Shown here: positions 1 to 64,000 of the stretch, one piece after another
Layout of the letters: every line of letters begins with the position of its first letter
How positions within the stretch are numbered: position 1 is the first letter of the stretch
DNA from: a virus
Virus record (IMG/VR): IMGVR_UViG_3300010938_000951
Span: 124,001 to 188,000 of that record
Strand: one strand, 5' to 3'
DNA: 64,000 nt
The notes under the pieces: model-generated
The model's database searches: none
Seen by the model: only the letters and a program-made list of their open reading frames with translations
What the model was told of the DNA's origin: nothing
Made by a program: the position numbers and the translations under genes

Positions 1-348
1 ATTGCAACTACTGGTGGTATACTAGTAGTTATTGTAAATGGTGATGGGTTTCTTACTCGTAAGAAGGGTAAACCATTTATGCCACATGAAGAGCGCATGC
101 AAATTATTGATGCTTTGCGCGGTGTTGATTATGTGACAGGCTGGGATGATGGAAGCCAAACCGTGGTCGGAGCATTGGAGCTTTTAAGACCACATGTTTT
201 CACAAAAGGCGGAGATCGTTCATTAGCAAGTAATGTTCCAGAAGTTGGAATATGTGAAAAAATTGGATGCCGCATTGCTTATGGAATAGGTGGTACGGAT
301 AAAGTACAATCTAGTAGTGATTTAATTAAGAATTCTCTAAAACCATGA
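1..348 (+). CDS. RfaE/TagD-like nucleotidyltransferase, C-terminal part
   Basis: The frame is open from base 1, so the start lies outside the window; about 115 C-terminal residues are visible. They contain a Rossmann strand (VIVNGDGFLTRKKG), the segment PHEERMQIIDAL and a late FTKGGDR. This order is that of the cytidylyltransferase-like family (C-terminal domain of RfaE/HldE, TagD). These enzymes join a sugar or polyol phosphate to a nucleotide; the diagnostic HxGH motif would be upstream of the window. The stop overlaps the next ATG (ATGA), so the two genes are probably cotranscribed. The substrate is unknown; a link to the sugar locus at 35-46 kb is only inference. Confidence 0.75.
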   Translation: MATTGGILVVIVNGDGFLTRKKGKPFMPHEERMQIIDALRGVDYVTGWDDGSQTVVGALELLRPHVFTKGGDRSLASNVPEVGICEKIGCRIAYGIGGTDKVQSSSDLIKNSLKP

Positions 349-806
349 ATCTAAAAAATTTACTGACCTTGACGATTCGTACTATGGATTTTAACCTGGT
401 AGCGCGTCAGCCAGAACTTTTAACTAAATTACGGAAATTAACACTTGATCCTTATTCTGGTTTGAATCATGAATTAGATCGAATGTTAGAAGATGTAAAA
501 ACTCGTTCAGTTAATTGTCAAGTAATTTTAGCTTATCGATTTAGTACATTAGTTGGTTGGGCCATTCTGTCTAAAGAAACTACCACCTATAATTTTATGC
601 GGTCTAATACTGGATTTAGTTCAGAACATGGTCTATTATTCCAGGTGTATGTAGATCCAACTTACCGGCGCCAGGGCATTGCAACTGAAATTTATAAAAA
701 AGCTCAACAGTTGGCAAATAATGAACTTTTGCATATTTGCCCTTGGGATGAAAGAAGTACAAAGTTCTACTTGAAGTTTGATAGTAACAATACTAAATGG
801 CTGTAA
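345..806 (+). CDS. GNAT-family N-acetyltransferase
   Basis: A 153-residue protein. The C-terminal half has the GNAT acetyl-CoA binding motif A: a beta strand LLFQVYVDP followed by YRRQGIATEIYKKA (R/Q-x-x-G-x-G/A). The length is typical of a single-domain GNAT. It transfers an acetyl group from acetyl-CoA to an unknown amine substrate. It overlaps the preceding gene by 4 bp (ATGA). A TATATA box lies between its stop and the tRNA array that follows. Phage GNATs can modify host proteins or toxins; nothing in the sequence identifies the target. Confidence 0.8.
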   Translation: MNLKNLLTLTIRTMDFNLVARQPELLTKLRKLTLDPYSGLNHELDRMLEDVKTRSVNCQVILAYRFSTLVGWAILSKETTTYNFMRSNTGFSSEHGLLFQVYVDPTYRRQGIATEIYKKAQQLANNELLHICPWDERSTKFYLKFDSNNTKWL

Positions 807-838
807 AACCTAGCAATAATGGGTTATATACAGTACAT

Positions 839-922
839 GCTACCATGGTGGAATGGCAGACACGCTGGTCTTAGAAGCCAGTGCCGCGAGGCGTGGGGGT
901 TCGAGTCCCTCTGGTAGCACCA
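839..922 (+). tRNA. tRNA-Leu (UAG), class II
   Basis: 84 nt. Acceptor GCTACCA pairs with TGGTAGC; discriminator A; CCA encoded. The anticodon loop CTTAGAA gives anticodon TAG (codon CUA). A long variable arm (TGCCGCGAGGCG region) marks it as a true class II Leu tRNA. A TATATA box lies about 10 nt upstream. It is the first tRNA of the array. Confidence 0.93.
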
Positions 923-1099
923 ATGAGAAGGGAATGTGAAAGTTGTCCTGATCATCAGTCCGACTCTCATCCAAACAAAAATAGTTTGAGATGTTCGTGT
1001 GGGCGCTGGTTAGTTCCAATGGGTATAGCAGGTATTACAGGCTTATACTACGTGTGCCCTAAAGAACAGGAACTAACACAGAATTTTATGCTTTTGTGA
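923..1099 (+). CDS. small cysteine-rich protein inside the tRNA array
   Basis: A 58-residue ORF whose ATG is the base immediately after the CCA of the preceding tRNA-Leu; its stop lies inside the acceptor stem of the next tRNA. Visible features are CESC near the N-terminus and CSCGRW near residue 27, a possible zinc-binding set, then a glycine-rich stretch. There is no good Shine-Dalgarno, because the upstream bases are the tRNA acceptor stem. Not recognised. It could be a real tRNA-linked mini-gene or a spacer ORF. Confidence 0.45.
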   Translation: MRRECESCPDHQSDSHPNKNSLRCSCGRWLVPMGIAGITGLYYVCPKEQELTQNFMLL

Positions 1100-1166
1100 C
1101 GGAATTGGCATACGTACTACACTCAGAATGTAGGTTGTGAGGGTTCGAATCCCTCCAAAAGCACCA
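1090..1166 (+). tRNA. tRNA with Leu anticodon (CAG), class I shape
   Basis: 77 nt. Acceptor GCTTTTG/CAAAAGC, A73, CCA encoded. Anticodon stem CTACA/TGTAG closes loop CTCAGAA, anticodon CAG (codon CUG). The T-arm is GAGGG/CCCTC. The variable loop is only about 5 nt (GTTGT), so it lacks the long arm expected of tRNA-Leu. Folding is good overall; amino-acid identity is uncertain because Leu tRNAs are normally class II. Confidence 0.8.
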
Positions 1167-1168
1167 AT

Positions 1169-1242
1169 GCTCAGGTGAATGTAATTGGTAAACATACCAG
1201 GCTTAGACCCTGGGTTTGTGGGTTCGAATCCCACCCTGAGCA
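1169..1242 (+). tRNA. tRNA with Leu anticodon (UAG), class I shape
   Basis: Acceptor GCTCAGG/CCTGAGC, A73 at 1242. The next bases are CAA, so CCA is not encoded. Anticodon stem CCAGG/CCTGG with loop CTTAGAC, anticodon TAG. The variable loop is short (class I). It closely resembles the preceding CAG tRNA in layout, suggesting tandem duplication with an anticodon change. Identity as Leu rests only on the anticodon. Confidence 0.78.
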
Positions 1243-1250
1243 CAAATAAT

Positions 1251-1334
1251 GTCACCGTGGTGGAATGGCAGACACGCTAGCTTGAGGTGCTAGTGCCGAA
1301 AGGCGTGAGGGTTCGAGTCCCTCCGGTGACACCA
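1251..1334 (+). tRNA. tRNA-Leu (GAG), class II
   Basis: 84 nt. Acceptor GTCACCG/CGGTGAC, A73, CCA encoded. Anticodon stem CTAGC/GCTAG with loop TTGAGGT, anticodon GAG (codons CUC/CUU). A long variable arm (TGCCGAAAGGCG) is present as expected for Leu. Its 3' acceptor strand GGTGA also sits at Shine-Dalgarno distance from the next ATG at 1337. Confidence 0.92.
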
Positions 1335-1336
1335 AA

Positions 1337-1969
1337 ATGGGTAAGTATATTCCTATTCATAAACGCTCAATTCATGAGCAAATTTGTCATCAAGAAGATT
1401 TAGCTGTCTTTAGAGCAATAAGACAAGCATTACCACCTAAGGAAGCGTTGATTATGGAATTAAGTTTGCATCAATGTGTGTTCGGCCCGGTACTGATTGG
1501 ATCAGATGATGTAGGTCGTTTGGTCTCTGTAGAGTTTGGATCCGATATGGATGAGTGTTATCGCAACTTCATCAATACATGGGGGCGAAAAAGCAATGAC
1601 TATAACGATTCTGTATCAGTCACGCCTCGTAAGAATTTTCAAATTGTAGATAAGGTTCTTAATTCAATTAATACTGGAATTATTGATCCATCGATTGAGC
1701 TTAACCTATTTGGCACGGGAACTTATTTTCAACGTCAAGTGTGGGAAGGAATTAGAAAGATTCCGCCTGGTGAGGTTATGTCTTACCAACAATTAGCGCA
1801 AGCCATTAATCGCCCTAATTCTACTCGTGCTATTGGTAATGCTTGCGGTACTAATCCAATTGGTATTTTTATACCTTGCCATCGAGTTGTTAGAATTGAT
1901 GGAAAACTTTCTGGCTTCAAATGGGGCAGTGATCTCAAGCAAAAGCTTCTAGATAGAGAACAAATCTAA
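1337..1969 (+). CDS. ogt: methylated-DNA--protein-cysteine methyltransferase (Ogt/MGMT)
   Basis: A 210-residue protein. The C-terminal half holds the alkyl-acceptor motif IPCHRVVR, preceded by RAIGNACGTNP (the DNA-binding recognition-helix and Asn-hinge region) and followed by SGFKWGSDLKQKLLDRE. The family removes O6-alkyl groups from guanine in a single suicidal transfer to the PCHR cysteine. The N-terminal half is the weakly conserved ribonuclease-like domain. The start is 3 nt after the tRNA-Leu CCA end; the tRNA acceptor strand GGTGA may serve as ribosome-binding site. Its role is likely protection of phage DNA against alkylation. Confidence 0.93.
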   Translation: MGKYIPIHKRSIHEQICHQEDLAVFRAIRQALPPKEALIMELSLHQCVFGPVLIGSDDVGRLVSVEFGSDMDECYRNFINTWGRKSNDYNDSVSVTPRKNFQIVDKVLNSINTGIIDPSIELNLFGTGTYFQRQVWEGIRKIPPGEVMSYQQLAQAINRPNSTRAIGNACGTNPIGIFIPCHRVVRIDGKLSGFKWGSDLKQKLLDREQI

Positions 1970-2383
1970 TTAGCTATATTTGTCAAGCAAAGCATCGCTG
2001 ACTTCAACAAATGCTTTTTTCTTACCATCTTTGCCGGGCTTCTTAGCCTTTTCAGATACTTCAATAGAAGGATACTTGGCTTTAACTTTACGAGCCACCA
2101 AATTAACTAGAGATTGTAGTGAGCCACTGTACCAGTCTGGCGCAGAAGAATATTGATTAACACGAGCTAATGCATTACGGGCCTGAGCTTCGTTATTGAT
2201 TGGAAAGTGATCTTTCTTGTCCTTGGCGCTTTCGGCAGGCACACATACCGTTCCTCTATTGCGAACCTTAGCTTTAGGATCAAGTTTCTTATCCTTTTTC
2301 TTAGCTTCGGCAACTAAAGAGTCTGTTGCTGATTTTTCAAATTCGACAGCTTGCAATAAAACTTGTTCTACGTTATTTGGCAT
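1970..2383 (-). CDS. conserved phage protein, Lys-rich, unknown function
   Basis: 137 residues from the ATG at 2383, chosen because GGGAAAAGG lies just upstream; an upstream ATG at 2410 in frame is less likely. The middle part (RGTVCVPAESAKDKKDHFPI, then NNEAQARNALARVNQYS and VKAKYPSIEV) is of a type I associate with conserved phage proteins of unknown role. It is rich in Lys and Ala at both ends with no membrane segment. It overlaps the upstream minus-strand gene by 11 bp, so the two form an operon. It converges with ogt (stops adjacent at 1969/1970). Confidence 0.75.
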   Translation of the reverse strand: MPNNVEQVLLQAVEFEKSATDSLVAEAKKKDKKLDPKAKVRNRGTVCVPAESAKDKKDHFPINNEAQARNALARVNQYSSAPDWYSGSLQSLVNLVARKVKAKYPSIEVSEKAKKPGKDGKKKAFVEVSDALLDKYS

Positions 2384-3173
2384 GGCCTTTTCCCTTTCCC
2401 TGTTTATCATGACGGCGTTTGGTTCTGCTAGGAGAATTAAGTTTTAATTCTTTTTTCCATTCAGGATATGAGCGGCCAAACACGGCTCTATCTTCGCTTT
2501 GATCGCGAATAATTACATAACCACCATCGGTCATGGTAAATGGCTTAGAAAGTTTTCCTAGCCAATCAAATTTGGCACCAGCAGGTGGGGCAGGGTCAAA
2601 CCAAGCTGGAAGTGCAAAATTGGAAACTTTAACTGGAGTTCCATCAACATCTACATCGTAATAGTCACTTTCAACTGGATCAGCTACCTCTAAAGCATAG
2701 CTCAAACCTTCATTCCAGTTATCGGCCCAATAGTTCGCTTGAGGATCCATCATAATCTCAAGAACCTCATGGGACAGCACAGTAGAAACGGGTAAATTGT
2801 ATTTTTGTGTTATCTTAACAAAAACACGACCATATGGTAATCCATCTGGGCCGTCTGAATGATAGCCTAGAGCGCCAGCAATATCGGCATCATCAAAGAT
2901 TAGAACTTTGAAGGCTCCTGGTTCGGTAGCGGCTTCTGAATCTCTATAAACTACTTTAGGTGGTTTTAAATCCCAAGTTGGAGCGGCATGCTCACGAGCC
3001 TGCCTAGCAACACCACGAGTCATCAATTCAACCTCAGCATTTGAGAGAATTGAAGATTTATTGATGACAGCAATGAGCATATTACCATCTTCTCCAAGAT
3101 TTACAGGAGGTGTTGGAGTAATTTCATTGCTGGAGGATCCGGTGAGCCAATTCCAAAATTTTTTAAAACACAT
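2373..3173 (-). CDS. putative metallopeptidase-like phage protein (HEVLE motif)
   Basis: 266 residues. After a Pro/Thr/Ser linker near residue 20, the core has LSHEVLEIMMDP around residue 135 and a later ALEVADPVESDYYD. SHEVLE followed by an acidic EVADP resembles a zinc-binding HExxE-type site, so a peptidase-like fold is inferred, not proven. The tail is very basic (SPSRTKRRHDKQGKGKGHAK). The start has an AGGA 8 nt upstream. It may be a structural or tail-associated protein; I do not recognise a named family. Confidence 0.65.
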   Translation of the reverse strand: MCFKKFWNWLTGSSSNEITPTPPVNLGEDGNMLIAVINKSSILSNAEVELMTRGVARQAREHAAPTWDLKPPKVVYRDSEAATEPGAFKVLIFDDADIAGALGYHSDGPDGLPYGRVFVKITQKYNLPVSTVLSHEVLEIMMDPQANYWADNWNEGLSYALEVADPVESDYYDVDVDGTPVKVSNFALPAWFDPAPPAGAKFDWLGKLSKPFTMTDGGYVIIRDQSEDRAVFGRSYPEWKKELKLNSPSRTKRRHDKQGKGKGHAK

Positions 3174-3205
3174 AGCGCTATCCTAAATTTTTATATTTGT
3201 TGCGG

Positions 3206-3233
3206 TTGACAAAGGTTCGTTAGAGGTTATATT
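3206..3233 (+). promoter_or_regulatory. sigma70-like promoter for the His/Glu/Arg tRNA array
   Basis: TTGACA (3206-3211), 16-nt spacer, TATATT (3228-3233). The same TTGAC-N16-TATATT layout occurs at 8439 and 49014. A second box TGATATACT (extended -10) follows at 3236-3244. It lies between the divergent minus-strand gene and the first tRNA-His. Confidence 0.7.
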
Positions 3234-3273
3234 TGTGATATACTAATAATTAGGCAATAATATTGCTACGTAT

Positions 3274-3350
3274 GGTGGACGTTTACATCTGGTGATGTTG
3301 GAAGGTTGTGACCCTTTCTAGGCTCGGTTCGAATCCGGCCGTTCACCCCA
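3274..3350 (+). tRNA. tRNA-His (GUG), with encoded G-1
   Basis: Extra 5' G (3274) opposite C73, acceptor GTGGACG/CGTTCAC, CCA encoded. Anticodon stem GAAGG/CCTTT with loop TTGTGAC, anticodon GTG. One T-stem pair (49-65) is mismatched. The G-1:C73 pair is the HisRS identity element and is encoded here rather than added. Confidence 0.92.
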
Positions 3351-3354
3351 ATAT

Positions 3355-3431
3355 GGTGAGTGTACCCGAGTGGTTTCAGGGGACTGGCTGTGACCCAGTT
3401 TACGCGGGTTCAATTCCCGTCACTCACCCCA
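3355..3431 (+). tRNA. second tRNA-His (GUG), with encoded G-1
   Basis: G-1 at 3355, acceptor GTGAGTG/CACTCAC, C73, CCA encoded. Anticodon stem ACTGG/CCAGT with loop CTGTGAC, anticodon GTG. It has the same anticodon as the preceding tRNA but a very different body, so it is not a recent duplicate. Confidence 0.9.
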
Positions 3432-3435
3432 TAAT

Positions 3436-3511
3436 GGTCCCATCATCTAATGGTTCAGGATGAGAGATTTTCACTCTCTTCATAGGGGTTCGAATCCCCT
3501 TGGGATCACCA
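3436..3511 (+). tRNA. tRNA-Glu (UUC)
   Basis: Acceptor GGTCCCA/TGGGATC (one G-U pair), A73, CCA encoded. Anticodon stem AGAGA/TCTCT with loop TTTTCAC, anticodon TTC. T-arm AGGGG/CCCCT. Confidence 0.92.
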
Positions 3512-3527
3512 ATCTTTACATAGAAAG

Positions 3528-3710
3528 TTGATTGTGAGATATTTATTTGTATTACTTTTAAGTGGATGCATTTTCAATCATCCACAATACTGTCATACTA
3601 ATGGTGATTGTTTAATGGGACAATATTGTCCGACAGTGAGAGATCCCTCTCAACCTCCTGATATTTGTAAAGGTAAGGCGATTATTAACCATAATATTTT
3701 AGCTGACTAA
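3528..3710 (+). CDS. small Cys-rich lipoprotein
   Basis: 60 residues from a TTG at 3528 (AGAAAG just upstream); a GTG at 3534 is an alternative start. The N-terminus is a lipoprotein signal peptide: a hydrophobic run LFVLLL ending in the lipobox LSGC. The mature part is Cys-rich (YCHTNGDCLMGQYCP), a spacing like EB/EGF-type extracellular modules. It should be lipid-anchored in the host envelope. Small phage lipoproteins such as T5 Llp block receptors and exclude superinfecting phage; such a role here is inference. It sits inside the tRNA array. Confidence 0.6.
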   Translation: MIVRYLFVLLLSGCIFNHPQYCHTNGDCLMGQYCPTVRDPSQPPDICKGKAIINHNILAD

Positions 3711-3719
3711 CTGCCAATA

Positions 3720-3731
3720 TTGTGATATAAT
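3720..3731 (+). promoter_or_regulatory. extended -10 promoter-like box before tRNA-Glu(CUC)
   Basis: TGTGATATAAT with TATAAT at 3726-3731, 10 nt upstream of the tRNA at 3742. No convincing -35 is seen. It would start transcription just before the second part of the array. Confidence 0.45.
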
Positions 3732-3741
3732 AGAAGTAAAT

Positions 3742-3817
3742 GGCCCATTCGTCTAATGGTTTAGGACGGCAGCCTCTCACGTTGCTAATACGGGTTCGAA
3801 TCCCGTATGGGTCGCCA
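3742..3817 (+). tRNA. tRNA-Glu (CUC)
   Basis: Acceptor GGCCCAT/ATGGGTC, G73, CCA encoded. Anticodon stem GCAGC/GTTGC with loop CTCTCAC, anticodon CTC (codon GAG). It complements the UUC tRNA-Glu upstream. Confidence 0.9.
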
Positions 3818-3821
3818 TAAT

Positions 3822-3897
3822 GCCCCAGTAGTCTAATGGAAAGGCAGCGGTCTTCTAAGCCGTATACATGTTGGTTCGAGTCCAATCTGGGGTGCCA
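3822..3897 (+). tRNA. tRNA-Arg (UCU)
   Basis: Acceptor GCCCCAG/CTGGGGT (G1-U72), G73, CCA encoded. Anticodon stem GCGGT/GCCGT with loop CTTCTAA, anticodon TCT (codons AGA/AGG). Confidence 0.91.
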
Positions 3898-3910
3898 AGT
3901 AAGTAGTTAT

Positions 3911-3986
3911 GCGTCTGTAATTCAATGGATAGAAATTCTGCCTTCTAAGCAGAAAGTTGGGGGTTCGAGTCCCTCCAGACGTGCCA
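3911..3986 (+). tRNA. second tRNA-Arg (UCU)
   Basis: Acceptor GCGTCTG/CAGACGT (G1-U72), G73, CCA encoded. Anticodon stem TCTGC/GCAGA with loop CTTCTAA, anticodon TCT. Same anticodon loop as the preceding tRNA with different stems. Confidence 0.91.
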
Positions 3987-3989
3987 AAT

Positions 3990-4073
3990 GTCACTGTAAC
4001 CTAATGGAGAGGTATCGGTCTACGAAACCGAAGCGCAAGCTAAATGCAGGTTCGAATCCTGCCAGTGACGCCA
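3990..4073 (+). tRNA. tRNA-Arg (ACG) with long variable arm
   Basis: 84 nt. Acceptor GTCACTG/CAGTGAC, G73, CCA encoded. Anticodon stem TCGGT/ACCGA with loop CTACGAA, anticodon ACG. Between the anticodon stem and T-stem GCAGG/CCTGC lie 14 nt that fold as AGC-GCAA-GCT. This class II-like arm is unusual for an Arg tRNA. Confidence 0.85.
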
Positions 4074-4079
4074 AATAAT

Positions 4080-4156
4080 CTGCCTGTAGCTCAACTGGAT
4101 AGAGCATCAGTCTACGAAACTGAAGGTTGTCGGTTCGACTCCGACCAGGCAGGCCA
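4080..4156 (+). tRNA. tRNA-Arg (ACG), normal class I
   Basis: Acceptor CTGCCTG/CAGGCAG, G73, CCA encoded. D-stem GCTC/GAGC. Anticodon stem TCAGT/ACTGA with loop CTACGAA, anticodon ACG. A34 would need conversion to inosine (host TadA) to read CGU/CGC/CGA. Confidence 0.92.
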
Positions 4157-4168
4157 AAGAGGTAAGTT

Positions 4169-4300
4169 ATGGAAGATCGTCATGCAAGACAAATTGCCGA
4201 AGCAATTAAATCAGCAGGTAGTATGATTGCGTTTGCAATTTGGATGGGTGCCGTATGGGTTGGTTGTACAATGCAGATGGCCTCTTCTATGCACCACTAA
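4169..4300 (+). CDS. 43-residue single-pass membrane mini-protein
   Basis: ATG at 4169 has GAGGT 6-7 nt upstream. The first 18 residues are a charged, helical segment (EDRHARQIAEAIKSAG). They are followed by a hydrophobic stretch MIAFAIWMGAVWVGC, then a short Met/His-rich tail. One membrane segment is predicted. It lies between two Arg tRNAs. Function unknown. Confidence 0.6.
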   Translation: MEDRHARQIAEAIKSAGSMIAFAIWMGAVWVGCTMQMASSMHH

Positions 4301-4307
4301 AATTTAT

Positions 4308-4382
4308 GTCCCTATAGTGAAAAGGATATCACGATTGTCTTCGAAACAATCAGTACAGGTTCGAGTCCTGTTGGGGATACCA
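4308..4382 (+). tRNA. tRNA-Arg (UCG)
   Basis: Acceptor GTCCCTA/TGGGGAT (with G-U pairs), A73, CCA encoded. Anticodon stem ATTGT/ACAAT with loop CTTCGAA, anticodon TCG (codon CGA). Last tRNA of the first array, followed 2 nt later by a terminator. Confidence 0.9.
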
Positions 4383-4384
4383 GA

Positions 4385-4411
4385 GGCGCTGAAAAGCGCC
4401 ATTTTTGTTTT
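4385..4411 (+). terminator. Rho-independent terminator of tRNA array 1
   Basis: Stem GGCGCT/AGCGCC with a GAAA loop, followed by ATTTTTGTTTTT. It directly follows the tRNA-Arg CCA end. Confidence 0.85.
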
Positions 4412-4422
4412 TGGAGTATGAA

Positions 4423-4827
4423 ATGGAACCACATGATATTTGCGAAGGTTGTAGTAAACATATTGCTTTCTGCATGTGCTGTGTTTCTATTGGTCCAGAA
4501 GGCGCAACTCGTTCTAGACCTAATCCAACAAATCTAGCCGGCAAACTTCGTATTATTGCTGGTAATTCAAAAATGGAACACATTAAAATTCAAACCCAAC
4601 GCCTAGCAGACCAAATCGTTTGGCGGGCCACCCAAGCCGCCAAACAAGGAAACTTTTCAATTAGTTTATGGTTAAATGATTTAGGTATCACAAAAGAAGC
4701 TGCTGAATTAGTAGCAAAAGAATTAGAGCAAGATGGCTTCAAATGCACTATCAGCAACGAAATCACAGCCCATTATTCCAATACGGATTATGATACTGAT
4801 GATCTTTTGTTAATAAGTTGGGAATAA
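4423..4827 (+). CDS. hypothetical protein with Cys cluster
   Basis: 134 residues from the ATG at 4423, which has GGAG 6 nt upstream (an upstream TTG in the terminator is unlikely). The N-terminus has CEGC and CMCC, a possible metal site. The C-terminal 80 residues are mixed helical (ADQIVWRATQAAKQGNFSI) with an acidic end (YDTDDLLLISWE). Not recognised. Its last bases run into the TrpRS leader, so the genes are probably cotranscribed. Confidence 0.7.
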   Translation: MEPHDICEGCSKHIAFCMCCVSIGPEGATRSRPNPTNLAGKLRIIAGNSKMEHIKIQTQRLADQIVWRATQAAKQGNFSISLWLNDLGITKEAAELVAKELEQDGFKCTISNEITAHYSNTDYDTDDLLLISWE

Positions 4828-4832
4828 TAAAA

Positions 4833-5792
4833 ATGAGAATTCTGTCGGGTATACAACCGTCAGGAACAATTCACATCGGTAATTATTTTGGAATGATCAA
4901 GCCTTTAGTTGATCTTCAAGATAAAGGGCATGTGTATGGTTTCCTCGCGGATTATCATTCAATGACATCATTGTTTGATGCAAAAGAGCGCAAAGCAAAT
5001 TCAATTGAAGCTGCCACCATATTATTAGCTTGTGGCGTAGATGATAGGACTATCTTGTTTAGACAATCAGATATTCCTATTGTAACAGAACTAGCTTGGA
5101 TTTTGTCTACAGTAACTCCAATGGGCCTTTTAGAGAGGTGTCATAGTTATAAAGACAAAACAGCTAAGGGCATTCCAACTAATCATGGTTTGTTTGCTTA
5201 TCCGGTTCTGATGGCGGCCGATATACTACTGTATCAGTCCAATTTGGTACCAGTAGGCAAAGATCAGCTTCAACATTTGGAAGTAACAAGAGATATTGCC
5301 ATTAAATTCAATGCTACGTATGGAGAGGTGTTTACACTTCCTGAGCCATATGTTCAAGAGGCAGTAGCAACTGTGCCCGGAATTGATGGGCAGAAGATGT
5401 CCAAAAGTCATGGTAACACTATCGAAATTTTTGGGGATGAAAAATCTCTAAAGAAGAAAGTAATGTCTATTGTGATGGATAGTCGTCCAATTTCTGTTCA
5501 AAAGCCAGATGCAGACAAAAATATTGCAATTCAACTTTTAAAGCTTGTAGCGACTGCTGATATTGCAAATGAAGTTGAAATGGAAGTACGAGATGGTTAT
5601 CTTGGTTATGGTCATTTGAAAAACATTTTGTTTGAGCAATATTATAGCTATTTCGAAAAGCCTCGTACCCTATATGCTGATTTAAAAAAGAATCCAGATT
5701 ATGTGGAAGGGGTTTTAAGGAATGGAGCATATTTTGCACGTCAAGAAGCTGAAATAACCATGGAAAAGGTTAGAAAGGCAATTGGACTATGA
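4833..5792 (+). CDS. trpS: tryptophanyl-tRNA synthetase
   Basis: 319 residues, full length for the family (about 330). Class I signatures are HIGN at residues 14-17 and KMSKS at 188-192 (GQKMSKSHGN). Other TrpRS blocks are SGIQPSG at the N-terminus, TVTPMGLLER, YPVLMAADILLY and VPVGKDQLQHLE. It charges tRNA-Trp with tryptophan in the cytoplasm. ATG 4833 is chosen because the protein normally begins right before RILSGIQPSG; a TTG at 4818 is in frame. No tRNA-Trp is in the window, though one CUA-anticodon tRNA (52628) has a Trp-like anticodon loop. Confidence 0.96.
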   Translation: MRILSGIQPSGTIHIGNYFGMIKPLVDLQDKGHVYGFLADYHSMTSLFDAKERKANSIEAATILLACGVDDRTILFRQSDIPIVTELAWILSTVTPMGLLERCHSYKDKTAKGIPTNHGLFAYPVLMAADILLYQSNLVPVGKDQLQHLEVTRDIAIKFNATYGEVFTLPEPYVQEAVATVPGIDGQKMSKSHGNTIEIFGDEKSLKKKVMSIVMDSRPISVQKPDADKNIAIQLLKLVATADIANEVEMEVRDGYLGYGHLKNILFEQYYSYFEKPRTLYADLKKNPDYVEGVLRNGAYFARQEAEITMEKVRKAIGL

Positions 5793-6100
5793 CTAATAAA
5801 GAAAAGCTTGCTAAGCTTAAAAAGCATATTGGACTTAGGGGTTATGCAGCTTTACGTCGTGGTTCCGTGCTACATGTATGGCGTAGAAGTTCCCCTCACA
5901 ATTGGTGGATAGAAAATAAAAAGGGTGATATGCTATGGCACTCAGATGGCTGGGGCGATCACCCAGATTTAGAGATGTTTTTAGTTCGTTCTCATTCGGG
6001 AAATAAGATTGAATATCATCCTATTCATAATGATGGGTTTAAGCCAGAATCTTCTGAATATGTTCTTAAACCAGAATTCTTAGTGAAAAAATCCAAATGA
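5789..6100 (+). CDS. hypothetical protein
   Basis: 103 residues, overlapping trpS by 4 bp (ATGA). It has a basic N-terminal helix followed by a Trp-rich segment (VLHVWRRSSPHNWWIENKKG, then WHSDGWGDHPDLE). Not recognised. It is cotranscribed with trpS and the next two small genes. Confidence 0.7.
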   Translation: MTNKEKLAKLKKHIGLRGYAALRRGSVLHVWRRSSPHNWWIENKKGDMLWHSDGWGDHPDLEMFLVRSHSGNKIEYHPIHNDGFKPESSEYVLKPEFLVKKSK

Positions 6101-6363
6101 GTAAACGAAAACCACTTCTTAAAAACAATAAGTGGGCTTGGATCCTTCATTTTCCAGGTGGCCAAGAGTCAAATGATTCGGCCACTGAATCGGAAACTAA
6201 AAAATTCAAGTCACCAGAAGCCGCATGTCAATATTTGATTGATATTTATCCTGACGATGAAATGATTCTTGCATTGTCAGAAAAGCGCTTTAAAGATGTT
6301 GTTCAAAAGTATAATGATGAAGTTGAAGATGTCTCGTTAAAAAGAATTCGATATGACAGATAA
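6097..6363 (+). CDS. hypothetical protein
   Basis: 88 residues, ATGA overlap with the preceding gene. It begins basic (MSKRKPLLKNNKWAWILHF) and continues as a mixed alpha/beta small domain with charged helices. Not recognised. Confidence 0.68.
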   Translation: MSKRKPLLKNNKWAWILHFPGGQESNDSATESETKKFKSPEAACQYLIDIYPDDEMILALSEKRFKDVVQKYNDEVEDVSLKRIRYDR

Positions 6364-6664
6364 AAAACCAAAAGTGGTTCACTGTAAAAAAGAGCCTTAT
6401 GATGTCTACATTGGCAGACCATCAAAATGGGGAAACCCATATACTCATTTAGAAAATACTGCCGCACCGTATGTAGTTGATAGTCGTGAGGATGCAGTTA
6501 GGTTGTATGAAGAATGGATACGTTCACAACCAGAGTTAATGGCGGCCGTTAAAAGGGAACTCAAAGGTAAAGTTTTGGGTTGCTGGTGTGCGCCATTAGC
6601 CTGTCATGGTGATGTATTGCTAAAAATAGCCAATGAAGAAGATTTGGATAATCCCTCTAATTGA
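6353..6664 (+). CDS. DUF4326-family protein
   Basis: 103 residues. The family signature is plain: VYIGRPSKWGNPY near residue 20 and LKGKVLGCWCAPLACHGDVL near residue 75. DUF4326 proteins are small, common in phages and plasmids, and of unknown function; the Cys/His set (CWC, CHGD) could bind metal. It overlaps the previous gene by 11 bp. Last gene before the structured intergenic region. Confidence 0.88.
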   Translation: MTDKKPKVVHCKKEPYDVYIGRPSKWGNPYTHLENTAAPYVVDSREDAVRLYEEWIRSQPELMAAVKRELKGKVLGCWCAPLACHGDVLLKIANEEDLDNPSN

Positions 6665-6688
6665 TTTAGTTAACCTACAACAAGCCGA

Positions 6689-6890
6689 ATGGTGAGTAGA
6701 TTAAAACGTCAATTAGGGCTGTGGTAGGAGGAGATCGTACCTCCTTTGACGAGGTGAATTGACACCAGAATGATCGTACTCGAATCGTTCGTGCCCAGAC
6801 CCAGACGAACTATATAGTTCCTTTTGCACCTGTGGAAACGTGAACCAAAGCCGGGGAGCAAGCCGGCATTATCCAAAGTTTAAAGAGAAA
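6689..6890 (+). other. hairpin-rich intergenic region before tyrS (possible structured leader or ncRNA)
   Basis: No gene is seen in 6665-6894. Four hairpins can be drawn: AGGAGG...CCTCCT (about 6726-6745), GAATGAT...ATCGTTC (about 6769-6791), a perfect 14-bp palindrome GAACTATATAGTTC (6807-6820) and GCCGG...CCGGC (about 6850-6867). The first encloses a consensus Shine-Dalgarno paired with an anti-Shine-Dalgarno-like ACCTCCTTT. Being upstream of TyrRS it may be a regulatory leader; no T-box or known riboswitch is recognised. Confidence 0.4.
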
Positions 6891-6894
6891 GCCC

Positions 6895-8088
6895 ATGAAA
6901 GTATTTGAAGATTTAGAACAGCGCGGTTTGGTTAAACAAACAACTAACGCAGAAAAATTGCGTGAAATTCTTAATTCAGATACTCCAGTCACGTTTTACA
7001 TTGGATTTGATCCAACTGCGGATAGTTTGCATGTAGGACACTTGCTTCAAGTAGTAACTGCTAAGCGTTTAGCAGATGCAGGTCATAGACCCATCATGTT
7101 AGTTGGTGGCGCGACCGCCCTAATTGGTGATCCAACTGGCAAGTCAGAAATGCGAAAAATGCTATCTCATTCTGAAATTAGGGCGAATGGCGAAGCTATT
7201 GGAGAGCAAATTCAAAAGATAATGGGAAGAGAAGTTGAGCTAGTCAACAACCTTACCTGGTTTGATGATGCTGATTTCCTTTCTCTTTTGCGTACCATTG
7301 GTCCATTCTTTTCTGTTAACAACATGTTACGTGCAGAATGTTTCAAGAGTAGAATGGAGCATGGACTTTCATTCTTGGAGTTTAACTACATGATTATGCA
7401 AGCTCAGGACTTCCGAATTCTTCATTTGGAAGAAGATTGCATCTTGCAAATTGGTGGTGACGATCAGTGGTCTAATATCTTGGCCGGAATTGATTTGATT
7501 CATAAGAAACATGGGCACGAAGTATTTGGCCTTACACTTCCTTTGTTAGTCAATTCAGATGGTACTAAGATGGGTAAAACAGAAAGGGGAGCTGTTTGGC
7601 TAGATGCAAACAAAACTTCTCCTTTTGAATTTTTCCAATTCTGGAGAAATATTCCAGATGATCAAGTAGACAAATGTTTCCTATTCTTTACTGATTGGAT
7701 ATCTGGTCCAGTTGATATCAATCAGAGAAAAAAGATTTTAGCATTTGAAATTACGAAATTGGTTCATGGCGAATCAATAGCACGACAAGCGCTCGAACAG
7801 GCAGAAGCCTTGTTCGAGAAACGAGATACTTCTAGTATTGAGGCGGTTTCTATTAAAGAAGGCACACATATTCTTGATTTACTTATGGTGTGTGGTTTTG
7901 CAAAATCCAGAACGGATGGTAGAAATCTAATTGGTAATAGGGGCATTTCGATAAACCAAGAGGTTCTAACTGACCCTACGATTATCATTTCCAGAAATCA
8001 GTTTGGAAATGAGTTGATTATAAGGAAAGGGAAGAAGGGCTTCTGTCGCTTGCTTATTGAGGATAAATGCCTAGACCAAATACCGTAA
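6895..8088 (+). CDS. tyrS: tyrosyl-tRNA synthetase
   Basis: 397 residues, full length. HVGH at residues 46-49 and KMGKT at 225-229 are the class I signature motifs. Between them lie GDPTGKSEMR and QAQDFRILHLEEDCILQIGGDDQW (about residue 175), typical of TyrRS. The C-terminal 70 residues (HILDLLMVCGFAKSRTDGRN onward) form an S4-type RNA-binding domain. It charges tRNA-Tyr. The SD is AAAGAGAAAG upstream of the ATG. No tRNA-Tyr is in this window. The preceding 230 bp may regulate it. Confidence 0.96.
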   Translation: MKVFEDLEQRGLVKQTTNAEKLREILNSDTPVTFYIGFDPTADSLHVGHLLQVVTAKRLADAGHRPIMLVGGATALIGDPTGKSEMRKMLSHSEIRANGEAIGEQIQKIMGREVELVNNLTWFDDADFLSLLRTIGPFFSVNNMLRAECFKSRMEHGLSFLEFNYMIMQAQDFRILHLEEDCILQIGGDDQWSNILAGIDLIHKKHGHEVFGLTLPLLVNSDGTKMGKTERGAVWLDANKTSPFEFFQFWRNIPDDQVDKCFLFFTDWISGPVDINQRKKILAFEITKLVHGESIARQALEQAEALFEKRDTSSIEAVSIKEGTHILDLLMVCGFAKSRTDGRNLIGNRGISINQEVLTDPTIIISRNQFGNELIIRKGKKGFCRLLIEDKCLDQIP

Positions 8089-8375
8089 CTAATGAAGACC
8101 TATTAAGATGGTCTGAAACGATTGATAATGATCCACTTATGTCTGAAAGTTTGGCCCAGAATCCTATTATTAGGGAGGTTTGTTATGCCGGCCAATGGTT
8201 GGCAGACAAACTAACTGAGCTAAATTGCCCAGACCATCTAATTGGTAGAATAATGTTTACCGCTGGTAAACTATGTTTTGGAAGAAAAGATCCTTGGGAA
8301 ATTCATCATGATATTCTAACTCGTTTCATTGATGGAACTTTAGAATTTGCGATGGATCCAGATGACGTTAATTGA
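8067..8375 (+). CDS. hypothetical protein
   Basis: 102 residues, starting 22 bp inside the end of tyrS. Contents: NEDLLRWSETIDNDPLMSES, then WLADKLTELNCPDHLIGRIM and GRKDPWEIHHDILTRFIDGT. It is helical and acidic. Not recognised. Confidence 0.65.
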   Translation: MPRPNTVTNEDLLRWSETIDNDPLMSESLAQNPIIREVCYAGQWLADKLTELNCPDHLIGRIMFTAGKLCFGRKDPWEIHHDILTRFIDGTLEFAMDPDDVN

Positions 8376-8438
8376 ATTTTCTTAAAAAATTATGTAGCTT
8401 AATGTAGGTAATCACTAATCTTTTTTCTTTTGCTTGGG

Positions 8439-8466
8439 TTGACGCTAACCTTAGCGTGAGTATATT
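8439..8466 (+). promoter_or_regulatory. sigma70-like promoter for the MoxR-VWA operon
   Basis: TTGACG (8439-8444), 16-nt spacer, TATATT (8461-8466), about 30 nt before the Shine-Dalgarno of the ATPase gene. Confidence 0.75.
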
Positions 8467-8500
8467 GTTTAGTGATACCTTTATTTAGGAAGGAAAAAGA

Positions 8501-9631
8501 ATGCCAACTCCACAACAGCCCCAAATGGCTACGTCAGATTTCAATCTGCAAAAACTGAACACGAAAGAATTATCAGAGCACGTTTCCACCACCATTCAGA
8601 TGGGAGGAAATATTGCTGTTTTTGGCCGTCGTGGTACGGGCAAGACAGAAATTTCCAAAACAGAAATTAAAAAACTAGACTGTAAAGAAGTCTACATGAA
8701 TCTTTCTGTTATGGAGCGCCCCGACTTAGGTGGTTATCCTGATGTGACAGCACCTAACCGAGGCAGTGAATACGTTAACTTTTTGCTTCCTAGATTCTAT
8801 GAAGAAATGGTTAGCGGTAATAGGCCGGTAATTGCTTTATTGGACGAAGTAGATAAAGCCGATCCTTCACTATGGGCACCATTACTCGAATTCGTTCAGT
8901 TTAGAACAATCAATGGTAAGCCATTGCCTAATCTACAATCGATTATTATGACTGGTAATCTTATCTCTGAGGGTGGTGCAAGACCCAGCTTGCCACTACT
9001 AGATCGTACTGAGAAGTTCTTAGTAGAAGCAGATGCTGCCTCTTGGTTAGATTGGGCAGGTAAATCTGGGCGTATTCATCCTTCGGTTACCGCTTATATC
9101 CATGATCACACCAAAGATTTGTTTGGAGCAGTTGACCCTGAAGAGAGATATGCTGACCCATCTCCTCGTGGTTGGGATCGTGCTTCTCAAATTTTGTTTG
9201 CTGGTGAAGATAGGGGATGGAGCCCATCACTCCTGAACAAGAAGGTGTCCGGTTGTGTAGGCAAGGATGCGGGTATTAAATATGCCAACTATTATGAACA
9301 CTATTTGGAAGTCATTCCAATGGTGGAGAACATCTATGCTGGCCGTGACATCTCTGGCGAATATGGTAAGATGCCACCGACCAAACAATTGGTTACTTGC
9401 ATGATTGCTTGTACCCGTCTAGCCAATCAACTAGATCAAATTGAAGTTAATGGTGAACTACCACCTTCAGTCAAATATATTGGCAAATTCTTAAATAAAG
9501 TTTCTCATGAAAATGTTTTGGTTGCGGTTCGCAGTCAAGTTCAGATTGAGCGTCTTTGTAAATTCAATTTGGATGAACATCCAGATTGGGCTGGTGTTCT
9601 TGGTAGAATCAACAAAGAGGTTGATCAATAA
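8501..9631 (+). CDS. MoxR-like AAA+ ATPase (1)
   Basis: 376 residues. Walker A GRRGTGKT at 42-49, Walker B ALLDEVDK with D115/E116, then a sensor-1-like MTGNL. The sequence MNLSVMERPDLGGYPDV after Walker A and the arginine-rich SPRGWDRASQIL later are shared with the second copy at 22942. MoxR ATPases work as chaperones that insert metal or remodel targets, usually paired with a VWA protein, which follows here. Strong SD AGGAAGG. Followed 38 bp later by its VWA partner. Confidence 0.88.
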   Translation: MPTPQQPQMATSDFNLQKLNTKELSEHVSTTIQMGGNIAVFGRRGTGKTEISKTEIKKLDCKEVYMNLSVMERPDLGGYPDVTAPNRGSEYVNFLLPRFYEEMVSGNRPVIALLDEVDKADPSLWAPLLEFVQFRTINGKPLPNLQSIIMTGNLISEGGARPSLPLLDRTEKFLVEADAASWLDWAGKSGRIHPSVTAYIHDHTKDLFGAVDPEERYADPSPRGWDRASQILFAGEDRGWSPSLLNKKVSGCVGKDAGIKYANYYEHYLEVIPMVENIYAGRDISGEYGKMPPTKQLVTCMIACTRLANQLDQIEVNGELPPSVKYIGKFLNKVSHENVLVAVRSQVQIERLCKFNLDEHPDWAGVLGRINKEVDQ

Positions 9632-9669
9632 TCCATATATACCAAGATATATGATCTATTGGAGCCTCA

Positions 9670-11355
9670 ATGAAATTTAGTAAAATAATCGGAAAAATAG
9701 ACCCTAAGCTTGTATCTCAGGCAGAAGAAAAGCTGTCTAAGGTATTCTTAGAATTGGCGGTCAGATATGACAATGAACACGTATCAACTGGTATGGGTGG
9801 AGATCCATTGATCTTTAGCTTGATGTACCCGGTAGAGCATGTTTGTACTTTGAACATTCCGACAGCCGCCACTGATGGTAAAAGATACTACTGGAATCCT
9901 AGGTTTATTCTTAAACACTCTCATAGAGGCTTAAGAATAATTTGTGCTCATGAAGCTTGGCACGCTATTTACATGCATCCATCTCGCAGAGGATCTAGAA
10001 ATCCAAAACTATGGAACATTGCTGTTGACTATATTGTTAATGGTACTGTAATGGAGGATTTTAAAGCTCGCAAAAAAGATGCAGCAGCAGAATTTACCAA
10101 ACATCTTGGTCGATACATGCCGTTTGATACATTTTGTCAGTTTGTAAAAAATCCACACGCAAAAATTCCTGGATTTGAAGATATCAATCCCGGAATTGAA
10201 GACCCTAATGGAAATAACAGTTCATGTAATCTTCCTGCACCACAAGAAGACCGTGAATTAACAATGCAAGAACGTAAAGAATTAGAGAAACGCGAAAAGG
10301 GTGTCAGATTTTATTATGCCGATCCTAATCTTGATGAAGATATGAAAAGGCCAGAAAAAATCTATGATATTCTATATAACCTGTTGCCTAAATGCAAAAA
10401 ATGTGGGCGTTTAGGCGTTTACCACAAACCTGGTCAAAAGAAAGGCCAAAAAGGACAACAGGGACAACAAGGCCAGCAAGGTCAGCCACAACAGGGTCAA
10501 GGTCAACAACCTGCACAAAACCAGCACGAACATGGTGATGGTCAACCTTGTGATTGTCCAGATCATCAAGGGCAATCACAGCAGGGGCAGGGCCAAGGAC
10601 AACAAAGTCAGGGGCAGAACCAAGGACCATGTGATGAGTGTGGTGGAGGCGTCGATATCTTCGGGTTAGGCGGAACCGTAGATGATCATATGGATTCAGA
10701 GGAATCTGAAGAGAAACTTGCTAAAAGAATCTCTGAAGCTATGGAAGCTGCCAAAAAGATGGCGGGCTATGTTCCAGCGGCGCTAGAAGATGAGCTGGGC
10801 AAGTTGACCGCGCCAAAAATAACTTGGCAGGATATTATTCGTACTCGTTTACTTAAGGCTCGTGCGGGTAATGGAAGAAATGATTGGACTAGATTTAAAA
10901 CGCGTCCAATGTTCAGCGGTCTTATGGTTCCTAAGAGAAAAAACTATTATGCACATTTTGGGTGCCTATTAGATACGTCTGGTTCCATGAGTAAAGATGA
11001 TATGGCTTTCGGGCTTTCTCAACTTCAATCTCTAGATGAGCGATCTGAGGGAACTATTGTGCCTGCTGATGCCACTATCTATTGGGAAGAGGCAACTAAA
11101 ATTAAGAAAGCTGTTGCTGAAGAAATTACCAAAGTAAAAATTGTTGGTCGTGGCGGAACGAAATATGCAGAATTCTTTTCTGACTATGAAAAACATCTTG
11201 GTCATTGCGATTTTCTAATTGTAATCACTGATGGTTTCTTGTTGGATACGGATATAGCTGAAATGAAACATCCAGGTGTTGATGTTATTTGGTTAATTAC
11301 TAGTGGTAGTCTTTTTAACCCACCATTTGGTCGTGCATTCGATTTACGCGCTTAA
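9670..11355 (+). CDS. metallopeptidase-like/VWA protein, MoxR partner
   Basis: 561 residues in three parts. The N-terminal domain has HEAWH at 94-98 (HExxH) as in DUF2201-type putative metallopeptidases. The middle (about 245-325) is a Gln/Gly-rich low-complexity linker with Cys pairs (CKKC, CDCP, CDECGGG). The C-terminal VWA-like domain has a MIDAS DTSGS at 435-439 and later VGRGGTKYAEF. Known MoxR-VWA pairs act as ATP-driven remodelling complexes. SD GGAG 7 nt upstream of the ATG. A TATATA-type box lies just upstream. Confidence 0.87.
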   Translation: MKFSKIIGKIDPKLVSQAEEKLSKVFLELAVRYDNEHVSTGMGGDPLIFSLMYPVEHVCTLNIPTAATDGKRYYWNPRFILKHSHRGLRIICAHEAWHAIYMHPSRRGSRNPKLWNIAVDYIVNGTVMEDFKARKKDAAAEFTKHLGRYMPFDTFCQFVKNPHAKIPGFEDINPGIEDPNGNNSSCNLPAPQEDRELTMQERKELEKREKGVRFYYADPNLDEDMKRPEKIYDILYNLLPKCKKCGRLGVYHKPGQKKGQKGQQGQQGQQGQPQQGQGQQPAQNQHEHGDGQPCDCPDHQGQSQQGQGQGQQSQGQNQGPCDECGGGVDIFGLGGTVDDHMDSEESEEKLAKRISEAMEAAKKMAGYVPAALEDELGKLTAPKITWQDIIRTRLLKARAGNGRNDWTRFKTRPMFSGLMVPKRKNYYAHFGCLLDTSGSMSKDDMAFGLSQLQSLDERSEGTIVPADATIYWEEATKIKKAVAEEITKVKIVGRGGTKYAEFFSDYEKHLGHCDFLIVITDGFLLDTDIAEMKHPGVDVIWLITSGSLFNPPFGRAFDLRA

Positions 11356-11374
11356 TATTCCTATACCCCTTTAT

Positions 11375-11869
11375 ATGACTCATTGTCGGTGTGTTTATGG
11401 TTGCGACCATGAACGCCATAAACCATACCATGGAAAATTTACTAGTGCCAATGGTGATTGGTATGAACGTACCTACTATTGGCATATAGCTAAATATGTT
11501 GCCGATCTAAATGTTTCTCCATCTAATGGGGACGATTTAGAACTATTTCAAGATGTAGTATTTGAATCACCTTGGGGACGTATTCATATTGATTTCTATG
11601 AACGATTGTTTAAAAACTATTACAAATTTAACTCCGAATGGGTAATAATTACTTTTTCTCGATATCTAGAGTTTTTAGAAAAACTGTCCCCGCTTTTTAC
11701 TAATGATGCTTTTTCTTTTATCTTTTCTAAGAAAGATGTTAAGATGATAGAGAGCTTATTAAAAGTAATGTCGCTTCCGATTAAACTAAGATTTATAAAG
11801 GCAGCAGAAAAATATCCTGATATGATACAGTCGGTTCCGAAACTGAAATTGTACAATTTATTTTCCTGA
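11375..11869 (+). CDS. hypothetical helical protein
   Basis: 164 residues from the ATG at 11375; a longer reading from 11303 would overlap the VWA gene by 53 bp. The N-terminus has a Cys/His cluster (HCRCVYGCDHERH). The C-terminal end (LRFIKAAEKYPDMIQSVPKL) resembles the ends of the helical proteins at 17945 and 21970. There is no Shine-Dalgarno; CTATACC sits 7 nt before the ATG. Function unknown. Confidence 0.6.
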   Translation: MTHCRCVYGCDHERHKPYHGKFTSANGDWYERTYYWHIAKYVADLNVSPSNGDDLELFQDVVFESPWGRIHIDFYERLFKNYYKFNSEWVIITFSRYLEFLEKLSPLFTNDAFSFIFSKKDVKMIESLLKVMSLPIKLRFIKAAEKYPDMIQSVPKLKLYNLFS

Positions 11870-11923
11870 CGCTCTTGACAGGCATTTCAATCATGCTTAT
11901 CTTTATGCTACGGGCTGATGTGT

Positions 11924-11929
11924 TATATT
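11924..11929 (+). promoter_or_regulatory. -10-like TATATT box before a GTG start
   Basis: TATATT followed by 7 nt and the GTG at 11937; TGTG precedes it (extended -10). A TTGACA at 11875-11880 is too far for this box and may pair with TTATCT at 11897. No Shine-Dalgarno precedes the GTG, so the transcript may be leaderless. Confidence 0.5.
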
Positions 11930-11936
11930 CATTATT

Positions 11937-12407
11937 GTGAATAACGTAATCTTCATCGAATTTTACAATAAACAAAACTTTCCTCCAGGTAAATGGCTGA
12001 GCGAGCCAGATTTATGTTCTTGGGATTATTATTTACCATGTTTAGCGATCCGTGATATGAGCATGGGGGTTTGGAAAGGATTTGTTGCTATAGAAAAGGG
12101 CCATCCACTTTATGGCAAATCAATTGAAGATATGTTAAATCAACCAGTAATGAGAGATATATTTATTGCTGTTTATGGCGGATTATGTGGTGCTGGTCGT
12201 TTGCCTGTTAAGTATAAAGAATTTGCTAAAGATTATTGGTGGATCGGTATTGAAACTTCGCATGGTGGGGATTTAATGCCTTTATTAAAATTGGATAATA
12301 ACGATCCTGATATGGCTAAACTAATATCAACACAAACGTATAAAGATTTGCGTTTCATACGCAGAGAAACTAATAAACTGGCAAAGTTGATTGCGAAACT
12401 ACAATGA
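11937..12407 (+). CDS. conserved phage/bacterial hypothetical protein
   Basis: 156 residues, GTG start. The pattern FPPGKWLSEPDLCSW, then GFVAIEKGHPLYGKSIEDM, VYGGLCGAGRL and WWIGIETSHGGDLMP matches a widespread small phage protein of unknown function (usually FPPGPW...GHPLYG...HGGLT...WWxGFDCxHxxDxxP). It is probably soluble. Stop overlaps the next mini-ORF by ATGA. Confidence 0.75.
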   Translation: MNNVIFIEFYNKQNFPPGKWLSEPDLCSWDYYLPCLAIRDMSMGVWKGFVAIEKGHPLYGKSIEDMLNQPVMRDIFIAVYGGLCGAGRLPVKYKEFAKDYWWIGIETSHGGDLMPLLKLDNNDPDMAKLISTQTYKDLRFIRRETNKLAKLIAKLQ

Positions 12408-12487
12408 CCATGACTGGTTTAATCATATTAGATATATTACTAACTATCGCGCTTTTTTGTAATTTGAATAAAGATACTTATCGGTGA
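12404..12487 (+). CDS. 27-residue hydrophobic mini-protein
   Basis: ATG overlaps the preceding stop (ATGA), which suggests translational coupling. Almost the whole peptide is one hydrophobic helix (GLIILDILLTIALFC) with a short polar tail. A membrane mini-protein is likely if it is expressed. No homologue recognised. Confidence 0.4.
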   Translation: MTMTGLIILDILLTIALFCNLNKDTYR

Positions 12488-12490
12488 TTT

Positions 12491-12802
12491 ATGAAAAAAA
12501 TGCCTATGACTGGCGCTACCCCACGCTATCGACTAGAGGGCGTGAAGGGGGAGTTTTTTGATGTCTTTGCAAAAAGGGCAAATGCAATTAAAGCGGCCAT
12601 TAAAATGGCTACAGAATATCCAGGTACCACATTTTTAGTTGTTCGAACAACTTTACTCAAGAAAAAAGTTGTTTTCAAAATGAAGATAGAAATGGATTTT
12701 CAATTTTCTGATATTCAGGATGTTTATGGCGGCATGGTTGATGTTTATCAACACAAACTAGATAAGACAAAATACTGGAGAAAAGCAGATGTTTCTACTT
12801 GA
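12491..12802 (+). CDS. hypothetical protein
   Basis: 103 residues, starting 3 nt after the mini-ORF stop. Basic N-terminal half (FDVFAKRANAIKAAIKMATE), beta-rich middle (TTFLVVRTTLLKKKVVFKMK). Not recognised. Overlaps the next gene by 14 bp. Confidence 0.62.
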   Translation: MKKMPMTGATPRYRLEGVKGEFFDVFAKRANAIKAAIKMATEYPGTTFLVVRTTLLKKKVVFKMKIEMDFQFSDIQDVYGGMVDVYQHKLDKTKYWRKADVST

Positions 12803-13280
12803 AATTGCATTAGTGGGCGGCATCTTAGCTGTTCTTGTTTTTATTCATTTTTTCGTAGATTGGATTTTTCAATCTCACGCTGAAGCAATGGTAAAACATA
12901 ATACTCCGAGAATCCGTGCCAAACATTGTATTATCTATACACTTGGTTTTGTGCCCATTATGTTATTGTTTAGATTTAATTTGATTGAGTTTTTCTTTGG
13001 GTTAAATCTTTTATTCTGGTCTCATTTTGTAGAAGATACTTATCTTCCGGTATACTTATGGGCAAAATATATTCGTAAGCCGCCTGAGATGACCGAGCCC
13101 CGTAAAGTAGTTGGGGCTGATGGTTATGTATCTGTGCTTCCGCCGGATCCTAAAGCTGGCTTTGTAGAATTTGTACAAACACCAATGGGTAAGATTCTAA
13201 TGATCGCTATTGATCAAATTATCCACATTGCATTCCTAATTCCAATTGCTTGGATTATGATGACCCATCTTGGAGATTGA
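12789..13280 (+). CDS. DUF3307-type membrane protein
   Basis: 163 residues with four hydrophobic segments (about 5-20, 48-62, 65-80, 135-155). The features HFFVDWIFQSHAEAMVK, AKHCIIYTLGF and a late DQIIHI match DUF3307 (H-x-x-x-D-W/F-x-x-Q ... K ... H ... Y ... D-x-x-x-H). These are predicted inner-membrane proteins of unknown function that occur in phages and bacteria. Conserved His/Asp in membrane-proximal positions could be catalytic. Confidence 0.7.
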   Translation: MFLLEIALVGGILAVLVFIHFFVDWIFQSHAEAMVKHNTPRIRAKHCIIYTLGFVPIMLLFRFNLIEFFFGLNLLFWSHFVEDTYLPVYLWAKYIRKPPEMTEPRKVVGADGYVSVLPPDPKAGFVEFVQTPMGKILMIAIDQIIHIAFLIPIAWIMMTHLGD

Positions 13281-13285
13281 TTCTA

Positions 13286-13693
13286 ATGAGTAGCATGACT
13301 TGGGCAGAGTTCGGTAAACTTATTACTGACCAACTAACAGACGATTTACTTCGCCCTAAGTACCGGAAGATCAAAAAAGCCGTTGCTGTTCCCAATACTT
13401 TTGGACACTGCTATGTAGCCAGCGAAGCAGCTTATTATTTATTGGGTGGGAAAGAGTCTGGCTGGAAGCCAATGCACATGAAGCAGTTAGGAGCTTCTCA
13501 TTGGTTTTTGAAACATGAATCTGGTTTTATTCTGGATTTAACTCGTTCCCAATTTAAATCACCCATTGACTATAGTAAAGCTAGAGGTGCTGCCTTTCTA
13601 ACTAAGCAGCCAAGTAAACGGGCCAAGAAGCTATTAATTCGCATCAAAGATTCTCGTGCCCTTGACAACCTTATTTGTAAGAATATACTGTAA
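13286..13693 (+). CDS. conserved phage protein with Cys-His-Asp pattern
   Basis: 135 residues from ATG 13286 (GGAG 9 nt upstream; an earlier in-frame ATG at 13250 lies inside the previous gene). Conserved-looking pieces are FGHCYVASEAAYYLLGG, ASHWFLKHESGFILDLTRSQF. The order Cys, His-Trp, Asp suggests a papain- or transglutaminase-like fold, but this is inference. Related phage ORFs carry the same YVASEA and HWFL blocks. Confidence 0.68.
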   Translation: MSSMTWAEFGKLITDQLTDDLLRPKYRKIKKAVAVPNTFGHCYVASEAAYYLLGGKESGWKPMHMKQLGASHWFLKHESGFILDLTRSQFKSPIDYSKARGAAFLTKQPSKRAKKLLIRIKDSRALDNLICKNIL

Positions 13694-13744
13694 GGCGAGG
13701 CGCTCGGAGAGGGCGCAGGACCAAACCAGAGAGGTATTAGAATA

Positions 13745-15838
13745 ATGAAACTGTCCGAAGCTAAGCCATATTTCGAATCTTCAGGAGAGATGCAAGAGCA
13801 TTTCTTCTCGATCCAAGACCAGGGTATGTTGTTCGACATCTTGCGTAGTAAGATGTATTCGAATCCGATTCTGGCAATTTGTCGTGAAATTACCAGTAAT
13901 GCACGTGATGCTCATCGTGAAATTGGTATGGCCGATAAACCAATTCATATCCATTTACCGTTTGGTTTGGAGCCTCACTATAAGATTAAAGATTTTGGGC
14001 CTGGCATCAGCCCGGATCGTATGTTGAACATCTTTATCAAATACACAGCCTCAACTAAACGTGAAGATAATATCCAAACTGGTGGTTTTGGTCTTGGGGC
14101 TAAGACTCCGTTCTCTTATAGTGATACATTTCAGGTTACTACCGTTCATAATAAAGTTCGGTACAGCTATGCCTGTGTTATTGATGATACTAAGGTTGGC
14201 AAGTTAGTATTGCTTGATGAGCGAGTGACTGATGAACCAAACAGTACGGAAATTTCTATCCCAGTAAAAACAGCCGATTATAACTTTTTCCGTCAGTATA
14301 CAGAACAAGCTTGTCGCCATTGGGATGTCAAACCAATTATTACTGGTGGCAATATTGATTGGCAGAAAATCAATAAGATTGCGGAAGGTCCTGGTTGGGC
14401 CATTGCTGCAACTAATGACTATAATCGTCATGCCAAGTTGGTCATTGATGGAATTGAGTACCCTCTTCCCCTTGAAGACCTACGTAAATATGCTGATACT
14501 AAACTCATCGATGCATCTCGTGGTGACTTTATTATGTACTTTGGTGTTGGTGAGTTGAGTCTTTCTGCAACCCGAGAAAATATCTTCTTGGATAAACCAA
14601 CGCAAGCTAAGATTCGTGAGCGCATGGATCAGATCGTTGCAGAAGTCAGAAAAACTGTATCCGCTAAAATTGATTCCTTCCCTAATCTATGGGATGCTAA
14701 CGTTTATTATCGCAAAGAGCTAACATCCGTGTTCAGCAACTTGCATTTCTTGGGTAAGTTGTTCTGGAAGAATCATGAACTTCACAATGGGCATATGGAA
14801 GTCAAGTGTGGGTTGTTTGAGTTCACTAAAGGCAAATATTCTCGTCGTCATGGTAATGATCCCAATAAGCTGACCCGTTCCGGTCATGCAGTTGGGCCTC
14901 GCACGATTTATTTTGAAGAAGGTCAGGAACTTTGGCTCAATGATCTTCCTATCAAGGAACCAACTCCCCGACATGTCAAGAAGGCATTTGAGGATAATCC
15001 TAATCTCAAACGTATCTTAGTTATTTGTCCCACGGATAAATATACTGAAGCGGACTTGAACAAGGATTTCCATTTAGATGAGATGAAGCCTAAGAGGCTA
15101 TCTTCTATCACCAAAGCTTCTGGTCGCGCTTATACGCCTCCAGCCTCTAGGTTGCTTGTTTTTAAATTTGACCTGACCTCTAGCGCTTTCCGACAGGTGA
15201 GTTATGATAACATGGAGGAAGACACAAACAACAAGGTTTTGTGCCTCCTTACTCGTGATCAATCTTATGGCCGCCTAGCCTCACTCAATAATAAACAAAA
15301 TTTGAGCGTATCAGCTTTTAAGTCTCTTATTGAACGAAATCCGAAAATTTCTTTCTATGGAGTTGACAAAGAAACTGACCCCAAGCGTCTAGAAGAAGAA
15401 TTCAGTGATTTCGAGACCTTAGATGACTTTATTGATAAAAAAGTTTTCAATAACAAGTCAATTAATTATGTCGAGATTAAGTTCGCACAACAACATACTT
15501 ATCGTGTGGACGAGCGAATGTTGAAGCATTATGATGCTTTGGCCCCGCTCATCACCGACAAAAACAGTACATTCCTTGCTCGTCTAGAGCTACACAAGGT
15601 TATTAAAAAACTTAGTGGGAATGACCGAAGTTTGTTGGAAATCTACGAATCAGCCAAAGGCGAGATTAAAAACTCTACTTTGACACAGTTCGTTAAAGAT
15701 AATCCTAGTTGGGACATTGATGGTATTAATCGAGCCTACGAAAAGAAATATCCGCTGTTGACTGCAATCAACACGTATAACATGCATCAAATGATTGAGC
15801 ATGTGGCTCATTATGTAAATATGGTCGATAAGATTTAA
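13745..15838 (+). CDS. rIIA: RIIA-like protein (GHKL ATPase domain)
   Basis: 697 residues, close to T4 rIIA. The N-terminal 250 residues carry GHKL ATPase boxes: N-box EITSNARDAHRE, G1 KDFGPGIS, G2 TGGFGLGAKTPFSYSD. The rest is a long helical region with no recognised motif. T4 RIIA/RIIB are membrane-associated and let T-even phages evade the RexAB exclusion system; the ATPase activity is unproven. It is followed by the rIIB-like gene 13 bp later, the same pairing as in T4. Confidence 0.88.
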   Translation: MKLSEAKPYFESSGEMQEHFFSIQDQGMLFDILRSKMYSNPILAICREITSNARDAHREIGMADKPIHIHLPFGLEPHYKIKDFGPGISPDRMLNIFIKYTASTKREDNIQTGGFGLGAKTPFSYSDTFQVTTVHNKVRYSYACVIDDTKVGKLVLLDERVTDEPNSTEISIPVKTADYNFFRQYTEQACRHWDVKPIITGGNIDWQKINKIAEGPGWAIAATNDYNRHAKLVIDGIEYPLPLEDLRKYADTKLIDASRGDFIMYFGVGELSLSATRENIFLDKPTQAKIRERMDQIVAEVRKTVSAKIDSFPNLWDANVYYRKELTSVFSNLHFLGKLFWKNHELHNGHMEVKCGLFEFTKGKYSRRHGNDPNKLTRSGHAVGPRTIYFEEGQELWLNDLPIKEPTPRHVKKAFEDNPNLKRILVICPTDKYTEADLNKDFHLDEMKPKRLSSITKASGRAYTPPASRLLVFKFDLTSSAFRQVSYDNMEEDTNNKVLCLLTRDQSYGRLASLNNKQNLSVSAFKSLIERNPKISFYGVDKETDPKRLEEEFSDFETLDDFIDKKVFNNKSINYVEIKFAQQHTYRVDERMLKHYDALAPLITDKNSTFLARLELHKVIKKLSGNDRSLLEIYESAKGEIKNSTLTQFVKDNPSWDIDGINRAYEKKYPLLTAINTYNMHQMIEHVAHYVNMVDKI

Positions 15839-15851
15839 TAGGAGATAGAAA

Positions 15852-16790
15852 ATGTCAAAGAGAGTTAATTGGGCAATTACCGATAATAATGTTTCGGTGA
15901 ATTATGATGGCGAGTCTCATATTGTACCTCGCCAAGATGCATTAGCCGATCGTTTGATTAAGGCAATCAAAGAGAATCGACTACAAGAGATCCCCGCTCT
16001 TGTTTCGGCGGCTAAGCGCATTGAGATTTTTTCCAAGGGCAACTTCAAGGTAGAGAATGGTCAAGTTTTGGTTAATGGTGTGGCTGCGCCTCATGCATTG
16101 AGCAATAAGATCATCCGCTTCTCGAATGATGGTCTTCCGTTCCAACCTTTGGTTAAGTTTGCTGAAAACTTGCAGAAGAACCCATCATTCCGTGCTGTAA
16201 ATGAGCTGTTTACCTTCTTAGAGAAGAATGACCACCCAATCACGGAAAATGGCAACTTCATTGCGTATAAACGTGTTCGTTCTACTTTCAAGGATATTCA
16301 CAGCAATACCATGGATAATTCCGTTGGTAAAACTGTAGAGATTCCTCGTAACCAAGTGGATGAAGACTCCAACCGTACCTGTAGCCATGGTCTACACGTT
16401 GCTAACTGGGACTATGCTCATTTGCATTTTGCTAGTTCTGATGCAGCAACTGACGTCATGTTAGAGGTCGAAGTCAATCCGGCCGATGTAGTTGCAATTC
16501 CGGTTGACTACAACAATTCAAAAATGCGTGTTTGCAAGTACAAGGTTTTGGGTGTGGTAACTACTCCATATGAACCAAGCCGGGCCCTTCGAGTTGTTGA
16601 TGAGTCGTACAACCCTTCTGAAGAGTTTGATGAGCTATCAGAGGAAGAAGAGGAGTCATGCGAATATTGTGGAGAAGAGGTATATGATGGTGGGCGCCTC
16701 TGTACCGAATGTGATTACGATGAGGAGCATGACGAAGAGGATGATGAGGAAGACGATCGTTATCCTTACGAAGACGAAATCGAGGAATAA
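15852..16790 (+). CDS. rIIB: RIIB-like protein with acidic zinc-binding tail
   Basis: 312 residues. The core (LEKNDHPITENGNFIAYKRV, FKDIHSNTMDNSVGKTVE, PRNQVDEDSNRTCSHGLHV, NPADVVAIPVDYNNSKMRVC) is the T4 rIIB pattern. The C-terminal 60 residues are very acidic and carry CEYC and CTEC, a likely zinc ribbon. Strong SD (TAGGAGAT). Its TAA overlaps the purA ATG by one base. It probably acts with the upstream rIIA product. Confidence 0.87.
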   Translation: MSKRVNWAITDNNVSVNYDGESHIVPRQDALADRLIKAIKENRLQEIPALVSAAKRIEIFSKGNFKVENGQVLVNGVAAPHALSNKIIRFSNDGLPFQPLVKFAENLQKNPSFRAVNELFTFLEKNDHPITENGNFIAYKRVRSTFKDIHSNTMDNSVGKTVEIPRNQVDEDSNRTCSHGLHVANWDYAHLHFASSDAATDVMLEVEVNPADVVAIPVDYNNSKMRVCKYKVLGVVTTPYEPSRALRVVDESYNPSEEFDELSEEEEESCEYCGEEVYDGGRLCTECDYDEEHDEEDDEEDDRYPYEDEIEE

Positions 16791-17932
16791 TGCCAAATAT
16801 TGCAGTCCTAGGTGCTATGTGGGGAGACGAGGGTAAAGGGCATATTACCCATCGTCTCTCTCGTGATTATGATTGGGTCATTCGCTTCAACGGTGGCGCT
16901 AATGCCGGCCACACTATTTATCGAGATGGAAAGAAGTTTGTTCACAATTTACTTCCATCAGTAGATTTTAGAGTTCCACACGTCAAAGCCTATCTGGGAT
17001 CAGGTATGGTGATTGATCTAGCGAAACTCAGAGATGAAGTAGTTGAGGCAGATAAATCATATCCTGGGGTTGGCAGTCGTATTTTCGTTGATCATGACGC
17101 TTTCATTGTTGAAGCAAAGCACAAAGAGGAAGATAAATTAGCTAATAGCCATATAGGATCCACTAATAGAGGAATTGGACCAGCCTACAAAGATAAAATT
17201 TCTCGTGCTGGAAAACGAATAGGCGATTTAATTTTCGGCGATGATAATCAATTAGTAAATGAGTATTATGCCATTGTTAATGAGCTAATGTGTTTGGGCG
17301 TAAATTTCACAACTGTTTTACAGTTAGAGGGTCACTTTAAATCAAGCAATCTTTTATTTGAAGGTGCCCAGGGCGTTCTTTTAGATATTAATCACGGCAT
17401 CTATCCTTATGTTAGTTGTAGTGATGCAACAATTGGAGGTATTATTGCTTCTGGTTTTGCTTTTGCCAAATTAGATAAAGTGTATGGTGTAGCCAAATGC
17501 TATACAACCAAAGTTGGGGAAGGCCCATTTCCTACTGAAATTCATGGTGTAGCAGCCGATGATTTAAGGAAGATGGGTAATGAGTTTGGTGCCACCACAG
17601 GGCGTCCAAGACGTGTTGGGTGGTTAGATTTGCCAGCTTTACAATATGCTTGTAAAAAGGGCGGAATTACCCATCTCATCTTAACCAAATTTGATATTCT
17701 GAATGGTTTAGCTAAAGTTCCAATTTGTTTGCATTATGAATATGCTCCAACGCGCTCGTTTGACTTTTTTACAGCCCGCCCACAAATTTCTATGGTGGAT
17801 GGCTGGAATGATGCTAAACAGCCAGTTCAGCTTGAGAAATTTATCAAGTTGATTGAATCGGTTGTACAGGTCCCCGTAGAATATATTTCTTGTGGAACTG
17901 AAGAGTCCGACATCATGGACTGGGCAGCCTGA
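16790..17932 (+). CDS. purA: adenylosuccinate synthetase (PurA family)
   Basis: 380 residues. WGDEGKG has D13 and H41 sits in NAGHTIY, the two residues that act on IMP and GTP in PurA. Further blocks: TNRGIGPAYKDKISR, EGAQGVLLDINHGIYPYVS, TKVGEGPFPTE, GNEFGATTGRPRRVGWLD. It couples GTP hydrolysis to joining IMP and aspartate in AMP synthesis. Phage homologues include PurZ of Z-genome phages, in which the D13 equivalent is replaced; here D13 is intact, so the canonical reaction is favoured. Length is between archaeal (about 340) and bacterial (about 430) forms. Confidence 0.92.
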   Translation: MPNIAVLGAMWGDEGKGHITHRLSRDYDWVIRFNGGANAGHTIYRDGKKFVHNLLPSVDFRVPHVKAYLGSGMVIDLAKLRDEVVEADKSYPGVGSRIFVDHDAFIVEAKHKEEDKLANSHIGSTNRGIGPAYKDKISRAGKRIGDLIFGDDNQLVNEYYAIVNELMCLGVNFTTVLQLEGHFKSSNLLFEGAQGVLLDINHGIYPYVSCSDATIGGIIASGFAFAKLDKVYGVAKCYTTKVGEGPFPTEIHGVAADDLRKMGNEFGATTGRPRRVGWLDLPALQYACKKGGITHLILTKFDILNGLAKVPICLHYEYAPTRSFDFFTARPQISMVDGWNDAKQPVQLEKFIKLIESVVQVPVEYISCGTEESDIMDWAA

Positions 17933-17938
17933 TATAGA
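17933..17938 (+). promoter_or_regulatory. -10-like TATAGA box, possible leaderless start
   Basis: GATATAGA ends 6 nt before the ATG at 17945; no Shine-Dalgarno in between. Same geometry as the boxes at 31766, 53180, 55353 and 55833. Confidence 0.4.
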
Positions 17939-17944
17939 TCAGTT

Positions 17945-18973
17945 ATGCTTGCACTAGATAAGGTTGATCCACAATTTAGACTAATAGCTGATAGATTGTT
18001 TTTCACAGACAATACGGATTTAGATTTATCAAATTTCAAAATTTTACTTGATGGTAATGAATTTCATTACGGTTATTTATGGGATCGCTTTTTACGCAGT
18101 TCAGAAATTTTTTGGGAAGAAAGTTTTTGGATTAATCGTTTAGATATACTTTTATCTCTACAGTCTAAAAGACTTGATTCAGAAGTAGGAAATTATTTAC
18201 TCTCTCGATTTCGAAGGATGATCGACTTGCGCATCAATCCTACTCCTAAGGTTGATACTGAGTTTATTCAATTTATGGCATGGGTTAAAGTTAGAGTAGC
18301 CCGAAAAGAGGAAGTTCTTTCTATTCGCGATTTCTTTACCAACTTAGTATATACGATTAAAGTTGGCAAATTAACTAACATCATAAACCATTTCATTCCA
18401 TATCTTTTTCAAGATATGAATGAATATCTTGGGGTCTTGGGTAAAAGAGCAGCCGAATCAGCTCGTAGTTTTGAAGTGTTAAAACAATTAGAAAGTCAAG
18501 GCGTTGTAATTGACAAGTCTCCACTATTCAAGCTATCAAAAAATTTACTTCTAAAAAGAGCATTAAATAGACCCAATAGGCGCTCACTTTTTGCCCTGAT
18601 GGATGATAAAGATATTATGAATTATCTCAAATCAGAGTACAAGTTAGACGATCGTAATCGCTTAATCTCGTTTATAAATGCCTGTGACTTTAAAGAAATT
18701 GAAGAATATCATTTACGCAACGTAAAAAATCTATTAGAAATAGATGTGTCAATAGCGGATGAACTATTTACGGCCTACGCAAATAAACTTTGGACTCGTG
18801 GCGTAGGTAATCGTGGCGCCAATGTCAAACGTCTAATTAGACTTTGTAAAACATTTCCTGTCTTTTCTCCAAAGAAAGCTTTAGTCTATCTTTCTACTAC
18901 TGGTAAAATGTCTGATATTAAACCATTAATTCAAGCTTTTCCTGAGTTAAAAACTTTGGCGCCTTTTATATGA
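17945..18973 (+). CDS. large helical hypothetical protein
   Basis: 342 residues, almost entirely predicted helix with many Leu/Lys/Arg. The C-terminal end (KPLIQAFPELKTLAPFI) matches the end of the protein at 21970 (KDHPDVKHLVPFL), so the two are probably paralogues. No enzymatic motif. A TATAGA box without Shine-Dalgarno precedes the start. Its last bases overlap the next ATG (ATGA). Function unknown; alpha-solenoid scaffolding is a reasonable guess. Confidence 0.72.
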   Translation: MLALDKVDPQFRLIADRLFFTDNTDLDLSNFKILLDGNEFHYGYLWDRFLRSSEIFWEESFWINRLDILLSLQSKRLDSEVGNYLLSRFRRMIDLRINPTPKVDTEFIQFMAWVKVRVARKEEVLSIRDFFTNLVYTIKVGKLTNIINHFIPYLFQDMNEYLGVLGKRAAESARSFEVLKQLESQGVVIDKSPLFKLSKNLLLKRALNRPNRRSLFALMDDKDIMNYLKSEYKLDDRNRLISFINACDFKEIEEYHLRNVKNLLEIDVSIADELFTAYANKLWTRGVGNRGANVKRLIRLCKTFPVFSPKKALVYLSTTGKMSDIKPLIQAFPELKTLAPFI

Positions 18974-19164
18974 TTTGGAATCAATTACCCTATGAGTTAC
19001 AACAAAAAGTCATTGATCGTATTGTAACTTTACTTGAAAATGAAGAAGATGATCTTATGCAAGATGGTCTTATTGCCGCTATTCATGAATTAGAAGTATG
19101 GAGCAATACTCCATGTGAAATAATTGGAGAATATGGTTTTCCAGAAAAGGATCCTTTCAAATGA
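18970..19164 (+). CDS. hypothetical small acidic protein
   Basis: 64 residues, ATGA overlap on both sides (with 17945 gene and with the iscA-like gene). Helical and acidic (VTLLENEEDDLMQDGLIAAI). Not recognised. Confidence 0.62.
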   Translation: MIWNQLPYELQQKVIDRIVTLLENEEDDLMQDGLIAAIHELEVWSNTPCEIIGEYGFPEKDPFK

Positions 19165-19496
19165 TTTCAGTAACTGAAAAGGCTGCTTTAAAAATAAAAG
19201 AGATTTCAGATAGTGAAGGTATTGGCCACTATAATGTTCGTGTGCGAGTTGTGGGTGGTGGTTGTGCCGGATTTACATATGATATGTACTATGAAGAGAA
19301 AATTAGCGAGATGGATGAAGTCATCGAGGTTACCGACTATTACGGCACTATCAAGGTCGTAGTTGACCCGCTTTCGCTACAGTATCTTGAAGATACCACA
19401 GTGGATTGGCAGGATGGCGCCTTTGGTGCTGGTTTCAAGTTTATCAATCCAAAGGTTACAGGATCTTGTGGTTGTGGTAGTTCTGTTTCATTTTGA
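19161..19496 (+). CDS. A-type iron-sulfur carrier (IscA/ErpA-like) 1
   Basis: 111 residues, the usual family length. The three conserved cysteines are present: C35 in VVGGGCAGFTYD and C103/C105 in GSCGCGSS. A-type carriers hold a [2Fe-2S] or [4Fe-4S] cluster between subunits and hand it to apo-enzymes. Start overlaps the upstream gene by ATGA. A second carrier is at 21382 and a U-type scaffold at 46625. Confidence 0.93.
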   Translation: MISVTEKAALKIKEISDSEGIGHYNVRVRVVGGGCAGFTYDMYYEEKISEMDEVIEVTDYYGTIKVVVDPLSLQYLEDTTVDWQDGAFGAGFKFINPKVTGSCGCGSSVSF

Positions 19497-19504
19497 GGTA
19501 AATT

Positions 19505-19933
19505 ATGGTTGTTGTAGTTCCGCAGATGCGCCACGAGCAAAAGCCCTGTGATGGTTCTTTTATTCGTATCCCGTCTGAAAAACTAAAGACGATGGCTCTT
19601 CAAACTCTTGAGAACATCAAGAAATACAAGGCCAAGGATCGTAAGAGGTTAGCTGACCGGGAACGCAAAGAACTCCAAGAAAAACGAGAGAAGCGTCGCA
19701 ATAGCATCTGGTCCAAAATTTTTGGCTATAAGGAACAGCCTGAGCCAACTGATGAGGAACTTATAAAGATGCATGAGAACAGTGGTAGCCCAGGCTGTAT
19801 ATGGCTCCCGGAAACTTTCTGGATTGATTACCGTTACGAGAAAAATATAGAAGTGGCTCATCGTCTACTCAATGCAACAGAATATGCCGATGAAGTTGCA
19901 GTATCTACTAAGGACTTAGAAAGATTGATATGA
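19505..19933 (+). CDS. hypothetical protein with basic coiled coil
   Basis: 142 residues. Residues about 30-70 are a highly charged helix (KKYKAKDRKRLADRERKELQ), likely coiled coil. The C-terminal part has SGSPGCIWLPETFWIDYRYE. SD GAGGTAAATT before the ATG. Its TGA overlaps the next ATG. Not recognised. Confidence 0.66.
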   Translation: MVVVVPQMRHEQKPCDGSFIRIPSEKLKTMALQTLENIKKYKAKDRKRLADRERKELQEKREKRRNSIWSKIFGYKEQPEPTDEELIKMHENSGSPGCIWLPETFWIDYRYEKNIEVAHRLLNATEYADEVAVSTKDLERLI

Positions 19934-20247
19934 ATAATTCATGGACATTGGTAGAGGCTATTGCTTTTGCTAATTCACTACATGAATATATCTATCCATT
20001 AGGATTTGATGTTGCTATAACTGGTAGTATTCTAACTAAAGGTTATAGTGAAAAGGATTTAGATTTGGTGATATATCCTTTAAAAAAGATATCATCTAAC
20101 TATACGAATTTGATTAGTAAGCTTCCAAATTTCGGATTAAAATTTATCCGTCTGCCCAATCATAATCTTGGTTATCAAGACGATGGTAAAAATGTTCAAG
20201 TTTGGGAGCATAATAACAAACGTGTAGATTTATTTTTCTTGAGTTAG
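19930..20247 (+). CDS. small nucleotidyltransferase-like protein (Pol beta fold)
   Basis: 105 residues. The motif GSILTKGYSEKDLDLVIYP is the GS...DxD signature of minimal Pol beta-type nucleotidyltransferases, and KRVDLFFL near the C-terminus supplies the third acidic residue. Such proteins transfer NMP to protein, RNA or small molecules. It directly precedes the larger nucleotidyltransferase. It is one of only two genes in the window ending in TAG; read-through would add only two codons before a TGA. Confidence 0.72.
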   Translation: MNNSWTLVEAIAFANSLHEYIYPLGFDVAITGSILTKGYSEKDLDLVIYPLKKISSNYTNLISKLPNFGLKFIRLPNHNLGYQDDGKNVQVWEHNNKRVDLFFLS

Positions 20248-20249
20248 TT

Positions 20250-21362
20250 ATGAGCAAGCACCCCGTATTAGATTTAATTGTTAAAAAGAGTCCACATTTA
20301 AGCTGGATTGAGGATAATACTGCGCTATTAGTGCGCCATGGTTCTCATGCTTATGGCACTAATACTGCAACATCCGATGAAGATTTTAAGGGCATTGCAA
20401 TCCCAACTAAGAAATACTTTTTGGGTACTATGCATCGCTTTGAACAGGCTGAGTTGAAAGCGCCTGATCCTGATGCGGTTATCTATGATATTCGTAAGTT
20501 TTTCAATTTAGCTGCTGATTGCAACCCTAACATCATTGAGGTTTTACATACGGACCCATCTGACCATTTTCTGGTAAGTCCGATTGGTGAAGAGATTTTA
20601 GCTCATAAAGATGACTTCTTATCTAAGAAAATTAAGTTTACCTTTATGGGTTATTCGGTAGCACAGCTCAAAAGAATCAAGACTCATAAACGCTGGATCA
20701 TGAATCCACCATCTGCTCCGCCAACCAGAGCCAGTTTGGGATTACCAGAACAGACCTTGATTCCACAAGATCAGCTAATGGCTGCTCAAGCCGAAGTGCA
20801 GAAAGAATTAGATAGATTCCAGTTCGACTTCATGGAGGGCATGGAAGAGTCAGCCAAGGTTGGACTACGTAGTACGGTCTCCGAAATGCTGGCAGAGTTG
20901 AAGATCACTTCTGACCAACACTGGGAAGCCGCGGCTCGAAAGATTGGCCTTAGTGATAATTTAATTCTTGTTATGCAGCGCGAACGCGAGTATGCAGCAG
21001 CTAAACGAGAATGGGATCAGTATCAGAACTGGAAGAAAACTCGTAATCCGGCCAGGGCCGCACTAGAAGAAAAGTTTGGTTATGACACCAAACATGCCTA
21101 TCATTTAGTGAGACTCATTCGTATGTGCCGAGAGATTCTCACTACTGGTAAAGTTTTAGTGAAGCGTCCCGACCGAGAAGAGCTGTTAACTATTCGCAAT
21201 GGTGCTTGGTCTTATGAACAGTTAATTGAGTTTGCTGACCGTGAGGAAAAAGAACTCAATGAGTTGTATAACATTACTACAGTTTTGCCCAAAATGCCCG
21301 ATAGAGAAAAGCTTGACGCATTGTGTATTCGATTAGTTGAGCGCTCTTTATCTGGTGTATAA
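20250..21362 (+). CDS. RlaP-like nucleotidyltransferase (Pol beta superfamily)
   Basis: 370 residues. N-terminal GSHAYGTNTATSDEDFKGI is the hallmark of the RlaP/PF10127 group; SDED supplies the catalytic acidic pair. The body continues with YDIRKFFNLAADCNPNIIEV and a helical C-terminus with KHAYHLVRLIRMCREIL. Family members are linked to RNA repair operons. The insert around residues 150-260 (Pro-rich then helical) is longer than in minimal members. It begins 2 nt after the preceding stop. Confidence 0.82.
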   Translation: MSKHPVLDLIVKKSPHLSWIEDNTALLVRHGSHAYGTNTATSDEDFKGIAIPTKKYFLGTMHRFEQAELKAPDPDAVIYDIRKFFNLAADCNPNIIEVLHTDPSDHFLVSPIGEEILAHKDDFLSKKIKFTFMGYSVAQLKRIKTHKRWIMNPPSAPPTRASLGLPEQTLIPQDQLMAAQAEVQKELDRFQFDFMEGMEESAKVGLRSTVSEMLAELKITSDQHWEAAARKIGLSDNLILVMQREREYAAAKREWDQYQNWKKTRNPARAALEEKFGYDTKHAYHLVRLIRMCREILTTGKVLVKRPDREELLTIRNGAWSYEQLIEFADREEKELNELYNITTVLPKMPDREKLDALCIRLVERSLSGV

Positions 21363-21381
21363 TTTCGTATCTAAGTACAGT

Positions 21382-21729
21382 ATGGGAACCGAAAACACCT
21401 ATCATATTTTTGTATCACCTATAGCCGCTGAGCAAGTCAAATTACAACTTGAACGGCGAGGAACACCACAATCTTGTTTAAGGCTTGGTATTAAAGGTGG
21501 AGGTTGTTCTGGGTTTTCATATGTACTTAGATTCGAAGATGACCCTCCAAAGGATCGAGATGTTGTGTTTGAACAGCACAACATTAAAATTGTAGTTGAT
21601 AAAAAGAGTTTAGTTTATCTTAACGGAGCTACATTGGATTGGGAGAAATCTCTGATGAAGCAGGGATTTAAATTTATTAATCCAAATGAAAAATCTAGTT
21701 GTGGTTGCGGACACTCTTTTACAGTTTGA
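21382..21729 (+). CDS. A-type iron-sulfur carrier (IscA-like) 2
   Basis: 115 residues from ATG 21382 (chosen to match family length). Cysteines: C42 in KGGGCSGFSY and C107/C109 in SSCGCGHS. It is only moderately similar to the first carrier at 19161, suggesting separate targets or an old duplication. A TATAAT at about 21357-21362 lies 20 nt upstream, at the end of the preceding gene. Confidence 0.92.
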   Translation: MGTENTYHIFVSPIAAEQVKLQLERRGTPQSCLRLGIKGGGCSGFSYVLRFEDDPPKDRDVVFEQHNIKIVVDKKSLVYLNGATLDWEKSLMKQGFKFINPNEKSSCGCGHSFTV

Positions 21730-21742
21730 TGAAGGAATGAAC

Positions 21743-21967
21743 ATGATTCATGGAATCTATTTGAGAAGCAAACCAAAAAACAAGTGGCTTTTGGTCTCTC
21801 AGACTATTTCGCCGGAAATGGCACATATGGAGGTTGAAGCTTTTAAAAAGCAAGCGGCTGAAGATGGTTTAGACCAAGCTGAGGTAGCAATTCAAACTTT
21901 TGATTCTGCATTTTTTATTCCAGAGACTTTGGTTGAATTAAAAGAACGGAAAATTCTATATAACTAA
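21743..21967 (+). CDS. hypothetical protein
   Basis: 74 residues from ATG 21743, which has GAAGGA at ideal spacing (an ATG 6 nt earlier touches the SD). Alpha/beta small domain: IHGIYLRSKPKNKWLLVSQT, then MAHMEVEAFKKQAAEDG. Not recognised. Confidence 0.62.
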   Translation: MIHGIYLRSKPKNKWLLVSQTISPEMAHMEVEAFKKQAAEDGLDQAEVAIQTFDSAFFIPETLVELKERKILYN

Positions 21968-21969
21968 TT

Positions 21970-22902
21970 ATGAGCCAATTAAATAAGTTTGAAGCTCTAC
22001 TCTATGAGTTTGAAGAGCCGTCAGTATCTAAAAGGCAAATAGATAAGCTTATTTCTCTTCTAAACAAGAGTCATGTGTATAGTACAATATTTGACAGTTA
22101 TGTATCTCGGAGATTACAGGCAAATATTCATCCTGAACGCCTATTGAATATGGCTTATAATTTAGAAAAGAATGATAATACAAAGTATCTTAGTGAATCC
22201 ATTAATGTGGCAGTTGCTAATAGTATTATTTTAAAAGATGAAAATTATGATCAGTTCTATTTTATGAACCGGCATGATATTCGTGTTGAGAACCATATTT
22301 TCAAAACAGTGATTGAGAAAATTGGAGATTGTCTTGATAAGTCATCAATAGATATTATTACAAAGATTGCTTTTAATATTCGAATGGATAAACATCTATT
22401 ATTGTTAAAAGCGCTTGGAACGGTTGAATTTAGTAGTTTTCGAACTGCTTTGTTTATGGACCGGCTGGAGATTCAAGATCAGTATATGTTGGCGGTAAGG
22501 GCTTTTGAGGATAATAATGAGATTGCCCCCAAATTATTAAAGTTCTCAAATAAAAACTTATACAATCATATGTCTGGTTTAGTATCTAAAAATGGCGATA
22601 AAGATCAATTTATTACTGCCTTAAGAAATTCCGTTATTGAGATTGAGAAAATTGAATATAATGATTTTATATATTTCCTTCTCACAACAAATGCAGATCA
22701 CATTCCATCTACATTAGGAAGATTATATGTGCGGGCAGAACAGGAAGGTAGATTCAGCTATCTGTTAACAGTATGTGCACATAAAAATAAGAAAGATGTA
22801 TTAAGAACTCTTTGTCAAACGAAAGACAAAGAGTTAATTGATAAATTTTTCTCGATCTATAAAGATCATCCAGATGTGAAACATCTAGTTCCTTTCTTGT
22901 GA
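21970..22902 (+). CDS. large helical hypothetical protein (paralogue of 17945)
   Basis: 310 residues, mostly helix. C-terminal KDHPDVKHLVPFL parallels the end of the 17945 product. Segments such as GTVEFSSFRTALFMDRLEI and LLKALG suggest repeated helical hairpins. No catalytic motif. Function unknown. Confidence 0.7.
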   Translation: MSQLNKFEALLYEFEEPSVSKRQIDKLISLLNKSHVYSTIFDSYVSRRLQANIHPERLLNMAYNLEKNDNTKYLSESINVAVANSIILKDENYDQFYFMNRHDIRVENHIFKTVIEKIGDCLDKSSIDIITKIAFNIRMDKHLLLLKALGTVEFSSFRTALFMDRLEIQDQYMLAVRAFEDNNEIAPKLLKFSNKNLYNHMSGLVSKNGDKDQFITALRNSVIEIEKIEYNDFIYFLLTTNADHIPSTLGRLYVRAEQEGRFSYLLTVCAHKNKKDVLRTLCQTKDKELIDKFFSIYKDHPDVKHLVPFL

Positions 22903-22941
22903 GGTATCTGTTATATAGTCATGTGATATCTCAAAGGAAAC

Positions 22942-24048
22942 ATGACTAATGCTTTAAATCTCCAAGAGCTGGATCAAGAACAAGCTCTCAATCTTACCAA
23001 ATTTTTCATCCAATCACAACATAATGTGTTCCTGTTTGGTAGGCGCGGGGTAGGTAAAACTGATATTGCAATTCAGGCTGCACGAGAATGTGGCTATAAA
23101 ATCAATTATATTAATTTAAGTGTAATTGAGAGGCCGGATTTAGCAGGATATCCTGATATGAATTCGCCTGGTGATGTTATCAATTTTAAATCACCAAATT
23201 TTCTACCCAAACTATTAGATGGTTATAAACCAGATAGCGTGATTCTATTTGATGAAGTGGACAAGGTTCAACCAGAAGTAACTGCTCCATTATTAGAGAT
23301 CCTTCTTTTCAAAAAAATTAATGGTATACCCATCAATGCTGCGTCTTGTATTTTGACTGGCAATTTAGCACATGAGGGCGCCTACTCCAATGAAATAAGT
23401 TCGGCTTTATTGGATCGTGGCGCCAAATTTATATTACAGTTCAATTTTGAAAAGTGGGTTGATTGGGCTAAGGCACATAACGTTCATGATCTTATCTTAG
23501 GTTTTTTACGTAGTGATCCTGATTTTGCTTGCGGAAAAGAAGAAGATTCATTTTACGCTTCACCATCACCGAGAAGTTGGACTTGGGCATCAGACGCGCT
23601 TTTAAGAGCAAAAGATTTAAAGGTGACTGATATAGACTCCGTCACTCAAATCATTTCAGGTTATGTCGGAAGTGAGGCGGGGTTAAGGTTCAAGTTATGG
23701 TATGAACATTATCGTAAATTTGAACCGCATGTTCATTCTTTAATTGACCGTGGCGAAATGTCTCTCAATTATAGTGACTTAATGCCTACTGAGAGAGTAG
23801 TGTTTGTAGTGTCTGCATGCTATTATGCAAAACAACGAGTATTCAAAGATAAATCTAAGAATAGATTTGCATATCTAGAGAACTTATGTAACTTCTTTCA
23901 ACAGTGCAAAGTAGAATCAGAAGTCCAAATTATGGGCCTCCATAATTCTTTTGATTTTGATATGATTAGGTCACACAAATTATATACGTGTAAACCATTT
24001 TTCGATCTCTTTACTAAGCTGAGTGAAAACGTTACGTTCAAGAAATAA
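22942..24048 (+). CDS. MoxR-like AAA+ ATPase (2)
   Basis: 368 residues, colinear with the ATPase at 8501. Walker A GRRGVGKT near residue 34, YINLSVIERPDLAGYPDM, Walker B VILFDEVDKV, ILTGNLAHEGAY, SPRSWTWASDALL. Unlike copy 1 it has no VWA gene next to it, so it may share the first partner or act on another target. SD AAAGGA; a TTATATAGT box is about 30 nt upstream. Confidence 0.87.
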   Translation: MTNALNLQELDQEQALNLTKFFIQSQHNVFLFGRRGVGKTDIAIQAARECGYKINYINLSVIERPDLAGYPDMNSPGDVINFKSPNFLPKLLDGYKPDSVILFDEVDKVQPEVTAPLLEILLFKKINGIPINAASCILTGNLAHEGAYSNEISSALLDRGAKFILQFNFEKWVDWAKAHNVHDLILGFLRSDPDFACGKEEDSFYASPSPRSWTWASDALLRAKDLKVTDIDSVTQIISGYVGSEAGLRFKLWYEHYRKFEPHVHSLIDRGEMSLNYSDLMPTERVVFVVSACYYAKQRVFKDKSKNRFAYLENLCNFFQQCKVESEVQIMGLHNSFDFDMIRSHKLYTCKPFFDLFTKLSENVTFKK

Positions 24049-24058
24049 TGGCGCGCCC

Positions 24059-24087
24059 TTGACATCCTAATTTTTAGGATTTATGTT
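24059..24087 (+). promoter_or_regulatory. sigma70-like promoter for thioredoxin
   Basis: TTGACA (24059-24064), 17-nt spacer, TATGTT (24082-24087). The short inverted repeat TCCTAA-TTTT-TTAGGA lies in the spacer and could be an operator. Confidence 0.65.
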
Positions 24088-24103
24088 CTCGATGTGAGGT
24101 CGT

Positions 24104-24427
24104 ATGAGTAATGTTGTTCATGTAGATGATAATAATTTTGAAACCGAAGTTCTTCAATCTGACGTTCCGGTATTGGTAGATTTTGGTGCCACATGGTGTG
24201 GCCCATGCCAAAGACAATTGCCTATTGTAGAAAAGTTTGCAACTGATAATAGCAATGTGAAAGTTTGTAAAGTGGATATTGATGATGCTCCAGCTATAGC
24301 CTCTAAGCTAGGTATTCGTGGAGTTCCTACTTTAATGCTTTTCAATGAGGGCAAGTCTGTAGGCTCTAAAGTTGGACTAACCTCTCTTGCTGAGATTAGT
24401 AACTTCGTATTGACTAAGACCGGCTAA
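24104..24427 (+). CDS. trxA: thioredoxin
   Basis: 107 residues, canonical length. WCGPC at 31-35 is the redox site; the cis-Pro motif is GVPTLMLF. It reduces disulfides in the cytoplasm; phage thioredoxins can serve ribonucleotide reductase or act as polymerase processivity factor (T7 uses the host one). Has its own promoter and terminator, so it is a monocistronic unit. Confidence 0.95.
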   Translation: MSNVVHVDDNNFETEVLQSDVPVLVDFGATWCGPCQRQLPIVEKFATDNSNVKVCKVDIDDAPAIASKLGIRGVPTLMLFNEGKSVGSKVGLTSLAEISNFVLTKTG

Positions 24428-24462
24428 TATAGTTAGCCATTACAATTTAACACGAAATGAGG

Positions 24463-24483
24463 GCCGGCTTCTGCTGGCTTTTT
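24463..24483 (+). terminator. Rho-independent terminator after thioredoxin
   Basis: Stem GCCGGC/GCTGGC (one G-U) with loop TTCT, then TTTTTA. It ends 6 nt before the next ATG. Confidence 0.8.
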
Positions 24484-24488
24484 ACTTT

Positions 24489-24716
24489 ATGGATATTCAT
24501 ACTGCTGCTAAATATATGGAACAAGGCTATCGAATCAAACGTGATAGTGACCCCGATATGTTGTATTTATATTACAAAGATGATGCTTTGTGGATATGTT
24601 ACAATTTTGTAGGACATTTGCCGGCCCATATCTTAATAGAAGATTTATTGGCTACTGATTGGGAATTGATTACTGATAATATTATTAGTTATTTCCCTAT
24701 TACCTACGATAAGTAA
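24489..24716 (+). CDS. DUF2829/Tad2-like protein (possible anti-Thoeris)
   Basis: 75 residues. Order of elements: MDIHTAAKYMEQGYRIKRDS (helix then G-x-x-I/V-x-R), a short strand LYLYYKD, and the C-terminal IEDLLATDWELI. This order, especially eDLLAtDWE, is typical of DUF2829 proteins, of which Tad2 sequesters the Thoeris signal molecule. The middle is divergent, so the assignment is tentative. The start lies immediately after the terminator T-run. Confidence 0.5.
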   Translation: MDIHTAAKYMEQGYRIKRDSDPDMLYLYYKDDALWICYNFVGHLPAHILIEDLLATDWELITDNIISYFPITYDK

Positions 24717-24720
24717 GAAC

Positions 24721-25116
24721 ATGTTTATATTTTTGATGATTGTGGCTAGTATAGTTAGCTATATTGTTATAGCTGGGATTACACACGGTTACGCCAAACA
24801 TCGCTGGCCTCCCAAGATTGAAAGACGCCAAGTGTGGACAGGTTCTGCATGGGAGTGGCGAAATCAAGATGATAATAGTGGTAATAGAGTTGCATCCACT
24901 TTATTCTGGCCCTTCTATTGGATATTTATCTGGCCTTTCACTAAAATGAATGAAGTAACCTTCTCTCGTATGGAAAAAAGTGCCGGGTTAGAACTGGTTA
25001 AAAATAAAACTCGTATTGCTGAGCTTCGTGCGACCCGTGACCAATTAGCTGCCTCTAATGCAGAATTAGAGCGGGCAGAAGAAGAATTAGAAAAAGAAAT
25101 CGCTAAAACACTGTAA
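24721..25116 (+). CDS. membrane-anchored coiled-coil protein
   Basis: 131 residues. Residues 1-22 are a membrane segment (MFIFLMIVASIVSYIVIAG). A Trp-rich juxtamembrane region (TLFWPFYWIFIWPFT) follows. The C-terminal 45 residues are a charged coiled coil (LRATRDQLAASNAELERAEE). It probably sits on the inner membrane. Not recognised; small phage proteins of this shape can be spanin- or exclusion-like, but that is speculation. Confidence 0.65.
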   Translation: MFIFLMIVASIVSYIVIAGITHGYAKHRWPPKIERRQVWTGSAWEWRNQDDNSGNRVASTLFWPFYWIFIWPFTKMNEVTFSRMEKSAGLELVKNKTRIAELRATRDQLAASNAELERAEEELEKEIAKTL

Positions 25117-25125
25117 AGAGGAAAG

Positions 25126-26061
25126 ATGTCTCAAGTAAAAATGGTTATTGGATTTCCCGCATCTGGTAAGAGTACAGTCACCAAAGATTTGATCAAGAAT
25201 GGAGCAGTCGCACTAAATCGAGACACAGAAGGCGGAACTATCGTTGGACTTTTACCAAAGCTAGAACAATTGCTTAAAGATGGTAAGGATGTTGTACTTG
25301 ATAACACATTTCCCACCATTGAGGTTCGTAAACCATTTATCGAGTTATCTAAAAAGTATGGCGCTGACATTAGCTGTACGTTAATGAGTACTTCGATTGA
25401 AGACGCTCAATTTAACGTTGTTCAGCGCACTATTGGTTTAGTTGGTGAGTTTCCAACCCCAGAAGTAATCAAGAAAGCTAAACATACTAATATTTTTCCA
25501 CCAACAGTTCTTTTCAAATACAAAAAAGAATTTCAGAAGCCAACTATAGAAGAAGGCTTTTCTAAAGTTGAAGTACACAAGTTTGTTCGACAAATCAATC
25601 CTGAATTTACTAACAAAGCTTTGATTGTAGATTATGATGGAACCTTACGAGAGTGTATTGGTGGAAACGAAAAATTTCCTGTTGCTAAAGAGCAAATTGA
25701 AATCAAACCAAATCGCACCAAAGTTCTAGAAGAGTACAAGAAAAAGGGCTATCGCCTCCTTGGTATTTCAAATCAAAGCGGAGTTCACAAAGGTGAATTA
25801 AGCCATGAGACCGCTGTAGAGTTATTCGAGCACACTAATAAATTGCTTGGCGTTGATATTGAATATAGGTTCTGTCCACATCAATCAGCTCCAATTTCTT
25901 GTTATTGTCGCAAACCTATGCCTGGTATTTTCGTGGAGTTTATGCTCAAGTACAAACTAAATCCAAAAGAATGTATCTTTGTAGGAGATATGACTACGGA
26001 TGAAACATTCGCAAAACGAGCTGGTATACAATATGTAGATCAAGCGGAGTTTTTCAAATGA
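25126..26061 (+). CDS. kinase-phosphatase with GmhB/HisB-type phosphatase domain
   Basis: 311 residues, two domains. N-terminal P-loop kinase: GFPASGKST at 9-17, DNTFPT. C-terminal HAD phosphatase: DYDGT at 169-173, ISNQSG, zinc-binding CPHQS...CYCRKP and VGDMTTDE. The zinc loop places the phosphatase with the HisB-N/GmhB/PNKP-3'-phosphatase group. The likely role is healing of broken nucleic acid ends (5'-kinase plus 3'-phosphatase). The second kinase-phosphatase at 26652 is of the T4 type, so the phage carries two different versions. SD AGAGGAAAG. Confidence 0.85.
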   Translation: MSQVKMVIGFPASGKSTVTKDLIKNGAVALNRDTEGGTIVGLLPKLEQLLKDGKDVVLDNTFPTIEVRKPFIELSKKYGADISCTLMSTSIEDAQFNVVQRTIGLVGEFPTPEVIKKAKHTNIFPPTVLFKYKKEFQKPTIEEGFSKVEVHKFVRQINPEFTNKALIVDYDGTLRECIGGNEKFPVAKEQIEIKPNRTKVLEEYKKKGYRLLGISNQSGVHKGELSHETAVELFEHTNKLLGVDIEYRFCPHQSAPISCYCRKPMPGIFVEFMLKYKLNPKECIFVGDMTTDETFAKRAGIQYVDQAEFFK

Positions 26062-26396
26062 AAAAGAAGAAGCTATTACTTATTTGTCCAGAAGATAAAG
26101 AATATAAAATGTTTCTTCATTATGATAAGGTTATCAAGGGCGGTATAATTAGTCCTTTCCAATTGATGGTTGATGCTTTGCGGGGCCAATCTTGGCCCCT
26201 TGTAGACCTCAAAGCAACACGTGATGCTATAGCACAAGATTTCAGATATTTACTTTTATACAAAAGGTATGAGTCACTGAGGCTATATTCTAAAAATACA
26301 CTTTCATATGATGAGAACGGATTTCATTTAGATGGTCATGTGTTTGAAACACTAGATGAAGTAGAAAAAGCTCTTAGACTAAAATCTTTTTTGTGA
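26058..26396 (+). CDS. hypothetical protein
   Basis: 112 residues, ATGA overlap with the kinase-phosphatase gene. N-terminus is basic then a strand (KKKKLLLICPEDKEY), followed by helices (LKATRDAIAQDFRYLLLYKR). Not recognised; probably cotranscribed with the RNA-repair genes. Confidence 0.66.
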   Translation: MKKKKLLLICPEDKEYKMFLHYDKVIKGGIISPFQLMVDALRGQSWPLVDLKATRDAIAQDFRYLLLYKRYESLRLYSKNTLSYDENGFHLDGHVFETLDEVEKALRLKSFL

Positions 26397-26405
26397 GGAT
26401 TTATT

Positions 26406-26642
26406 ATGGCAAAGAAACATATTCATGTCGTTTGGTCAACAGACGATAAAAATTGGCAAATCAAAAAAGAGGGCAACAAAAATGCCCTCGCGACTACCAA
26501 AACTAAAAAAGAAGCATTGGAAGTAGGAAAAGAATTTGCCAAATTAAATAAAGTAGAATTAGTTATTCATAATAAAGATGGTAAAATATCTGATAAAGAT
26601 AGCTATGGAAACGAATCTAAAGTTAAAGATACAGTTAATTAA
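26406..26642 (+). CDS. DUF2188-family protein
   Basis: 78 residues. Pattern VVWSTDDKNWQIKKEGNKN, TKKEALEVGKEFAKLNKVEL, VIHNKDGKISDKDSYG is that of DUF2188 (W-x-V-K-x-E-G ... A ... A-x-x-x-A ... LvvH-x-xDGkI-x-x-x-SYG). Function unknown; found in bacteria and phages. SD GAGG. Confidence 0.85.
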   Translation: MAKKHIHVVWSTDDKNWQIKKEGNKNALATTKTKKEALEVGKEFAKLNKVELVIHNKDGKISDKDSYGNESKVKDTVN

Positions 26643-26651
26643 AGGCATATA

Positions 26652-27593
26652 ATGATTAAGGTAGAAATGTTAGTTGGTATGCCTGCCTCAGGTAAGTCTA
26701 CTTACGCCAAGCAGGTTGTTGCCAAAGACCCAAGCAATTGGGTTAGAGTAAATAACGATGATTTACGTGCCATGATGAATGGCAGTGTTTGGAGTGCAGA
26801 TTATGAAAAGATGGTCACGGATGCTCGTAACTACCTTATTCGAGATGCCTTGAAACGCGGCAAAAATGTTATCATTGACAATCTCAATTTGAACAGGCGC
26901 CATTTCGATGATGTATGCAAAATTGCTAAATCAGTTAATGCCGACATTCAGGTTTATGAAAAAACTTTCTATATTGACTTGGATGAAGCCATGGAGCGCA
27001 ATGCAAAGCGTGAAGGTGCTGCCCGAGTTCCTGATGAGGCTATGAAGAAATGGTGGAAAGAATCTGGCAAAACCCAGTTCAAATTCTATAAGCCACGAGT
27101 TGAAATTTTTAAAGAGCAAAAAGGTTCTGCTCCAGAATTTGCTCCTCCTGTTTGGGATGACAAGCTTCCGACAGCAGTTCTTTGCGATTTGGATGGTACA
27201 CTTGCTTTAATTCACAATCGTAGTCCATATGACGCCACTGACTGTGATGTTAAAGACTTGCCAAACTGGCCGGTGATTGAAACAATCATTGCTCATTGGA
27301 AAGCTGGTCGCAAGATCATTTTCTGTTCTGGGCGTGAAGATAAACACCGCGAGGCAACTATTAGGTTTATTGAGAAATATTGCCTAGTAGATGGAAACCC
27401 AATCGAGTATCAACTCTATATGCGCAAAACTGATGACTTCCGTAAGGATGCTATCATTAAAGAAGAAATCTACAATGAACACATCGAAGGACAATATAAT
27501 GTGCTTTGTGTGCTCGATGATCGTAATCAAGTTGTAGATTTTTGGAGAAGCAAGGGGCTTACTTGCTTCCAGGTCGCTCCCGGCAATTTCTAA
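26652..27593 (+). CDS. pseT: T4 PseT-like polynucleotide kinase/3'-phosphatase
   Basis: 313 residues (T4 PseT is 301). N-terminal kinase: GMPASGKST at 9-17, DDLRAMM, IIDNLNLN. C-terminal HAD 3'-phosphatase: CDLDGTLA with D179/D181, FCSGRED, VLDDRNQVVDFWR. Known role: it removes 3' phosphates (including 2',3'-cyclic) and phosphorylates 5'-OH ends, preparing cleaved tRNA for ligation after anticodon nuclease attack. Three RNA ligases lie within 6 kb downstream. Confidence 0.95.
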   Translation: MIKVEMLVGMPASGKSTYAKQVVAKDPSNWVRVNNDDLRAMMNGSVWSADYEKMVTDARNYLIRDALKRGKNVIIDNLNLNRRHFDDVCKIAKSVNADIQVYEKTFYIDLDEAMERNAKREGAARVPDEAMKKWWKESGKTQFKFYKPRVEIFKEQKGSAPEFAPPVWDDKLPTAVLCDLDGTLALIHNRSPYDATDCDVKDLPNWPVIETIIAHWKAGRKIIFCSGREDKHREATIRFIEKYCLVDGNPIEYQLYMRKTDDFRKDAIIKEEIYNEHIEGQYNVLCVLDDRNQVVDFWRSKGLTCFQVAPGNF

Positions 27594-27871
27594 TGAATAA
27601 AATATACGTACTGTTTGCTAGGAAGTATCCAAAAGGTAGCGAGAGCTACACTTACCTACCAGACTATGAAATTCATTATGAGCCAGTTGAGCCTAAAGGG
27701 CCAAGAGATAAGGTAGCAGTGCTAGATGTCAATGAATGTGTTGATACTATGCGCTGCACCTTGTCTGACGACTTGGATTATGTAAAATGTCAGCTTGTTA
27801 CTGTTAGCAATATTGATGGTAAGGCGATAGAGACAATCACTGAATCATTTATTTTAGAGGCCAATCAATGA
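27593..27871 (+). CDS. hypothetical protein
   Basis: 92 residues from ATG 27593, sharing one base with the stop of pseT (TAATG). Beta-rich: KIYVLFARKYPKGSESYTYL, LDVNECVDTMRCTLSDDLD. Not recognised. Confidence 0.65.
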   Translation: MNKIYVLFARKYPKGSESYTYLPDYEIHYEPVEPKGPRDKVAVLDVNECVDTMRCTLSDDLDYVKCQLVTVSNIDGKAIETITESFILEANQ

Positions 27872-28404
27872 AAGAGCCATTCATGAATCATATGTTCCCT
27901 AACTGCTATATGCGACCATGGGAAAGAAATTATGAAGCCCGCACTGAAGATGTGGTACTCTATGGTTACTATGAAAAATATCGTAATGATGACGATAAGC
28001 AATATTGCGAATATTGCGATGAAGAGCTTGGTTACAAAGATGGCGAGTATCTAGACTGTGATTGTGTGGATGCCAAAGACGATAGAGAGGGAACACCATC
28101 TTTCCCTAAATTATCACAGATAACTCTTCAATCTATCCTAGATATGTTGCCTGAGGGAGTAAAGCCCTCTGATGTGAAAATATCTATTAGCCTTGATACT
28201 GGTGATATGGGTATCTATGGCCAAGAGCTGACTTTCTCTTATAAAAAGACTTTTGAAGCTGATCCTGAGGGATTCAAAGCTGCCCAAAAGCAGTATGAGG
28301 AGAATTATCAAGCCTATCTTGTTGAAAAACAGAAATATGACGAATGGAAGCGCCAAGAAGAGATAAAGGCCCTTGAAGAGAAAATAGCCGCCCTTAAAAA
28401 GTGA
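27868..28404 (+). CDS. hypothetical protein with zinc-ribbon-like segment
   Basis: 178 residues, ATGA overlap upstream. Around residues 45-68: CEYCDEELGYKDGEYLDCDC, a possible zinc ribbon. The C-terminal 50 residues are a charged helix (KRQEEIKALEEKIAALKK), likely coiled coil. Not recognised. Confidence 0.66.
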   Translation: MKEPFMNHMFPNCYMRPWERNYEARTEDVVLYGYYEKYRNDDDKQYCEYCDEELGYKDGEYLDCDCVDAKDDREGTPSFPKLSQITLQSILDMLPEGVKPSDVKISISLDTGDMGIYGQELTFSYKKTFEADPEGFKAAQKQYEENYQAYLVEKQKYDEWKRQEEIKALEEKIAALKK

Positions 28405-28422
28405 GCGGTTCTGATAGGTTGC

Positions 28423-28450
28423 TTGACGCCCTATTTATTAGAATTACGAT
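28423..28450 (+). promoter_or_regulatory. promoter abutting the RNA ligase start
   Basis: TTGACG (28423-28428), 16-nt spacer, TACGAT (28445-28450), then only 6 nt to the ATG at 28457. No Shine-Dalgarno can fit, so the mRNA would be leaderless. Confidence 0.65.
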
Positions 28451-28456
28451 AGTAAC

Positions 28457-29212
28457 ATGATCAAGCTACCTCGAACTCGACATATTGAAGACTCTGGGGC
28501 ATGGCAAGAGCCCAACCCCGAGGCAATACAATTCAATAAATTGGCTGGTGAATTTCTAGTGGTCGAAGAAAAGCTAGATGGCACCGGCGTTTCGATCTTC
28601 TTCGATTCTGATTTTCAGGTGCAAATTTGGCACCGCGGGAGTCCGGCAGTTGGCAAAGAATTTCATGATTTGAAAATTTGGGCCTCTGAGTTGCATAAAG
28701 AGCATTTGTTCGATCTATTAGAAGACAGATATATTCTGTTTGGAGAGTGGTTGCGCTATAAGCACAATATCTTTTATGATAGATTACCTCATGCGTTTTT
28801 TGAATCAGATATCTTTGATTTAAAAGAAAATAAGTGGCTTAACACAATTGATAGATATGATTTGTTGAAGTCTCATGACTCTCATATTGTTTCGGTGCCA
28901 GTGATTGCCTCTTTTAAACCTACCGCATTTGAACAGTTAACTTCTTTGGTTGGTAAATCTTTTTATCAATCAAATAAGTGGCGGGAAGTGCTAGAAACAT
29001 CTTGCCATCATAAAGGATTATCTTTTGAAGAAGTGCTAAAGCAAACAGATCAGTCTGGTTTGGCCGAAGGACTCTATATTAAACATGAAAGCGACAAAGA
29101 GGTTATAGGTCGCTATAAATATGTTCGTCGTGAGTTTATTCACACTATTGTTAATTCGGGCACTCATCTTAGAGATAGGATACCAATTCATAATGAACTA
29201 AGGATTCTATAA
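28457..29212 (+). CDS. RNA ligase (1), Rnl2-type fold
   Basis: 251 residues. Nucleotidyltransferase motifs: motif I EKLDGTG with K39 as the adenylated lysine, motif III FESDIFDL after GEWLRYKHNI, motif IV AEGLYIK, motif V RYKYVR. It lacks a large C-terminal domain, so it resembles a minimal ATP-dependent RNA ligase. It would seal 3'-OH/5'-P RNA ends made by the upstream kinase-phosphatases. Start is 6 nt downstream of a -10 box. Confidence 0.88.
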   Translation: MIKLPRTRHIEDSGAWQEPNPEAIQFNKLAGEFLVVEEKLDGTGVSIFFDSDFQVQIWHRGSPAVGKEFHDLKIWASELHKEHLFDLLEDRYILFGEWLRYKHNIFYDRLPHAFFESDIFDLKENKWLNTIDRYDLLKSHDSHIVSVPVIASFKPTAFEQLTSLVGKSFYQSNKWREVLETSCHHKGLSFEEVLKQTDQSGLAEGLYIKHESDKEVIGRYKYVRREFIHTIVNSGTHLRDRIPIHNELRIL

Positions 29213-29469
29213 TGGCTATTACATTTGGTATTATTTTGTTGCTTGCCATCTATGTAACATGGAAGTTATTTGTAGATGGTTGGCTTTTCAAAATCATTCT
29301 ATTTTTCGCGGGATGGGTTGGACTATATGTGCTTCTGGCAGTTTATGTTGAGGGGGCAAAAGATGTCGCGTTCACTATGAGCAATGGTTTTTCTATGAGT
29401 TGGGCCGCCGTAGTTCCTACCATCATTTGTTTTCTATGTTTGCTATGTACAAAGGTGTCAAATGAATAA
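29212..29469 (+). CDS. small membrane protein
   Basis: 85 residues with two or three hydrophobic helices (FGIILLLAIYVTWKLFV, IILFFAGWVGLYVLLAVYV, AAVVPTIICFLCLLC). ATG shares its first base with the preceding stop. Not recognised. Confidence 0.65.
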   Translation: MAITFGIILLLAIYVTWKLFVDGWLFKIILFFAGWVGLYVLLAVYVEGAKDVAFTMSNGFSMSWAAVVPTIICFLCLLCTKVSNE

Positions 29470-29677
29470 GATGTTTAAAGAAAATGGTTTTCTTACCGAA
29501 GAGGGCAAAAGAGTATTACAGCCTTTACATGATGGTCTAATGGAAGTTATTCGAGCGCCAGAAGTCCAGTCTATGTCTGTGCAAGAGTTAAGAGTTTTAC
29601 AGGCCAATCTTGCTAAACTTATTGGTGATACTATGTTCGGAGCTATTTATGCGAAAAACCACGAAAAAATCGATTGA
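29462..29677 (+). CDS. hypothetical protein
   Basis: 71 residues, overlapping the membrane gene by 8 bp. Helical: EEGKRVLQPLHDGLMEVIRA, VQELRVLQANLAKLIGD. Not recognised. Confidence 0.6.
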   Translation: MNKMFKENGFLTEEGKRVLQPLHDGLMEVIRAPEVQSMSVQELRVLQANLAKLIGDTMFGAIYAKNHEKID

Positions 29678-29879
29678 TGCTATCGATAAGTTTTTTGAAA
29701 CCCACCCGCATTTAGATAATGCGGTAGATGTATGCGCGGTTCCATTAAAAGACCAAAAGATAACCGCTTTACGACGTCAATATGATAATTCAATTTATGC
29801 TTATCAATGTGATATGTGTGGTAGCGCTTGGAAAGTTTATCAACAAAGAATTCATTTTGAAGGCTGTCCTTATGTGTGA
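29649..29879 (+). CDS. small zinc-finger-like protein
   Basis: 76 residues from ATG 29649, overlapping the previous gene by 29 bp. C-terminal CDMCGSAWKVYQQRIHFEGC (C-x-x-C ... H-x-x-x-C) suggests one zinc site. Its stop overlaps the next gene's GTG. Not recognised. Confidence 0.6.
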   Translation: MRKTTKKSIDAIDKFFETHPHLDNAVDVCAVPLKDQKITALRRQYDNSIYAYQCDMCGSAWKVYQQRIHFEGCPYV

Positions 29880-31150
29880 ATAAAATGAAACTATTAGTTC
29901 AAGAATATTTAGAAACGCATTCGTTTGGAGATTTAGCACGAGAACATGGTGTCTATGCATCGTTCTCTAAATCCGGTCATAAGTTTTCTTTAAACTATGA
30001 TCAGATTGAAGCAAAGGAATCAGATCCTTTGGCTCAAGAATGCCGAGGTCTAGTCTTGGGTTATCTTCCTCCAAACCCATGTGGCATGGTTCCGCCAGAA
30101 CCAGTTCCTTGGAATATGGTAGATGGTAAAGTCAATCGTGATAATATCATTCCTGGCAAGACCAAAATTCTAGCGTATCCAATGAAGAGATTTTTCAATC
30201 ATGGTCAGGGTGCTGCTGCCGATATTGATTGGTCAGACCCCAAGCTAGCTGTGCTAGAAAAACTAGACGGAACTTTATGTATCGTTTATTGGGACGAATT
30301 TACTAACAAGTGGTGTGTGGCAACTCGTTCTGTTCCTGAAGCAGATTTACTGATGGATAACGGAATCTACACCTTCCGTACTTTGTTCGAAAAGGCGCTG
30401 AAGGATACTACTGGTTATGAATTCGATATCTTCACTCGATATTTATCAAAGGAATGCACTTATTGTTTTGAATTAACTACGCCATACAACCGTATCGTAG
30501 TTGAATATAAAACTAATGGTGTAACCTTACTGGCCATCAGGAATCTCGTTACCCTAAATGAGCTTGCTATGGACCACCCAGAATGGGATACTCTACCAAG
30601 GAGTTTGCCATTCGTGCAGGCACACACGTACACGTCTGTGGAGGATTTGATTAATTGGGTTTCTTCGCTTAATCCAATTGAACATGAAGGTGTTGTCGTT
30701 CGAGATTCTAAATTCAACCGAATCAAGGTTAAGAATGCAGCCTACGTGGCTTACAACAAACTTCATGATAAACTAGGTTCTTCAGAACGAAACTGCATGG
30801 AATTCGTTCTTCTAGAAAAAGATGACGATGTAGCTCCATTTCTAGCTCCCGAAATTGGTCAGAATATGGCCAAATTAAAGGAGGGTTTACAGAAAGTTCT
30901 TATGAAATATGATAGCGTTTTCAATTTAGCTATGCTAAATATGAAGGCACTAGGATTCGAAGGTAACAAGAAGGAATTCGCTCTTCATATTACTAAACAT
31001 AAGGATTTATGGCACGCCCCATTCTTTGCGATGTGGGATGGTAAAGCTTCTTCTATGAAGGATTTTATTCAAAAATCTCGTAAAGATGGCACTTGGGGAG
31101 ATGGTTTTCTTGACAAAATTCTAGAATTGTCAAAAAAACATTCTCCTTGA
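29876..31150 (+). CDS. rnlA: RNA ligase (2), T4 RnlA-like
   Basis: 424 residues. N-terminal CRGLVLG (motif preceding the active site in T4 Rnl1), motif I LEKLDGTL with K129, motif III YCFELTTPYNRIVVEY, motif IV HEGVVVRD, motif V RIKVKN. The C-terminal 130 residues are helical, as in T4 RnlA. It joins PseT-healed tRNA anticodon breaks. GTG 29876 overlaps the previous stop; ATG 29885 is an equally good start. Confidence 0.92.
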   Translation: MNKMKLLVQEYLETHSFGDLAREHGVYASFSKSGHKFSLNYDQIEAKESDPLAQECRGLVLGYLPPNPCGMVPPEPVPWNMVDGKVNRDNIIPGKTKILAYPMKRFFNHGQGAAADIDWSDPKLAVLEKLDGTLCIVYWDEFTNKWCVATRSVPEADLLMDNGIYTFRTLFEKALKDTTGYEFDIFTRYLSKECTYCFELTTPYNRIVVEYKTNGVTLLAIRNLVTLNELAMDHPEWDTLPRSLPFVQAHTYTSVEDLINWVSSLNPIEHEGVVVRDSKFNRIKVKNAAYVAYNKLHDKLGSSERNCMEFVLLEKDDDVAPFLAPEIGQNMAKLKEGLQKVLMKYDSVFNLAMLNMKALGFEGNKKEFALHITKHKDLWHAPFFAMWDGKASSMKDFIQKSRKDGTWGDGFLDKILELSKKHSP

Positions 31151-31171
31151 TATATACGAAATTTGGAGGGG

Positions 31172-31200
31172 TTGACGCCGGCAACAAGCGGCGTTACCCT
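31172..31200 (+). promoter_or_regulatory. promoter for the hsp20 gene
   Basis: TTGACG (31172-31177), 17-nt spacer, TACCCT (31195-31200). The spacer contains GCCGgcaacaagCGGC, a potential small hairpin or operator. A separate TATATA box lies at about 31151. Confidence 0.5.
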
Positions 31201-31253
31201 TCTAAATGACCTTCCATGGTCTTAACCTTTTTATTTTCTAAACGGAGGTAATT

Positions 31254-31703
31254 ATGTTAACTCTTTGGAATCCATTTGTTCCTGTCACAAGGGAACGTTC
31301 AGATAGTAGAATGTCTACAAAGACATATTTTGATCGTTTATTTGAAGACACCTTCACTTCCATGTTGCGAGATTTCTCGACCCCATGGCCTGGTGTAGGA
31401 ATTGAACAGAAAAAGAATGAAGACGGCTCTCTATCCATTGCTGTTGATATTCCTGGTATCAAGGAAGAGAACATAACTGTTGAAGTGGAAGATAATGTTC
31501 TCCATATTAAAGGGGAACGTAAAACTGCCGCCTCTTCATATGCGGTAAATAAGTCGGTTCTTATTCCAGAAGGCTATTCTGCCGAAGATATTAAAGCGGA
31601 ACTTGCTGATGGTGTTCTGACTTTGAATTTGGCGGCTAAGCCGCTGCCACAAAAAGAAATTAAAAAGATACCTATAGTTTCTTCAGTGAAGCAGCTTAAG
31701 TGA
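31254..31703 (+). CDS. Hsp20/alpha-crystallin small heat-shock protein
   Basis: 149 residues. The alpha-crystallin domain covers about 48-140: LSIAVDIPGIKEENITVEVE, VLHIKGERK, ELADGVLTLNL (the A-x-x-x-n-GVL signature). It prevents aggregation of unfolded proteins without ATP. The variable N-terminus is short. Strong SD CGGAGGT; own promoter and terminator, so a single-gene unit. Confidence 0.94.
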   Translation: MLTLWNPFVPVTRERSDSRMSTKTYFDRLFEDTFTSMLRDFSTPWPGVGIEQKKNEDGSLSIAVDIPGIKEENITVEVEDNVLHIKGERKTAASSYAVNKSVLIPEGYSAEDIKAELADGVLTLNLAAKPLPQKEIKKIPIVSSVKQLK

Positions 31704-31710
31704 TTGAGTA

Positions 31711-31750
31711 AAAGGGCCGGTTGATTAAGTTCAACCGGCCCTTTGTTTTG
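31711..31750 (+). terminator. strong Rho-independent (possibly bidirectional) terminator
   Basis: A 14-bp stem (AAAGGGCCGGTTGA paired with TCAACCGGCCCTTT) with a 6-nt loop, followed by TTGTTTT. The A-run on the 5' side makes it usable on both strands. Confidence 0.9.
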
Positions 31751-31765
31751 CGCTATTAATTACGA

Positions 31766-31771
31766 TATATA
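31766..31771 (+). promoter_or_regulatory. -10-like TATATA box, possible leaderless start
   Basis: CGATATATA ends 6 nt before the ATG at 31778, right after the hsp20 terminator, so new transcription must start here. No Shine-Dalgarno. Confidence 0.55.
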
Positions 31772-31777
31772 CTATGT

Positions 31778-32494
31778 ATGAACAAATACATGTATGAGAG
31801 TGATTATAGTGCAGATTCTCTCAGATGGCTAACTAAGGTCACGGAACTTAATATATTACCTCATGAATATCAAAGATTGGAAGAACTTCAGAACGAAATA
31901 ATAAAAAACAAAGATTCGGCAATGGCTTGCTTCTTTGCTACTGAGTTTGGAAAGTTCAATCCTCATAAAATGCAAAAGGTAATCTTAGACAAACGAGATC
32001 CGAAATACGCTTTTACTTTTGCGCAATACATTCCAAATGCAGATATTAAAGCACTACAAAATGTGGTAATACAATCTAAAAGTACCAAGTACATAACTAA
32101 ATTTGCATGCTTTATTAAACAGTCAGATAGAAAAATACTTGAAAGTCTGATTTTAGAATCTAAAAGTGTGAAATATGCTCACATGTATCTTAAACATGTA
32201 AAAAGTGCAGACATTAAAAAATTCAAACATATTATTCTAGAATCTGGTAAACCAAGATATTTATTTGAATTGGCTAAACATCTTACCTCAGATGCTGATA
32301 TTGAGATGGTTGAGGATTTAATAATTAAATCGCAGTCCTTCACTTATATGAGATTGTTTGCTGAAAAGATTAAAAAAGCCAATGTAGATAAAATAGAACA
32401 AGCAGTATTAGCGACTGATAATGGCCCCGAAATCAAAAAATTTGCTAAGTATGTTCGACGATCTAAAATGAAACAATTCTTATTGGTAATGTAA
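31778..32494 (+). CDS. 28-residue helical repeat protein
   Basis: 238 residues. From about residue 66 it consists of six tandem units of 28 (once 29) residues. Each has the form hydrophobic-x-x-h-I-x-(E/Q)S-(K/G)-S-x-x-Y at its start and K-x-(A/S)-D-I-K-x at its end; unit starts include LQNVVIQSK, LESLILESK, FKHIILESG and VEDLIIKSQ. This forms a predicted alpha-solenoid, likely a protein-binding scaffold. No enzyme motif. Transcription appears to start just before the ATG. Confidence 0.75.
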   Translation: MNKYMYESDYSADSLRWLTKVTELNILPHEYQRLEELQNEIIKNKDSAMACFFATEFGKFNPHKMQKVILDKRDPKYAFTFAQYIPNADIKALQNVVIQSKSTKYITKFACFIKQSDRKILESLILESKSVKYAHMYLKHVKSADIKKFKHIILESGKPRYLFELAKHLTSDADIEMVEDLIIKSQSFTYMRLFAEKIKKANVDKIEQAVLATDNGPEIKKFAKYVRRSKMKQFLLVM

Positions 32495-32495
32495 A

Positions 32496-33188
32496 ATGGA
32501 CTCTCCTAAATACAACAGAACATTTCATTTGCCCTGGAGTCCTGGCGCAACCGATGACGACAAGATAGCTACGTCTATTGATCATTTATTAAACACACCA
32601 ATTATAATTACTGAAAAGATGGATGGAAGCAATACCTCACTGGAGTTTAATGGATGTTTTGCCAGAACACATGCCGGACCTCCAGCTCATGCATCCTTTG
32701 ATGGACTAAAAGCTTTACATGCATCGCTCAAATACAAAATCCCTGAGGGAGTTCAATTGTTTGGAGAATGGTGTTTTGCGCGCCATTCTATTGAGTATAA
32801 TGAGCTACCAGGATATTTTATGCTATTTAATGTTAGAGATATGAACACTAGGGTTCCGCCAATGTGGACATCATGGGAAGAAGTCGAAATGTGGGCAGAA
32901 GAAATTGGTGTACCAACTGTTCCGGTTTTATATAAAGGTTCTGTTTCTTCTGAAAATGAATTAAAGGAATTAGTGGAATCTTTTATGAATCAGCCGTCAT
33001 CTTGTGGTGGTATAAGAGAGGGCGTGGTGGCTCGTATGGCGTTAGAATTTCCAGATGAAAGCTTTTCCTTATGCGTAATGAAATGCGTGCGTGCGAATCA
33101 TGTACAAACTTCAGAACATTGGAAAGATCAGGAAATCATTAGGAATAAAATTAAACCTAATTTGGCGCTTGACTCCTCGGTGCGCTAG
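32496..33188 (+). CDS. RNA ligase (3), KMDGSN type
   Basis: 230 residues. Motif I EKMDGSN with K41; then CFARTHAGPPAHASFDGLK (motif Ia/II region), LFGEWCFARHSIEYN (motif III), REGVVARM (motif IV) and CVMKCVR (motif V). A compact ATP-dependent RNA ligase-like family common in phages. One of only two genes in the window that end in TAG; read-through would add about 16 residues, but a promoter overlaps that stretch. Confidence 0.85.
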   Translation: MDSPKYNRTFHLPWSPGATDDDKIATSIDHLLNTPIIITEKMDGSNTSLEFNGCFARTHAGPPAHASFDGLKALHASLKYKIPEGVQLFGEWCFARHSIEYNELPGYFMLFNVRDMNTRVPPMWTSWEEVEMWAEEIGVPTVPVLYKGSVSSENELKELVESFMNQPSSCGGIREGVVARMALEFPDESFSLCVMKCVRANHVQTSEHWKDQEIIRNKIKPNLALDSSVR

Positions 33189-33197
33189 CCTTATATT
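33169..33197 (+). promoter_or_regulatory. sigma70-like promoter
   Basis: TTGACT (33169-33174), 17-nt spacer, TATATT (33192-33197), starting inside the end of the RNA ligase gene and serving the genes from 33250. Confidence 0.7.
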
Positions 33198-33249
33198 ATA
33201 GGAATATCGAGACATCAAATGTACGAGGGGAACTAACAAGGAAAAACAT

Positions 33250-33513
33250 ATGGGTTTACGTAGATTTCATTTCGAAAGAACTGAAGATGCGTCCGGTGTA
33301 AGTGGTTGTGGACGAGTAGCGGAAGGTTGTCTGTTTACGGACACAGGCGAAGCAGTAGTTCACTGGTTAGGAAATCATGGTAGTATTAATGTCTACCATT
33401 CCATTGAAGATATCATTTATGTCCATGGACATGAAGGTAGAACCAGGATTGTATTTGATGATCCTCAGCCAGCAAGTGAAGCTAAGGAAGAGTTAAAGAA
33501 GGATGGAAATTAA
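33250..33513 (+). CDS. conserved phage hypothetical protein
   Basis: 87 residues. FHFERTEDASGVSGCGRVAE, then VVHWLGNHGSINVYHSIEDI: a beta-rich small domain seen in many phage proteins of unknown function. SD AAGGA 8 nt upstream. Confidence 0.72.
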   Translation: MGLRRFHFERTEDASGVSGCGRVAEGCLFTDTGEAVVHWLGNHGSINVYHSIEDIIYVHGHEGRTRIVFDDPQPASEAKEELKKDGN

Positions 33514-34222
33514 ACGTCATATATTTGTTGGTGATATTCACGGGTGTATTGAAGAGTTTAATGAACTCTTAAAACAAGTCTCTTACAACCCAAGTGAAGA
33601 TAGATTGATCCTTTTAGGAGACTTAATTGATCGCGGTCCAGACTCCGTGGGTGTTGTGCGAAAAGCACGAGAACTAAAGTTGGAATGTGTTATGGGAAAC
33701 CACGAACACAAATTCATCAAATGGTTTCGTTCGCAAGGCACCCGCGTTGATGTCTATGACCGACGGGATTTTTATTCTCAATTATCTGATCAAGATGTAA
33801 CTTATATTCAAGACATGCCGCTCTATATTGAGCTGCCAGATGTCATTGCTGTTCATGCCGGGCTCAAACCCGGCATTTCTTTATCTAATCAAAATAAAGA
33901 TGATTTGATGTATCTGCGATATACTGATGCAGATAGAAAATTTATCAGTATCAAAAAGATTGCTAAACTGGGCAAAGAGGCTACTGGCGCTAAATTCTGG
34001 ACAGAATTTTGGCAAGGTCCCAAATCCGTTGTGTATGGTCACAATGTTTCCTCTTATGAAGAACCGCTAATCGAAGAGGTTGCTCCAGGAATAACCTGTT
34101 ACGGTTTGGACACCGGCTGCTGTTTTGGTGGTCGTCTGACTGCTATGATTTGGGAAACCAAAGAAATAGTTCAAGTCCAAGCAAAGCGGACGTATTATGA
34201 ATCGAAATTTGAGTCCAAATGA
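33503..34222 (+). CDS. PPP-type metallophosphatase
   Basis: 239 residues. All family blocks are present: GDIHG (about 10-14), GDLIDRG, GNHE, a later HAG and YGHN. The fold uses two metals to hydrolyse phosphomonoesters or dinucleoside polyphosphates; relatives include phage lambda Ser/Thr phosphatase and ApaH. An RNA-end or signal-nucleotide role would fit the repair neighbours but is unproven. Overlaps the previous gene by 11 bp. Confidence 0.9.
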   Translation: MEIKRHIFVGDIHGCIEEFNELLKQVSYNPSEDRLILLGDLIDRGPDSVGVVRKARELKLECVMGNHEHKFIKWFRSQGTRVDVYDRRDFYSQLSDQDVTYIQDMPLYIELPDVIAVHAGLKPGISLSNQNKDDLMYLRYTDADRKFISIKKIAKLGKEATGAKFWTEFWQGPKSVVYGHNVSSYEEPLIEEVAPGITCYGLDTGCCFGGRLTAMIWETKEIVQVQAKRTYYESKFESK

Positions 34223-34569
34223 ATTACTCCCAAAACCAACTCAAGAATCTAGCCCAAAGCAACCCAAAAGAATTAGCAAGAATTTTAACCAGCCCCAACG
34301 CCGACATTCATACGTTGACATTTGGGGCTGAACTTTTAGGGGATGTAAACGATGAGCGGATTGTTCTCCCTACACTTCGACAGCTACTTAAGCATATTAA
34401 CGCTATTGTTAGAGAAGGCGCTTTGATGGGAGTTTCTTCTTTTTATTCAGAAAAGAAGCCGCCTCAGGACATTTTGGATAGACTTCGCTCTATTGCTAGT
34501 AATGATCCTTCTCCTTCTTTAAGGGGTGATGCGAAGGCAATTCTGGAAGATTTGGAGGCTCTGCCATGA
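34219..34569 (+). CDS. HEAT-repeat-like small protein
   Basis: 116 residues, ATGA overlap upstream. Two helical-hairpin repeats are visible (ERIVLPTLRQLLKHINAIVR followed by GALMGVSSF, and LRSIASNDPSPSLRGDAKAI). HEAT-like repeats usually mediate protein binding. Specific function unknown. Confidence 0.65.
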   Translation: MNYSQNQLKNLAQSNPKELARILTSPNADIHTLTFGAELLGDVNDERIVLPTLRQLLKHINAIVREGALMGVSSFYSEKKPPQDILDRLRSIASNDPSPSLRGDAKAILEDLEALP

Positions 34570-35081
34570 AAGAGAAAAAAGCTGATTTATTCGAAATGAT
34601 TTATGAAGATGGTGTTGATGCTATCTGCATTACTACCAATGGTATGTGGTTGACTGATGGGCGCGCAGCCATGGGTGGAGGATGTGCAGGAGTATGTGCT
34701 AAGCGCTGGCCCGAGACTGCTGTGCGATTGGGCAAGTGTTTAAAAAATTTCCTAGTCAATGTTCCATTTGTTATTGGAGCGCTAAACGAAAAGGGCGAGT
34801 ATATTGAGCCCACGTTAAAAATGATTAAAGAAAAGAAGTTTAAAACACTCATTCTTAGCTATCCTACTATTGATGATTTATTAAGCGGCGCCAAGATTAG
34901 TCTCATTGAAAATTCAGCCAAAGAAATAAAAGCCTTAGCAGATAAATACGGCCTCAAAGGAATTGTAGTACCACGCCCTGGTGTTGGGATTGGCGGCCTT
35001 TCTTGGGGTGATGTAAAGGCGGTAATTGAGCCTTACATGGACGATAGGTTTACAGTTGTATCCTTTGAACACGAAGAATAA
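34566..35081 (+). CDS. macro-domain-like protein
   Basis: 171 residues, ATGA overlap upstream. ICITTNGMWLTDGRAAMGGG then CAGVCAKRWPE matches the N-terminal ADP-ribose loop of macro domains (N-G...G-x-A-x-M-G-x-G-x-A). VVPRPGVGIGGLSWGDVK supplies the second (R-P-G-x-G-x-G-G-L-x-W). Such proteins bind or hydrolyse ADP-ribose derivatives. In a phage it could counter NAD- or ADP-ribose-based defence (inference). Confidence 0.78.
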   Translation: MKEKKADLFEMIYEDGVDAICITTNGMWLTDGRAAMGGGCAGVCAKRWPETAVRLGKCLKNFLVNVPFVIGALNEKGEYIEPTLKMIKEKKFKTLILSYPTIDDLLSGAKISLIENSAKEIKALADKYGLKGIVVPRPGVGIGGLSWGDVKAVIEPYMDDRFTVVSFEHEE

Positions 35082-35089
35082 GGTTGGCT

Positions 35090-35335
35090 ATGGCTAAATC
35101 AATAACGAAATATAGAGTTCGCATCTCTTTTGTAGATGATTCATATTGGGATGATGGATCGAGGTGGACTAGTGAGACATTCAAATTTAACAAGCGCCAG
35201 GAGGCTATTAATTTTGCTAGGAAAGCTATTTCTCATGGCTGTGTAGTGGATGGTCAAAATGGTCGCCTAAATATCAGACCAGACAAAAGAGACGTCATTA
35301 TCTTTCGAGACACCTCTTCTGAAATAGATTTTTGA
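35090..35335 (+). CDS. hypothetical protein
   Basis: 81 residues from ATG 35090 (AAGG upstream). KYRVRISFVDDSYWDDGSRW then FKFNKRQEAINFARKAISHG: alpha/beta small domain with a strand-helix layout like DUF2188. Not assigned. Confidence 0.62.
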   Translation: MAKSITKYRVRISFVDDSYWDDGSRWTSETFKFNKRQEAINFARKAISHGCVVDGQNGRLNIRPDKRDVIIFRDTSSEIDF

Positions 35336-35337
35336 GA

Positions 35338-35343
35338 TATATT
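35338..35343 (+). promoter_or_regulatory. -10-like TATATT box, possible leaderless start
   Basis: AGATATATT ends 7 nt before the ATG at 35351; no Shine-Dalgarno. Confidence 0.45.
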
Positions 35344-35350
35344 AAGTAGC

Positions 35351-35512
35351 ATGAAGTTACTTAAATGTAAAATTTGTATGGGCGAAGCTGATTTTATTAA
35401 CAATGACCGATCTGTCAATCGCAAAATGAAATGTCGCAAGTGCGGATTCACTAATGAGGTTGAAAACAAGGGTCCAGAAATTGTTGTAATTAGAAAGCGC
35501 CCGATTCAATAA
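35351..35512 (+). CDS. 53-residue zinc-ribbon mini-protein
   Basis: CKIC near residue 6 and CRKC near residue 28 (C-x-x-C ... C-x-x-C) followed by a basic tail (VVIRKRPIQ). A minimal zinc ribbon, perhaps nucleic-acid binding. It overlaps the convergent sugar gene on the other strand by 23 bp at the 3' ends. Confidence 0.6.
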   Translation: MKLLKCKICMGEADFINNDRSVNRKMKCRKCGFTNEVENKGPEIVVIRKRPIQ

Positions 35513-36443
35513 TTAATCGTTTATTTTGACGATACCAATCAATAGTTCGTATTAAGCCTGTTCGTAATTCAGTTTCTGCGGTCCAATCGAGCATTGTTTT
35601 TGAGCGGGTAACATCTAACATTCTTTTTGGTTGGCCATTTGAAACGCTACCGTTGAAAACTATTTCACCAGTGAATCCGGTCAAATCCTTAATCAGGTAA
35701 GCTAAATCCCTGATAGAAATATCTGTGCCAGTTCCTAGGTTTATGGGCAACTCTGTATCTAATCCCATTACCACTGCTTTGAGTATGGCGCGGGCCGCAT
35801 CTCCAGCATAAAGGAATTCTCTAGTGGCTTCACCAGTGCCCCAACATTCTACAGTTGTTGATTTATTTTCAATAGCTGTATCGAATTTACGAATTAAGGC
35901 AGGAATAACATGACTATTTATCAAGTCAAAATGGTCATGCTCACCATACAGGTTAACTGGTATTAAATGCGCACCACCCATGTTATATTGTTGCCTATAA
36001 GACTGTCCCAATACTAATAAAGTACGTTTTGCGATACCATATGGTGCATTGGTTTCTTCTGGATATCCATTCCATAAATCATCTTCTTTGAATGGAACAG
36101 GACAGAATTTAGGATAAGCACATACACTGCCCAACGTGTATATTTTTTTGCAACCAGCCTGATGTGCAGCCTCAAATATATTGCTGGCCATTTCTATATT
36201 CTTATGTAAAAAATCGGCCGGACTATTCTTGTTGGCTAAAATTCCGCCACATATTGCGGCCATATGCAAAATAACATCTGGATTTTGCGCTTTAATTATA
36301 CGAATAGTATGTTCTCGATCTAATAGATTTAATCCCCTACTAGAAGGGTATATTAGATCAAATTGCCCAAAACTAAATTCTGTAAACTGTTTTACAACAT
36401 GTTTACCTAAAAATCCAGTACCGCCAGTAATCAAAATTTTCAT
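35490..36443 (-). CDS. fcl: GDP-L-fucose synthase-like epimerase/reductase
   Basis: 317 residues, extended SDR family. N-terminal GGTGFLG binds NADP; catalytic Y-x-x-x-K is YGIAK; the substrate region is SVCAYP...PVPFKEDDL and GTGEATREFLYAGDAARAIL, as in GDP-fucose synthases (WcaG/Fcl). Known reaction: GDP-4-keto-6-deoxymannose to GDP-L-fucose. It is the last gene of the minus-strand sugar operon and overlaps gmd by 4 bp. GDP-fucose or a related 6-deoxy sugar is the expected product. Confidence 0.88.
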   Translation of the reverse strand: MKILITGGTGFLGKHVVKQFTEFSFGQFDLIYPSSRGLNLLDREHTIRIIKAQNPDVILHMAAICGGILANKNSPADFLHKNIEMASNIFEAAHQAGCKKIYTLGSVCAYPKFCPVPFKEDDLWNGYPEETNAPYGIAKRTLLVLGQSYRQQYNMGGAHLIPVNLYGEHDHFDLINSHVIPALIRKFDTAIENKSTTVECWGTGEATREFLYAGDAARAILKAVVMGLDTELPINLGTGTDISIRDLAYLIKDLTGFTGEIVFNGSVSNGQPKRMLDVTRSKTMLDWTAETELRTGLIRTIDWYRQNKRLIIESGAF

Positions 36444-37444
36444 TTGTGATGGTCCTTAAGTGTTTTTTCTCTTCTAGCTAATTCTAAATCGGAGTCAACC
36501 ATCTCTTGGACTAAATCCAAAAAGCTATATGATGGTTCCCATCCTAATTGTGTTCTAAGTTTAGTAGAATCTCCGCAGAGAGCATCAACCTCTGATGGTC
36601 TTAAATATTTTGAATCAAATTCAACATATTGAGACCAATCTAATCCCAGGATACCAAATACCAACTTACCAAACTCTTCAACCGAGTGCATTTCTCCAGA
36701 AGATACCACAAAATCATCTGGCTGTGGTGCTGTAATAATTTTATACATTGCATCAGCTACATCAGCAGCATGTGACCAATCTCGTTCAGCTTTTAAATTT
36801 CCTAGATAAAGCTTATCTTGTAAGCCCAGTTTAATGCGTGTTGCAGCTCTAGTAATCTTTCTGGTTACGAATGTTTCACCACGCCTTGGGCTTTCATGGT
36901 TGAAAGAAATAGCGTTGCAAGCATGTAAACCATAAGCTTCACGATAATTTACCGTAGCATAGTAGCCGGCTACTTTTGCAACACCATATGGGCTACGAGG
37001 GTGAAATGGTGTATTTTCATTCTGTGGTGGTGGTTGTGAGCCAAACATTTCTGAGCTGGAAGCAGTAAGAAATTTTGTTTTTGGACTATTCTTGCGTATT
37101 GCCTCTAGCACTCGCATTACGCCAGTACCTGTTACATCCATAGTATATTCAGGAATATCAAAGCTAACACGAACATGACTCTGGGCGGCCATATTAAAAA
37201 ATAGATCTGGTTTAATATCACCAATCCAACTTGCCAGAGATGAATAGTCAGATAAATCGCCGTAGACCATCTCTAGCTTACCACTATCAATGTGTGGATC
37301 TACATAAACGTGATCAATGCGTTCGGTGTTGAGTGAGCTACTACGGCGCTTAAGTCCATATACTTTATAACCTTTAGATAGCAATAGGTCACATAGATAA
37401 GATCCTGTTTGACCGGTAATGCCAGTGATACATGCAGTTTTCAT
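36440..37444 (-). CDS. gmd: GDP-mannose 4,6-dehydratase
   Basis: 334 residues. TGITGQTGSYL (cofactor loop), NMAAQSHVRVSF, TASSSEMFG (catalytic Ser/Thr-Glu), YGVAKVAGYY (Y-x-x-x-K), NHESPRRGETFVTRKI and GNLKAERDWSHAADVADAM are all diagnostic of GMD. It converts GDP-mannose to GDP-4-keto-6-deoxymannose, the branch point for fucose, rhamnose and perosamine. Overlaps neighbours by 4 bp. Confidence 0.95.
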   Translation of the reverse strand: MKTACITGITGQTGSYLCDLLLSKGYKVYGLKRRSSSLNTERIDHVYVDPHIDSGKLEMVYGDLSDYSSLASWIGDIKPDLFFNMAAQSHVRVSFDIPEYTMDVTGTGVMRVLEAIRKNSPKTKFLTASSSEMFGSQPPPQNENTPFHPRSPYGVAKVAGYYATVNYREAYGLHACNAISFNHESPRRGETFVTRKITRAATRIKLGLQDKLYLGNLKAERDWSHAADVADAMYKIITAPQPDDFVVSSGEMHSVEEFGKLVFGILGLDWSQYVEFDSKYLRPSEVDALCGDSTKLRTQLGWEPSYSFLDLVQEMVDSDLELARREKTLKDHHK

Positions 37445-38637
37445 AACTTCCTATATAACGATAACGTTCTTGGTAAAGGATAACTATCTACCCTTTTTAC
37501 TAACTCACAGCCGTGGTCGATAAAAAGGCGCTCATATGTTGGCATATCATCAATATCTTCTATTAAGATGTATTCGTTAGAAATACTTAACAAAGTCTTA
37601 ACAAAATCAGAAGGGCTAATTACATCTTTAATATGATGTACAATAGCTAATGCCAACACCAAATCTGATTTGTATCTGTCGGTCTCAAACCACTTATTAT
37701 CACGAATGGATTCTATAGTTTTTACAGCAAATATTGCTGGTAATTTAAACTGCCGATTAAATCCATAAGCCATATCTATACATGCTGAAACTAAATCAAA
37801 ACCTATAACAGATTTTGCTTTTTTAGCTGACAAAAAACTATAGTATCCTTTATTGCACGCTACATCTGTTACAGTTTCATAATCCAATTCTTGTAGTATA
37901 TTAGCTATATTAATGCCTTTAACTTGTAGTGATTCTGGATGATCAATGTCCATTGTATTAGAATAATTTTCTGACCAATGAGATTTATCTAAAGTAACTG
38001 GTATGTCACTTATAGCTTGGGCCAATTCTAACCAGGCTTCGGGTGTTGTATAGTCTTTCTCAATAAATGAGGTTAATATATCATTTGTATTTTTAATATC
38101 ATCAAGGCATAATTCATAGGCATTACATTGTGTAGATTTTAAAACCCACCTACGTACTAAATAACTAGTTAAAACAAAAGCAATAATAGAATTTTCTGGA
38201 GTATTCTCAAATATACCACCATAATCTAGCCATTTGAAACCATCAATTGTTTGAACTGCGTTAGATTCTTGTATATCTCTAGCTATTAAACCATGCTTAA
38301 CTAATTCAGAATTAAGTTTACAAATATTAGCAATGAATTCTTTGGCGTATGTTATTGGTAATTCTTGGATCCTGATATGATGTTTGTATATTGTGTGTTC
38401 ATACACCGGCATAATATCATCAGAGCCATCTATACCTGTAAAATCCAACATAAATTCTGTTGGTGTAGCCGTTTGTATGGCAGGTATATTTGATGATAAT
38501 ATTTTATTAAAAATGGTAAACATACTTAAGTTGTATGACCTTAATAATCTGCCCTGATACCAAAATAATGGACAACATAACTCAGAAGAAGCAATATGTC
38601 TAGATATATCGTTTAATGTCAAAACTTGTTTAGACAT
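37441..38637 (-). CDS. SAM methyltransferase with N-terminal kinase-like region
   Basis: 398 residues. C-terminal half is a class I methyltransferase: VTDVACNKGYYSFLSAKKA (motif I), VIGFDLV, DLVLALAIVHHI (motif IV). The N-terminal half has KHGLIARDIQESNAVQTIDG followed by FKWLDYGGIF, reminiscent of a degenerate protein-kinase-like catalytic loop. Probably methylates a sugar or glycan in this locus. Overlaps gmd and the aminotransferase by 4-8 bp. Confidence 0.75.
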   Translation of the reverse strand: MSKQVLTLNDISRHIASSELCCPLFWYQGRLLRSYNLSMFTIFNKILSSNIPAIQTATPTEFMLDFTGIDGSDDIMPVYEHTIYKHHIRIQELPITYAKEFIANICKLNSELVKHGLIARDIQESNAVQTIDGFKWLDYGGIFENTPENSIIAFVLTSYLVRRWVLKSTQCNAYELCLDDIKNTNDILTSFIEKDYTTPEAWLELAQAISDIPVTLDKSHWSENYSNTMDIDHPESLQVKGINIANILQELDYETVTDVACNKGYYSFLSAKKAKSVIGFDLVSACIDMAYGFNRQFKLPAIFAVKTIESIRDNKWFETDRYKSDLVLALAIVHHIKDVISPSDFVKTLLSISNEYILIEDIDDMPTYERLFIDHGCELVKRVDSYPLPRTLSLYRKL

Positions 38638-39757
38638 TAATGCTCCTTATATATTCATTTGTTGTATCAATAATATATTGTTGTTCTGCTGCAGTTAATT
38701 CTGGATAGCTTGGTAAAATAAAACATTCTTTATTAAGCAAATCAGCAGTGATACAGCTAACTAATTCAACATCAGGATTATTTCTAAGATGATCATGATT
38801 ATATATTGAATAAAACATTGGTCTAATCTCTATGCCTCGGCTGTTAAAGAAATTTTGGGCATCGTTATATGATTGTTGTCCAATTACACGAATTCCAAAC
38901 ATCCAATTGGCATTAGCCGTATTTTCTTCATGAAGTTGTATTCTAACTTCATTACGATCTTTGAATGCATTTCGATAGTTTTCAAACAAGTCTCTTTTCA
39001 AAGATAATATTTCTTGTAAATGTTCTAGTTGGCCATATAGGATAGCTGCTTGAATATTAGTCATTCGATAATTATAGCCAAGTTCTTTATGAATAAATCT
39101 TGTGCTAGATTGACCTTGTCCTTGTACACATTTAGCATATTCATAAGCATCATCTGTTTGTGTTATAAAGGCACCGCCCTCACCACTTGTAATATTTTTA
39201 TTCCCAAAGAATGAGACAGCAGAAGAAAATCCGGCACGACCAGTTGCTAATCCTCCATAACCACCTAAAAATCCTTCACAATTATCTTCTACAAAATAAG
39301 TTGAAGGAAATTTTTCCTGAAGCTTTGGTACATTGATAACATTTCCAATGTTATGTACAATTAAAACATCTGCATCTGGATTATTAGTAATAGCTGTTTC
39401 TAGGCTGCTTATATCAACATTCCATGTATCCAAATTAGCATCTACTGGAATTAAATGATAGTTGTTATCAAATAAAAAGGCGTTCCAAGCAGCAACATAA
39501 ACATTATTTGGTACTATTATTTTCTTTTTCTGTCCCAATAGTGGTGGCCTAGCTCTATATAAGGTTTTAGCTACTAAATGACAAGCGCTAGTACCATTAT
39601 TGAGAGGCAAGACATATGGTGTATGTAATAAATCCTGTAACCTCTCTGTTACTAATGATAAATATCTTCCTTGGGAAGATATCCAGGTAGAATCTAATGC
39701 ATCATGCGCATATTGAAGTGAATTTGGCGGCAGATATGGTTTATATACTGGAATCAT
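38630..39757 (-). CDS. DegT/DnrJ aminotransferase, perosamine synthase type
   Basis: 375 residues, PLP fold type I. NNGTSACHL (phosphate/PLP contact), FVEDNCEG with D158, and SFFGNKNITSGEGGAF with K187 as the Schiff-base lysine. The FGNKxITxGEGG form is typical of GDP-perosamine synthases (RfbE/Per). With Gmd upstream in the pathway the expected reaction is GDP-4-keto-6-deoxymannose to GDP-perosamine. Other sugar aminotransferases are possible. Confidence 0.85.
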   Translation of the reverse strand: MIPVYKPYLPPNSLQYAHDALDSTWISSQGRYLSLVTERLQDLLHTPYVLPLNNGTSACHLVAKTLYRARPPLLGQKKKIIVPNNVYVAAWNAFLFDNNYHLIPVDANLDTWNVDISSLETAITNNPDADVLIVHNIGNVINVPKLQEKFPSTYFVEDNCEGFLGGYGGLATGRAGFSSAVSFFGNKNITSGEGGAFITQTDDAYEYAKCVQGQGQSSTRFIHKELGYNYRMTNIQAAILYGQLEHLQEILSLKRDLFENYRNAFKDRNEVRIQLHEENTANANWMFGIRVIGQQSYNDAQNFFNSRGIEIRPMFYSIYNHDHLRNNPDVELVSCITADLLNKECFILPSYPELTAAEQQYIIDTTNEYIRSINV

Positions 39758-40575
39758 AGATAATGTCCTAGTGCTGTTATAAAAAGTTCCCAGTTTTTAG
39801 TAATTGTAGCGTTGGAATATATTTTACCATCAAATACTAAATTGGCTACGAGATCGTCATCATATCTATAACCAACAACATTGGCTACTGCTGTTGCTAG
39901 ACAAAATCCACCGCCTATACCAAAATTTATTACAACTGCTGCTTGGTTCATAATCGAACAATCATGTTGTATATTTTTAATATCAGGAGTGGTGATTCCT
40001 AAGGCTGGGACAGTTAAATCTAAAAGACGCTCCTTGGGAACATTATTAAGTATATGCGGATATAAGCTGTAGATATACTCTTGGGTATAATACATATACT
40101 CTTCATTCATTTCTATAACTCTCTCACCTAATATTACTATTAAGTATTTTTGTGAAAGCTGATTAAGTACCGTCCAAAATTCTCTTATTGAATTATCTAG
40201 AAGATTATGCGGAAGAGAACGTATTTTCGTATTAATGACGATGTATGGCTCTTTGAGGTTTAAAGAATATCCGTCACATAACAAGTGGGCTAATTCAGGC
40301 TTTTGTGGCATTATACGATGAGCAGTAACAAACTCCGATAAACTACAAAATGGAAATGATTGATCACATAATTTGTAAGGCTCTTCATTAAATAATAGCT
40401 TTCCAAATTCATCAAGAAAATCATTATATTTTGATTCTTTTTTGTATTTATCTATTAGCTCTCTATGAAAAGTAAGATTGATCTCAGAAAAATTATGTTT
40501 GACTGGCTCAAGCATTGCTTTTATATAGATTAAATCCCCTAAACCAATGGGTATGTTGGCATTTAGTTTTTTCAT
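39754..40575 (-). CDS. putative GT-B glycosyltransferase
   Basis: 273 residues. IPIGLGDLIYIKAMLEPVK at the start (G-x-G-D glycan-loop), YLIVILGERVIEM in the middle, and a C-terminal INFGIGGGFCLATAVANVVGY. This is loosely the shape of heptosyltransferase-like (GT9) proteins. Weak similarity only. Overlaps the aminotransferase by 4 bp. Confidence 0.55.
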   Translation of the reverse strand: MKKLNANIPIGLGDLIYIKAMLEPVKHNFSEINLTFHRELIDKYKKESKYNDFLDEFGKLLFNEEPYKLCDQSFPFCSLSEFVTAHRIMPQKPELAHLLCDGYSLNLKEPYIVINTKIRSLPHNLLDNSIREFWTVLNQLSQKYLIVILGERVIEMNEEYMYYTQEYIYSLYPHILNNVPKERLLDLTVPALGITTPDIKNIQHDCSIMNQAAVVINFGIGGGFCLATAVANVVGYRYDDDLVANLVFDGKIYSNATITKNWELFITALGHYL

Positions 40576-40630
40576 TATATTATAGAGAGATGCGCTATTA
40601 GTGCAAGCATTGCCTTATAAATATGATACC

Positions 40631-40936
40631 TTAATACGTTTTATGTTGGTCTTGTATAAATGACCCGTCGTTAAGGTCTTTACCATTAAGAGCTGCGCTA
40701 ATCATTTCCGCAATTTTTTTATCAACTTCCAATATCATTGCCTGTCTTTGCACATTCAAATCGGTAGCTTTTTTGAAAGTATTGTATAGTTTTTGCATAC
40801 CTTCTTCTGTTCCAAAATTAGCTTTGAATTCTTCAAAAGTCATCCTTCTAATAACATACAACTCATCCTGTACTAAGAACATTTTTTGATTTACCGTTGC
40901 CAATTTGTCTATTAATGATCCAATTGTATCAGCCAT
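40631..40936 (-). CDS. hypothetical helical protein in sugar locus
   Basis: 101 residues. TIGSLIDKLATVNQKMFLVQ then KKATDLNVQRQAMILEVDKK. This is the form of small helical proteins found in LPS/glycan clusters (DUF4254-like), though the match is from memory. Overlaps the acyltransferase gene by 8 bp. Confidence 0.6.
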   Translation of the reverse strand: MADTIGSLIDKLATVNQKMFLVQDELYVIRRMTFEEFKANFGTEEGMQKLYNTFKKATDLNVQRQAMILEVDKKIAEMISAALNGKDLNDGSFIQDQHKTY

Positions 40937-41555
40937 TCTTTTTCTCCAGTTTTCTAGCAGGAACCCCTACATATATCCCACTTTCTACTATATCTTTTGA
41001 CACACAAGCGCTGGCCCCAATAGTTACATCGCTACAAATAGAGATATCTTCTACTGTTGAAGAGTTAGTTCCCATATATACTTTATCTCCGGCTATAACT
41101 TTTCCACTAACATGAACACCAGGAGCAGTAGTAAAAAAATCACCAGTTTGAACATCATGACCAATAGTTGTGGCCAAATTAAGTTGAGCAAAATTGCCCA
41201 TTTTAATATCACATGTTAAAATGCAGTTAGCGCAAATTACCGAACCATATCCCACTACAATAGTGGGATCCATTAAATTGGCCTTTGGATGAACTAAAGT
41301 TGCAAACACTTCTAGTCCATGAGTTTCAATAATGTTTTTAACAATTTTTTCTCGTAATTTGGGGCTACCAACAGCTACAACAGCTAAGTGTTGAGATGGA
41401 TCAAAATAATTTTCATCTTTAACTGGTGTGCCATGATAGTCTTCACCAGCATGGATATCAATGAAAGCGTCAACTACATATCCACATTGTTGAGCTAACC
41501 AAAATACTTCTTTAGCAAAGCCGCCAGCCCCAAAGATACAAATAGTTTTAGACAT
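40929..41555 (-). CDS. sugar O/N-acyltransferase, PglD/NeuD/PerB-like
   Basis: 208 residues. N-terminal Rossmann-like FGAGGFAKEVFWLA, then a left-handed beta helix of hexapeptide repeats (VVGYGSVICANCILTCDIKM, FTTAPGVHVSGKV) ending in VGVPARKLEKK. The family acetylates amino or hydroxyl groups on UDP/GDP sugars. Next to the perosamine synthase it may make GDP-N-acetylperosamine (PerB role); this is inference. Confidence 0.85.
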   Translation of the reverse strand: MSKTICIFGAGGFAKEVFWLAQQCGYVVDAFIDIHAGEDYHGTPVKDENYFDPSQHLAVVAVGSPKLREKIVKNIIETHGLEVFATLVHPKANLMDPTIVVGYGSVICANCILTCDIKMGNFAQLNLATTIGHDVQTGDFFTTAPGVHVSGKVIAGDKVYMGTNSSTVEDISICSDVTIGASACVSKDIVESGIYVGVPARKLEKKNG

Positions 41556-42468
41556 TGAGATTCCTTTCTATTAATTCCTCTATGACAATAGGATTATTGC
41601 TGCCCGATACAGTTACTCTTGATGAGTAATTAATTTTATCTCTGAATAATTCTGATAACCAAAATGTATTATCTTTGATCGGTACCATGTTTGAAAAACA
41701 TACTAAATTTTTAGGTTTGTTAAACAAATTATCCTGAATAAATGAAAATGTAAATGCTCCAGAAGCTCTACCAATAATAGTATCACAATATGTACTTATA
41801 AAAGCATTTTCATTTAAATCAAAACCATTCTTATTGATAAGTGAAGACGAATATATTATATTAGGATATTTGGTTGGATCAAATCCGGGCTCATGATTAG
41901 TAAAAATAAAAGTAAAGCCGTGGTACTTGTTTGCTAATTTTGATATTACTGGTAACATAGGAAAGTTGTCTGCTTGACCAGACTGCGCATAGCCATTGGC
42001 AACTAATACTAGGGGGCCAGTATTATTGTCTAATATCTTTTTAGCATGTTCAATTTCATATTTTGAAAAATCTATTTTAGGAAACCATTTTGAAGGATCG
42101 GGCTCAATATCTGATAAAGTAAAACCAAAATGTGTTTTGCATAATTCATCAAATATAACGTATAGACAATCAAAAGTAATACCATATGTATTCATATAAT
42201 GAAAACGTTTTTGTGCATACCATGTGTTAATGTACATAGTATCACCTCTGATAAATGTACCTTCATGTTCGTGCCAATTAAGAGGGTATTGATTATATCC
42301 TATTCCAGGTATGTCTGCAATACAGTTTGCATTGTTTCTATGTGAGTATGAAATATTCACTCCTGGAAATTTTTTACTAAATGCCATAGATAGTTTTCTG
42401 ACAAACTCTCTAGATACATGTATGTCGCCATTATGAAAATGGTTGTAGAAAACTATATTTTTATACAT
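41548..42468 (-). CDS. putative glycosyltransferase-like protein
   Basis: 306 residues. NIVFYNHFHNGDIHVSREFV at the start, then FTFIFTNHEPGFD and YCDTIIGRASGAFTFSFIQD near the C-terminus, the place of a GT-B donor-site helix. No DxD. Probably a glycosyltransferase; donor unknown. Overlaps the acyltransferase gene by 8 bp. Confidence 0.5.
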   Translation of the reverse strand: MYKNIVFYNHFHNGDIHVSREFVRKLSMAFSKKFPGVNISYSHRNNANCIADIPGIGYNQYPLNWHEHEGTFIRGDTMYINTWYAQKRFHYMNTYGITFDCLYVIFDELCKTHFGFTLSDIEPDPSKWFPKIDFSKYEIEHAKKILDNNTGPLVLVANGYAQSGQADNFPMLPVISKLANKYHGFTFIFTNHEPGFDPTKYPNIIYSSSLINKNGFDLNENAFISTYCDTIIGRASGAFTFSFIQDNLFNKPKNLVCFSNMVPIKDNTFWLSELFRDKINYSSRVTVSGSNNPIVIEELIERNLNV

Positions 42469-43031
42469 TATAGACTCGAAGTTGGAATAGTTAAATATGG
42501 TTCTGGAACAACATCTGCAAATGTATAGTTGCGTACCCCAGAATTATGAACGTGATATGTTTTGATTGATTTACTTGGGTTGCTAACTGCATAGCCGGCT
42601 TTATGAAATTCATAAGCAATTCTATTATCACAGCCCCTTGTTCCTAAGGTAAAATTACCAAATACATTTTCTACTTTACCTTTAAAAATCCATGTGTCTT
42701 GGCTATCTGGCCTATCAAAAAAACGAACCATAGCATCATTTCCTAACCAATCCCAACGACTTAAAGCATATAATTGTTTGTGTTTTATATTTTCGGCTAA
42801 TGCAATGGTATCATCCAAAAAAATATCCGAATTACAGATAATACTAATGTCTTCTTCATCAACAACTTTATTAATTTGATCAAAAAAGAATTGATACGTT
42901 GGTTTACTAGCAGACTCACAAATGATAGTAGTTATAAACTTGTTATTTAAGTTTCTTTGTAAGCACATATCAATTTCACGTTTGCGAAGAGGGTGTTTAT
43001 CTTCATAGTAATTATAAAATAATCTGATCAT
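42468..43031 (-). CDS. GT-A-like glycosyltransferase, short
   Basis: 187 residues. ISIICNSDIFLDDT looks like the metal-binding acidic motif of GT-A enzymes. FTLGTRGCDNRIAYEFHKAG then YHVHNSGVRNY supply acceptor and base residues. Shorter than usual, so perhaps a minimal domain. Shares one base with its neighbour. Confidence 0.62.
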   Translation of the reverse strand: MIRLFYNYYEDKHPLRKREIDMCLQRNLNNKFITTIICESASKPTYQFFFDQINKVVDEEDISIICNSDIFLDDTIALAENIKHKQLYALSRWDWLGNDAMVRFFDRPDSQDTWIFKGKVENVFGNFTLGTRGCDNRIAYEFHKAGYAVSNPSKSIKTYHVHNSGVRNYTFADVVPEPYLTIPTSSL

Positions 43032-43032
43032 A

Positions 43033-43989
43033 TTACACCAAATGAATTAAATTAGTCATATGCAATAACTCTATGACTCTTGAAGTAAATGTATGTTCTT
43101 TAAGAACTCGTTGATAGCCATTCATACCAACTTGTTTAGCGATATCTGGATTTGCTTTACAATAATTAACAATATCAACTATTTCTTTAGTTGAGCGCGC
43201 AATGAATATTTCTTTACCTTCAATAAAATAACTTTCAAATCCTGGGAAGTGCCATGAAATAGTTGGTCGGCCAGACGCCATACAGGCCAATAATCTGTCT
43301 GAAAAATAATGTGACACACTATTAAAATTACTAATGCTTAACGTACAGACGCTTTGGTTATAGATTTCGTTTGCCATGTACGGAGCTACTGTCGGTGCGG
43401 GCGGCACATATCCAGATCCAAAAAGACCAAAACTTGTACCAAACATACTTCTAAGGGTGTCTACTACTCCAACTCTTAAACTACCATCAGGAAATGTATG
43501 GCCATAATTGTTTGCTAAGAAACTAACATCATATTTGTGAGTTTCTAAATTCATGGGAAAATGTGCTTTAGGATTATACCCAATTTGCCAATACTTAACG
43601 TTATGACAGCCTGCCGCTTTATACATTTCTAATTGACCAGTACTAGAGATAAGAGAGTAATCTACTACATTAGTAATATTTGTAAATTGTGCTTGTGCTT
43701 GTGCTCTAACGTCGCCTGTCCAATTAGTGATTATCACTCCTGGTGAAAGATTGCGGGCCTCTTGTATAATGCTAGCATCTATAATACCAGTGAATTGAAG
43801 CTGCATATGAATTAAATGTGGTTGTAGATTTCTTACTTTTGATAAGAACTCATTATTTACCACTCCCTTGCTGTGTGTTCTGTCCCATAATCCAACAAAA
43901 TCAAATACATCAAGTTTCACGCCAACATTTTCAAAAGCGTCTACCATTCCTGGTTGGCTGCCAATTGGCAAGTAAAGTACTCTTAACAT
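43033..43989 (-). CDS. GT-B glycosyltransferase (GT1/GT4-like)
   Basis: 318 residues. N-terminal strand MLRVLYLPIG, later HLIHMQLQFTG, and C-terminal SDRLLACMASGRPTISWHFP with EIVDIVNYCKANPDIAKQVG, the pattern of spore-maturation CgeB-like/GT4 glycosyltransferases. Overlaps the upstream gene by one base. Confidence 0.78.
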   Translation of the reverse strand: MLRVLYLPIGSQPGMVDAFENVGVKLDVFDFVGLWDRTHSKGVVNNEFLSKVRNLQPHLIHMQLQFTGIIDASIIQEARNLSPGVIITNWTGDVRAQAQAQFTNITNVVDYSLISSTGQLEMYKAAGCHNVKYWQIGYNPKAHFPMNLETHKYDVSFLANNYGHTFPDGSLRVGVVDTLRSMFGTSFGLFGSGYVPPAPTVAPYMANEIYNQSVCTLSISNFNSVSHYFSDRLLACMASGRPTISWHFPGFESYFIEGKEIFIARSTKEIVDIVNYCKANPDIAKQVGMNGYQRVLKEHTFTSRVIELLHMTNLIHLV

Positions 43990-45779
43990 TAAACACCTAC
44001 CAATTTTTGTATTGAATCTACTAATCCATTATTATATGATTCGCTAAATTTAGCCGGAGTTTTTGGTATCTCATTTATAAATGTACTTATGGCTTTATGA
44101 ATACTTTCTGATGTAGGATGTGTAGAATTATTTTGAGCAATCATTACTGATCCAATTAAATTAAGGAAGGCTTGATTATTAGTAATAATAGGAAGTGAAA
44201 GCGCACCAGCTAGTTTTAAAATACCAGACATATAATAGGTATTAGTAGAAATATCAATAACAGCTTTAGCGCCCATTAATAGGTTGGAGATACTTTCAAA
44301 AGAAACAGTATCAGATACAAACTCTGCAAATGTTGGTAGCTTGACACGCGAACCAACGATGATTAGTTTACCAAAACGTTCTTCCCAAGATTCTAACAAA
44401 AGGCGCGTGATGTTTTCATCTTTTTCAAAATATAAGAAGTAGTCATATTTGAATGCTTGTACATTAAGCATTGGCCAAGGTTTATCTACTCGAAGGACGT
44501 GAGCTTCGGGAATGGATCTAAGGATCTCTTGAGCATTAATTAAAGAGGGTGTCAAAATAGTTTTACAACTTCTTAGTTTATCAATATGCGATTGTGTTAG
44601 ATTGCCGTTATACCATTCATCAACCCAGACCCTATCTCCGCTTGCTAGGGTGTCTAGTGAACACATGATAATATTTGGCGCTTCCGCAGATTTTTTAAAC
44701 TCAAACATTGCAATAGCTTTAGATGATACAGCAATGTTTGGAAAGAATGGGGCAATTTTACGCAACCATAATCTAGAACTTGGTGAATTGGGAAGAATAA
44801 CCCCCGCATTATCAAAAGTAACGGGCGGTTTAAACGTTTCAGGCGTTAGTAAAGCGAACTCTTTGCTATTACTTAAAACCTTAAAATTTAATGAATCTGG
44901 TGTTGGTTCTTTGTAATTATTTGATAGCAAAGAGCCCGGAACACCAGGGTGTTGTAATCCCTCTGCAACCATACGGGCATGCATTGGTGGTCGAGCTACA
45001 GAGTTAAGTACAGTTGGAACACCAGTATTTTGAATATTAGAGACGAAAGTAGATGGTATATTAGGCGATCCAAAATGGAAAGTTGGGGCAGATGGGGGCT
45101 GTATAACAACGGCTGGTTGAGACCCTACATATGGTAGCATCAATCCGGCTTCATTTTTAACAGCAAACCATATTCTTCTTTTATGAATATTGGTGCTATT
45201 ATCATTTTGGGGAGCCCAATCATATCTATACTCTCCAGAGTTAAACTTAGGGTTATCCATACGTTTAAAACTCATACCGCAATCTGTTAAGACTCGCTCT
45301 ACATATGCGGTACTTGGGCGACAACCGGTGCCATTATAAGATAAGTCATAAACATCTTTGCCTTCTTGGACGGTAACCACTTTATATGGATCATCAGAAT
45401 CCAAAACGGCAGTTTCTAAAACTAGATATGTAGTTGAAGAACAAACAGCTTTTAAATGTTCATCTATTGATGCCAGATGACAAATCAAACCCAAATCTAA
45501 AACCATATCGAATTTGGTTCCAAAAAATGGCCAATTACCTTCTAAATTGGCTCGAACTACTTTAACACCCGGAAATTTTTTAGATACAATTTTGAGGTGA
45601 TCTTGTCTGGCATCTACTGCAGTTATGTCGGCTCCTAGACGATAAAGCGTTCCACTTAAATCTGCATATCCGCAGCCTAAATCAGCAATCTTTTTGCCAT
45701 AAAAAAACTTATAACCATATTGGTCAACAATGCCTTTAATGCGTTTTTGATTCCAATCGAAATATTTTCCGTCAAACAT
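43989..45779 (-). CDS. methyltransferase fused to a glycosyltransferase-like domain
   Basis: 596 residues. N-terminal 200: class I methyltransferase with KIADLGCGYADLSGTLYRLG (motif I), ITAVDARQ and MVLDLGLICHL. A Pro-rich linker follows (about 225-300). The C-terminal 270 residues resemble a GT-B half (ILTPSLINAQEILRSIPEA, GSRVKLPTFAEFV, VIDISTNTYYMSGILKLAG). The fusion suggests one chain that both glycosylates and methylates a glycan. SD AAGGTAGAAAG. Confidence 0.68.
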   Translation of the reverse strand: MFDGKYFDWNQKRIKGIVDQYGYKFFYGKKIADLGCGYADLSGTLYRLGADITAVDARQDHLKIVSKKFPGVKVVRANLEGNWPFFGTKFDMVLDLGLICHLASIDEHLKAVCSSTTYLVLETAVLDSDDPYKVVTVQEGKDVYDLSYNGTGCRPSTAYVERVLTDCGMSFKRMDNPKFNSGEYRYDWAPQNDNSTNIHKRRIWFAVKNEAGLMLPYVGSQPAVVIQPPSAPTFHFGSPNIPSTFVSNIQNTGVPTVLNSVARPPMHARMVAEGLQHPGVPGSLLSNNYKEPTPDSLNFKVLSNSKEFALLTPETFKPPVTFDNAGVILPNSPSSRLWLRKIAPFFPNIAVSSKAIAMFEFKKSAEAPNIIMCSLDTLASGDRVWVDEWYNGNLTQSHIDKLRSCKTILTPSLINAQEILRSIPEAHVLRVDKPWPMLNVQAFKYDYFLYFEKDENITRLLLESWEERFGKLIIVGSRVKLPTFAEFVSDTVSFESISNLLMGAKAVIDISTNTYYMSGILKLAGALSLPIITNNQAFLNLIGSVMIAQNNSTHPTSESIHKAISTFINEIPKTPAKFSESYNNGLVDSIQKLVGV

Positions 45780-45810
45780 TCTTTCTACCTTAACTCTTAT
45801 TGGATTTTAT

Positions 45811-46557
45811 TCACAGTGATGGGTCATTGAATGGAATAAAACATGGTTTAACCCTACTCATATAGGCATAACAATTTTTCTGAAATTTTGTTAAATTATC
45901 TCGGTGTTGTTTGGTCTTAAATTCTCTATATTCTCCAACGTCTAATTCTCCCTCTCCAAAGTGGGATCCTCTTCCTGGTAAATAGCCAATCTCCCATCCT
46001 GCCATTCTTGCTCTAAAATACCAATCAGCATCTTCTTCCCCATACAAACCATAGTCTAAAGTAAAGAATCCAATCTTTTTGTGTAAATCACGATGGAAAA
46101 CAGAACAAGCAGTACCAAGGTTTCCATCTGGTTTTTTCTGGAACGTCTTTCCGTTCCTAGTAACTAAAGGATAATCAGTTCCTTCAAAATTAATACCGAT
46201 GGCCAGTCTGTGATTGTCTTGTATTAAATCAATACATTGACGAAGCCAATCGTAATGAACTTCGATATCATTGTCTATAGTACATAGATATTCTGCTTCT
46301 GGAACAAGTTTATCTGCTAATTGAAGTCCTTGATTTCTTCCTACTGCGATTCCTTTATTTTCCGCATTAAAATGCAAATGGATTTTGGCAGAGTTTTCTT
46401 TAACCATTTCAGATAGCCATTCTTGTGTTCCATCAGTAGATCCATTATCTACAATTATTAATTGATAATGTCCAATTGTATTAGCGAAAAAGCTTTTTAA
46501 CATTCTTTTAGTTAAATCGAGACGGTTGTAGGTTACCATCATAATAGCAGTTGTCAT
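45811..46557 (-). CDS. GT2 family glycosyltransferase
   Basis: 248 residues. IMMVTYNRLDLTKRMLKSFF, IIVDNGSTDGTQEWL, then YLCTIDNDIEVHYDWL (the DxD metal site) and GLYGEEDADWYFRARMAGW (ED base). All are GT2 hallmarks. First gene of the minus-strand sugar operon; the divergent region to iscU is 67 bp. Confidence 0.92.
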   Translation of the reverse strand: MTTAIMMVTYNRLDLTKRMLKSFFANTIGHYQLIIVDNGSTDGTQEWLSEMVKENSAKIHLHFNAENKGIAVGRNQGLQLADKLVPEAEYLCTIDNDIEVHYDWLRQCIDLIQDNHRLAIGINFEGTDYPLVTRNGKTFQKKPDGNLGTACSVFHRDLHKKIGFFTLDYGLYGEEDADWYFRARMAGWEIGYLPGRGSHFGEGELDVGEYREFKTKQHRDNLTKFQKNCYAYMSRVKPCFIPFNDPSL

Positions 46558-46624
46558 GATATCCTTCCATATAACTTGCTTGCTTTAAGATGCGTAATTT
46601 TCGGTATATAGAAAGAGAAGAGTT

Positions 46625-47086
46625 ATGTCATATAGCGAAAAAGTAATTGATCATGCAGAAAACCCACGAAATGTAGGAACATTGGATAAAAATGATCCAG
46701 ATGTTGGAACTGGTTTGGTTGGAGCGCCAGCTTGTGGTGATGTAATGCGCCTTCAAATAAAAGTGGATCCGGCTACTGAAATCATTATTGATGCAAAGTT
46801 TAAAACTTTTGGATGCGGCTCTGCTATTGCGGCATCTTCACTAGCAACCGAATGGATCAAAGGCAAAAGTATTGATGAGGCAGAAGCACTTAAAAATTCA
46901 GCTATAGTAGAGGAGTTAAGTTTGCCTCCTGTCAAAATTCACTGTAGCGTACTTGCTGAAGACGCCATTAAAAGCGCTATTGCTGATTACCGAGCTAAGA
47001 AAACTATAAAAGAAGAAACTCATGGCACTAATAATTTACGGCAAGACAACATGCCAAATATGCAACAAAACCCTGGACAAGAATGA
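46625..47086 (+). CDS. iscU: IscU-type iron-sulfur scaffold
   Basis: 153 residues. Three cluster-binding cysteines: C37 (PACGD, with the D39 of IscU), C64 (FGCGSA) and C107 (HCS). The HscA-recognition motif LPPVK is intact at 100-104. IscU builds [2Fe-2S] clusters from IscS sulfur. It has a C-terminal extension of about 25 residues that overlaps the next ORF by 65 bp. A GGTATATAG box and SD AGAGAAGAG lie upstream. No iscS, hscA or fdx is in the window, so it would use host partners or serve the phage A-type carriers. Confidence 0.94.
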   Translation: MSYSEKVIDHAENPRNVGTLDKNDPDVGTGLVGAPACGDVMRLQIKVDPATEIIIDAKFKTFGCGSAIAASSLATEWIKGKSIDEAEALKNSAIVEELSLPPVKIHCSVLAEDAIKSAIADYRAKKTIKEETHGTNNLRQDNMPNMQQNPGQE

Positions 47087-47507
47087 TGAGATAAAAGCAT
47101 ATCCTGCATTTTTACCTTTTGACCATCGATTTGGTAAATTTTCTGATGCTGCTTTTCACAAGGTTTGTGCTGAGACTGATCCTGATTTTCAAAGTGTAGA
47201 AGATATGTTTTTTGTCTACAAAAAAATTATGGATAGTCGTCCCCGAGATTTGAAATCAATAGAGGAAATTGAAGCTTGGGGTAAAGAGGCATTTCAGGAT
47301 TGGCCTCCTAAAAATGGAGTTGTTATTTATGAACAATGTTTTCCAGAGGATGGTTCCGAGCCAGAATGGTTTTGGGCAGATAAAGACATGTGGGAAGAGT
47401 TTGATGCAGCTATGGATAAAGCTGAAAAAGAGCGCCAAGAACGTATGGATGAGGCGCTCCGAGAAGAAAGAGAAGCTTGGCGTTATGCTAGAGACGATGA
47501 TTGGTAA
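47022..47507 (+). CDS. hypothetical zinc-binding protein
   Basis: 161 residues. N-terminal CQICNKTLDKNDEIKAYPAF then HKVC: C-x-x-C ... H-x-x-C zinc-finger spacing. The C-terminal 40 residues are a very charged helix (EKERQERMDEALREEREAW). It starts 65 bp inside the end of iscU in another frame; a later start is possible but would lose the CxxC. Function unknown. Confidence 0.6.
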   Translation: MALIIYGKTTCQICNKTLDKNDEIKAYPAFLPFDHRFGKFSDAAFHKVCAETDPDFQSVEDMFFVYKKIMDSRPRDLKSIEEIEAWGKEAFQDWPPKNGVVIYEQCFPEDGSEPEWFWADKDMWEEFDAAMDKAEKERQERMDEALREEREAWRYARDDDW

Positions 47508-47595
47508 ATATATTCTTTATGCGAATATGTGGGTTATCATATTAGCCCTACTATACATTTCGCATAGAATTAATGCTACCCCTAAAGATTCGTAA
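47497..47595 (+). CDS. 32-residue membrane mini-protein
   Basis: ATG at 47497 overlaps the end of the previous gene by 11 bp. Core YILYANMWVIILALLYI is one hydrophobic helix. It ends inside the beginning of the next gene. Expression is plausible by coupling but unproven. Confidence 0.35.
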   Translation: MIGKYILYANMWVIILALLYISHRINATPKDS

Positions 47596-48181
47596 AAAAA
47601 TATTTACCAAACTAGCTCAAGCTGTACCAGGGGCTCCTGCATCTCCAGCTTCACCAACTGCGCCTACCTCACCTAATGCGCCAACCACGCCCGCATCGAC
47701 TACAGCTAATGTTGTAGGGCCTCCCCCGTCTTTTACGGCATCTGGGGCTTGGGGATGGATGGGGAATGTATATAATTCGTATAGCGTGGCTATTATCAAT
47801 TCTTTAGTGGGTCTCCTAAACACCGCACTACATTACTCTAGCAACGGTAAACATAACTGGCAAACATTGAGGAATAATAGTTTTAATGTGGATCCAAGTG
47901 GTGAAATTTCCGTGGACACTAAGAATTTACTAAATCTATCTAAAATAGTATATCAAACTTATCTTAACAGCGGCAATGCTCCACAGGATAGAATAACTGG
48001 AAATCAGATTGCTGCTTGGAATACCGCGCTTAGCCAATCACAATCTTTTCTTAATTTGTCTCAATTAAATCCAACTGGACCAGTGAGACAAAAAATTCCT
48101 GGTAATTTAAAAGATAACATTCTCAATATGTTAAGAGATTTAGCCAGATATAATCCATTAACCTCACAACAGCAGCGTTAA
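47573..48181 (+). CDS. hypothetical protein with Ala/Pro/Ser/Thr-rich linker
   Basis: 202 residues. N-terminal KIRKKIFTKLAQAVPGA, then a low-complexity Pro/Ala/Ser/Thr linker (about 20-48), then a folded helical part (WGWMGNVYNSYSVAIINSLV). The 'xxLAQ' lead-in resembles the N-termini of the genes at 57964 and 58351 and may be a propeptide or virion-targeting segment. Not recognised. Confidence 0.62.
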   Translation: MLPLKIRKKIFTKLAQAVPGAPASPASPTAPTSPNAPTTPASTTANVVGPPPSFTASGAWGWMGNVYNSYSVAIINSLVGLLNTALHYSSNGKHNWQTLRNNSFNVDPSGEISVDTKNLLNLSKIVYQTYLNSGNAPQDRITGNQIAAWNTALSQSQSFLNLSQLNPTGPVRQKIPGNLKDNILNMLRDLARYNPLTSQQQR

Positions 48182-48183
48182 GT

Positions 48184-48189
48184 TATATT
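48184..48189 (+). promoter_or_regulatory. -10-like TATATT box, possible leaderless start
   Basis: GTTATATTC ends 7 nt before the ATG at 48197, the same arrangement (TATATT-7-start) as at 11924. No Shine-Dalgarno. Confidence 0.5.
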
Positions 48190-48196
48190 CGTTATT

Positions 48197-48994
48197 ATGT
48201 CAAACAAACTAAAAGACCGCATAGAAAGATATCAGGCGGTTACTGATCATAGATTACTTGATCGAGTGCCGATTATCATTTGCGTTAACGGGCGCGGATT
48301 TTCTAAAGTAACTCAATTATTAGATAAACCATATTGCCCTAAATTTGCAGAGTGTATTCTTTCTACTACATTACGTTTATGTAACGATGTTGAGGGCGCG
48401 TTATTTGCTTATCAATTTAATGATGAAATTGTAATCGTTACACGTAATGATCAAAATAATGATACTAATCCTTGGTATGATAATAAGCTTCAAAAAATTT
48501 GCTCTGTTACATCTGCAATTGCTACAATGCACTTTAATGATTGCGCTGATGCTGTTGGACTTAATGTAACGGGAGATCCTATTTTTACATCACAAGTATT
48601 TACAGTTCCTAATGTTAGTGAGGCGGTAAATACCATCATCTATAAGCAACAACAAAATTTTCACGCATCTATTCAATCTGCCTGCTTATATGAACTAATT
48701 AAAAAGTATGATAAAAATACCATCAAAGAAATGATGGCCGGATTAAATATCGATGAAAAAGTAGATTTGCTTTTCCAAGAAGCAGAGGTTAATTTCAATG
48801 ACTATCCGGCACATTTTCGTCGAGGAGTAGCTGCATACAGAGTTCCTATTGTTTCTGGTGAATCTATGAGAAACAAATGGTATCTAAACCCCGAGCCGCC
48901 CATATTTACCAAAGAGCAGTCCTTTTTGACTAATATCTTTAAAAATGGAGCTGATATCTTCAGACAGGAGACGTTTTCTAAAGATTTGGGCTAA
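48197..48994 (+). CDS. Thg1-like protein (3'-5' polymerase family), active site altered
   Basis: 265 residues. VPIIICVNGRGFSKVTQLLD and ALFAYQFNDEIVIV correspond to the R-L/I-DGR-x-F and Y-x-Q-SDE-x-x motifs of tRNA-His guanylyltransferase and Thg1-like proteins. NFHASIQSACLYELIKKY and NDYPAHFRRGVAAYR match the later blocks. The first metal-binding Asp (DG) is Asn at position 31, while the second (D76) is kept. Family members add G-1 to tRNA-His or repair tRNA 5' ends in the 3'-5' direction. It sits just upstream of the Thr tRNA array. Loss of one Asp could mean reduced activity or a changed role. Confidence 0.8.
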   Translation: MSNKLKDRIERYQAVTDHRLLDRVPIIICVNGRGFSKVTQLLDKPYCPKFAECILSTTLRLCNDVEGALFAYQFNDEIVIVTRNDQNNDTNPWYDNKLQKICSVTSAIATMHFNDCADAVGLNVTGDPIFTSQVFTVPNVSEAVNTIIYKQQQNFHASIQSACLYELIKKYDKNTIKEMMAGLNIDEKVDLLFQEAEVNFNDYPAHFRRGVAAYRVPIVSGESMRNKWYLNPEPPIFTKEQSFLTNIFKNGADIFRQETFSKDLG

Positions 48995-49013
48995 TTTTTA
49001 ATATTGCATAGGG

Positions 49014-49041
49014 TTGACATCTAGCAATAATGTGTTATATT
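49014..49041 (+). promoter_or_regulatory. sigma70-like promoter for Thr tRNA array
   Basis: TTGACA (49014-49019), 16-nt spacer, TATATT (49036-49041), 13 nt upstream of the first tRNA. Confidence 0.8.
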
Positions 49042-49054
49042 ATGTAGCACGTAA

Positions 49055-49128
49055 GCTGGCTTAGTATAATGGTATTATTCCGCCCTTGTAACGCGGAGAA
49101 CCGAGTTCGATTCTCGGCGCCAGCTCCA
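49055..49128 (+). tRNA. tRNA-Thr (UGU)
   Basis: Acceptor GCTGGCT/CGCCAGC (last pair mismatched), U73, CCA encoded. Loop CTTGTAA, anticodon TGT (codon ACA). The anticodon stem CCGCC/CGCGG has a C31-C39 mismatch. Confidence 0.88.
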
Positions 49129-49141
49129 AATAGAGTAATAA

Positions 49142-49216
49142 GCCCACGTAGTATAACGGTTATTACCCGTCTTTGGTAAAGACGAAAATTGAGTTCGACT
49201 CTCAACTTGGGCTCCA
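49142..49216 (+). tRNA. tRNA-Thr (GGU)
   Basis: Acceptor GCCCACG/CTTGGGC, U73, CCA encoded. Anticodon stem CGTCT/AGACG with loop TTGGTAA, anticodon GGT (codons ACC/ACU). Confidence 0.9.
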
Positions 49217-49219
49217 TAG

Positions 49220-49294
49220 GCTGATTTAGTATAACGGCTATTACCCCGCCCTAGTAACGCGGAAATGAGGGTTCAATTCCCCCAATCAGCTCCA
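49220..49294 (+). tRNA. tRNA-Thr (AGU)
   Basis: Acceptor GCTGATT/AATCAGC perfect, U73, CCA encoded. Loop CTAGTAA, anticodon AGT. Anticodon stem CCGCC/CGCGG with C31-C39 mismatch. Confidence 0.88.
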
Positions 49295-49299
49295 GGCTA

Positions 49300-49377
49300 G
49301 CCACTATAGCTCAGATTTTGGTAGAGCAGTTCTATCGAGGGGACAGGCCGCGGGTTCAAGTCCCGTTAGTGGCTCCA
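49300..49377 (+). tRNA. tRNA of uncertain identity (possible CGA anticodon)
   Basis: Acceptor GCCACTA/TAGTGGC, D-stem GCTC/GAGC and T-arm GCGGG/CCCGT are sound; U73 and CCA encoded. The anticodon arm GTTCT-ATCGAGG-GGACA pairs poorly. With normal numbering the anticodon is CGA (Ser UCG), but the short variable loop is not that of a Ser tRNA. Identity left open. Confidence 0.65.
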
Positions 49378-49382
49378 AATAG

Positions 49383-49456
49383 GCTGATATCGTATAGTGG
49401 AATTACGCTGCCCTCGTAACGCAGACACATGAGTTCGATTCTCATTATCAGCTCCA
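49383..49456 (+). tRNA. tRNA-Thr (CGU)
   Basis: Acceptor GCTGATA/TATCAGC, U73, CCA encoded. Loop CTCGTAA, anticodon CGT (codon ACG). Anticodon stem CTGCC/CGCAG, again with C31-C39 mismatch. Confidence 0.88.
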
Positions 49457-49457
49457 A

Positions 49458-49483
49458 AGCTCCGCAAGGGGCTATTTTTATTT
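49458..49483 (+). terminator. Rho-independent terminator of Thr tRNA array
   Basis: Stem AGCTCC/GGGGCT (one G-U) with GCAA loop followed by ATTTTTATTT, starting 1 nt after the last CCA. Confidence 0.82.
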
Positions 49484-49493
49484 GAGAGGTTTC

Positions 49494-49724
49494 ATGATTC
49501 CTTTTGAAAGAGTTGCGGAGTGTATTCGTAAATTACAGGCCGTAGCTAATGTAGAAACTGATGCGGCTAAAAAGCGACTTTATTTAGATATTTGTAAAGG
49601 TTTACAAATGGAATATGATTCCATTGTTAAGCATAATGTATCATGTCCGCCAGAGATGGAAGAATCTGTAGATAAGTCTCTAAAACTTATTGAAGATTTG
49701 TACGATAAAAAGGCATGTAATTGA
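49494..49724 (+). CDS. hypothetical helical protein
   Basis: 76 residues from ATG 49494 (GAGAGGT at ideal distance). Helical: VAECIRKLQAVANVETDAAK, CPPEMEESVDKSLKLIEDLY. Not recognised. Stop TGA overlaps the next ATG. Confidence 0.65.
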   Translation: MIPFERVAECIRKLQAVANVETDAAKKRLYLDICKGLQMEYDSIVKHNVSCPPEMEESVDKSLKLIEDLYDKKACN

Positions 49725-49945
49725 TGAATAAACTACACGATGCTTTACTGATCATACTGCATTTTGGATGGAAAAAAGATTTAGGCCCTAAGGGAGATTT
49801 CATTTTTAATAAAATGTTTGAATACTCCAAGGGCGTAACTGATAATGATTTATGTAAAGAAGATTGGGATATTGTGTATTTAGTTGATACCCTTCTTGCT
49901 ACAGCAATAAAGAAACGTAATCTTAAAAATAAACTACTTAATTAA
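49724..49945 (+). CDS. hypothetical protein
   Basis: 73 residues, starting at the last base of the previous stop. KLHDALLIILHFGWKKDLGP then DWDIVYLVDTLLATAIKKRN. Not recognised. Ends 1 nt before the tmRNA gene. Confidence 0.62.
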   Translation: MNKLHDALLIILHFGWKKDLGPKGDFIFNKMFEYSKGVTDNDLCKEDWDIVYLVDTLLATAIKKRNLKNKLLN

Positions 49946-49946
49946 T

Positions 49947-50301
49947 GGGGATGACATAGATTCGACGGGGTAACGAATTATCAAAATGATACAAATCGAG
50001 GATGATTGCACCCTCGTAAATAAGCAGTTAACGTATAAATGCAAACGACAATGCATTTGCAATGGCAGCCTAACGGCACCATTCGTTCCTAGATAAGACT
50101 GCTTGAGTAATCAACGGAACGCCAACCCACAAAGCTGGTTGATGAACAGGGCTACGATGTTCAACAACAAGAATAACAGTAGATAGCCAGCCGGAGCAAA
50201 TTCTTGCAGCGTTGTTGATAACGCTAATATCAACTAAGTTTGTGAATGAATTTTGATAAGGGCATATCGCGGACTCGGCTGCAATGCCGACATCTCCACC
50301 A
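49947..50301 (+). ncRNA. ssrA: tmRNA (one-piece), tag peptide ANDNAFAMAA
   Basis: 355 nt. The 5' end GGGGATGACATAGATTCGAC is the classic tmRNA start; 5' GGGGATG pairs with CATCTCC near the 3' end, followed by A and encoded CCA. The PK1-like GAGG...CCTC region and TTAACGTATAAAT precede the resume codon GCA at 50041. The tag ORF 50041-50073 reads ANDNAFAMAA then TAA, a close analogue of E. coli ANDENYALAA. The T-arm is odd: stem TCGGC/GCCGA with a 6-nt loop TGCAAT instead of the usual TTCAAxx. It rescues stalled ribosomes and tags the product for proteolysis. Confidence 0.93.
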
Positions 50302-50310
50302 GGTGAAATA

Positions 50311-50550
50311 ATGAAACCAGCATATTCTGACAATCAATTAAATGTAAAAGTGACATTACCATTGTCTTTTGATTTTGAGAAAGTACCCGGAGTTCTTAGT
50401 GTAACTCAGGTATTTCCTAACAATCCAAAATTAGCAGGATGGTATATTGTGAATGTTGAACCAGAAAATCTAATGACAGTTAAATCTGCGTTAGAAAAAC
50501 AAGCTGGCGTTATGTCAGTAGAAAAAGTTGCACTTAGATACGCCTTATGA
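50311..50550 (+). CDS. small ferredoxin-like protein, possible I9-type fold
   Basis: 79 residues from ATG 50311 (AGGTGA 6 nt upstream), 9 nt after the tmRNA CCA. FEKVPGVLSVTQVFPNNPKL then ENLMTVKSALEKQAGVMSVE gives a beta-alpha-beta layout reminiscent of subtilisin propeptide (I9) domains. Similarity is weak. Stop overlaps the M23 gene start by ATGA. Confidence 0.55.
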   Translation: MKPAYSDNQLNVKVTLPLSFDFEKVPGVLSVTQVFPNNPKLAGWYIVNVEPENLMTVKSALEKQAGVMSVEKVALRYAL

Positions 50551-51038
50551 AATGGCCGCTTCGTGATAAGACGCCCGCAATTCCAGAATTGGAATCTGTG
50601 GGTGATTTTGCATTTAGGCGCTCTTTCTATTACCATCCTGGTGTAGATATTTATTGTAACTTTGGACAAGAAATCCAAGCCATTGAAGATGGTGAAGTTG
50701 TACATATTGAAAACTTTACTGGCCCCAATGCTAATCCTCCAAGCCCCTGGTGGTTGGAAACCTGGAGCATTCTAATTGAGGGAGCTTCTGGTGTTCTCGG
50801 TTATTGCGAAATCAAACCACTTCCACATATCAAAATTGGAGCTAAAGTTAAAGAGGGCGAACTAATTGCTACTGTTATTCCTGTCCTTAAAAAAGACAAA
50901 GGTAATGGTACGACCATGCTCCATTTTGAGCATTACGAAGCTGGAACTAGACACCATGTTACGTGGGAACTGGATACAATTAAGCCAGAAGAATTGAAAA
51001 ATTCTAGGTATTTGTTAGAAAAAATAATCGACCAATAA
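50547..51038 (+). CDS. M23-type metallopeptidase domain protein
   Basis: 163 residues. YYHPGVDIYCNFGQEIQAIE then DGEVV is the LytM/M23 zinc site (H30, D34), and LHFEHYE supplies the H-x-H. No signal peptide or membrane segment. M23 enzymes cut peptidoglycan cross-bridges; a phage enzyme would be lytic or virion-borne, but other uses of the fold exist. ATGA overlap upstream. Confidence 0.8.
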   Translation: MKWPLRDKTPAIPELESVGDFAFRRSFYYHPGVDIYCNFGQEIQAIEDGEVVHIENFTGPNANPPSPWWLETWSILIEGASGVLGYCEIKPLPHIKIGAKVKEGELIATVIPVLKKDKGNGTTMLHFEHYEAGTRHHVTWELDTIKPEELKNSRYLLEKIIDQ

Positions 51039-51043
51039 TTGGA

Positions 51044-51049
51044 TATATA
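51044..51049 (+). promoter_or_regulatory. -10-like TATATA box before the amber-containing HD gene
   Basis: GGATATATA ends 7 nt before an ATG at 51057 that is in frame with the HD gene but followed by TAG at codon 5. Same geometry as the other boxes. Confidence 0.5.
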
Positions 51050-51089
51050 AGTCACTATGAGCTATCTATAGAACCATCTAATCAGGCAA

Positions 51090-51653
51090 ATGAAAAGCTG
51101 TCCACAGACAGACAGCCAATCCGTGTATGAACACGGCGTCTCTGTTAAAGAGCATATTTTTGAATTAATTTCATTCTTGAAAACCGGAAAGATTCCTGAA
51201 GGTTGGCGATTACCCGACTGGATGAGTGAGTATCGAGAGCAGTTGTTAGCCTCCTTACTTCCAGACGATATTATCAAAGCCTACGCAGTCTTCCACGATT
51301 GTGGCAAGCCCTATTGTATCACTATTGATGAACAGGGCAGAAGGCATTTTCCTGACCACCCTGAAATATCCCATAATGTTTGGCTGTATGTTAGCAATAA
51401 CAAAACGATAGCTAAGCTAATTCTTATGGATATGAAAATTCATACTATGAAGGCAGTAGATGTTGATGAATTCTGTCAGCATCGAGAAGCCACTACTCTC
51501 CTGCTTGCAGGATTAGCTGAAGTACATAGTAATGCAAAGATGTTTGGCGGCATTGATTCTGAATCCTTCAAAATCAAATGGAGCCAAATTAATAAACGCG
51601 GTAAAGCAATTTGCCGCAAATTATTTGGAGATAAACATGTGTCTATAGGTTAA
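51090..51653 (+). CDS. HD-domain phosphohydrolase; in-frame TAG upstream
   Basis: 187 residues from ATG 51090. HD signature: H15 in SVYEHGVSVKEH, VFHDCGKP with H69/D70, then RRHFPDHPEISHNVW. HD enzymes hydrolyse phosphoesters (nucleotides, RNA ends, alarmones). An ATG at 51057 is in frame and reads M-S-Y-L-TAG-N-H-L-I-R-Q-M before the annotated ATG. If TAG is read as sense the protein gains 11 residues. The shorter form has AGG only 4 nt before its ATG. It overlaps the Pth2-like gene downstream. Confidence 0.75.
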   Translation: MKSCPQTDSQSVYEHGVSVKEHIFELISFLKTGKIPEGWRLPDWMSEYREQLLASLLPDDIIKAYAVFHDCGKPYCITIDEQGRRHFPDHPEISHNVWLYVSNNKTIAKLILMDMKIHTMKAVDVDEFCQHREATTLLLAGLAEVHSNAKMFGGIDSESFKIKWSQINKRGKAICRKLFGDKHVSIG

Positions 51654-51987
51654 AGAAGGCGATAAGCTTTATGTTATTACTCGTGCAGATTTGGAACCGG
51701 GTTATCAAGCAGTTCAGAGCATGCATGCTTTGAGACAATTCACTGCTGAACACCCTGAGATTGACAAAGTATGGTTTGAGCAATCAAACTATCTTGGGCT
51801 TCTTTCGGTGCAAAATGAACAAGAACTCATGCGGCTGCTAGAGCAAGCCAATGAGCAAGGAATTCATGCATCAGCTTTTAGAGAGCCCGATATTGATAAT
51901 CAGATGACAGCAATTGCGCTGTCACCCGGCCCTAAGTCTAAAAAGCTTTGTAGCCGATTACCACTAGCATTAAGAGGTAAACAATGA
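51637..51987 (+). CDS. peptidyl-tRNA hydrolase, PTRHD1/Pth2-like, amber at codon 4
   Basis: The conserved body reads KLYVITRADLEPGYQAVQSM, HALRQF, FREPDIDNQMTAIALSPGPK and LCSRLPLALRG, the Pth2/PTRHD layout. Pth2 frees tRNA from peptidyl-tRNA that drops off the ribosome. The only start that keeps the first beta strand is ATG 51637 (TTTGGAG at ideal spacing), but its codon 4 is TAG (51646-51648): M-C-L-TAG-V-K-E-G. A TTG at 51691 would cut off the first strand. Read-through by the CUA tRNAs 900 bp downstream would restore it; a nonsense mutation or sequencing error is the alternative. Confidence 0.72.
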
Positions 51988-52223
51988 GCGAATGGATTGA
52001 TAAAGAACGAGGCCCCGAGTGCTTCTGTGGTATGCCAACTGGCGTTTATGTTAGTGAGGATGGAAAGGCTTGGCTGATGTGTATCTTTCATGATTATGAA
52101 GCTGGAGCAATGTTTCCGCTTCCTAAAAATGGAAGACCTGACAATTGGCCTGATATTCCTCGTGATGAGCTAAACGCTCTTATGAGACGAGGCACTGAAG
52201 AAGATCAGGAAACTGAAGAATGA
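51984..52223 (+). CDS. hypothetical protein with Cys pair
   Basis: 79 residues, ATGA overlap upstream. RGPECFCGMPTGVYVSEDGK then WLMCIFHDYEAGAMFPL: two Cys (CFC) plus a later CxxxH could bind zinc. Acidic C-terminus. Not recognised. Confidence 0.63.
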   Translation: MSEWIDKERGPECFCGMPTGVYVSEDGKAWLMCIFHDYEAGAMFPLPKNGRPDNWPDIPRDELNALMRRGTEEDQETEE

Positions 52224-52537
52224 AGAAGACTAGCATTGCATCACTCAAAGAAAGGCTGGCTGGTTGGACTAGTTGGGATGGTGCTATGTATCATCTTGGC
52301 GCCTGTCTTGGATTCTGGCCCGAATTTGGAGCACCAGGAGATGCCTCAGGCCCTTTCGATCCGTGGCATGGAGTAAAGGGAACTATTTGGTCAGCTAATC
52401 CTTTGGGTGATGCAATCGGTCATTTCTTAGATTCTTTAGTTGAAGAAGGTTGTTTAGAACGAAGAGAGGAACCTGATATAGAATTCAGATGGAATCCCAA
52501 CTATAAAGGCCATGCTGACTTGATTTCAACACTTTGA
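52220..52537 (+). CDS. hypothetical protein
   Basis: 105 residues, ATGA overlap upstream. Trp/Gly-rich: AGWTSWDGAMYHLGACLGFW, then PFDPWHGVKGTIWSANPLGD. Not recognised. Ends 6 nt before the first CUA-anticodon tRNA. Confidence 0.63.
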   Translation: MKKTSIASLKERLAGWTSWDGAMYHLGACLGFWPEFGAPGDASGPFDPWHGVKGTIWSANPLGDAIGHFLDSLVEEGCLERREEPDIEFRWNPNYKGHADLISTL

Positions 52538-52543
52538 AATATT

Positions 52544-52617
52544 CCGCTCTTGGTATAGTGGCTGTGCCGCCGACTCTAAATCGGCAGAGCTGTGTTCAAA
52601 TCACAGAGAGCGGGCCA
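52544..52617 (+). tRNA. amber-suppressor-type tRNA (anticodon CUA), 1
   Basis: 74 nt. Acceptor CCGCTCT/AGAGCGG, G73, CCA encoded. Anticodon stem GCCGA/TCGGC perfect, loop CTCTAAA, anticodon CTA, which reads UAG. T-arm CTGTG/CACAG with loop TTCAAAT. G73 and the Gln-like anticodon loop are compatible with a Gln charge, but the identity cannot be decided by eye. Well folded. Confidence 0.9.
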
Positions 52618-52627
52618 AATAATATAT

Positions 52628-52699
52628 GCGCCGTTAGCTCAGTGGTAGAGCGGTCGCCTCTAAAACGAACGGTCGTGGGTTCGACCCCCACACGGCGCA
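52628..52699 (+). tRNA. amber-suppressor-type tRNA (anticodon CUA), 2
   Basis: Acceptor GCGCCGT/ACGGCGC, A73, then CAA, so CCA is not encoded. D-stem GCTC/GAGC. T-arm GTGGG/CCCAC. Anticodon loop CTCTAAA, anticodon CTA; the anticodon stem GTCGC/ACGAA has only three good pairs. The loop differs from a Trp-type loop (CTCCAAA) by one base, but identity is unknown. Same anticodon as the tRNA 10 nt upstream, different body. Confidence 0.78.
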
Positions 52700-52702
52700 C
52701 AA

Positions 52703-53179
52703 ATGATTAAAACATCACAATTCATTAAAATGTTGCAAGAAGAAGATCCAAATGATGAGTGTTATGTTTGCGTAAGCAACTACCCTGTCAAATGGATCGA
52801 AAAATTACCATACTATTATGATGGTCGTATGGAATGGGTTGAGCGTAATGAACAAGGAGATCCTATTAGAGTTGGATACCCTTCAGGCGTTCAGAAAATT
52901 AAAATTCATTATGATACCATTGAAGATGCTTTAATGGATAATCCTGATGCCGAACTAATTTTGGATGGTATTACTTACCAAGGTCAAGTTAGTGAGCGTC
53001 ATATGGAATCAATTAGAGAATGGAAAAAGGAAGGCAAAGATTTCCAAGAATGGAAACGTCTAAATGATGAGGCGTATAAAAATGGAACTGAGCCTCCCCC
53101 AATTATTATTAATTCTGAAGTGGGATCATTAAAAACCAGAATGCATCGTTGGTTAAGGGCATTGGGACTACTAAAATGA
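52703..53179 (+). CDS. hypothetical protein
   Basis: 158 residues, ATG 3 nt after the tRNA discriminator region. IKTSQFIKMLQEEDPNDECY at the start resembles small phage proteins beginning with T-x-Q-F-I-x-x-L-x-x-x-D. Acidic middle, basic C-terminal helix (KTRMHRWLRALGLLK). Not recognised. Confidence 0.66.
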   Translation: MIKTSQFIKMLQEEDPNDECYVCVSNYPVKWIEKLPYYYDGRMEWVERNEQGDPIRVGYPSGVQKIKIHYDTIEDALMDNPDAELILDGITYQGQVSERHMESIREWKKEGKDFQEWKRLNDEAYKNGTEPPPIIINSEVGSLKTRMHRWLRALGLLK

Positions 53180-53185
53180 TATATA
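53180..53185 (+). promoter_or_regulatory. -10-like TATATA box, possible leaderless start
   Basis: TGATATATA ends 7 nt before the ATG at 53193. No Shine-Dalgarno in between. Confidence 0.5.
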
Positions 53186-53192
53186 GTCTAGT

Positions 53193-53375
53193 ATGACTAA
53201 GTTTATGACCAGATTAGATATCCAGACCCGTGTTAAAACAATTCGAGAAGAATTGGAAAATAGGCATAAAACCGGCATGGTCAAAATGGCTACCGAGGAT
53301 GGTACCCCTATATCTACTGAAGACTTACAAAATGAAATGTATTCGCTAATTTATCGATTGAGCAAATTTGAATGA
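53193..53375 (+). CDS. hypothetical small protein
   Basis: 60 residues. RLDIQTRVKTIREELENRHK then MATEDGTPISTEDLQNEMYS: helical and charged. Preceded by a -10-like box only. Overlaps the HNH gene by 8 bp. Not recognised. Confidence 0.58.
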   Translation: MTKFMTRLDIQTRVKTIREELENRHKTGMVKMATEDGTPISTEDLQNEMYSLIYRLSKFE

Positions 53376-53859
53376 TTTAAAGTTAACCATCGAGCTTGTA
53401 CCTCGGACCTCATGGATGAATAATGTCCGTACTGTTCTAACTGCAAAGCAATGGAACGCTTTGAGAGGTAAAGTTGCAGATGCAGCTTGGAATGTCTGTC
53501 AAATTTGTGGTGGTGTTGGCCCCAATCATCCAGTTGAATGTCACGAGATTTGGGAATACAACGAGAAGACTAAAATTCAAAGATTAGCCGGAATGATTGC
53601 TCTTTGTCCTAATTGCCACTTGGTAAAGCATTTTGGATTTGCCAGAGTAATCGGTAAAGAAGAACAGGCTTTAAAACATTTTATGAAAGTTAATACTCTC
53701 AAAAAGAAAGAGGCAGATGCGGAAATTTCCAAGGCATTTGAAGTTTGGAGAAAACGCAGCCTGATAGATTGGGAATTAGACCTTTCCATATTAAAACAAT
53801 ACGGTATAGATGTATCTAAGATACGGAGGCCACTAATGAAACCTTGGGAGACCGAGTGA
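53368..53859 (+). CDS. HNH endonuclease
   Basis: 163 residues from a TTG at 53368 (next in-frame ATG is residue 17, after the conserved LTIELVPRTSW). CQICGG, then VECHEIWEYNEKTKIQRLAG and ALCPNCHLVKHFGFA give the HNH core with a zinc-binding C4 set. The C-terminal 70 residues are helical. Free-standing HNH proteins cut DNA; this one has no obvious intron or interrupted neighbour. Overlaps the previous ORF. Confidence 0.86.
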   Translation: MNDLKLTIELVPRTSWMNNVRTVLTAKQWNALRGKVADAAWNVCQICGGVGPNHPVECHEIWEYNEKTKIQRLAGMIALCPNCHLVKHFGFARVIGKEEQALKHFMKVNTLKKKEADAEISKAFEVWRKRSLIDWELDLSILKQYGIDVSKIRRPLMKPWETE

Positions 53860-53975
53860 GAATATCACTCTAAAAAGTCATTGCCATCTTCACCAAGAAG
53901 TAGCATTCAATATTGCCGAATGTGATGATTGTATGAAATGTTGGGTTGAGTGGCAAACTGAACAGTTGGATAAAA

Positions 53976-54314
53976 ATGAACGAAGATCCGAGAAAAGTGG
54001 GTCTCAAAAATGGATTGAGACAACTAACCATCGAACAATTACAAAGAGTCATAAACTATCCAGGCGAGATGGTTCTTGATAGCTACAATTATGAGGATGG
54101 AAAATTTTGTCCTTTAGCGGTGGCCGTTGAGCTAGATAAAACAATGATTAATCCAACCCATGAAAAAGTTTTTGATACCTTGACAAGCATGGGGTACCGT
54201 GTTTATAATACTCGCGGAATATCGGGTGAATACTATACCGCAAACCGCTTACATGATCTATTAGAGGCTGCAAAGGAAGTATTGCAGGAAAAATTAGATG
54301 AAAGCAAAGATTGA
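53976..54314 (+). CDS. hypothetical protein
   Basis: 112 residues from ATG 53976. RQLTIEQLQRVINYPGEMVL, YNYEDGKFCPLAVAVELDKT, ANRLHDLLEAAKEVLQEKLD: mixed alpha/beta. Not recognised. Another frame across 53858-54070 encodes a Cys/His-rich stretch without a start (see findings). Overlaps the next gene by 17 bp. Confidence 0.66.
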   Translation: MNEDPRKVGLKNGLRQLTIEQLQRVINYPGEMVLDSYNYEDGKFCPLAVAVELDKTMINPTHEKVFDTLTSMGYRVYNTRGISGEYYTANRLHDLLEAAKEVLQEKLDESKD

Positions 54315-54705
54315 TAAGAGACTTCAGGAAGCACTAGATAAAGCCGCAAAACAAAAAGCGGCAGAAGACAAAAAAGCTCGTGATGAAAATGAAATTGCCA
54401 GAAAAGAGCATGAAGCTTTTATTAAAAAATGGTTACCTAAAGCTCGCAAATGGATTGATGAAAAACTATTTAATCAAATTGTAGAAGCTGAAGCAAACAA
54501 TCGCCATTATATTCTACTTGGCTCTCATTATGAAGATGGTATTCCATCAGAAGCTATTTATGAAGCCGTTAAAAAAGTTAAGGGCCTCAAGGCAATTGTA
54601 AAAACTTCTCCCGTTTATGAAAATGCAGAATATGTAGGACAAAGTGAACCATCGTATTGGATTGAATGGGAATCCACTAATCCTAATGACCACAGAAATG
54701 ACTGA
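54298..54705 (+). CDS. hypothetical protein with Lys-rich helix
   Basis: 135 residues. N-terminal 45 residues are a Lys/Ala/Glu-rich helix (KIDKRLQEALDKAAKQKAAE). The rest is alpha/beta (AEANNRHYILLGSHYEDGIP, KGLKAIVKTSPVYENAEYVG). Not recognised. Confidence 0.66.
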   Translation: MKAKIDKRLQEALDKAAKQKAAEDKKARDENEIARKEHEAFIKKWLPKARKWIDEKLFNQIVEAEANNRHYILLGSHYEDGIPSEAIYEAVKKVKGLKAIVKTSPVYENAEYVGQSEPSYWIEWESTNPNDHRND

Positions 54706-54724
54706 AAGGAAACTATAAAACAGA

Positions 54725-55264
54725 ATGCAACCCAACAACCAGCAGCGTGAATATCGTACTCGTATCAATAAATATATTCGTGTTCCTCAAATCCGTGTCG
54801 TTCTAGCTGACGGCTCTAACGCAGGTATCATGAACACCTATGAAGCACTCAAAATGGCTCAAGATCAAGGTCTTGATTTGGTTGAAATTAGCCCCAAAGC
54901 ACAGCCTCCAGTCTGTAAAATTATGGACTATGGTAAATTTAAATATGAAGAGAAGAAAAAGCTTCAAGCTGCTAAAAAGAATCAACAGATTCAAGAACTT
55001 AAAGAACTAACATTCCGCCCAAATACGGATGAAAATGATTTGAAGCATAAAGTAACTCAAGCTAAAGAATTCTTGGCCGAGGGTGATAGAGTTAAATTTG
55101 CAGTACGTTTCCGTGGTCGTGAAATTGTGCACCAGGATATTGGTAAAGATAAGCTTAATTGGATTCTTCAGGAATTAAACGGTCTGGTTGCTCCTAACCC
55201 ACAGATTAGTCTTGAAGGTAAAATTATGTGGATGATCGTTTCTCCTACTAAACAAAAGTCATAA
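54725..55264 (+). CDS. infC: translation initiation factor IF-3
   Basis: 179 residues, full length (E. coli 180). N-terminal domain: GLDLVEISPKAQPPVCKIMD then YGKFKYEEKKK; basic linker; C-terminal domain: KELTFRPNTDENDLKHKVTQ, LAEGDRVKFAVRFRGREIVH. IF-3 binds the 30S subunit and checks the start codon and initiator tRNA. Bacterial infC often starts with AUU for autoregulation; this copy uses ATG, and the nearest AAGGA is 17 nt upstream, so initiation may be weak or unusual. Confidence 0.96.
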   Translation: MQPNNQQREYRTRINKYIRVPQIRVVLADGSNAGIMNTYEALKMAQDQGLDLVEISPKAQPPVCKIMDYGKFKYEEKKKLQAAKKNQQIQELKELTFRPNTDENDLKHKVTQAKEFLAEGDRVKFAVRFRGREIVHQDIGKDKLNWILQELNGLVAPNPQISLEGKIMWMIVSPTKQKS

Positions 55265-55272
55265 TAGGAGAT

Positions 55273-55348
55273 GTCCCCGTGGTCCAAGGGATGGGCACCG
55301 CACTCCTAAGGCGGCATTATGCTGGTTCGAGTCCAGCCGGGGATACCA
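55273..55348 (+). tRNA. tRNA-Arg (CCU)
   Basis: Acceptor GTCCCCG/CGGGGAT (G1-U72), A73, CCA encoded. Anticodon stem CCGCA/GGCGG (last pair A-G) with loop CTCCTAA, anticodon CCT (codon AGG). It lies 8 nt after infC and is followed by a TATATA box for the next gene. Confidence 0.88.
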
Positions 55349-55352
55349 CTGA

Positions 55353-55358
55353 TATATA
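55353..55358 (+). promoter_or_regulatory. -10-like TATATA box, possible leaderless start
   Basis: TGATATATA ends 7 nt before the ATG at 55366 and begins 4 nt after the tRNA CCA. AGG inside the gap could act as a weak Shine-Dalgarno. Confidence 0.45.
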
Positions 55359-55365
55359 GGTTGCC

Positions 55366-55827
55366 ATGAAGCACGACATTTCGGCTACGGCAACAGCAAA
55401 TTTAAATGATCTAATCGGGTTGTTAAAACAGCGCTTACAAAGTTCTGGTAAAGCGAAAGCAACAGATACACACGGCAATATTACTTATATTGATACGGAT
55501 ATTTTCTCTAGAGAATCATTAGAGGCTTTTATTTACCTATCTCTTTCTGATTTTAATCAAGTTCCACAATTTACCTTTTTTACATTAGAAGATACTAAGT
55601 TTATCAAAATATTTACTGATATTTTAGTTGAAGGTGCTGTGGTTTATGCATTAGGATCTAAAGCGCTTGTTGAAAAGGGAAGAGAATTTCAAATTACTGA
55701 TGGTGGAATTACATTTGATCCGCCAACAGTATCTGATCTTTTAAACACTCAATATAGCGCCCTGCTACGATTTCATTGGGAAAAACTTAAAACCATCAAA
55801 TCTCGCATCAGTGAGTTTAAGCAATAA
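55366..55827 (+). CDS. hypothetical protein
   Basis: 153 residues. ATANLNDLIGLLKQRLQSSG then NITYIDTDIFSRESLEAFIY and FKIFTDILVEGAVVYALGSK-like region followed by QITDGGITFDPPTVSD. It looks like a compact structural domain (a phage assembly or head-to-tail protein is possible) but is not recognised. Confidence 0.66.
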   Translation: MKHDISATATANLNDLIGLLKQRLQSSGKAKATDTHGNITYIDTDIFSRESLEAFIYLSLSDFNQVPQFTFFTLEDTKFIKIFTDILVEGAVVYALGSKALVEKGREFQITDGGITFDPPTVSDLLNTQYSALLRFHWEKLKTIKSRISEFKQ

Positions 55828-55832
55828 GACGA

Positions 55833-55838
55833 TATATA
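55833..55838 (+). promoter_or_regulatory. -10-like TATATA box, possible leaderless start
   Basis: CGATATATA ends 7 nt before the ATG at 55846. No Shine-Dalgarno. Confidence 0.5.
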
Positions 55839-55845
55839 TTCCAGT

Positions 55846-56583
55846 ATGAAGAATGGAATTATTCTCGCCGGTGGTACGGGGTCTAGGTTGATGCCTTTGA
55901 CGCAAGTTGTTAATAAACACTTGCTTGGGGTCAACGGAAAATTTATTATTGACTATCCAATGGATACCCTTAAAAAAATGGGTTGCCAGGACGTCACTGT
56001 TATTTTGGGCGGTAATCATTATGCCCAAGTCGCGGGTTATCTTGGAGATGGTAGCCGATATGGTTTAAATCTAAACTATGTTTATCAGGCCGAACCAAAA
56101 GGGATTGCTCACGCGATTAGTCTATGCAAAAGATTCGTCTATGATGATTCTGATTTTTCAGTAATATTGGGTGATAATATTTTTGAGAATGTTCCACGCT
56201 GGAATAATCCGGATTGGAAAACGAATCCACGCGCCCAAATTCTTCTCTCACACCATAGAGATTTGAAACGTTTTGGTGTTTGTTCCATTGATACAGATGG
56301 TAAAATTGCCAAGATTGAGGAAAAACCAAAAGAGATAGATCCTAACTATAAAAACTTAGCCATGTCTGGTTGTTATTGTTTTACTCCAAGATTTTTTGAT
56401 TATTTTGAACAGCTTACCCCAAGTGATAGGGGCGAATACGAAATTACTGATATTGTGCGCCACTATTTAAAAGACGATAACCTATCTTACTCCATCATTG
56501 ATGGTTTGTGGAGTGACGCAGGGACTCACGAATCTATTGCTTTTGTGAATAATTACTTCTATACTAAATCTCGGAATCATTGA
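55846..56583 (+). CDS. RmlA-like sugar-1-phosphate nucleotidylyltransferase
   Basis: 245 residues. GIILAGGTGSRLMPLTQVVN is the nucleotide-binding signature; KHLLGVNGKFIIDYPM, FSVILGDNIFE and KIEEKPKEI complete the RmlA set. It makes dTDP-glucose or a similar NDP-sugar from NTP and sugar-1-phosphate. The protein is shorter than RmlA (about 290), lacking part of the C-terminal regulatory region. The next gene is an RmlD-like reductase. Confidence 0.88.
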   Translation: MKNGIILAGGTGSRLMPLTQVVNKHLLGVNGKFIIDYPMDTLKKMGCQDVTVILGGNHYAQVAGYLGDGSRYGLNLNYVYQAEPKGIAHAISLCKRFVYDDSDFSVILGDNIFENVPRWNNPDWKTNPRAQILLSHHRDLKRFGVCSIDTDGKIAKIEEKPKEIDPNYKNLAMSGCYCFTPRFFDYFEQLTPSDRGEYEITDIVRHYLKDDNLSYSIIDGLWSDAGTHESIAFVNNYFYTKSRNH

Positions 56584-56623
56584 TATAGTAGCTTCAGATT
56601 ACTGATTAATGATTCGAGGTACT

Positions 56624-57481
56624 ATGAAAGTAATGACATTGGGTAACGGCTTTGTCGCCGACCATTTACCATATGATAGGATTCTAAAGACAACTGAGCG
56701 AGCTGAGCCTTATCGAGAAAATTTGGCGTATCTTCTATCTCGTGATAAACCAGATGTGATTGTTAATTGTCTTGGTAAAACAGGAAGGCCCAACGTAGAT
56801 TGGTGTGAGTCTCATAAAACTGAAACTTATATGGCCAATGTAACTATGCCACTTATGATTGCAGAATGGTGTGAAGGTAATAATGTTCATTTAATTAATA
56901 TTGGATCTGGTTGTATCTTTTTTGGACCGTCTCCATGTAAAGGTCATGCATCTGACGCTAAGGATCCGGGATGGCGTGAAGATGATTTTGCCAAGCCAGA
57001 ATCATTCTATTCTAAAACTAAATATGCATGTGATATGATGATTGGATCAATGCCACATGTAACTACATTACGTATTAGAATGCCGGTATCTAATAAAGAT
57101 GTTCCTCGTAATTTAATCAATAAACTTCGAGGATATAAACAGGTCATTGATATTCCTAATTCAATGACTTTGATGAGCGATCTAGTTCGCTGTATTGATT
57201 GGATGGCTGAAAAAAGACCAGGAGGTATTTGGCATGTAGCGAATCCTCAACCATTGACAGCGGCTCGTATTATGAGAGAGTACCAGAAATATATTCCAGA
57301 ACATCAGTTTGAAATTATCACTGAAGGTCAATTGGACCAAATGACTGTGGCCAAGCGCTCTAATTGTATATTGAATACAGATAAATTACGATTGGCTGGG
57401 TTTAAGATGACCGATACAGAAGAGGCCTTAGAAACATGTATGGCTGAATATATTAAAGATATGCGGAGAAATAATGTCTAA
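56624..57481 (+). CDS. RmlD-like NDP-sugar reductase (SDR)
   Basis: 285 residues from ATG 56624 (GAGGT just upstream; an ATG at 56609 is also in frame). MKVMTLGNGFVADHLPYDRI start, PDVIVNCLGKTGRPNVDWCE, NVTMPLMIAEWCEGN, YSKTKYACDMM (catalytic Y-x-x-x-K). Layout matches dTDP-4-dehydrorhamnose reductase relatives, though the glycine-rich loop is reduced to GNGF. It likely works on a product of the nucleotidyltransferase. Confidence 0.75.
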   Translation: MKVMTLGNGFVADHLPYDRILKTTERAEPYRENLAYLLSRDKPDVIVNCLGKTGRPNVDWCESHKTETYMANVTMPLMIAEWCEGNNVHLINIGSGCIFFGPSPCKGHASDAKDPGWREDDFAKPESFYSKTKYACDMMIGSMPHVTTLRIRMPVSNKDVPRNLINKLRGYKQVIDIPNSMTLMSDLVRCIDWMAEKRPGGIWHVANPQPLTAARIMREYQKYIPEHQFEIITEGQLDQMTVAKRSNCILNTDKLRLAGFKMTDTEEALETCMAEYIKDMRRNNV

Positions 57482-57668
57482 CAAAAATGTTACAATTGAT
57501 TTAAAAGCTAGAAAAGATATTGATGGACAAACTTTCTATGTTGGAAAGATCAAAGCACCAGTTTTAATTGATTGTTCAATGGGTGCAGTATTTCTTGTGT
57601 TTGTTTCAGATAAGGGAGATGAGCAACTTCAGATTGCTTTAATGGATAATAAAGAATTGGATGATTAA
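57474..57668 (+). CDS. hypothetical small protein
   Basis: 64 residues, 8-bp overlap with the previous gene. Beta-rich: TIDLKARKDIDGQTFYVGKI, FLVFVSDKGDEQLQIALMDN. Not recognised. Confidence 0.62.
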   Translation: MSNKNVTIDLKARKDIDGQTFYVGKIKAPVLIDCSMGAVFLVFVSDKGDEQLQIALMDNKELDD

Positions 57669-57967
57669 TGGCTAATCATTTTGAAACTCTGTGGGAACAA
57701 TGTGAAAAGTTCCAAAAGGATGCTGCTGCCAACGCTAATATTCAACAGTTAGTTGAGGAACTAATGATGAAAATTAGTTTGTACAAAGCAATTGATGCCA
57801 AAACAGAGATTCCAGAAGAAGACCGTCAAAAAGTAAAATCTCGCACATTAGGCGAGATTTTATTGACATTGACGGCGTTGTCTCTTAAGGACAATATCAA
57901 TGTTTATGACTCTTTGAACATAGCGCTTCAGTATAGAAGCGTTGATCATTATGTTAGAAAAACTTAA
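57668..57967 (+). CDS. hypothetical helical protein
   Basis: 99 residues, s haring one base with the preceding stop. Helical: WEQCEKFQKDAAANANIQQL, RTLGEILLTLTALSLKDNIN. It converges with a minus-strand gene (4-bp tail overlap). Not recognised. Confidence 0.62.
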   Translation: MANHFETLWEQCEKFQKDAAANANIQQLVEELMMKISLYKAIDAKTEIPEEDRQKVKSRTLGEILLTLTALSLKDNINVYDSLNIALQYRSVDHYVRKT

Positions 57968-58317
57968 ACTACTACTAATTTGTAGGAGTGCGGCAATACA
58001 TTTGTATCTGTCAACTTTTGCATAGTCTGCAACACTGCATTATAATTAGCCTGAGTAGCTTGTCCAGGTTTAAACCCAACATGCATTTCATTGCCTTTAT
58101 CTTCTAGATTAACAATTGTTTGTCTAACTGCTGGTGCTAGTGCATTAAGTACCGCTCTGGCTGTTTGCTTTTCCGCTTTATTAGGATCTAAATGCTGCGG
58201 AGCCATAACAGGGGTAGATGCTGGGGCAAGACCTTGACCCTGAGCTAATTTCATAATAATTTTTTGCTGATTAGAAGCGATTTTAAGTAGCTTCTCAATA
58301 ACCTTTTTTGAATCCAT
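57964..58317 (-). CDS. hypothetical protein, LLKIASNQQKI family
   Basis: 117 residues from ATG 58317 (AGGAG 6 nt upstream). N-terminus VIEKLLKIASNQQKIIMKLA is nearly identical to that of the neighbour at 58351, followed by an Ala/Pro/Val linker (about 30-45) and a C-terminal domain with VNLEDKGNEMHVGFKPGQAT. Not recognised; possibly processed virion proteins. Confidence 0.66.
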   Translation of the reverse strand: MDSKKVIEKLLKIASNQQKIIMKLAQGQGLAPASTPVMAPQHLDPNKAEKQTARAVLNALAPAVRQTIVNLEDKGNEMHVGFKPGQATQANYNAVLQTMQKLTDTNVLPHSYKLVVV

Positions 58318-58350
58318 AACAACTCCTATAGCCAATGTTCAATTATTAGT

Positions 58351-58710
58351 TTAGACGAAAAACACAGATAGGTTGGCTAATTCGGCCTGATCTGGTTTTT
58401 GAGAAGCAACCATAGCTTTCAATTGTCTAGTGAATTTTTCTCGGATATCATTTTTAGGTGGGGCTCCACTTACTTTTATAGTATAGCCTCCCATAGTTTG
58501 TACAGATGGATCTGTTCCTTGGCCGCCTGGAGTGGCTGTCACTTCTACATGGCTAGCATTAAATCCGCTGTTAGCTGCTGTAATTTGTGCGGCACTTTTT
58601 AAATATGCAATATTAGGATCTTGTACCTGAGCAAGGCGAGAAAGAATCTTCTGTTGATTAGAGGCAATCTTTAGAAGCTTGCTCAGAATCATTTTGTCTT
58701 TGTCATTCAT
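58351..58710 (-). CDS. hypothetical protein, LLKIASNQQKI family paralogue
   Basis: 119 residues from ATG 58710 (GGA 6 nt upstream). MILSKLLKIASNQQKILSRL at the start, then ITAANSGFNASHVEVTATPG and a basic helix (EKFTRQLKAMVASQKPDQAE). Overlaps the Dps-like gene end by 8 bp. Same N-terminal lead as the gene at 57964. Confidence 0.64.
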   Translation of the reverse strand: MNDKDKMILSKLLKIASNQQKILSRLAQVQDPNIAYLKSAAQITAANSGFNASHVEVTATPGGQGTDPSVQTMGGYTIKVSGAPPKNDIREKFTRQLKAMVASQKPDQAELANLSVFFV

Positions 58711-59155
58711 GTTTTCCATCCAAACTTTGTTGTAGTAAGTAAACGGCCTCTTCACGATTACTTGCAATTGCCATAATCATATCATCTAGCCCCAACGTCA
58801 GCTTACCCTCATCTTCAAAACAGTTGTAGGCATCCTTAGAGAACTTTAGAAAATCCTTTTCGGCCGCCAAGGACATCTGAATTGGTGAGCCTTCTAGATT
58901 TTTATACTTTAACATGACTTTGTGCAGCAATTCATTTTGCAAATCATAGTTAAGGCACTGGTCACCAAAAACGCCAATAAATTTTTCTGCTGCTAAATCA
59001 AGGTCTTCTAGTGTAGAATTGTATAATCTTTCAAATAATAAATGATCACCATAAAATGCAACACCTTTGGTGGTCCAATGATTATGTTGATGTATTAGGG
59101 CTAATGCCTTGAGAGTAGCTACGTACAAAGCCCCGACTTTACTACATTTATCCAT
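58703..59155 (-). CDS. Dps/ferritin-like protein
   Basis: 150 residues from ATG 59155 (AGGA upstream; an in-frame ATG at 59197 exists). ALALIHQHNHWTTKGVAFYG then DHLLFERLYNSTLEDLDLAA is the H-x-x-H-W...K-G-x-x-F...H-x-x-x-E...D-x-x-x-E pattern of Dps-like four-helix proteins, which oxidise and store iron and can protect DNA. A virion-associated or iron-handling role is possible. The divergent 177 bp to 59333 holds the promoters. Confidence 0.72.
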   Translation of the reverse strand: MDKCSKVGALYVATLKALALIHQHNHWTTKGVAFYGDHLLFERLYNSTLEDLDLAAEKFIGVFGDQCLNYDLQNELLHKVMLKYKNLEGSPIQMSLAAEKDFLKFSKDAYNCFEDEGKLTLGLDDMIMAIASNREEAVYLLQQSLDGKHE

Positions 59156-59332
59156 GGGGTGAGTCCTAGAAGTTACGGAGTAATATAAACCGCACAAAGA
59201 TATGTTTTTATTGGTAGCTTGCCCAGAAAATAGTATTTTTTGTAAAGTATGTCAATTTTGAACTGGATCTCGACAACGGCGAGGGGGATCTATAGGGGGA
59301 GTAATGTTATATATGATCCGTAGGATTTTTAT

Positions 59333-59683
59333 ATGAAAAAACAGAAAACAATCGTTCCGTTCCATTTCAAGGATATGACCCATCAGCAAATGGTAGACTA
59401 TCTAAATGAAGTCTACCCTGTCAGCCTTAAACATAATGAAGACTTAGTTAATAGAGTGCATGCTAGGTACCCAGTTTTAGATAAGTCTGAGGTGGGTATC
59501 ATAGTGAAAGCGGTTTTTGCTAGCTTTCGCGATTTGTTAGTTCTCGGAAAAATTCTAAATTTCAATAGTTTATTTTTCGACACAAAATTGCATTTTTTTG
59601 ATCATCGACGAGGCGGCCGTATATTACCATCCTTGAAAGTTCGCATATCTACGCCCCCAAAGCTGAGGAAACATGACAAATAA
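59333..59683 (+). CDS. HU/IHF-like DNA-binding protein 1
   Basis: 116 residues. LDKSEVGIIVKAVFASFRDL is an HU-type helix pair. FDTKLHFFDHRRGGRILPSL corresponds to the DNA-binding beta arm, and KVRISTPPKLRK to the closing region. Extended N-terminus of about 45 residues. Preceded by TTATATATGATCC. Confidence 0.65.
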   Translation: MKKQKTIVPFHFKDMTHQQMVDYLNEVYPVSLKHNEDLVNRVHARYPVLDKSEVGIIVKAVFASFRDLLVLGKILNFNSLFFDTKLHFFDHRRGGRILPSLKVRISTPPKLRKHDK

Positions 59684-60017
59684 AGAATTAGAAGATTTTT
59701 TCTTCAACGAAGATTCGGATGAAGAAATTGAAGATGTCAAAGTAGATTTTGATAAAATACAAGATAACCTTCCGCAATATTCTAGTCAGAAACTATGCGA
59801 GATGATTGTTTGCGACCGTTATTTTGGTTTTGGGCAAAGTATATCTGTAATGTGTATGGAAGAGTTGGCTAGGCGCCGCCTCGCTGGCGATTCATTTAAT
59901 TACGAAGCTCATATTGCCGAAATCTCTAAAGAGATGCCTGAGTTAGATTTAAGTATTACACCGGATATTAGAACTGTACTTAATCAAGCCATAAGTAGAA
60001 AGATTAATAATCGATGA
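59673..60017 (+). CDS. hypothetical acidic protein
   Basis: 114 residues. Very acidic N-terminus (MTNKELEDFFFNEDSDEEIE), then helical (SISVMCMEELARRRLAGDSF). Overlaps the previous gene by 11 bp and the next by 4. Not recognised. Confidence 0.65.
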   Translation: MTNKELEDFFFNEDSDEEIEDVKVDFDKIQDNLPQYSSQKLCEMIVCDRYFGFGQSISVMCMEELARRRLAGDSFNYEAHIAEISKEMPELDLSITPDIRTVLNQAISRKINNR

Positions 60018-60562
60018 ATCGTAAACTAACTGAACAGATAGCTTTACATATTCTTGCTAATCTTGGAGTGGTGACAGCAAATTTTGTCAATAAAGAATCC
60101 ACTCAATCCATTATTAATAACTCTTATCTTTTACCGGAAAAGATTTCTTTCGTTGGCGAGGATAAAGAGTTAAGAAAAAACATTTATGGTTGTCAAGTAT
60201 CGGTAGCTGATGCTAAAGAATTACGTTTATTATTAGCAGATTGTACTCAAGAAAAAGAGTTTCCAGAATTTGCTTTGTTGGTTCAGTTAAAAGATTCACC
60301 TGCTTTTGGTTTATATATGATTGTATCTAATGATAAAATAGATTCAGAGGTTTTATTTGCGGTTAGTACTGATAAGCAAAGTTGGATGCCATGTAGTATT
60401 TATTTGCAGGCCACATTCTTAGCAGGAATGGAACAATTAAGAGATATAGGATTTGGTTGGACAAAAGCCACTAATTATAGTGAGCAATATCATCGGCTAC
60501 TTTCATTTATTAAATTTCATCATAGTTATTATCAGGAGGAAGATGAGGGGCAAGAAGAGTGA
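60014..60562 (+). CDS. hypothetical protein
   Basis: 182 residues, ATGA overlap upstream. QIALHILANLGVVTANFVNK, then a longer alpha/beta domain (FALLVQLKDSPAFGLYMIVS). C-terminal acidic tail (YYQEEDEGQEE). Not recognised. Overlaps the next gene by 20 bp. Confidence 0.66.
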   Translation: MNRKLTEQIALHILANLGVVTANFVNKESTQSIINNSYLLPEKISFVGEDKELRKNIYGCQVSVADAKELRLLLADCTQEKEFPEFALLVQLKDSPAFGLYMIVSNDKIDSEVLFAVSTDKQSWMPCSIYLQATFLAGMEQLRDIGFGWTKATNYSEQYHRLLSFIKFHHSYYQEEDEGQEE

Positions 60563-61016
60563 TCAGGCATTTGTTGCTCAATTCATTGCAGAAGCAGTTC
60601 AGCATGGTATTGAAACGCCAGAAGAAATAATTAAAGATGCGAAGAAAAAAATCGAACAGATTGATGAAGAGATTAAGGCTGTTGAAGCTAAAAAGATTCT
60701 AAGATCAAAATTGTTGGACGTTATTTTGACATTTGAGAAACAAATCAAAACTACGTCCGATAATGCTAAATTTTTGCCATTTTTCGATTTAGAATATCCT
60801 GCTCAATGCAAGGAAATTTGTGATTTACTTAAAAGCGGTGTTAGTATGATTCCAATCAATAGTTGGCGTACTCAATATATGGAAGATGGAGCTACTATTA
60901 AGTTTTGCTATAAACAGCTATTAGAACGAAAAATTTTATCCCGTAAGGGAGATAATTTAATTCGTGGTGAGAGATTTGATGAATATATGACTTTTGTATT
61001 GCGTGAGGTTAAGTGA
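60543..61016 (+). CDS. hypothetical protein with coiled coil
   Basis: 157 residues from ATG 60543 (perfect AGGAGG upstream, which also decides against the earlier ATG at 60453). IKDAKKKIEQIDEEIKAVEA is a probable coiled coil; a winged-helix-like C-terminus (KFCYKQLLERKILSRKGDNL) follows. Not recognised. Confidence 0.68.
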   Translation: MRGKKSDQAFVAQFIAEAVQHGIETPEEIIKDAKKKIEQIDEEIKAVEAKKILRSKLLDVILTFEKQIKTTSDNAKFLPFFDLEYPAQCKEICDLLKSGVSMIPINSWRTQYMEDGATIKFCYKQLLERKILSRKGDNLIRGERFDEYMTFVLREVK

Positions 61017-61378
61017 TTATTTTAGTACAGGATAGATATAGCAATTTTCATTTGTCAGATTATACGCCATATACTGGCCATAAATATACTTTATGTAATC
61101 GCATTTATCACACAAAAGATATTATTAATACTTTAGCGTTAGATAATGCTTTTCCTGGTATTTGCCGAACTTGTCATGATACTTATGAGTCTATGTATTT
61201 TGATGATTTGAACTATGATCCTCGTATGGCTCATAATTCATTGCATATTAATTTAGTAAATACATATTTCCACGTTACATCCAAAATGGCTGGTCCTGAA
61301 ATCAAGTATTGGGATATGACTCATAAAAATTGGGGCACATTACGCAAACTCCAACGAAAAGTTGCCACGAGGAAATAA
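61013..61378 (+). CDS. hypothetical protein
   Basis: 121 residues, GTG start overlapping the previous stop (GTGA). YTPYTGHKYTLCNRIYHTKD then CRTCHDTYESM: C-x-x-C-H suggests zinc or haem-like chemistry. C-terminal basic helix. Not recognised. Confidence 0.62.
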   Translation: MIILVQDRYSNFHLSDYTPYTGHKYTLCNRIYHTKDIINTLALDNAFPGICRTCHDTYESMYFDDLNYDPRMAHNSLHINLVNTYFHVTSKMAGPEIKYWDMTHKNWGTLRKLQRKVATRK

Positions 61379-61704
61379 TGCCGCTCAGTATAAGTAAAAG
61401 AGATTTATGGCATTATGTGAATAAAAAAATTAAACGCTTAATACATCACTATCATGTATTTAGTGTCATTAGTATATTATTTGAAGAAATGTTAAAGGAT
61501 TTGAAATCTGGTAAAGAAATTAAGATTGTTAATTTTGGAAAGTTAGTACTTAAAGATACTCCTCCACGAAAATATCATGATGTTAGATTTCATCGTATGA
61601 TGGAATCGCCAGGACATCGTATCATGAGGCTATTTTTATCGAAACCAATTCGCAAAAAATTATGCGAATCCTTGGATCTTGACAAAAAAAATAAAGGTGA
61701 TTAA
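61378..61704 (+). CDS. HU/IHF-like DNA-binding protein 2
   Basis: 108 residues from ATG 61378, sharing one base with the previous stop. SISKRDLWHYVNKKIKRLIH, then KSGKEIKIVNFGKLVLKDTP (the nFGxF strand of HU) and RIMRLFLSKPIRKKL (closing strand and helix). Related in layout to the protein at 59333. Confidence 0.68.
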   Translation: MPLSISKRDLWHYVNKKIKRLIHHYHVFSVISILFEEMLKDLKSGKEIKIVNFGKLVLKDTPPRKYHDVRFHRMMESPGHRIMRLFLSKPIRKKLCESLDLDKKNKGD

Positions 61705-61705
61705 G

Positions 61706-62092
61706 ATGAGGAAAAGAGGCCCGCGCCCGGTTGTGTTTGTTTGTGTAGGGTTAGATCCTAATAAGCCAGACGATCCAATTTCAAAGGAAATTACTGCTGC
61801 TTCCCAGAATGAAGCAGCTTCTTTGTTTTTTGAAAAAACAAAGTTAAAAGCTAAAACTATTCACGGCCCATATAGACCCAAGAGAGCCCAAGTATTAGAA
61901 AATACTCGCAATATGAAATTTAGCGATCAATCAAAAAAAGCAATTTATAATGATTGGGAAGTGACGGCTTTTTATCTAAAAGAACCAGAGAACCATGCAT
62001 ATTTAATCTTTCAAAGAAGGGTTGATGGTCAGAAGATAGCCGCACCCAAAGGTACCATCATTGTACCTATTTCAGACTTGAGGTTTTCATAA
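61706..62092 (+). CDS. hypothetical protein
   Basis: 128 residues from ATG 61706 (AAGGTGA upstream). RPVVFVCVGLDPNKPDDPIS, then NEAASLFFEKTKLKAKTIHG and a C-terminal beta region. Not recognised. Shares a base with the next ATG. Confidence 0.65.
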   Translation: MRKRGPRPVVFVCVGLDPNKPDDPISKEITAASQNEAASLFFEKTKLKAKTIHGPYRPKRAQVLENTRNMKFSDQSKKAIYNDWEVTAFYLKEPENHAYLIFQRRVDGQKIAAPKGTIIVPISDLRFS

Positions 62093-62442
62093 TGAATAAA
62101 ACGTTTCTTAAGAAAATGAAAGCTCTATTATTAGAGCAAAAAGTAGAATTATTGAAATCTACTGCACAAGATGTGGTTGTTGATAATGAGGGTGATGAGA
62201 CCGATGAAATTCAGGCTAATCAATTGATTGAAATGAATCATCAATTAGCTGTGCGCTCGTCTGCTAAAATGTCTCAAATAGAATCAGCTTTGAAAAGAAT
62301 TGAAGAGGGAACATATGGCTTATGTCAAGACTGTGAAGATCCAATTCCAGAAAAGAGACTGCTAAGTAATCCATATTTTCAAACATGTGTGTCTTGTGCT
62401 GAAGAGCGTGAAGCGGAAGAAAAACAAAGAAAGAGGTTTTGA
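62092..62442 (+). CDS. DksA/TraR-like zinc-finger protein
   Basis: 116 residues. N-terminal coiled-coil half and C-terminal zinc finger CQDCEDPIPEKRLLSNPYF followed by CVSC (C-x-x-C ... C-x-x-C) is the DksA/TraR layout; IESALKRIEEGTYGLC precedes it. DksA binds the RNA polymerase secondary channel and, with ppGpp, retunes transcription. The acidic tip equivalent (D-E-T-D-E region) is present. It could reprogram host polymerase. Confidence 0.88.
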   Translation: MNKTFLKKMKALLLEQKVELLKSTAQDVVVDNEGDETDEIQANQLIEMNHQLAVRSSAKMSQIESALKRIEEGTYGLCQDCEDPIPEKRLLSNPYFQTCVSCAEEREAEEKQRKRF

Positions 62443-62444
62443 TC

Positions 62445-63029
62445 TTGAATACATTAGTACTTGAGCAAACTGAATATGGCGAAGTGCCCATCGATGTGTA
62501 TCAGAAATTATCTAGTGATCGTATTCTGTTTCTAACAGAATCTTTAAATGACGAACTTGCGTCTGATATTGTGGCAACTCTACTGCTAAAGGACAGTGAA
62601 GACTCTGATGAAAAGATTACACTTTTCATTAATTGTCATGGTGGTGATATTCGCAATGCATTCATGATTTATGATGTTATGACTATGATTAAAGCGCCTA
62701 TTGAAACTATCTGTGTTGGCACCGCTATGGATGAGGCCGTTATTTTGTTGTCTGGTGGTACCAAGGGTATGAGATTTGCAACCCCACATGCAATTATTGC
62801 AGCAACACAGTTGGTAGCTGGTTGGCATATGCATACAGATTTGCCGGGTGCCCAAGCTGTTTTTGAGCAAGAAAAGCAAGATAATCAGCGCCTAATGGAG
62901 ATTCTATCAAAAACAACTGGTAAATCTTTAACTCAGGTCAAAAAAGATTTTGATCGTCGAGTGTTCTTTAATGCCAAAAGTGCTTTGAAGTATGGTTTTA
63001 TTGATAAAATTGTTTCTTATAGTAAGTAA
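62445..63029 (+). CDS. ClpP-like protein without catalytic residues
   Basis: 194 residues from TTG 62445 (GAGG at good spacing; a TTG at 62439 is an alternative). LFINCHGGDIRNAFMIYDVM and IKAPIETICVGTAMDEAVIL are ClpP-fold signatures. The catalytic Ser of G-x-A-x-S-x-A is Asp here (GTAMDEAV), and the MIHQP histidine region reads IIAATQL, so both Ser and His are lost. The fold should still form rings, possibly with the active ClpP encoded directly downstream. Confidence 0.88.
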   Translation: MNTLVLEQTEYGEVPIDVYQKLSSDRILFLTESLNDELASDIVATLLLKDSEDSDEKITLFINCHGGDIRNAFMIYDVMTMIKAPIETICVGTAMDEAVILLSGGTKGMRFATPHAIIAATQLVAGWHMHTDLPGAQAVFEQEKQDNQRLMEILSKTTGKSLTQVKKDFDRRVFFNAKSALKYGFIDKIVSYSK

Positions 63030-63038
63030 GGTATGAAT

Positions 63039-63632
63039 ATGAATAAGAAAGAACAGCCACATCAGCCTGATAATTTTCGCATGCAAATGCCATCAGGATA
63101 TGGTGAAAGTTATGTCAAAATGACAAAAAGCCGATCCTTATTCATTTCGGAAAATGTTTCCGATAGATTAGGTGCCGAGCTATCAGCCATGTTATTATAT
63201 TATGATAATCAAGATCCCGAAGCGGATATTAATATTTACATTCATACCAACGGGGGCGCTACTACTGGTATGGCTAATATTTATGATGTAATGCAGATGA
63301 TACATGCCCCAATCAAAACTATTCTTTTAGGTAAAGCATATTCTGCGGGGGCTTGGATTTTAGCTGGTGGTACGAAGGGTAAGCGATATGCCCTTCATAG
63401 CGCTAAAGTTATGATTCATGGCACTCAATTCACTTTTCCTATTCCTGGATTCGATTTCACAAACAGCAAAAATTATTTGGAATTTGTGAACGAAGAAAAT
63501 GATGCAATGTTGAAAGTTTTAGCAAAGCATACAGGTCAACCTTTTGAAAAAATTAAAGCTGACTGCCAGACTGAATATTGGATGGATGCTAAAGCTGCGA
63601 AAGAATATGGCATTATAGATCATATTTTATAA
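63039..63632 (+). CDS. clpP: ClpP-like serine protease (catalytic Ser/His present)
   Basis: 197 residues from ATG 63039 (AAGG at good spacing; ATG 63033 is too close). IYIHTNGGATTGMANIYDVM, IKTILLGKAYSAGAWILAGG with the nucleophile Ser, and AKVMIHGTQ with the His. The third acidic residue region reads TEYWMDAKAAKEYG. ClpP forms a barrel that degrades substrates fed by ClpX/ClpA. Directly follows the catalytically dead paralogue. Confidence 0.9.
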   Translation: MNKKEQPHQPDNFRMQMPSGYGESYVKMTKSRSLFISENVSDRLGAELSAMLLYYDNQDPEADINIYIHTNGGATTGMANIYDVMQMIHAPIKTILLGKAYSAGAWILAGGTKGKRYALHSAKVMIHGTQFTFPIPGFDFTNSKNYLEFVNEENDAMLKVLAKHTGQPFEKIKADCQTEYWMDAKAAKEYGIIDHIL

Positions 63633-63633
63633 G

Positions 63634-64000
63634 ATGAGTGAAATCATTTTTGATTTGGTATATTCTGATTATGACTGGCAGGAGCATCATTTTGTTAAAG
63701 CTCCTGATGGTACTACTCTAGAAGATTTTCAAAAACTTTGTGATAGCCTTATGCCAAAGGCTGGTTACAAGGCCATTCTAAAAAGATCATCCCCTAAAGT
63801 TGGTGGATGGGTTTGTTGGAGTGATGTTGTGGAGTCGTTGGTATCTTTGTTAGAAGAACAGGGATACCAACGAATTATTTTGGGCTCTTATGTTGTAAAC
63901 GGTGGTGTTATTATTCGGCCAGATGACTATGAGGGCAAAGAAAAATTAGGCTTTTCTTGCCAAGCCATTTCATCTTATAATGGTAAATTAGAAAGAAAAT
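63634..64000 (+). CDS. hypothetical protein, runs off the window
   Basis: At least 122 residues; starts 1 nt after the clpP stop and is open to the last base. IIFDLVYSDYDWQEHHFVKA, DSLMPKAGYKAILKRSSPKV, GGWVCWSDVVESLVSLL. The fold looks alpha/beta and soluble. Not recognised. Confidence 0.65.
   Translation, partial: MSEIIFDLVYSDYDWQEHHFVKAPDGTTLEDFQKLCDSLMPKAGYKAILKRSSPKVGGWVCWSDVVESLVSLLEEQGYQRIILGSYVVNGGVIIRPDDYEGKEKLGFSCQAISSYNGKLERK

Follow-up and report, generated by a model that had tools for sequence, protein, structure and literature searches.

A probable RNA end-healing and sealing block in a jumbo phage, with a T4-like core and additional minimal ligases

A gene block in a jumbo phage probably encodes a toolkit for RNA end-healing and sealing, judging from the families and active sites of its proteins. 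The window, i.e. the whole stretch of 64,000 nucleotides analysed here, covers positions 124001-188000 of a 266,899-base IMG/VR virus record (a 266.9-kb phage). All window genes given below lie on the + strand and are named by their first position. From the comparison with relatives the repair set looks like a T4-like core with exchangeable add-ons, and it is plausible that the block undoes RNA cuts made by several bacterial defence nucleases. The RNA repair function of the original prediction, whose open frames were confirmed at their positions, is well backed by the protein families, by active sites that are intact and by the conserved gene order.

The window also encodes 21 tRNA genes, two class-I W/Y-type tRNA synthetases, IF3, two ClpP and a MoxR / vWA-metallopeptidase pair. 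A jumbo phage group with such features (tRNAs, synthetases, IF3, ClpP, Thg1, MoxR/vWA) is described in PMC7824862. A DNA search of phage records found no near-identical DNA to the window in the phage collection. Recoding of TAG was rejected, as reading TAG as Q lengthened no recognisable gene at 50.4-63.9 kb.

Healing and sealing enzymes

Two kinase-phosphatases of different families are present, as predicted. The first, 26652 (26652..27593, 313 aa), is of the T4 Pnkp / Pnkp1 type, with AAA_33 and HAD_PNKP (PF25109, 1.5e-49) matches and phrog_505 at 1e-82. Its P-loop kinase followed by a PNKP-type HAD phosphatase places it in the T4 Pnkp family, and it matches both Pnkp1 (4xrp, E 4.2e-54) and T4 Pnkp end to end. 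Its catalytic motifs, like those of RlaP (20250, below), are complete and conserved.

The second, 25126 (25126..26061, 311 aa), combines an N-terminal mammalian-PNKP-type kinase with a C-terminal zinc-type HAD-IIIA phosphatase, according to profiles and a predicted model. Pfam and PHROGs give an AAA_33 kinase plus HAD/PNK3P. The best match is mammalian PNKP, mainly via the kinase domain (1yj5, E 2.7e-20 for the whole sequence), and this domain is of the PNKP type by its domain test. The HAD domain matches HisB/GmhB-type phosphatases with an invariant C-x-H...C-x-C, and Foldseek on the predicted model agrees with both assignments. Thus, the kinase domain is like that of mammalian PNKP, while the domain order is reversed (kinase first instead of phosphatase-then-kinase) and the HAD domain bears a HisB/GmhB-like zinc motif. 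With 85.2 bits against the 502.8 bits of TIGR01663, 25126 is not a mammalian PNKP equivalog. Its catalytic motifs are complete and conserved among phage relatives, and two huge-phage records encode the protein at 50% and 37% identity. The whole protein was not found in 592 sampled bacterial genomes: a search of 398 of them gave HAD parts only, and one of the other 194, run without a positive control, gave no match at E 1e-20; a bacterial origin of the entire 25126 was rejected on these searches.

Since mammalian PNKP works in DNA repair, the substrate of 25126 may be DNA. The phage protein could then repair DNA together with the NAD+ DNA ligase (LigA) encoded in the record, leaving only the rest as an RNA repair set; the kinase domain, nearest to mammalian PNKP, would agree with this. 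However, LigA lies about 40 kb from 25126, and 25126 adjoins the T4-type Pnkp and the RNA ligases in nearly all relatives, and we consider this reading unlikely.

The prediction of three distinct RNA ligases also holds, as 28457, 29876 and 32496 match PF09414, PF09511 and PF09414, respectively, and are of three different types. The ligase 29876 (29876..31150, 424 aa) belongs to the T4 Rnl1 family (RNA_lig_T4_1, PF09511, 3.9e-15, 56.8 bits with a cut-off of 28.3; phrog_562, 7.2e-37), and its ligase motifs are complete and conserved among phage relatives. Since it scores 51.5 bits, far under the 242 bits of the NCBI T4 RnlA equivalog TIGR02308, it is a relative of T4 RnlA and not an equivalog.

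The other two consist of the adenylyltransferase domain only. One, 28457 (28457..29212, 251 aa; PF09414, 3.9e-24), is from the family of bacterial HD-Pnk partners, and 32496 (32496..33188, 230 aa; PF09414, 1.8e-31; phrog_24030, 2.6e-49) is from a second minimal family. Both contain motifs I, III, IIIa, IV and V of the T4 Rnl2 nucleotidyltransferase domain, complete and invariant among phage relatives. Unlike T4 Rnl2 both are without the C-terminal domain, as seen from their lengths, from the position of motif V (residue 221 of 251 in 28457, 196 of 230 in 32496) and from the model of 28457. The fold of this predicted model matches RNA ligases. Searches of solved structures with 28457 and 32496 as single sequences matched no RNA ligase, and a pattern scan of viral contigs for 28457 returned nothing; the latter is a limit of the method, because relatives of 28457 do occur in viral contigs. 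A fourth, divergent RNA-ligase-like gene lies outside the window (G000:C1:59730-60401 of the record), and no RtcB gene was found in the record by a search whose positive controls matched.

Of two proposed Pol beta-type nucleotidyltransferases, the RlaP-like one is clear. The gene 20250 (20250..21362, 370 aa) encodes RlaP, the RNA-ligase-associated Pol-beta nucleotidyltransferase (PF10127, E 1.5e-16, 61.3 bits with a cut-off of 23; phrog_388, 2.3e-65), 57-96% identical to its relatives. The small protein 19930 (19930..20247, 105 aa) is a tentative second one: it has no match in Pfam, PHROGs or further profile libraries, and its identity is based on a GS...DxD...VDL pattern (here GS...DLD...VDL) and on conservation in two relatives (73-74% identical).

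The Thg1-like and Pth2 proteins are found further on, as expected. The Thg1-like 3'-5' polymerase (48197..48994, 265 aa; PF04446, 3.9e-17) is 65-66% identical in relatives. The idea that it simply adds G(-1) to tRNA-His was rejected, because the tRNA-His genes already encode that G. The PTH2-type peptidyl-tRNA hydrolase is at 51664..51942 (G000:C1:175664-175942; PF01981, E 2.6e-8), and the record encodes another copy at a different place. Next to 32496 lies a calcineurin-type phosphoesterase (33503..34222; PF00149, 3.3e-15; NinI-like phrog_246), which also matches ApaH-type enzymes (1.9e-33) and the phosphatase part of bacterial Pnkp (1.7e-26). It is followed by a macro-domain-like protein (34566..35081), a weak match below the cut-off (PF01661, E 6.9e-4) that is conserved in relatives. 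Whether these two take part in RNA repair is uncertain.

Gene order, losses and selection in relatives

Scans identified 15 viral loci with 25126 and 33 with 32496. The order of the block is rIIA-like, rIIB-like, adenylosuccinate synthetase, IscA-like, RlaP, IscA-like, MoxR, thioredoxin, 25126, 26652, 28457, 29876, Hsp20-like, repeat protein, 32496, phosphoesterase and macro-like, and it recurs in 13 other phage contigs covering the block. Many conserved genes of unrelated kinds lie between the repair genes. Thus, the latter do not form an operon of their own, and the co-location by itself says little.

The presence of each gene was counted in 13 contigs spanning the 25126-to-32496 slots, with two identical contigs counted once. 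Both 26652 and 29876 occur in 13/13 (29876 is shorter in one), and RlaP is found in every contig covering its part, once cut by the contig end. Full-length 25126 is present in 10 contigs, frameshifted in one and absent from two. The ligase 32496 is full-length in 11/13, while 28457 is present in seven, with a distant relative filling the 32496 slot in one more. Contig 3300043177 contains intact RlaP (96%), Pnkp and Rnl1, a frameshifted 25126 (identical in sequence in a contig from a second metagenome) and a 32496 reduced to its two ends, and 28457 is missing. At the same place in 32496, locus L053 has a reverse-strand frame that by eye is homing-endonuclease-like. In another relative, L007, a stop codon directly precedes motif I of 28457.

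Single parts are lost in relatives, which counts against a common toolkit. However, relatives losing 25126, 28457 or 32496 keep 26652 and 29876, and the picture is therefore one of a core plus optional parts. The redundancy of the original prediction has to be qualified, since the three ligases are of three types and the set looks divided into core and optional parts.

It can also be asked whether 25126, 28457 and 32496 are exchangeable cargo of lateral transfer without substrates of their own, i.e. a true redundancy around the T4-like core. The losses, the frameshift and the gutted copies would agree with this, as would a bacterial-type ligase occupying the 32496 slot of L014 and the loci L029 and L030, which are alike downstream yet different in 25126/26652. 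However, the catalytic residues of the add-ons are invariant, and the repair genes are under purifying selection, as judged from non-synonymous/synonymous ratios of 0.04-0.40 (the synonymous sites were often close to saturated). A cargo origin is thus rather improbable.

The minimal ligases and bacterial HD-Pnk

Both minimal phage ligases belong to ligase families of bacterial RNA ligase / HD-Pnk clusters, where HD-Pnk is an HD domain joined to a P-loop kinase; the enzyme from Runella has reportedly been studied. For 28457 there are 35 bacterial relatives in many phyla (35-48% identical), and HD-Pnk adjoins 32 of them, with a methyltransferase near 12. The 32496 family is matched in 18 of the 398 genomes searched from a single phylum. 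Its three closest bacterial relatives adjoin HD-Pnk, and nine more distant ones (L100-L108) have no HD-Pnk within ~1.5 kb on each side. In Hahella ganghwensis the HD-Pnk gene is flanked directly by a 32496-type gene on one side and a 28457-type gene on the other. The tree groups the 28457 proteins of phages in one clade (100/100), which lies inside a clade shared with the bacterial proteins (98/97), and it places the L014 protein among the bacterial ones.

In contrast to the bacterial clusters, searches of the phage loci and of the record turned up no HD-Pnk (one of the two was run without a positive control), and other kinase-phosphatases are present. The protein 25126 may take the place of the absent HD-Pnk. 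It can be speculated, tentatively, that the phages rebuilt the bacterial ligase/HD-Pnk system, with the minimal ligases served by 25126 beside the T4-type Pnkp/Rnl1, so that two routes handle different RNA breaks.

The Deinococcus protein DRB0100 is likewise adenylation-domain-only, in an operon with the macro-like DRB0099 and the HD-Pnk DRB0098; in vitro it formed an AMP adduct and ligated neither DNA nor RNA (PMC1997131). This speaks against the toolkit; DRB0100 is likened to the phage ligases here by its described architecture. With this precedent and without the C-terminal domain of T4 Rnl2, 28457 and 32496 might adenylylate something without sealing RNA alone, either needing a partner or having another role. 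Yet all nucleotidyltransferase motifs are present and invariant, and the healing enzyme kept as a neighbour in bacterial relatives fits sealing. We therefore find a non-sealing role no more than a minority prospect.

Proposed mechanism and comparison with known systems

We suggest that the block acts as an RNA repair toolkit in which; (i) host nucleases would cut RNA, most likely tRNA, (ii) the kinase-phosphatases would convert 3'-phosphate (or 2',3'-cyclic phosphate) and 5'-OH ends to 3'-OH and 5'-phosphate, (iii) lost nucleotides would be restored by RlaP, and by Thg1 at 5' ends, and (iv) an ATP-dependent ligase would then seal the break. The constant core would consist of RlaP, the T4-type Pnkp (26652) and Rnl1 (29876). 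The add-ons would be the minimal ligases 28457 and 32496, of a type paired with HD-Pnk in bacteria, together with the unusual kinase-phosphatase 25126, and they probably allow a wider variety of broken RNAs to be repaired. Instead of mending damage, the ligases might work on RNAs of the phage itself, in tRNA maturation, in splicing or in the making of circles. This is very unlikely, since, despite the 21 tRNA genes and the phage synthetases, IF3, Thg1 and PTH2, no phage RNA needing a ligase is known here and RlaP with two end-healing enzymes suits damage repair better.

The T4 Pnkp (PseT) and Rnl1 pair repairs tRNA cut by PrrC (PMC3874168), and 26652 and 29876 are from the same families. The phage block differs by adding RlaP, two further ligases and a second kinase-phosphatase. 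That T4 uses only one PseT/RnlA pair, as had been stated, understates its gene content, because T4 has two RNA ligases; structures of its RNA ligase 2 are among the fold matches. In the Pnkp1-Rnl-Hen1 complex (PMC4411300), Pnkp1 is matched by 26652 over its full length, but the ligases of the phage block are not the same protein and no Hen1-like partner was identified within the block.

The account that fits the block best is that of Iyer et al. 2021 (PMC7824862). It proposes the ligases, PNK-HAD and RlaP of jumbo phages as RNA-repair counter-defence, with several ligases per phage specialised for different RNases and RlaP restoring lost nucleotides. The repertoire is alike, with several RNA ligases, PNK-HAD, RlaP, Thg1 and PTH2 per genome, and the general counter-defence idea is thus already published. 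The passages of that paper considered here do not mention a link between minimal ligases and HD-Pnk or a fusion of a PNKP-type kinase with a zinc HAD. What is added here is this link of the two minimal ligases to the HD-Pnk clusters, the unusual kinase-phosphatase 25126, and the natural losses separating core from add-ons. If the proposal is true, phages with and without each part form a natural series for asking which RNA breaks each enzyme mends, and a partner is suggested for adenylyltransferase-domain-only ligases such as DRB0100, with its adenylation without sealing in vitro.

Genes flanking the block and its variation in relatives

Directly upstream of the block, the conserved stretch of jumbo-phage genes with predicted RNA end-healing and sealing enzymes, lie an rIIA-like (HATPase) gene and an rIIB-like gene (13745-16790). 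The pair is also kept in relatives, as is an adenylosuccinate-synthetase-like gene recognized by eye at 16790-17932.

Within the block, genes of the relatives, including those of the two RNA ligases with only an adenylyltransferase domain (28457 and 32496), are interrupted or replaced by frames that by eye resemble homing endonucleases. These frames are found on the minus strand of two viral contigs, L020 (13380-13802 and 14146-14613) and L053 (2700-4065). Two other contigs, L029 and L030, closely resemble each other from the T4 Rnl1-type ligase (29876) on, while the part with the kinase-phosphatases 25126 and 26652 differs, as if by recombination.

Iron-sulphur genes

Two IscA/HesB-like genes (19161-19496 and 21337-21729) and a NifU-like gene (46625-47086) form a small phage-encoded iron-sulphur assembly set.

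tRNA genes and Thg1

Two tRNA genes with anticodon CTA (52544-52700), called as Pyl by ARAGORN, are possibly amber suppressors. Two W/Y-type tRNA synthetases are located at 4818 and 6895, and no TAG recoding was seen in the genes examined in the window.

For wobble reading, the two copies of tRNA-Arg with anticodon ACG (3990-4156) and the tRNA-Thr with anticodon AGT (49220-49294) would need editing of A34 to inosine.

There are two tRNA-His genes (3275-3431), and in both the G at -1 and the CCA are part of the gene sequence. The same phage carries a Thg1-like gene (48197-48994, plus strand).

Follow-up and report, generated by a model that had tools for sequence, protein, structure and literature searches.

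In many large phages that otherwise use the standard genetic code, a gene of the peptidyl-tRNA hydrolase 2 (Pth2) family and its HD-domain partner very probably constitute a dedicated module gated by a suppressor tRNA, in which an in-frame stop codon serves as a programmed sense/stop site. The module was studied in a window of 64,000 nucleotides, corresponding to positions 124001-188000 of a 266,899-base phage record (hereafter G000), and in homologous loci of other phages. Decoding of the TAG is strongly supported at the sequence level by conservation of the stop, presence of a matching tRNA, covariation of codon and anticodon, and selection on the codons behind the stop. From these we infer read-through in infected cells, a level set by competition with RF1, and a regulatory purpose. 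The features of the window are given in Table 1.

Table 1. The HD/Pth2 module and the CUA tRNAs, in window coordinates
Feature	Position	Strand	Basis
Gene of an HD-domain protein; other phages have it fused to Pth2	51057..51653	+	Alignments; PHROG 14850 (unknown); weak fold match 3wfo
Amber codon of the HD gene (codon 5), conserved	51069..51071	+	Sequence and relatives
Pth2-like gene, TAG in frame at codon 4	51637..51987	+	PF01981 match, fold match to solved Pth2, 52 homologous loci with the stop there
Conserved Pth2 amber codon, next base purine (G)	51646..51648	+	Sequence and homologous loci
tRNA, anticodon CUA (C1-G72, G73, CCA encoded)	52544..52617	+	ARAGORN; Rfam tRNA 47 bits
Second tRNA, anticodon CUA (G1-C72, A73)	52628..52700	+	ARAGORN; Rfam tRNA 62.5 bits

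The Pth2 gene of the window opens, as originally predicted, with an ATG preceded by TTTGGAG and with a TAG as its fourth codon: ATG TGT CTA TAG GTT AAA GAA GGC GAT AAG CTT TAT, translated as M-C-L-stop-V-K-E-G-D-K-L-Y-V. The protein matches the Pth2 profile PF01981 with 32.8 bits against a gathering score of 23 (E 9e-8). Its fold model has a pLDDT of 94.6 and finds solved Pth2s as top PDB matches; each of the 15 PDB matches below E 0.001 is either a Pth2 structure or an uncharacterised protein with the Pth2 fold. The first strand comprises residues 10-16, with the TAG ahead of it, so that this strand would be lost if translation began at the downstream TTG (codon 19). The earlier claim that a complete Pth2 requires the TAG to be read is supported. 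The Lys of the archaeal GK..AQ motif was not found in the phage subfamily, in which most Pth2s have GY and some have other residues. Because this Lys is absent, the peptidyl-tRNA hydrolase activity of phage Pth2 may differ from that of the archaeal enzyme, and we claim the fold and family membership alone. No relatives of phage Pth2 were found in plasmids, and a search of limited sensitivity found no cellular ones in GTDB genomes. G000 contains a second, ordinary archaeal-type Pth2 without in-frame stop (L001, G000:C1:104040-104465). The RNA around the TAG shows no unusual fold (z -0.2) and hence no sign of a stimulatory structure, which is not required for stop suppression when a suppressor tRNA decodes the codon.

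Just upstream of Pth2 lies the HD gene, which was absent from the original prediction and which opens with ATG AGC TAT CTA TAG. Its product begins with MSYL-stop-NHLI in the window, with MSL-stop, MST-stop, MSHL-stop and others in relatives, with MNT-stop-ITF in LR745206 and with MK-stop-T in RAS14 and XacN1; the TAG of HD itself is present in the window, eight relatives and these three phages. HD and Pth2 of RAS14 and XacN1 are joined in a single ORF that begins with HD and has the TAG at its HD start; pT24 has the two in reverse order, with the TAG at the start of Pth2. CBB, GAP32, XbC2 and SNUABM_19 combine an early TAG in Pth2 with a separate, internal TAG in HD (ELDTG-stop-GDP), at about codon 47 in HD of the CBB type, which splits HD in their annotations. 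The HD genes of ME3 and Arash contain no TAG. HD matches no Pfam family and its closest fold match, the tRNA processing enzyme 3wfo, is weak (E 0.04); HD and Pth2 are plausibly both tRNA-maintenance enzymes. In public annotations (L032, L033, L035, L036, L132) HD is split in two, or Pth2 is missed or started internally, because of the in-frame TAG.

A first scan for homologues, performed with peptide patterns nearly all located away from the TAG, showed an in-frame TAG at the matching position in 13 of 13 homologues. Together with further scans and annotated phages this yielded 52 Pth2 loci with an in-frame early stop, some of them near-duplicates and many from unrelated phage groups: 50 have TAG, one has TAA and one has TGA, located one to nine, mostly two to four, codons past the start. 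They derive from mycobacteriophages (Myrna and Bixzunavirus groups), enterobacterial, Xanthomonas, Acinetobacter, Tenacibaculum and Sinorhizobium phages and uncultured jumbo phages; named examples are CBB, GAP32, XbC2, SNUABM_19, Arash, ME3, pT24 and Phosso, next to several huge uncultured phages. A TAG shortly ahead of the annotated ATG of RaK2 was not counted, since it concerns flanking sequence beside a tRNA with no start upstream, and Mx1, the Pth2 of which has an ambiguous start, was left without verdict. Internally, Pth2 of LR756501 and two contigs (L017, L058, L181) has a second in-frame TAG (FAQEFP-stop-IY) or stop (EWH-stop-VSNYL).

In nine loci not a single ATG, GTG or TTG occurs within 60 codons past the stop. 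Among eight genomes the 14 Pth2 codons between TAG and TTG give a pN/pS of 0.23 when read in frame and of more than 1 in the alternative frames, and the TAG itself is invariant. This comparison covers the part downstream of the stop, the segment upstream being too short for a selection test, and it indicates purifying selection on codons that lie ahead of every usual start. A conserved in-frame stop followed by coding sequence under selection is what characterizes programmed suppression. A lone in-frame stop is otherwise the usual sign of a sequencing error or a decayed pseudogene, but here it recurs across 52 loci of independent origin (assemblies and isolates) and is followed by selected codons, by which such an explanation, to which we assign next to no probability, is already refuted. 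The alignment with homologous phage genes, which had been suggested as a check, hence shows the TAG conserved at its position and excludes mutation or read error.

A purine follows the stop at every one of the 52 loci, as compared to 52 of 117 TAG terminators examined across seven of the genomes; a Fisher test on this context used 44 non-redundant loci counted by hand. A 3' purine is known to favour amber suppression (PMC6266110). Since the codon after the stop encodes Ile or Val in 45 of the 52 loci, the purine signal is partly confounded by this coding preference. The same preference speaks for another reading, according to which the stop ends a mini-ORF or the upstream gene and Pth2 restarts at the near-cognate next codon (ATT, ATC, GTT, GTA, GTG). 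Mycobacteriophages lend it further support, as a true GTG stands right after the TAG with GAAGG or GGAGG at suitable spacing upstream and annotators start Pth2 at that GTG; in these phages initiation there could circumvent the TAG. As an explanation for the loci at large restart is nevertheless improbable, given that seven loci have AAT, AAC, AAA or GGC directly behind the stop, that GTT and GTA are very poor start codons and that the HD TAG of the CBB type is internal. It also leaves both the match between stop and suppressor anticodon, including TGA with UCA, and the co-occurrence of the tRNAs unexplained. A sigma-70 promoter scan at the Pth2 of IkeLoa, performed as a test for a leaderless start, gave no match.

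Suppression by a tRNA would account for these associations. Two CUA tRNAs had been predicted downstream of Pth2; both are found (Table 1) and are the likely readers of the TAG. They differ from each other in acceptor stem and discriminator base, and acceptor stems vary among the CUA tRNAs. A matching suppressor tRNA is present in the examined flank of 44 of the 52 Pth2 loci and elsewhere in the record for CBB, LR756511 and Atu_ph07; for the remaining five the search covered the flank, where none was found. All seven stop-bearing genomes that were scanned whole (G000, G003, IkeLoa, ME3, GAP32, CBB and RAS14) have a CUA tRNA, ME3 despite having just five tRNAs in total. As controls, S-CBWM1 (36 tRNAs) and RaK2 (8 tRNAs), with a Pth2 that lacks the stop, both lack a suppressor.

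One case in which stop identity differs is the Agrobacterium phage Atu_ph07, described as having two Pth genes and a single suppressor tRNA, of anticodon UCA (PMC6102473). A TGA in Pth2 or HD was predicted from this tRNA prior to inspection. One of three Pth2-like genes of Atu_ph07 indeed reads ATG ATT GGC GAA CAC TTT TGA ATT AAT, without ATG, GTG or TTG ahead of the conserved strand, and among 30 tRNAs examined the UCA tRNA is present and a CUA tRNA absent. In the related phage Phosso, Pth2 is 72% identical to the Atu_ph07 homologue, starts with ATG AAG TAT TAG GTT and is accompanied by a CUA tRNA. Contig L065, which shows an apparent frameshift, combines the stop TAA with a UUA tRNA. Stop and anticodon therefore change together, as TAG/CUA, TGA/UCA and TAA/UUA. 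No convincing in-frame TAA was found in Lak and LR745208, which have a UUA tRNA beside Pth2 (L025, L026, L021); in Lak-B8 ATG AAT ATC TAA ATA occurs upstream of and in frame with Pth2.

This covariation also bears on a scenario of autoregulation, in which an AUG-x-x-UAG minigene yields short peptidyl-tRNAs, Pth activity feeds back on the passage of ribosomes and the suppressor tRNA is a bystander. In its favour, the short ORF precedes a gene that itself encodes a Pth, and Pth recycles peptidyl-tRNA dropped off in early elongation (PMC10192219). Any stop would suffice for such a device, yet the stop tracks the suppressor anticodon; HD and the HD-first fusions bear the same device, and the frame continues past the stop under purifying selection. 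We therefore hold autoregulation by itself to be decidedly improbable, albeit it may act jointly with suppression.

Several further observations on RNA genes were made. The tRNAs of the window (839-4382 and 49055-49456) occur in runs by amino acid (Leu; His/Glu/Arg; Thr) with duplicated anticodons, and G000 has about 65 tRNAs. RAS14 has, besides its CUA tRNA, a call of a UUA tRNA close to its end (L268:2428-2502). Relatives of the window phage (L004, L008, L009, L010, L061) have a tmRNA that specifies a tag peptide of its own, located a few kb ahead of the HD/Pth2 module, and in XacN1 a permuted-type tmRNA call adjoins the two CUA tRNAs (L168).

Presence of CUA tRNAs might be attributed to genome-wide genetic code 15 (TAG = Gln), of which Pth2 would be merely one recoded gene. 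Only a minor share of ORFs end in TAG in G000 (14 of 303 with at least 100 aa) and GAP32 (12 of 383), and a few uncultured loci show a gain in coding density under code 15; some of these loci may derive from partly recoded phages. TAG is still a terminator, though: it ends 34 of 134 ORFs of at least 100 aa (25%) in IkeLoa and several ORFs in the Phosso stretch. With TAG as sense codon, coding density merely rises from 0.834 to 0.840 in G000 and from 0.873 to 0.882 in G003, short of the gain of 5-10% by which code 15 is recognised, and is barely altered in ME3. Moreover, the Pth2 stop invariably lies just past the start, and between the related genomes G000 and G003 a conserved in-frame TAG is found in HD and Pth2 and in no other genes; a third conserved TAG (L077:2626) was rejected, as it belongs to a terminator hairpin. 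Code 15 is thus largely refuted by stop usage, and we give it only a very slim chance. Nor do these data support the suggestion in the original prediction that the TAG represents the usual amber reassignment, derived from CAG and read as Gln. The under-use of TAG as terminator in G000 and GAP32, which is not seen in IkeLoa, fits a suppressor that makes TAG leaky.

Under the preferred reading of a suppressor-gated module, the ribosome would initiate at the upstream ATG (or GTG), reach the TAG a few codons on and usually terminate, releasing a tiny peptide. Once transcribed, matured and charged, the phage CUA tRNA would compete with RF1 and insert an amino acid, which would result in full-length Pth2 and HD. 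The enzyme is hence probably made once the phage's own tRNA is present and not before, and the suppressor tRNA would be the key to a dedicated module and not an element of a new genetic code. The likeliest purpose would be to tie the production of tRNA-maintenance enzymes, in time and in amount, to the supply of phage tRNAs. Suppression should also cause run-on in host genes that end in amber as well as stalled ribosomes, and Pth2, together with tmRNA in some relatives, would help to clear the stalled ribosomes and peptidyl-tRNAs that result. The module may manage these, given the plausible role of HD and Pth2 in tRNA maintenance and the tmRNA near the module in relatives. We lean, with reserve, towards the wider view that this is a widespread control circuit in which a dedicated suppressor tRNA has been selected to unlock HD and Pth2 through the early stop, thereby making tRNA-maintenance enzymes depend on how much charged phage tRNA is available, in which stop and anticodon co-evolve and in which the lock moves with the start of the reading frame in fusions and swaps.

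Suppressor tRNAs are often annotated in standard-code phages, and HD/Pth2 would provide a specific, recurrent target for them. The authors of the XacN1 study stated explicitly that the targets of suppressor tRNAs are unknown in phages without an alternative code, and HD/Pth2 was not found as a target in the open-access PMC literature, to which the search was confined. If true, the module represents natural regulatory nonsense suppression without genome-wide recoding and, possibly, an intermediate stage toward a change of code. As the target recurs in phages of ordinary laboratory hosts, the idea is directly testable. It further implies a correction of annotation, since the in-frame stop causes Pth2 and HD to be missed, truncated or split in many phages.

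Phage Pth2 shares its fold and Pfam family with archaeal and eukaryotic peptidyl-tRNA hydrolase 2, from which it differs in that the archaeal GK is mostly GY and in the stop within the gene. In code-15 recoded phages (crAss-like, Lak) a phage suppressor tRNA likewise reads in-frame TAG, and regulatory read-through has been proposed; there, however, TAG is sense in many genes, whereas in the phages described here, which use the standard code, it continues to act as a terminator and the in-frame site is a single codon close to where HD and Pth2 start. Bacterial prfB, encoding RF2, offers another likeness, being a translation-factor gene with a conserved early in-frame stop at which passage senses the translation machinery (PMC12421855), although prfB employs a frameshift, whereas here passage would be by a cognate suppressor tRNA with the frame unchanged and stop identity varies with the tRNA. 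A further comparison is with the suppressor tRNAs of jumbo phages: those of XacN1 and Atu_ph07 are the very ones considered here, and RsoM2USA is a further known case. What is added for them is a target, as HD-Pth2 of XacN1 starts with ATG AAG TAG and one Pth2 of Atu_ph07 with ATG..TGA.

Follow-up and report, generated by a model that had tools for sequence, protein, structure and literature searches.

Two tandem tRNA genes with amber (CUA) anticodons are encoded on the plus strand at positions 52544-52617 (tRNA 1) and 52628-52699 (tRNA 2) of the window, i.e. the whole stretch of 64,000 nucleotides analysed here, which belongs to a 266,899-base phage record, a giant virus of bacteria. tRNA 1 carries a C1-G72 pair, G73 and an encoded CCA, and tRNA 2 carries A73. 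ARAGORN, which the initial annotation had proposed as a check, called a CTA anticodon for both genes (52544-52617 and 52628-52700), and the Rfam tRNA model (cut-off: 29 bits) matched tRNA 1 with 47.1 bits (E 6e-7) and tRNA 2 with 62.5 bits (E 4e-11), both in agreement with the tandem CUA tRNAs described in that annotation. Note, the "Pyl" label given by ARAGORN is its name for a CUA anticodon and rests on the anticodon only. The cloverleaf of tRNA 1 is paired in all stems (-31.4 kcal/mol, z -4.2), which bears out the perfect fold, the G73 and the encoded CCA read by eye, and the weaker anticodon stem ascribed to tRNA 2 is indeed interrupted by two mismatches, G27.A43 and C31.A39, in a gene that lacks an encoded CCA. 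The anticodon loop of both tRNAs reads CTCTAAA, and their bodies are indeed unlike. No clear parent tRNA emerged for either gene when they were compared with their nearest relatives among tRNAs, and patterns of the tRNA 1 anticodon arm had zero matches in the viral collection. A published tRNA-Thr with a CUA anticodon shares G27.A43 with tRNA 2, and in that case the mismatch raised UAG readthrough (PMC13092985).

Both amber tRNAs recur in the same order in a phage of 359 kb, the nearest relative, with 96% identity of the portal protein. Compared with this phage, tRNA 1 differs at 4 positions and tRNA 2 at 9; all 4 of the former and 6 of the latter are located in stems, where they form two and three compensatory pairs, respectively (five in all, pairing kept), and the remaining 3 differences of tRNA 2 fall into the T loop. 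The two mismatches of tRNA 2 and both CTCTAAA loops are identical in the relative. Since the stems co-vary, the mismatches persist and the loops stay fixed, these comparisons suggest that purifying selection, and not chance, has kept both genes as folded tRNAs that read amber codons.

Two genes on the same strand lie 0.6-1.5 kb upstream of the amber tRNAs, an HD-domain hydrolase gene directly followed by a PTH2-family peptidyl-tRNA hydrolase gene, and each is interrupted by an in-frame amber codon close to its start. The HD gene extends from 51057 to 51653 (ATG 51057-51059, stop TAA 51651-51653), begins with ATG AGC TAT CTA TAG and yields 198 amino acids if the UAG at 51069-51071 is read. The PTH2 gene extends from 51637 to 51987 (ATG 51637-51639, stop TGA 51985-51987), begins with ATG TGT CTA TAG GTT AAA and yields 116 amino acids if the UAG at 51646-51648 is read. 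A Shine-Dalgarno-like GGAG (51627-51630), read in the sequence, precedes the PTH2 start, and a motif of this kind is found before the same ATG in relatives; for the HD gene of the phage a Shine-Dalgarno motif is not clear, and several relatives have one.

The HD protein has an invariant metal motif (H26, H80, D81, H101, D125, H129) and Pfam HD was matched by 3 of 16 members of its family (best E 5e-4). Its structural model (pLDDT 93) was matched by Foldseek to 3wfq/3wfr (probability 1.00, TM 0.55-0.61, E from 2.6e-3), so that its best structural neighbour is the HD region of a tRNA A-adding enzyme, and this neighbour alone suggests a tRNA as the predicted substrate. The PTH2 product matched PF01981 with 32.9 bits (cut-off: 23), and its AF2 model, the best with a pLDDT of 94 and the four others with 66-68, resembles the A. 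fulgidus PTH 3erj (TM 0.77, E 6e-8), from which peptidyl-tRNA hydrolysis is plausibly predicted. An action on tRNA ends is therefore plausible for either protein. Parts of both are matched by PHROG 14850, in line with the existence of HD and PTH2 fusions, and relatives of PTH2 were absent from the genome collection.

The amber codons are a conserved feature of both genes. All nine clade genomes with the PTH2 gene show an ATG, one or two codons and then TAG, and this leader is retained down to a PTH2 identity of 50%. An HD start of the form ATG-(1-7 codons)-TAG is kept in 8 of 8 relatives, and the nine clade genomes that carry HD have one to six codons between ATG and stop, always as TAG and never as TAA or TGA, and nearly all HD homologs found at the PTH2 loci described below have it as well (exception: L286). 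A screen of the whole genome for conserved starts with ATG, at most 14 codons and TAG returned exactly two genes, HD and PTH2, each with 8 of 8 relatives, while the best controls with the other stops reached 5/7 (TAA) and 3/9 (TGA). The suggestion of the initial annotation that genes which need the amber tRNAs are located nearby is therefore supported by these two genes. Likewise, all 23 blocked leaders in the non-redundant, similarity-found set of 33 PTH2 loci carry TAG, never TAA or TGA; with TAG making up 25.5% of the out-of-frame stops in the whole phage, this would have a chance of about 2e-14 were the sequences independent, which they are not. A search for in-frame TAGs with at least 30 open codons upstream gave nothing convincing in the phage and missed these sites because the real TAGs sit within the first few codons. 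Columns of conserved TAGs in wrong-frame alignments were rejected as noise, bar HD, PTH2 and TAGs upstream of ordinary starts. A second in-frame TAG inside PTH2, past the leader TAG, was observed in L243/L244 (codon 29) and in a 735-kb phage (L316).

To relate the blocked genes to amber tRNAs, PTH2 loci were collected from viral contigs by protein similarity, blind to tRNAs, and CUA tRNAs were then sought within about 6 kb. The 33 non-redundant loci comprised 21 with TAG and tRNA, 2 with TAG only, 1 with tRNA only and 9 with neither, so that a CUA tRNA accompanied 21 of 23 UAG-blocked PTH2 genes vs 1 of 10 unblocked ones (Fisher p 1.3e-5, a value that ignores descent and overstates the evidence because the association clusters on the tree, where the TAG state changes at least 5 times but a single independent pair has full support). 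The relatives are for the most part metagenomic contigs, and tRNA detection was based on ARAGORN and simple patterns; the amber tRNAs of three genomes (G005, G009, G012), for example, were called by ARAGORN and missed by the strict pattern. The two non-redundant loci with TAG-PTH2 in which an amber tRNA was not detected are L264, of which 340 of 349 kb were covered, and L262, a 65-kb fragment; conversely, amber tRNAs are located beside PTH2 genes with a plain start in L281, L283 and L285. A pair of amber tRNAs at one locus had been regarded as unusual; pairs recur in many huge phages and in XacN1, and the arrangement is not unique. The amber tRNA bodies are diverse across loci, and one has a long variable arm, as would suit a gate for which the identity of the N-terminal residue inserted is of little importance.

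The same design is present in the cultured jumbo phages GAP32, CBB, BF, XbC2, ME3, Arash, pT24, XacN1 and RAS14. Public records, leaving out two mycobacteriophages as ambiguous, comprised 12 with TAG and tRNA, 2 with TAG only (LR745206 and LR756504, in which an amber tRNA was not detected), none with tRNA only and 4 with neither. The PTH2 gene starts with ATG-ACG-CAC-TAG in Serratia phage BF, ATG-GCA-CAA-TAG in Cronobacter phage GAP32, ATG-ACT-TAG in Acinetobacter phage ME3 and ATG-TTA-TAG in Salmonella phage Arash; in all four, a CUA tRNA is located no more than about 5 kb away. In Tenacibaculum phage pT24 both domains are encoded in a single fused gene in the order PTH2-HD (ATG-AAA-TAG), and in Xanthomonas phage XacN1 and Stenotrophomonas phage RAS14 in an HD-PTH2 fusion with one codon between ATG and TAG. 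Whichever the order, the fused gene has a single TAG, placed at its N-terminus. The amber tRNAs of these three phages are encoded at other genomic sites, those of XacN1 in tandem, and in XacN1 the annotated start of HD-PTH2 lies downstream of the TAG. In GAP32, BF, CBB and XbC2 the HD gene has its TAG at one shared internal site and not at the start, with coding sequence on both sides, and is annotated as separate fragments. For RaK2 and Hallingskeid, whose PTH2 lacks a blocking TAG, no CUA tRNA was found nearby and none that was convincing in a pattern scan of the whole record. Among the minor observations in this set, the PTH2 genes of the two mycobacteriophages, Myrna and LRRHood (L319, L320), start with (G/A)TG-TAG-GTG and have a CUA tRNA 130-310 bases downstream; a tRNA of phage Arash annotated as tRNA-Phe (L314:5964-6035) is called CUA by ARAGORN; and Prevotella phage Lak-B7 has a UUA-anticodon tRNA (L321:5341) about 600 bases before a PTH2 gene that has no leader TAG.

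From these results we conclude that the amber tRNAs are very likely functional suppressors, whose clients are two adjacent tRNA-maintenance genes and not the whole genome. We infer that ribosomes would start at the Shine-Dalgarno-led ATG of PTH2 and at the ATG of HD and would encounter the UAG only a few codons later. If no charged amber tRNA of the phage were available, RF1 would terminate and leave a tiny peptide only; with the charged tRNA present, the UAG would be decoded and the full HD and PTH2 enzymes would be made, the UAG being the lock on each gene start and the amber tRNA the key. Such a gate could provide timing and leak-proofing of HD and PTH2 expression, and a feed-forward gate of this kind is, in our view, the somewhat favored regulatory purpose. 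PTH2 would act on the ester bond of peptidyl- or aminoacyl-tRNA, and the targets of HD would be the 3' end or phosphate esters. With tRNA ends as the expected substrates of both products, a feedback loop between the two enzymes and the amount of charged amber tRNA could arise, and negative feedback added to the gate is conceivable, albeit with somewhat less than an even chance of being true. Whether this lock and key is widespread in nature among standard-code huge phages, as an autoregulatory loop that senses the pool of tRNAs and release factor during infection, we consider evenly balanced.

The amber codon could also belong to a regulatory mini-ORF, so that termination at the UAG is followed by reinitiation nearby, which would produce HD and PTH2, and the amber tRNA represses or tunes this process. 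The 2-7-codon leaders resemble minigenes known for peptidyl-tRNA drop-off; in addition, HD could be started internally at an in-frame ATG at 51090, six codons past the TAG, and in Myrna and LRRHood a GTG directly follows the TAG. However, there is no ATG, GTG or TTG between the TAG of PTH2 and conserved strand 1, and the codon after this TAG varies (GTT, ATT, ATC, AAC, CTG, GAA, AAT), which makes reinitiation at a fixed near-start codon unlikely. The HD codons that separate the TAG from the following ATG evolve as coding sequence in the HD frame, in which single-base codon differences across this stretch are synonymous in 106 and non-synonymous in 65 cases, compared with ratios of 59:220 and 25:245 for the remaining frames. 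Moreover, any stop would serve a mini-ORF, yet TAG alone occurs, and TAGs are also found inside HD (GAP32, BF, CBB, XbC2) and, as a second one, inside PTH2 (L243, LR756501). We therefore regard the mini-ORF as unlikely.

Less likely still is that the amber tRNAs mainly attack UAG-ended genes of the host or of rival phages by readthrough, with the gated genes being secondary. TAG stops are strongly avoided in the phage, terminating 0 of 87 ORFs of at least 300 amino acids and 10 of 327 filtered genes in a genome-wide evaluation of stop frequencies and codon-usage scores, and a tmRNA located about 2.2 kb upstream could rescue ribosomes that run past stops. Within the clade, however, the avoidance has no clear link to amber tRNAs: low use of TAG stops was also seen in relatives in which no amber tRNA was detected, with 0 of 76 in G013, which belongs to these, 7.2% in G011 and 2.8% in G008. 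For the same reason, TAG-stop avoidance was discarded as a proof of suppression. Furthermore, an attack on foreign genes leaves unexplained why a conserved UAG is found in exactly two genes, both beside the tRNAs.

The same stop frequencies, together with the CUA tRNAs, might also indicate a genome-wide reassignment of TAG, as in the code 15 phages (Lak, crAss-like), which read TAG as Gln (e.g. PMC9523058, PMC13037316), and the initial annotation had brought up such phages. This reading did not hold and appears highly improbable. No coding frame that runs across a TAG was found anywhere in the genome, the HD and PTH2 genes excepted, and the relatives are standard-code-like too, bar a few weak candidates, with few TAG stops even where an amber tRNA was not detected. 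The phage thus shares with code 15 phages an encoded CUA tRNA predicted to read UAG as an amino acid, but while TAG is a sense codon in many of their genes, it would be so here in two adjacent genes, at the start, and the rest of the genome follows the standard code. Neither a release factor nor a class-Ic tRNA synthetase was found in the phage genome.

Finally, divergent tRNAs are numerous in the phage, some of them having an anticodon loop of 8 bases, and the amber tRNAs could be by-products of anticodon drift in a 65-tRNA phage with nothing specific to do, which is contradicted by the five compensatory pairs around a fixed amber loop and by the wide recurrence beside UAG-blocked PTH2 genes, and has next to no probability.

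The proposed gate has parallels in known systems. prfB, encoding RF2, is autoregulated through an in-frame stop near its beginning, and infC through an AUU start; in all of these cases a gene for a protein with a role in translation contains an early decoding barrier, and, as in prfB, an early in-frame stop is conserved within both HD and PTH2. In contrast to prfB and infC, the barrier here would be passed by same-frame readthrough with a phage tRNA and not by frameshifting or a weak start, and the predicted products act on tRNA instead of being release or initiation factors. The pyrrolysine system (tRNAPyl/PylRS) likewise combines a dedicated amber-reading tRNA with few client genes, the methylamine methyltransferase genes, in an otherwise standard code; unlike there, the tRNA bodies here are ordinary and very diverse, and the UAG is N-terminal and not in the active site, so that any residue would seem to be enough. 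An engineered feed-forward "leak dampener" also needs a suppressor tRNA before genes with in-frame stops can be translated (PMC7969014); that circuit is man-made, whereas the arrangement described here is natural and conserved.

Amber suppressor tRNAs have been reported in several phages, including RsoM2USA (PMC8504454). The authors of the XacN1 study, a phage with a pair of them like the one analysed here, described two CUA suppressor tRNAs and modelled readthrough of 18 amber stops in silico, with no target found (PMC5852040); for Summit, a target gene of the amber suppressor tRNA was not found either (PMC9022506), and a 2025 study of crAss-like phages asks about the role of an apparently unused TAG tRNA (PMC12386605). 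By focusing on gene starts we found the UAG-blocked HD-PTH2 gene in XacN1, and, judging from sequence, we propose it as the target of the XacN1 suppressor tRNAs. The blocked genes are hence a candidate answer to the puzzle of amber suppressor tRNAs in standard-code phages, with a target that is conserved across jumbo phages of several hosts, cultured phages included. If true, gene expression gated by a suppressor tRNA would have a natural example, which would link a phage code change to the control of tRNA quality. To our knowledge, based on the open-access literature, such gated expression has so far been confined to synthetic biology. The results also call for a correction of annotations, namely of the HD fragments in GAP32, BF, CBB and XbC2 and of the true HD and PTH2 starts that were missed.

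The phage encodes 65 tRNA genes and a tmRNA in total, of which the tRNA genes of the window are located at 839-4382 and 49055-55348. Many amino acids (His, Asp, Asn, Phe, Ile, Arg and others) are served by two tRNAs with the same anticodon and unlike bodies. Three further tRNAs with odd anticodon loops (window 49300-49377, phage 41327-41403 and 43345-43419) could not be assigned by ARAGORN, and the one at phage position 41327 has an 8-base anticodon loop, CTTTAACT, which could read UAA or four bases. The tmRNA (window 49947-50301) is complete, scores 114.9 bits with Rfam and encodes a tag that reads ANDNAFAMAA in the sequence; several relatives, too, have a tmRNA upstream of their PTH2/amber locus. 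In addition, the window harbors a full-length phage translation initiation factor IF-3 (54725-55264) and, adjoining rIIA/rIIB homologs, a match to the phage 2-aminooxy adenylosuccinate synthetase family (PurZ-like; 16790-17932).
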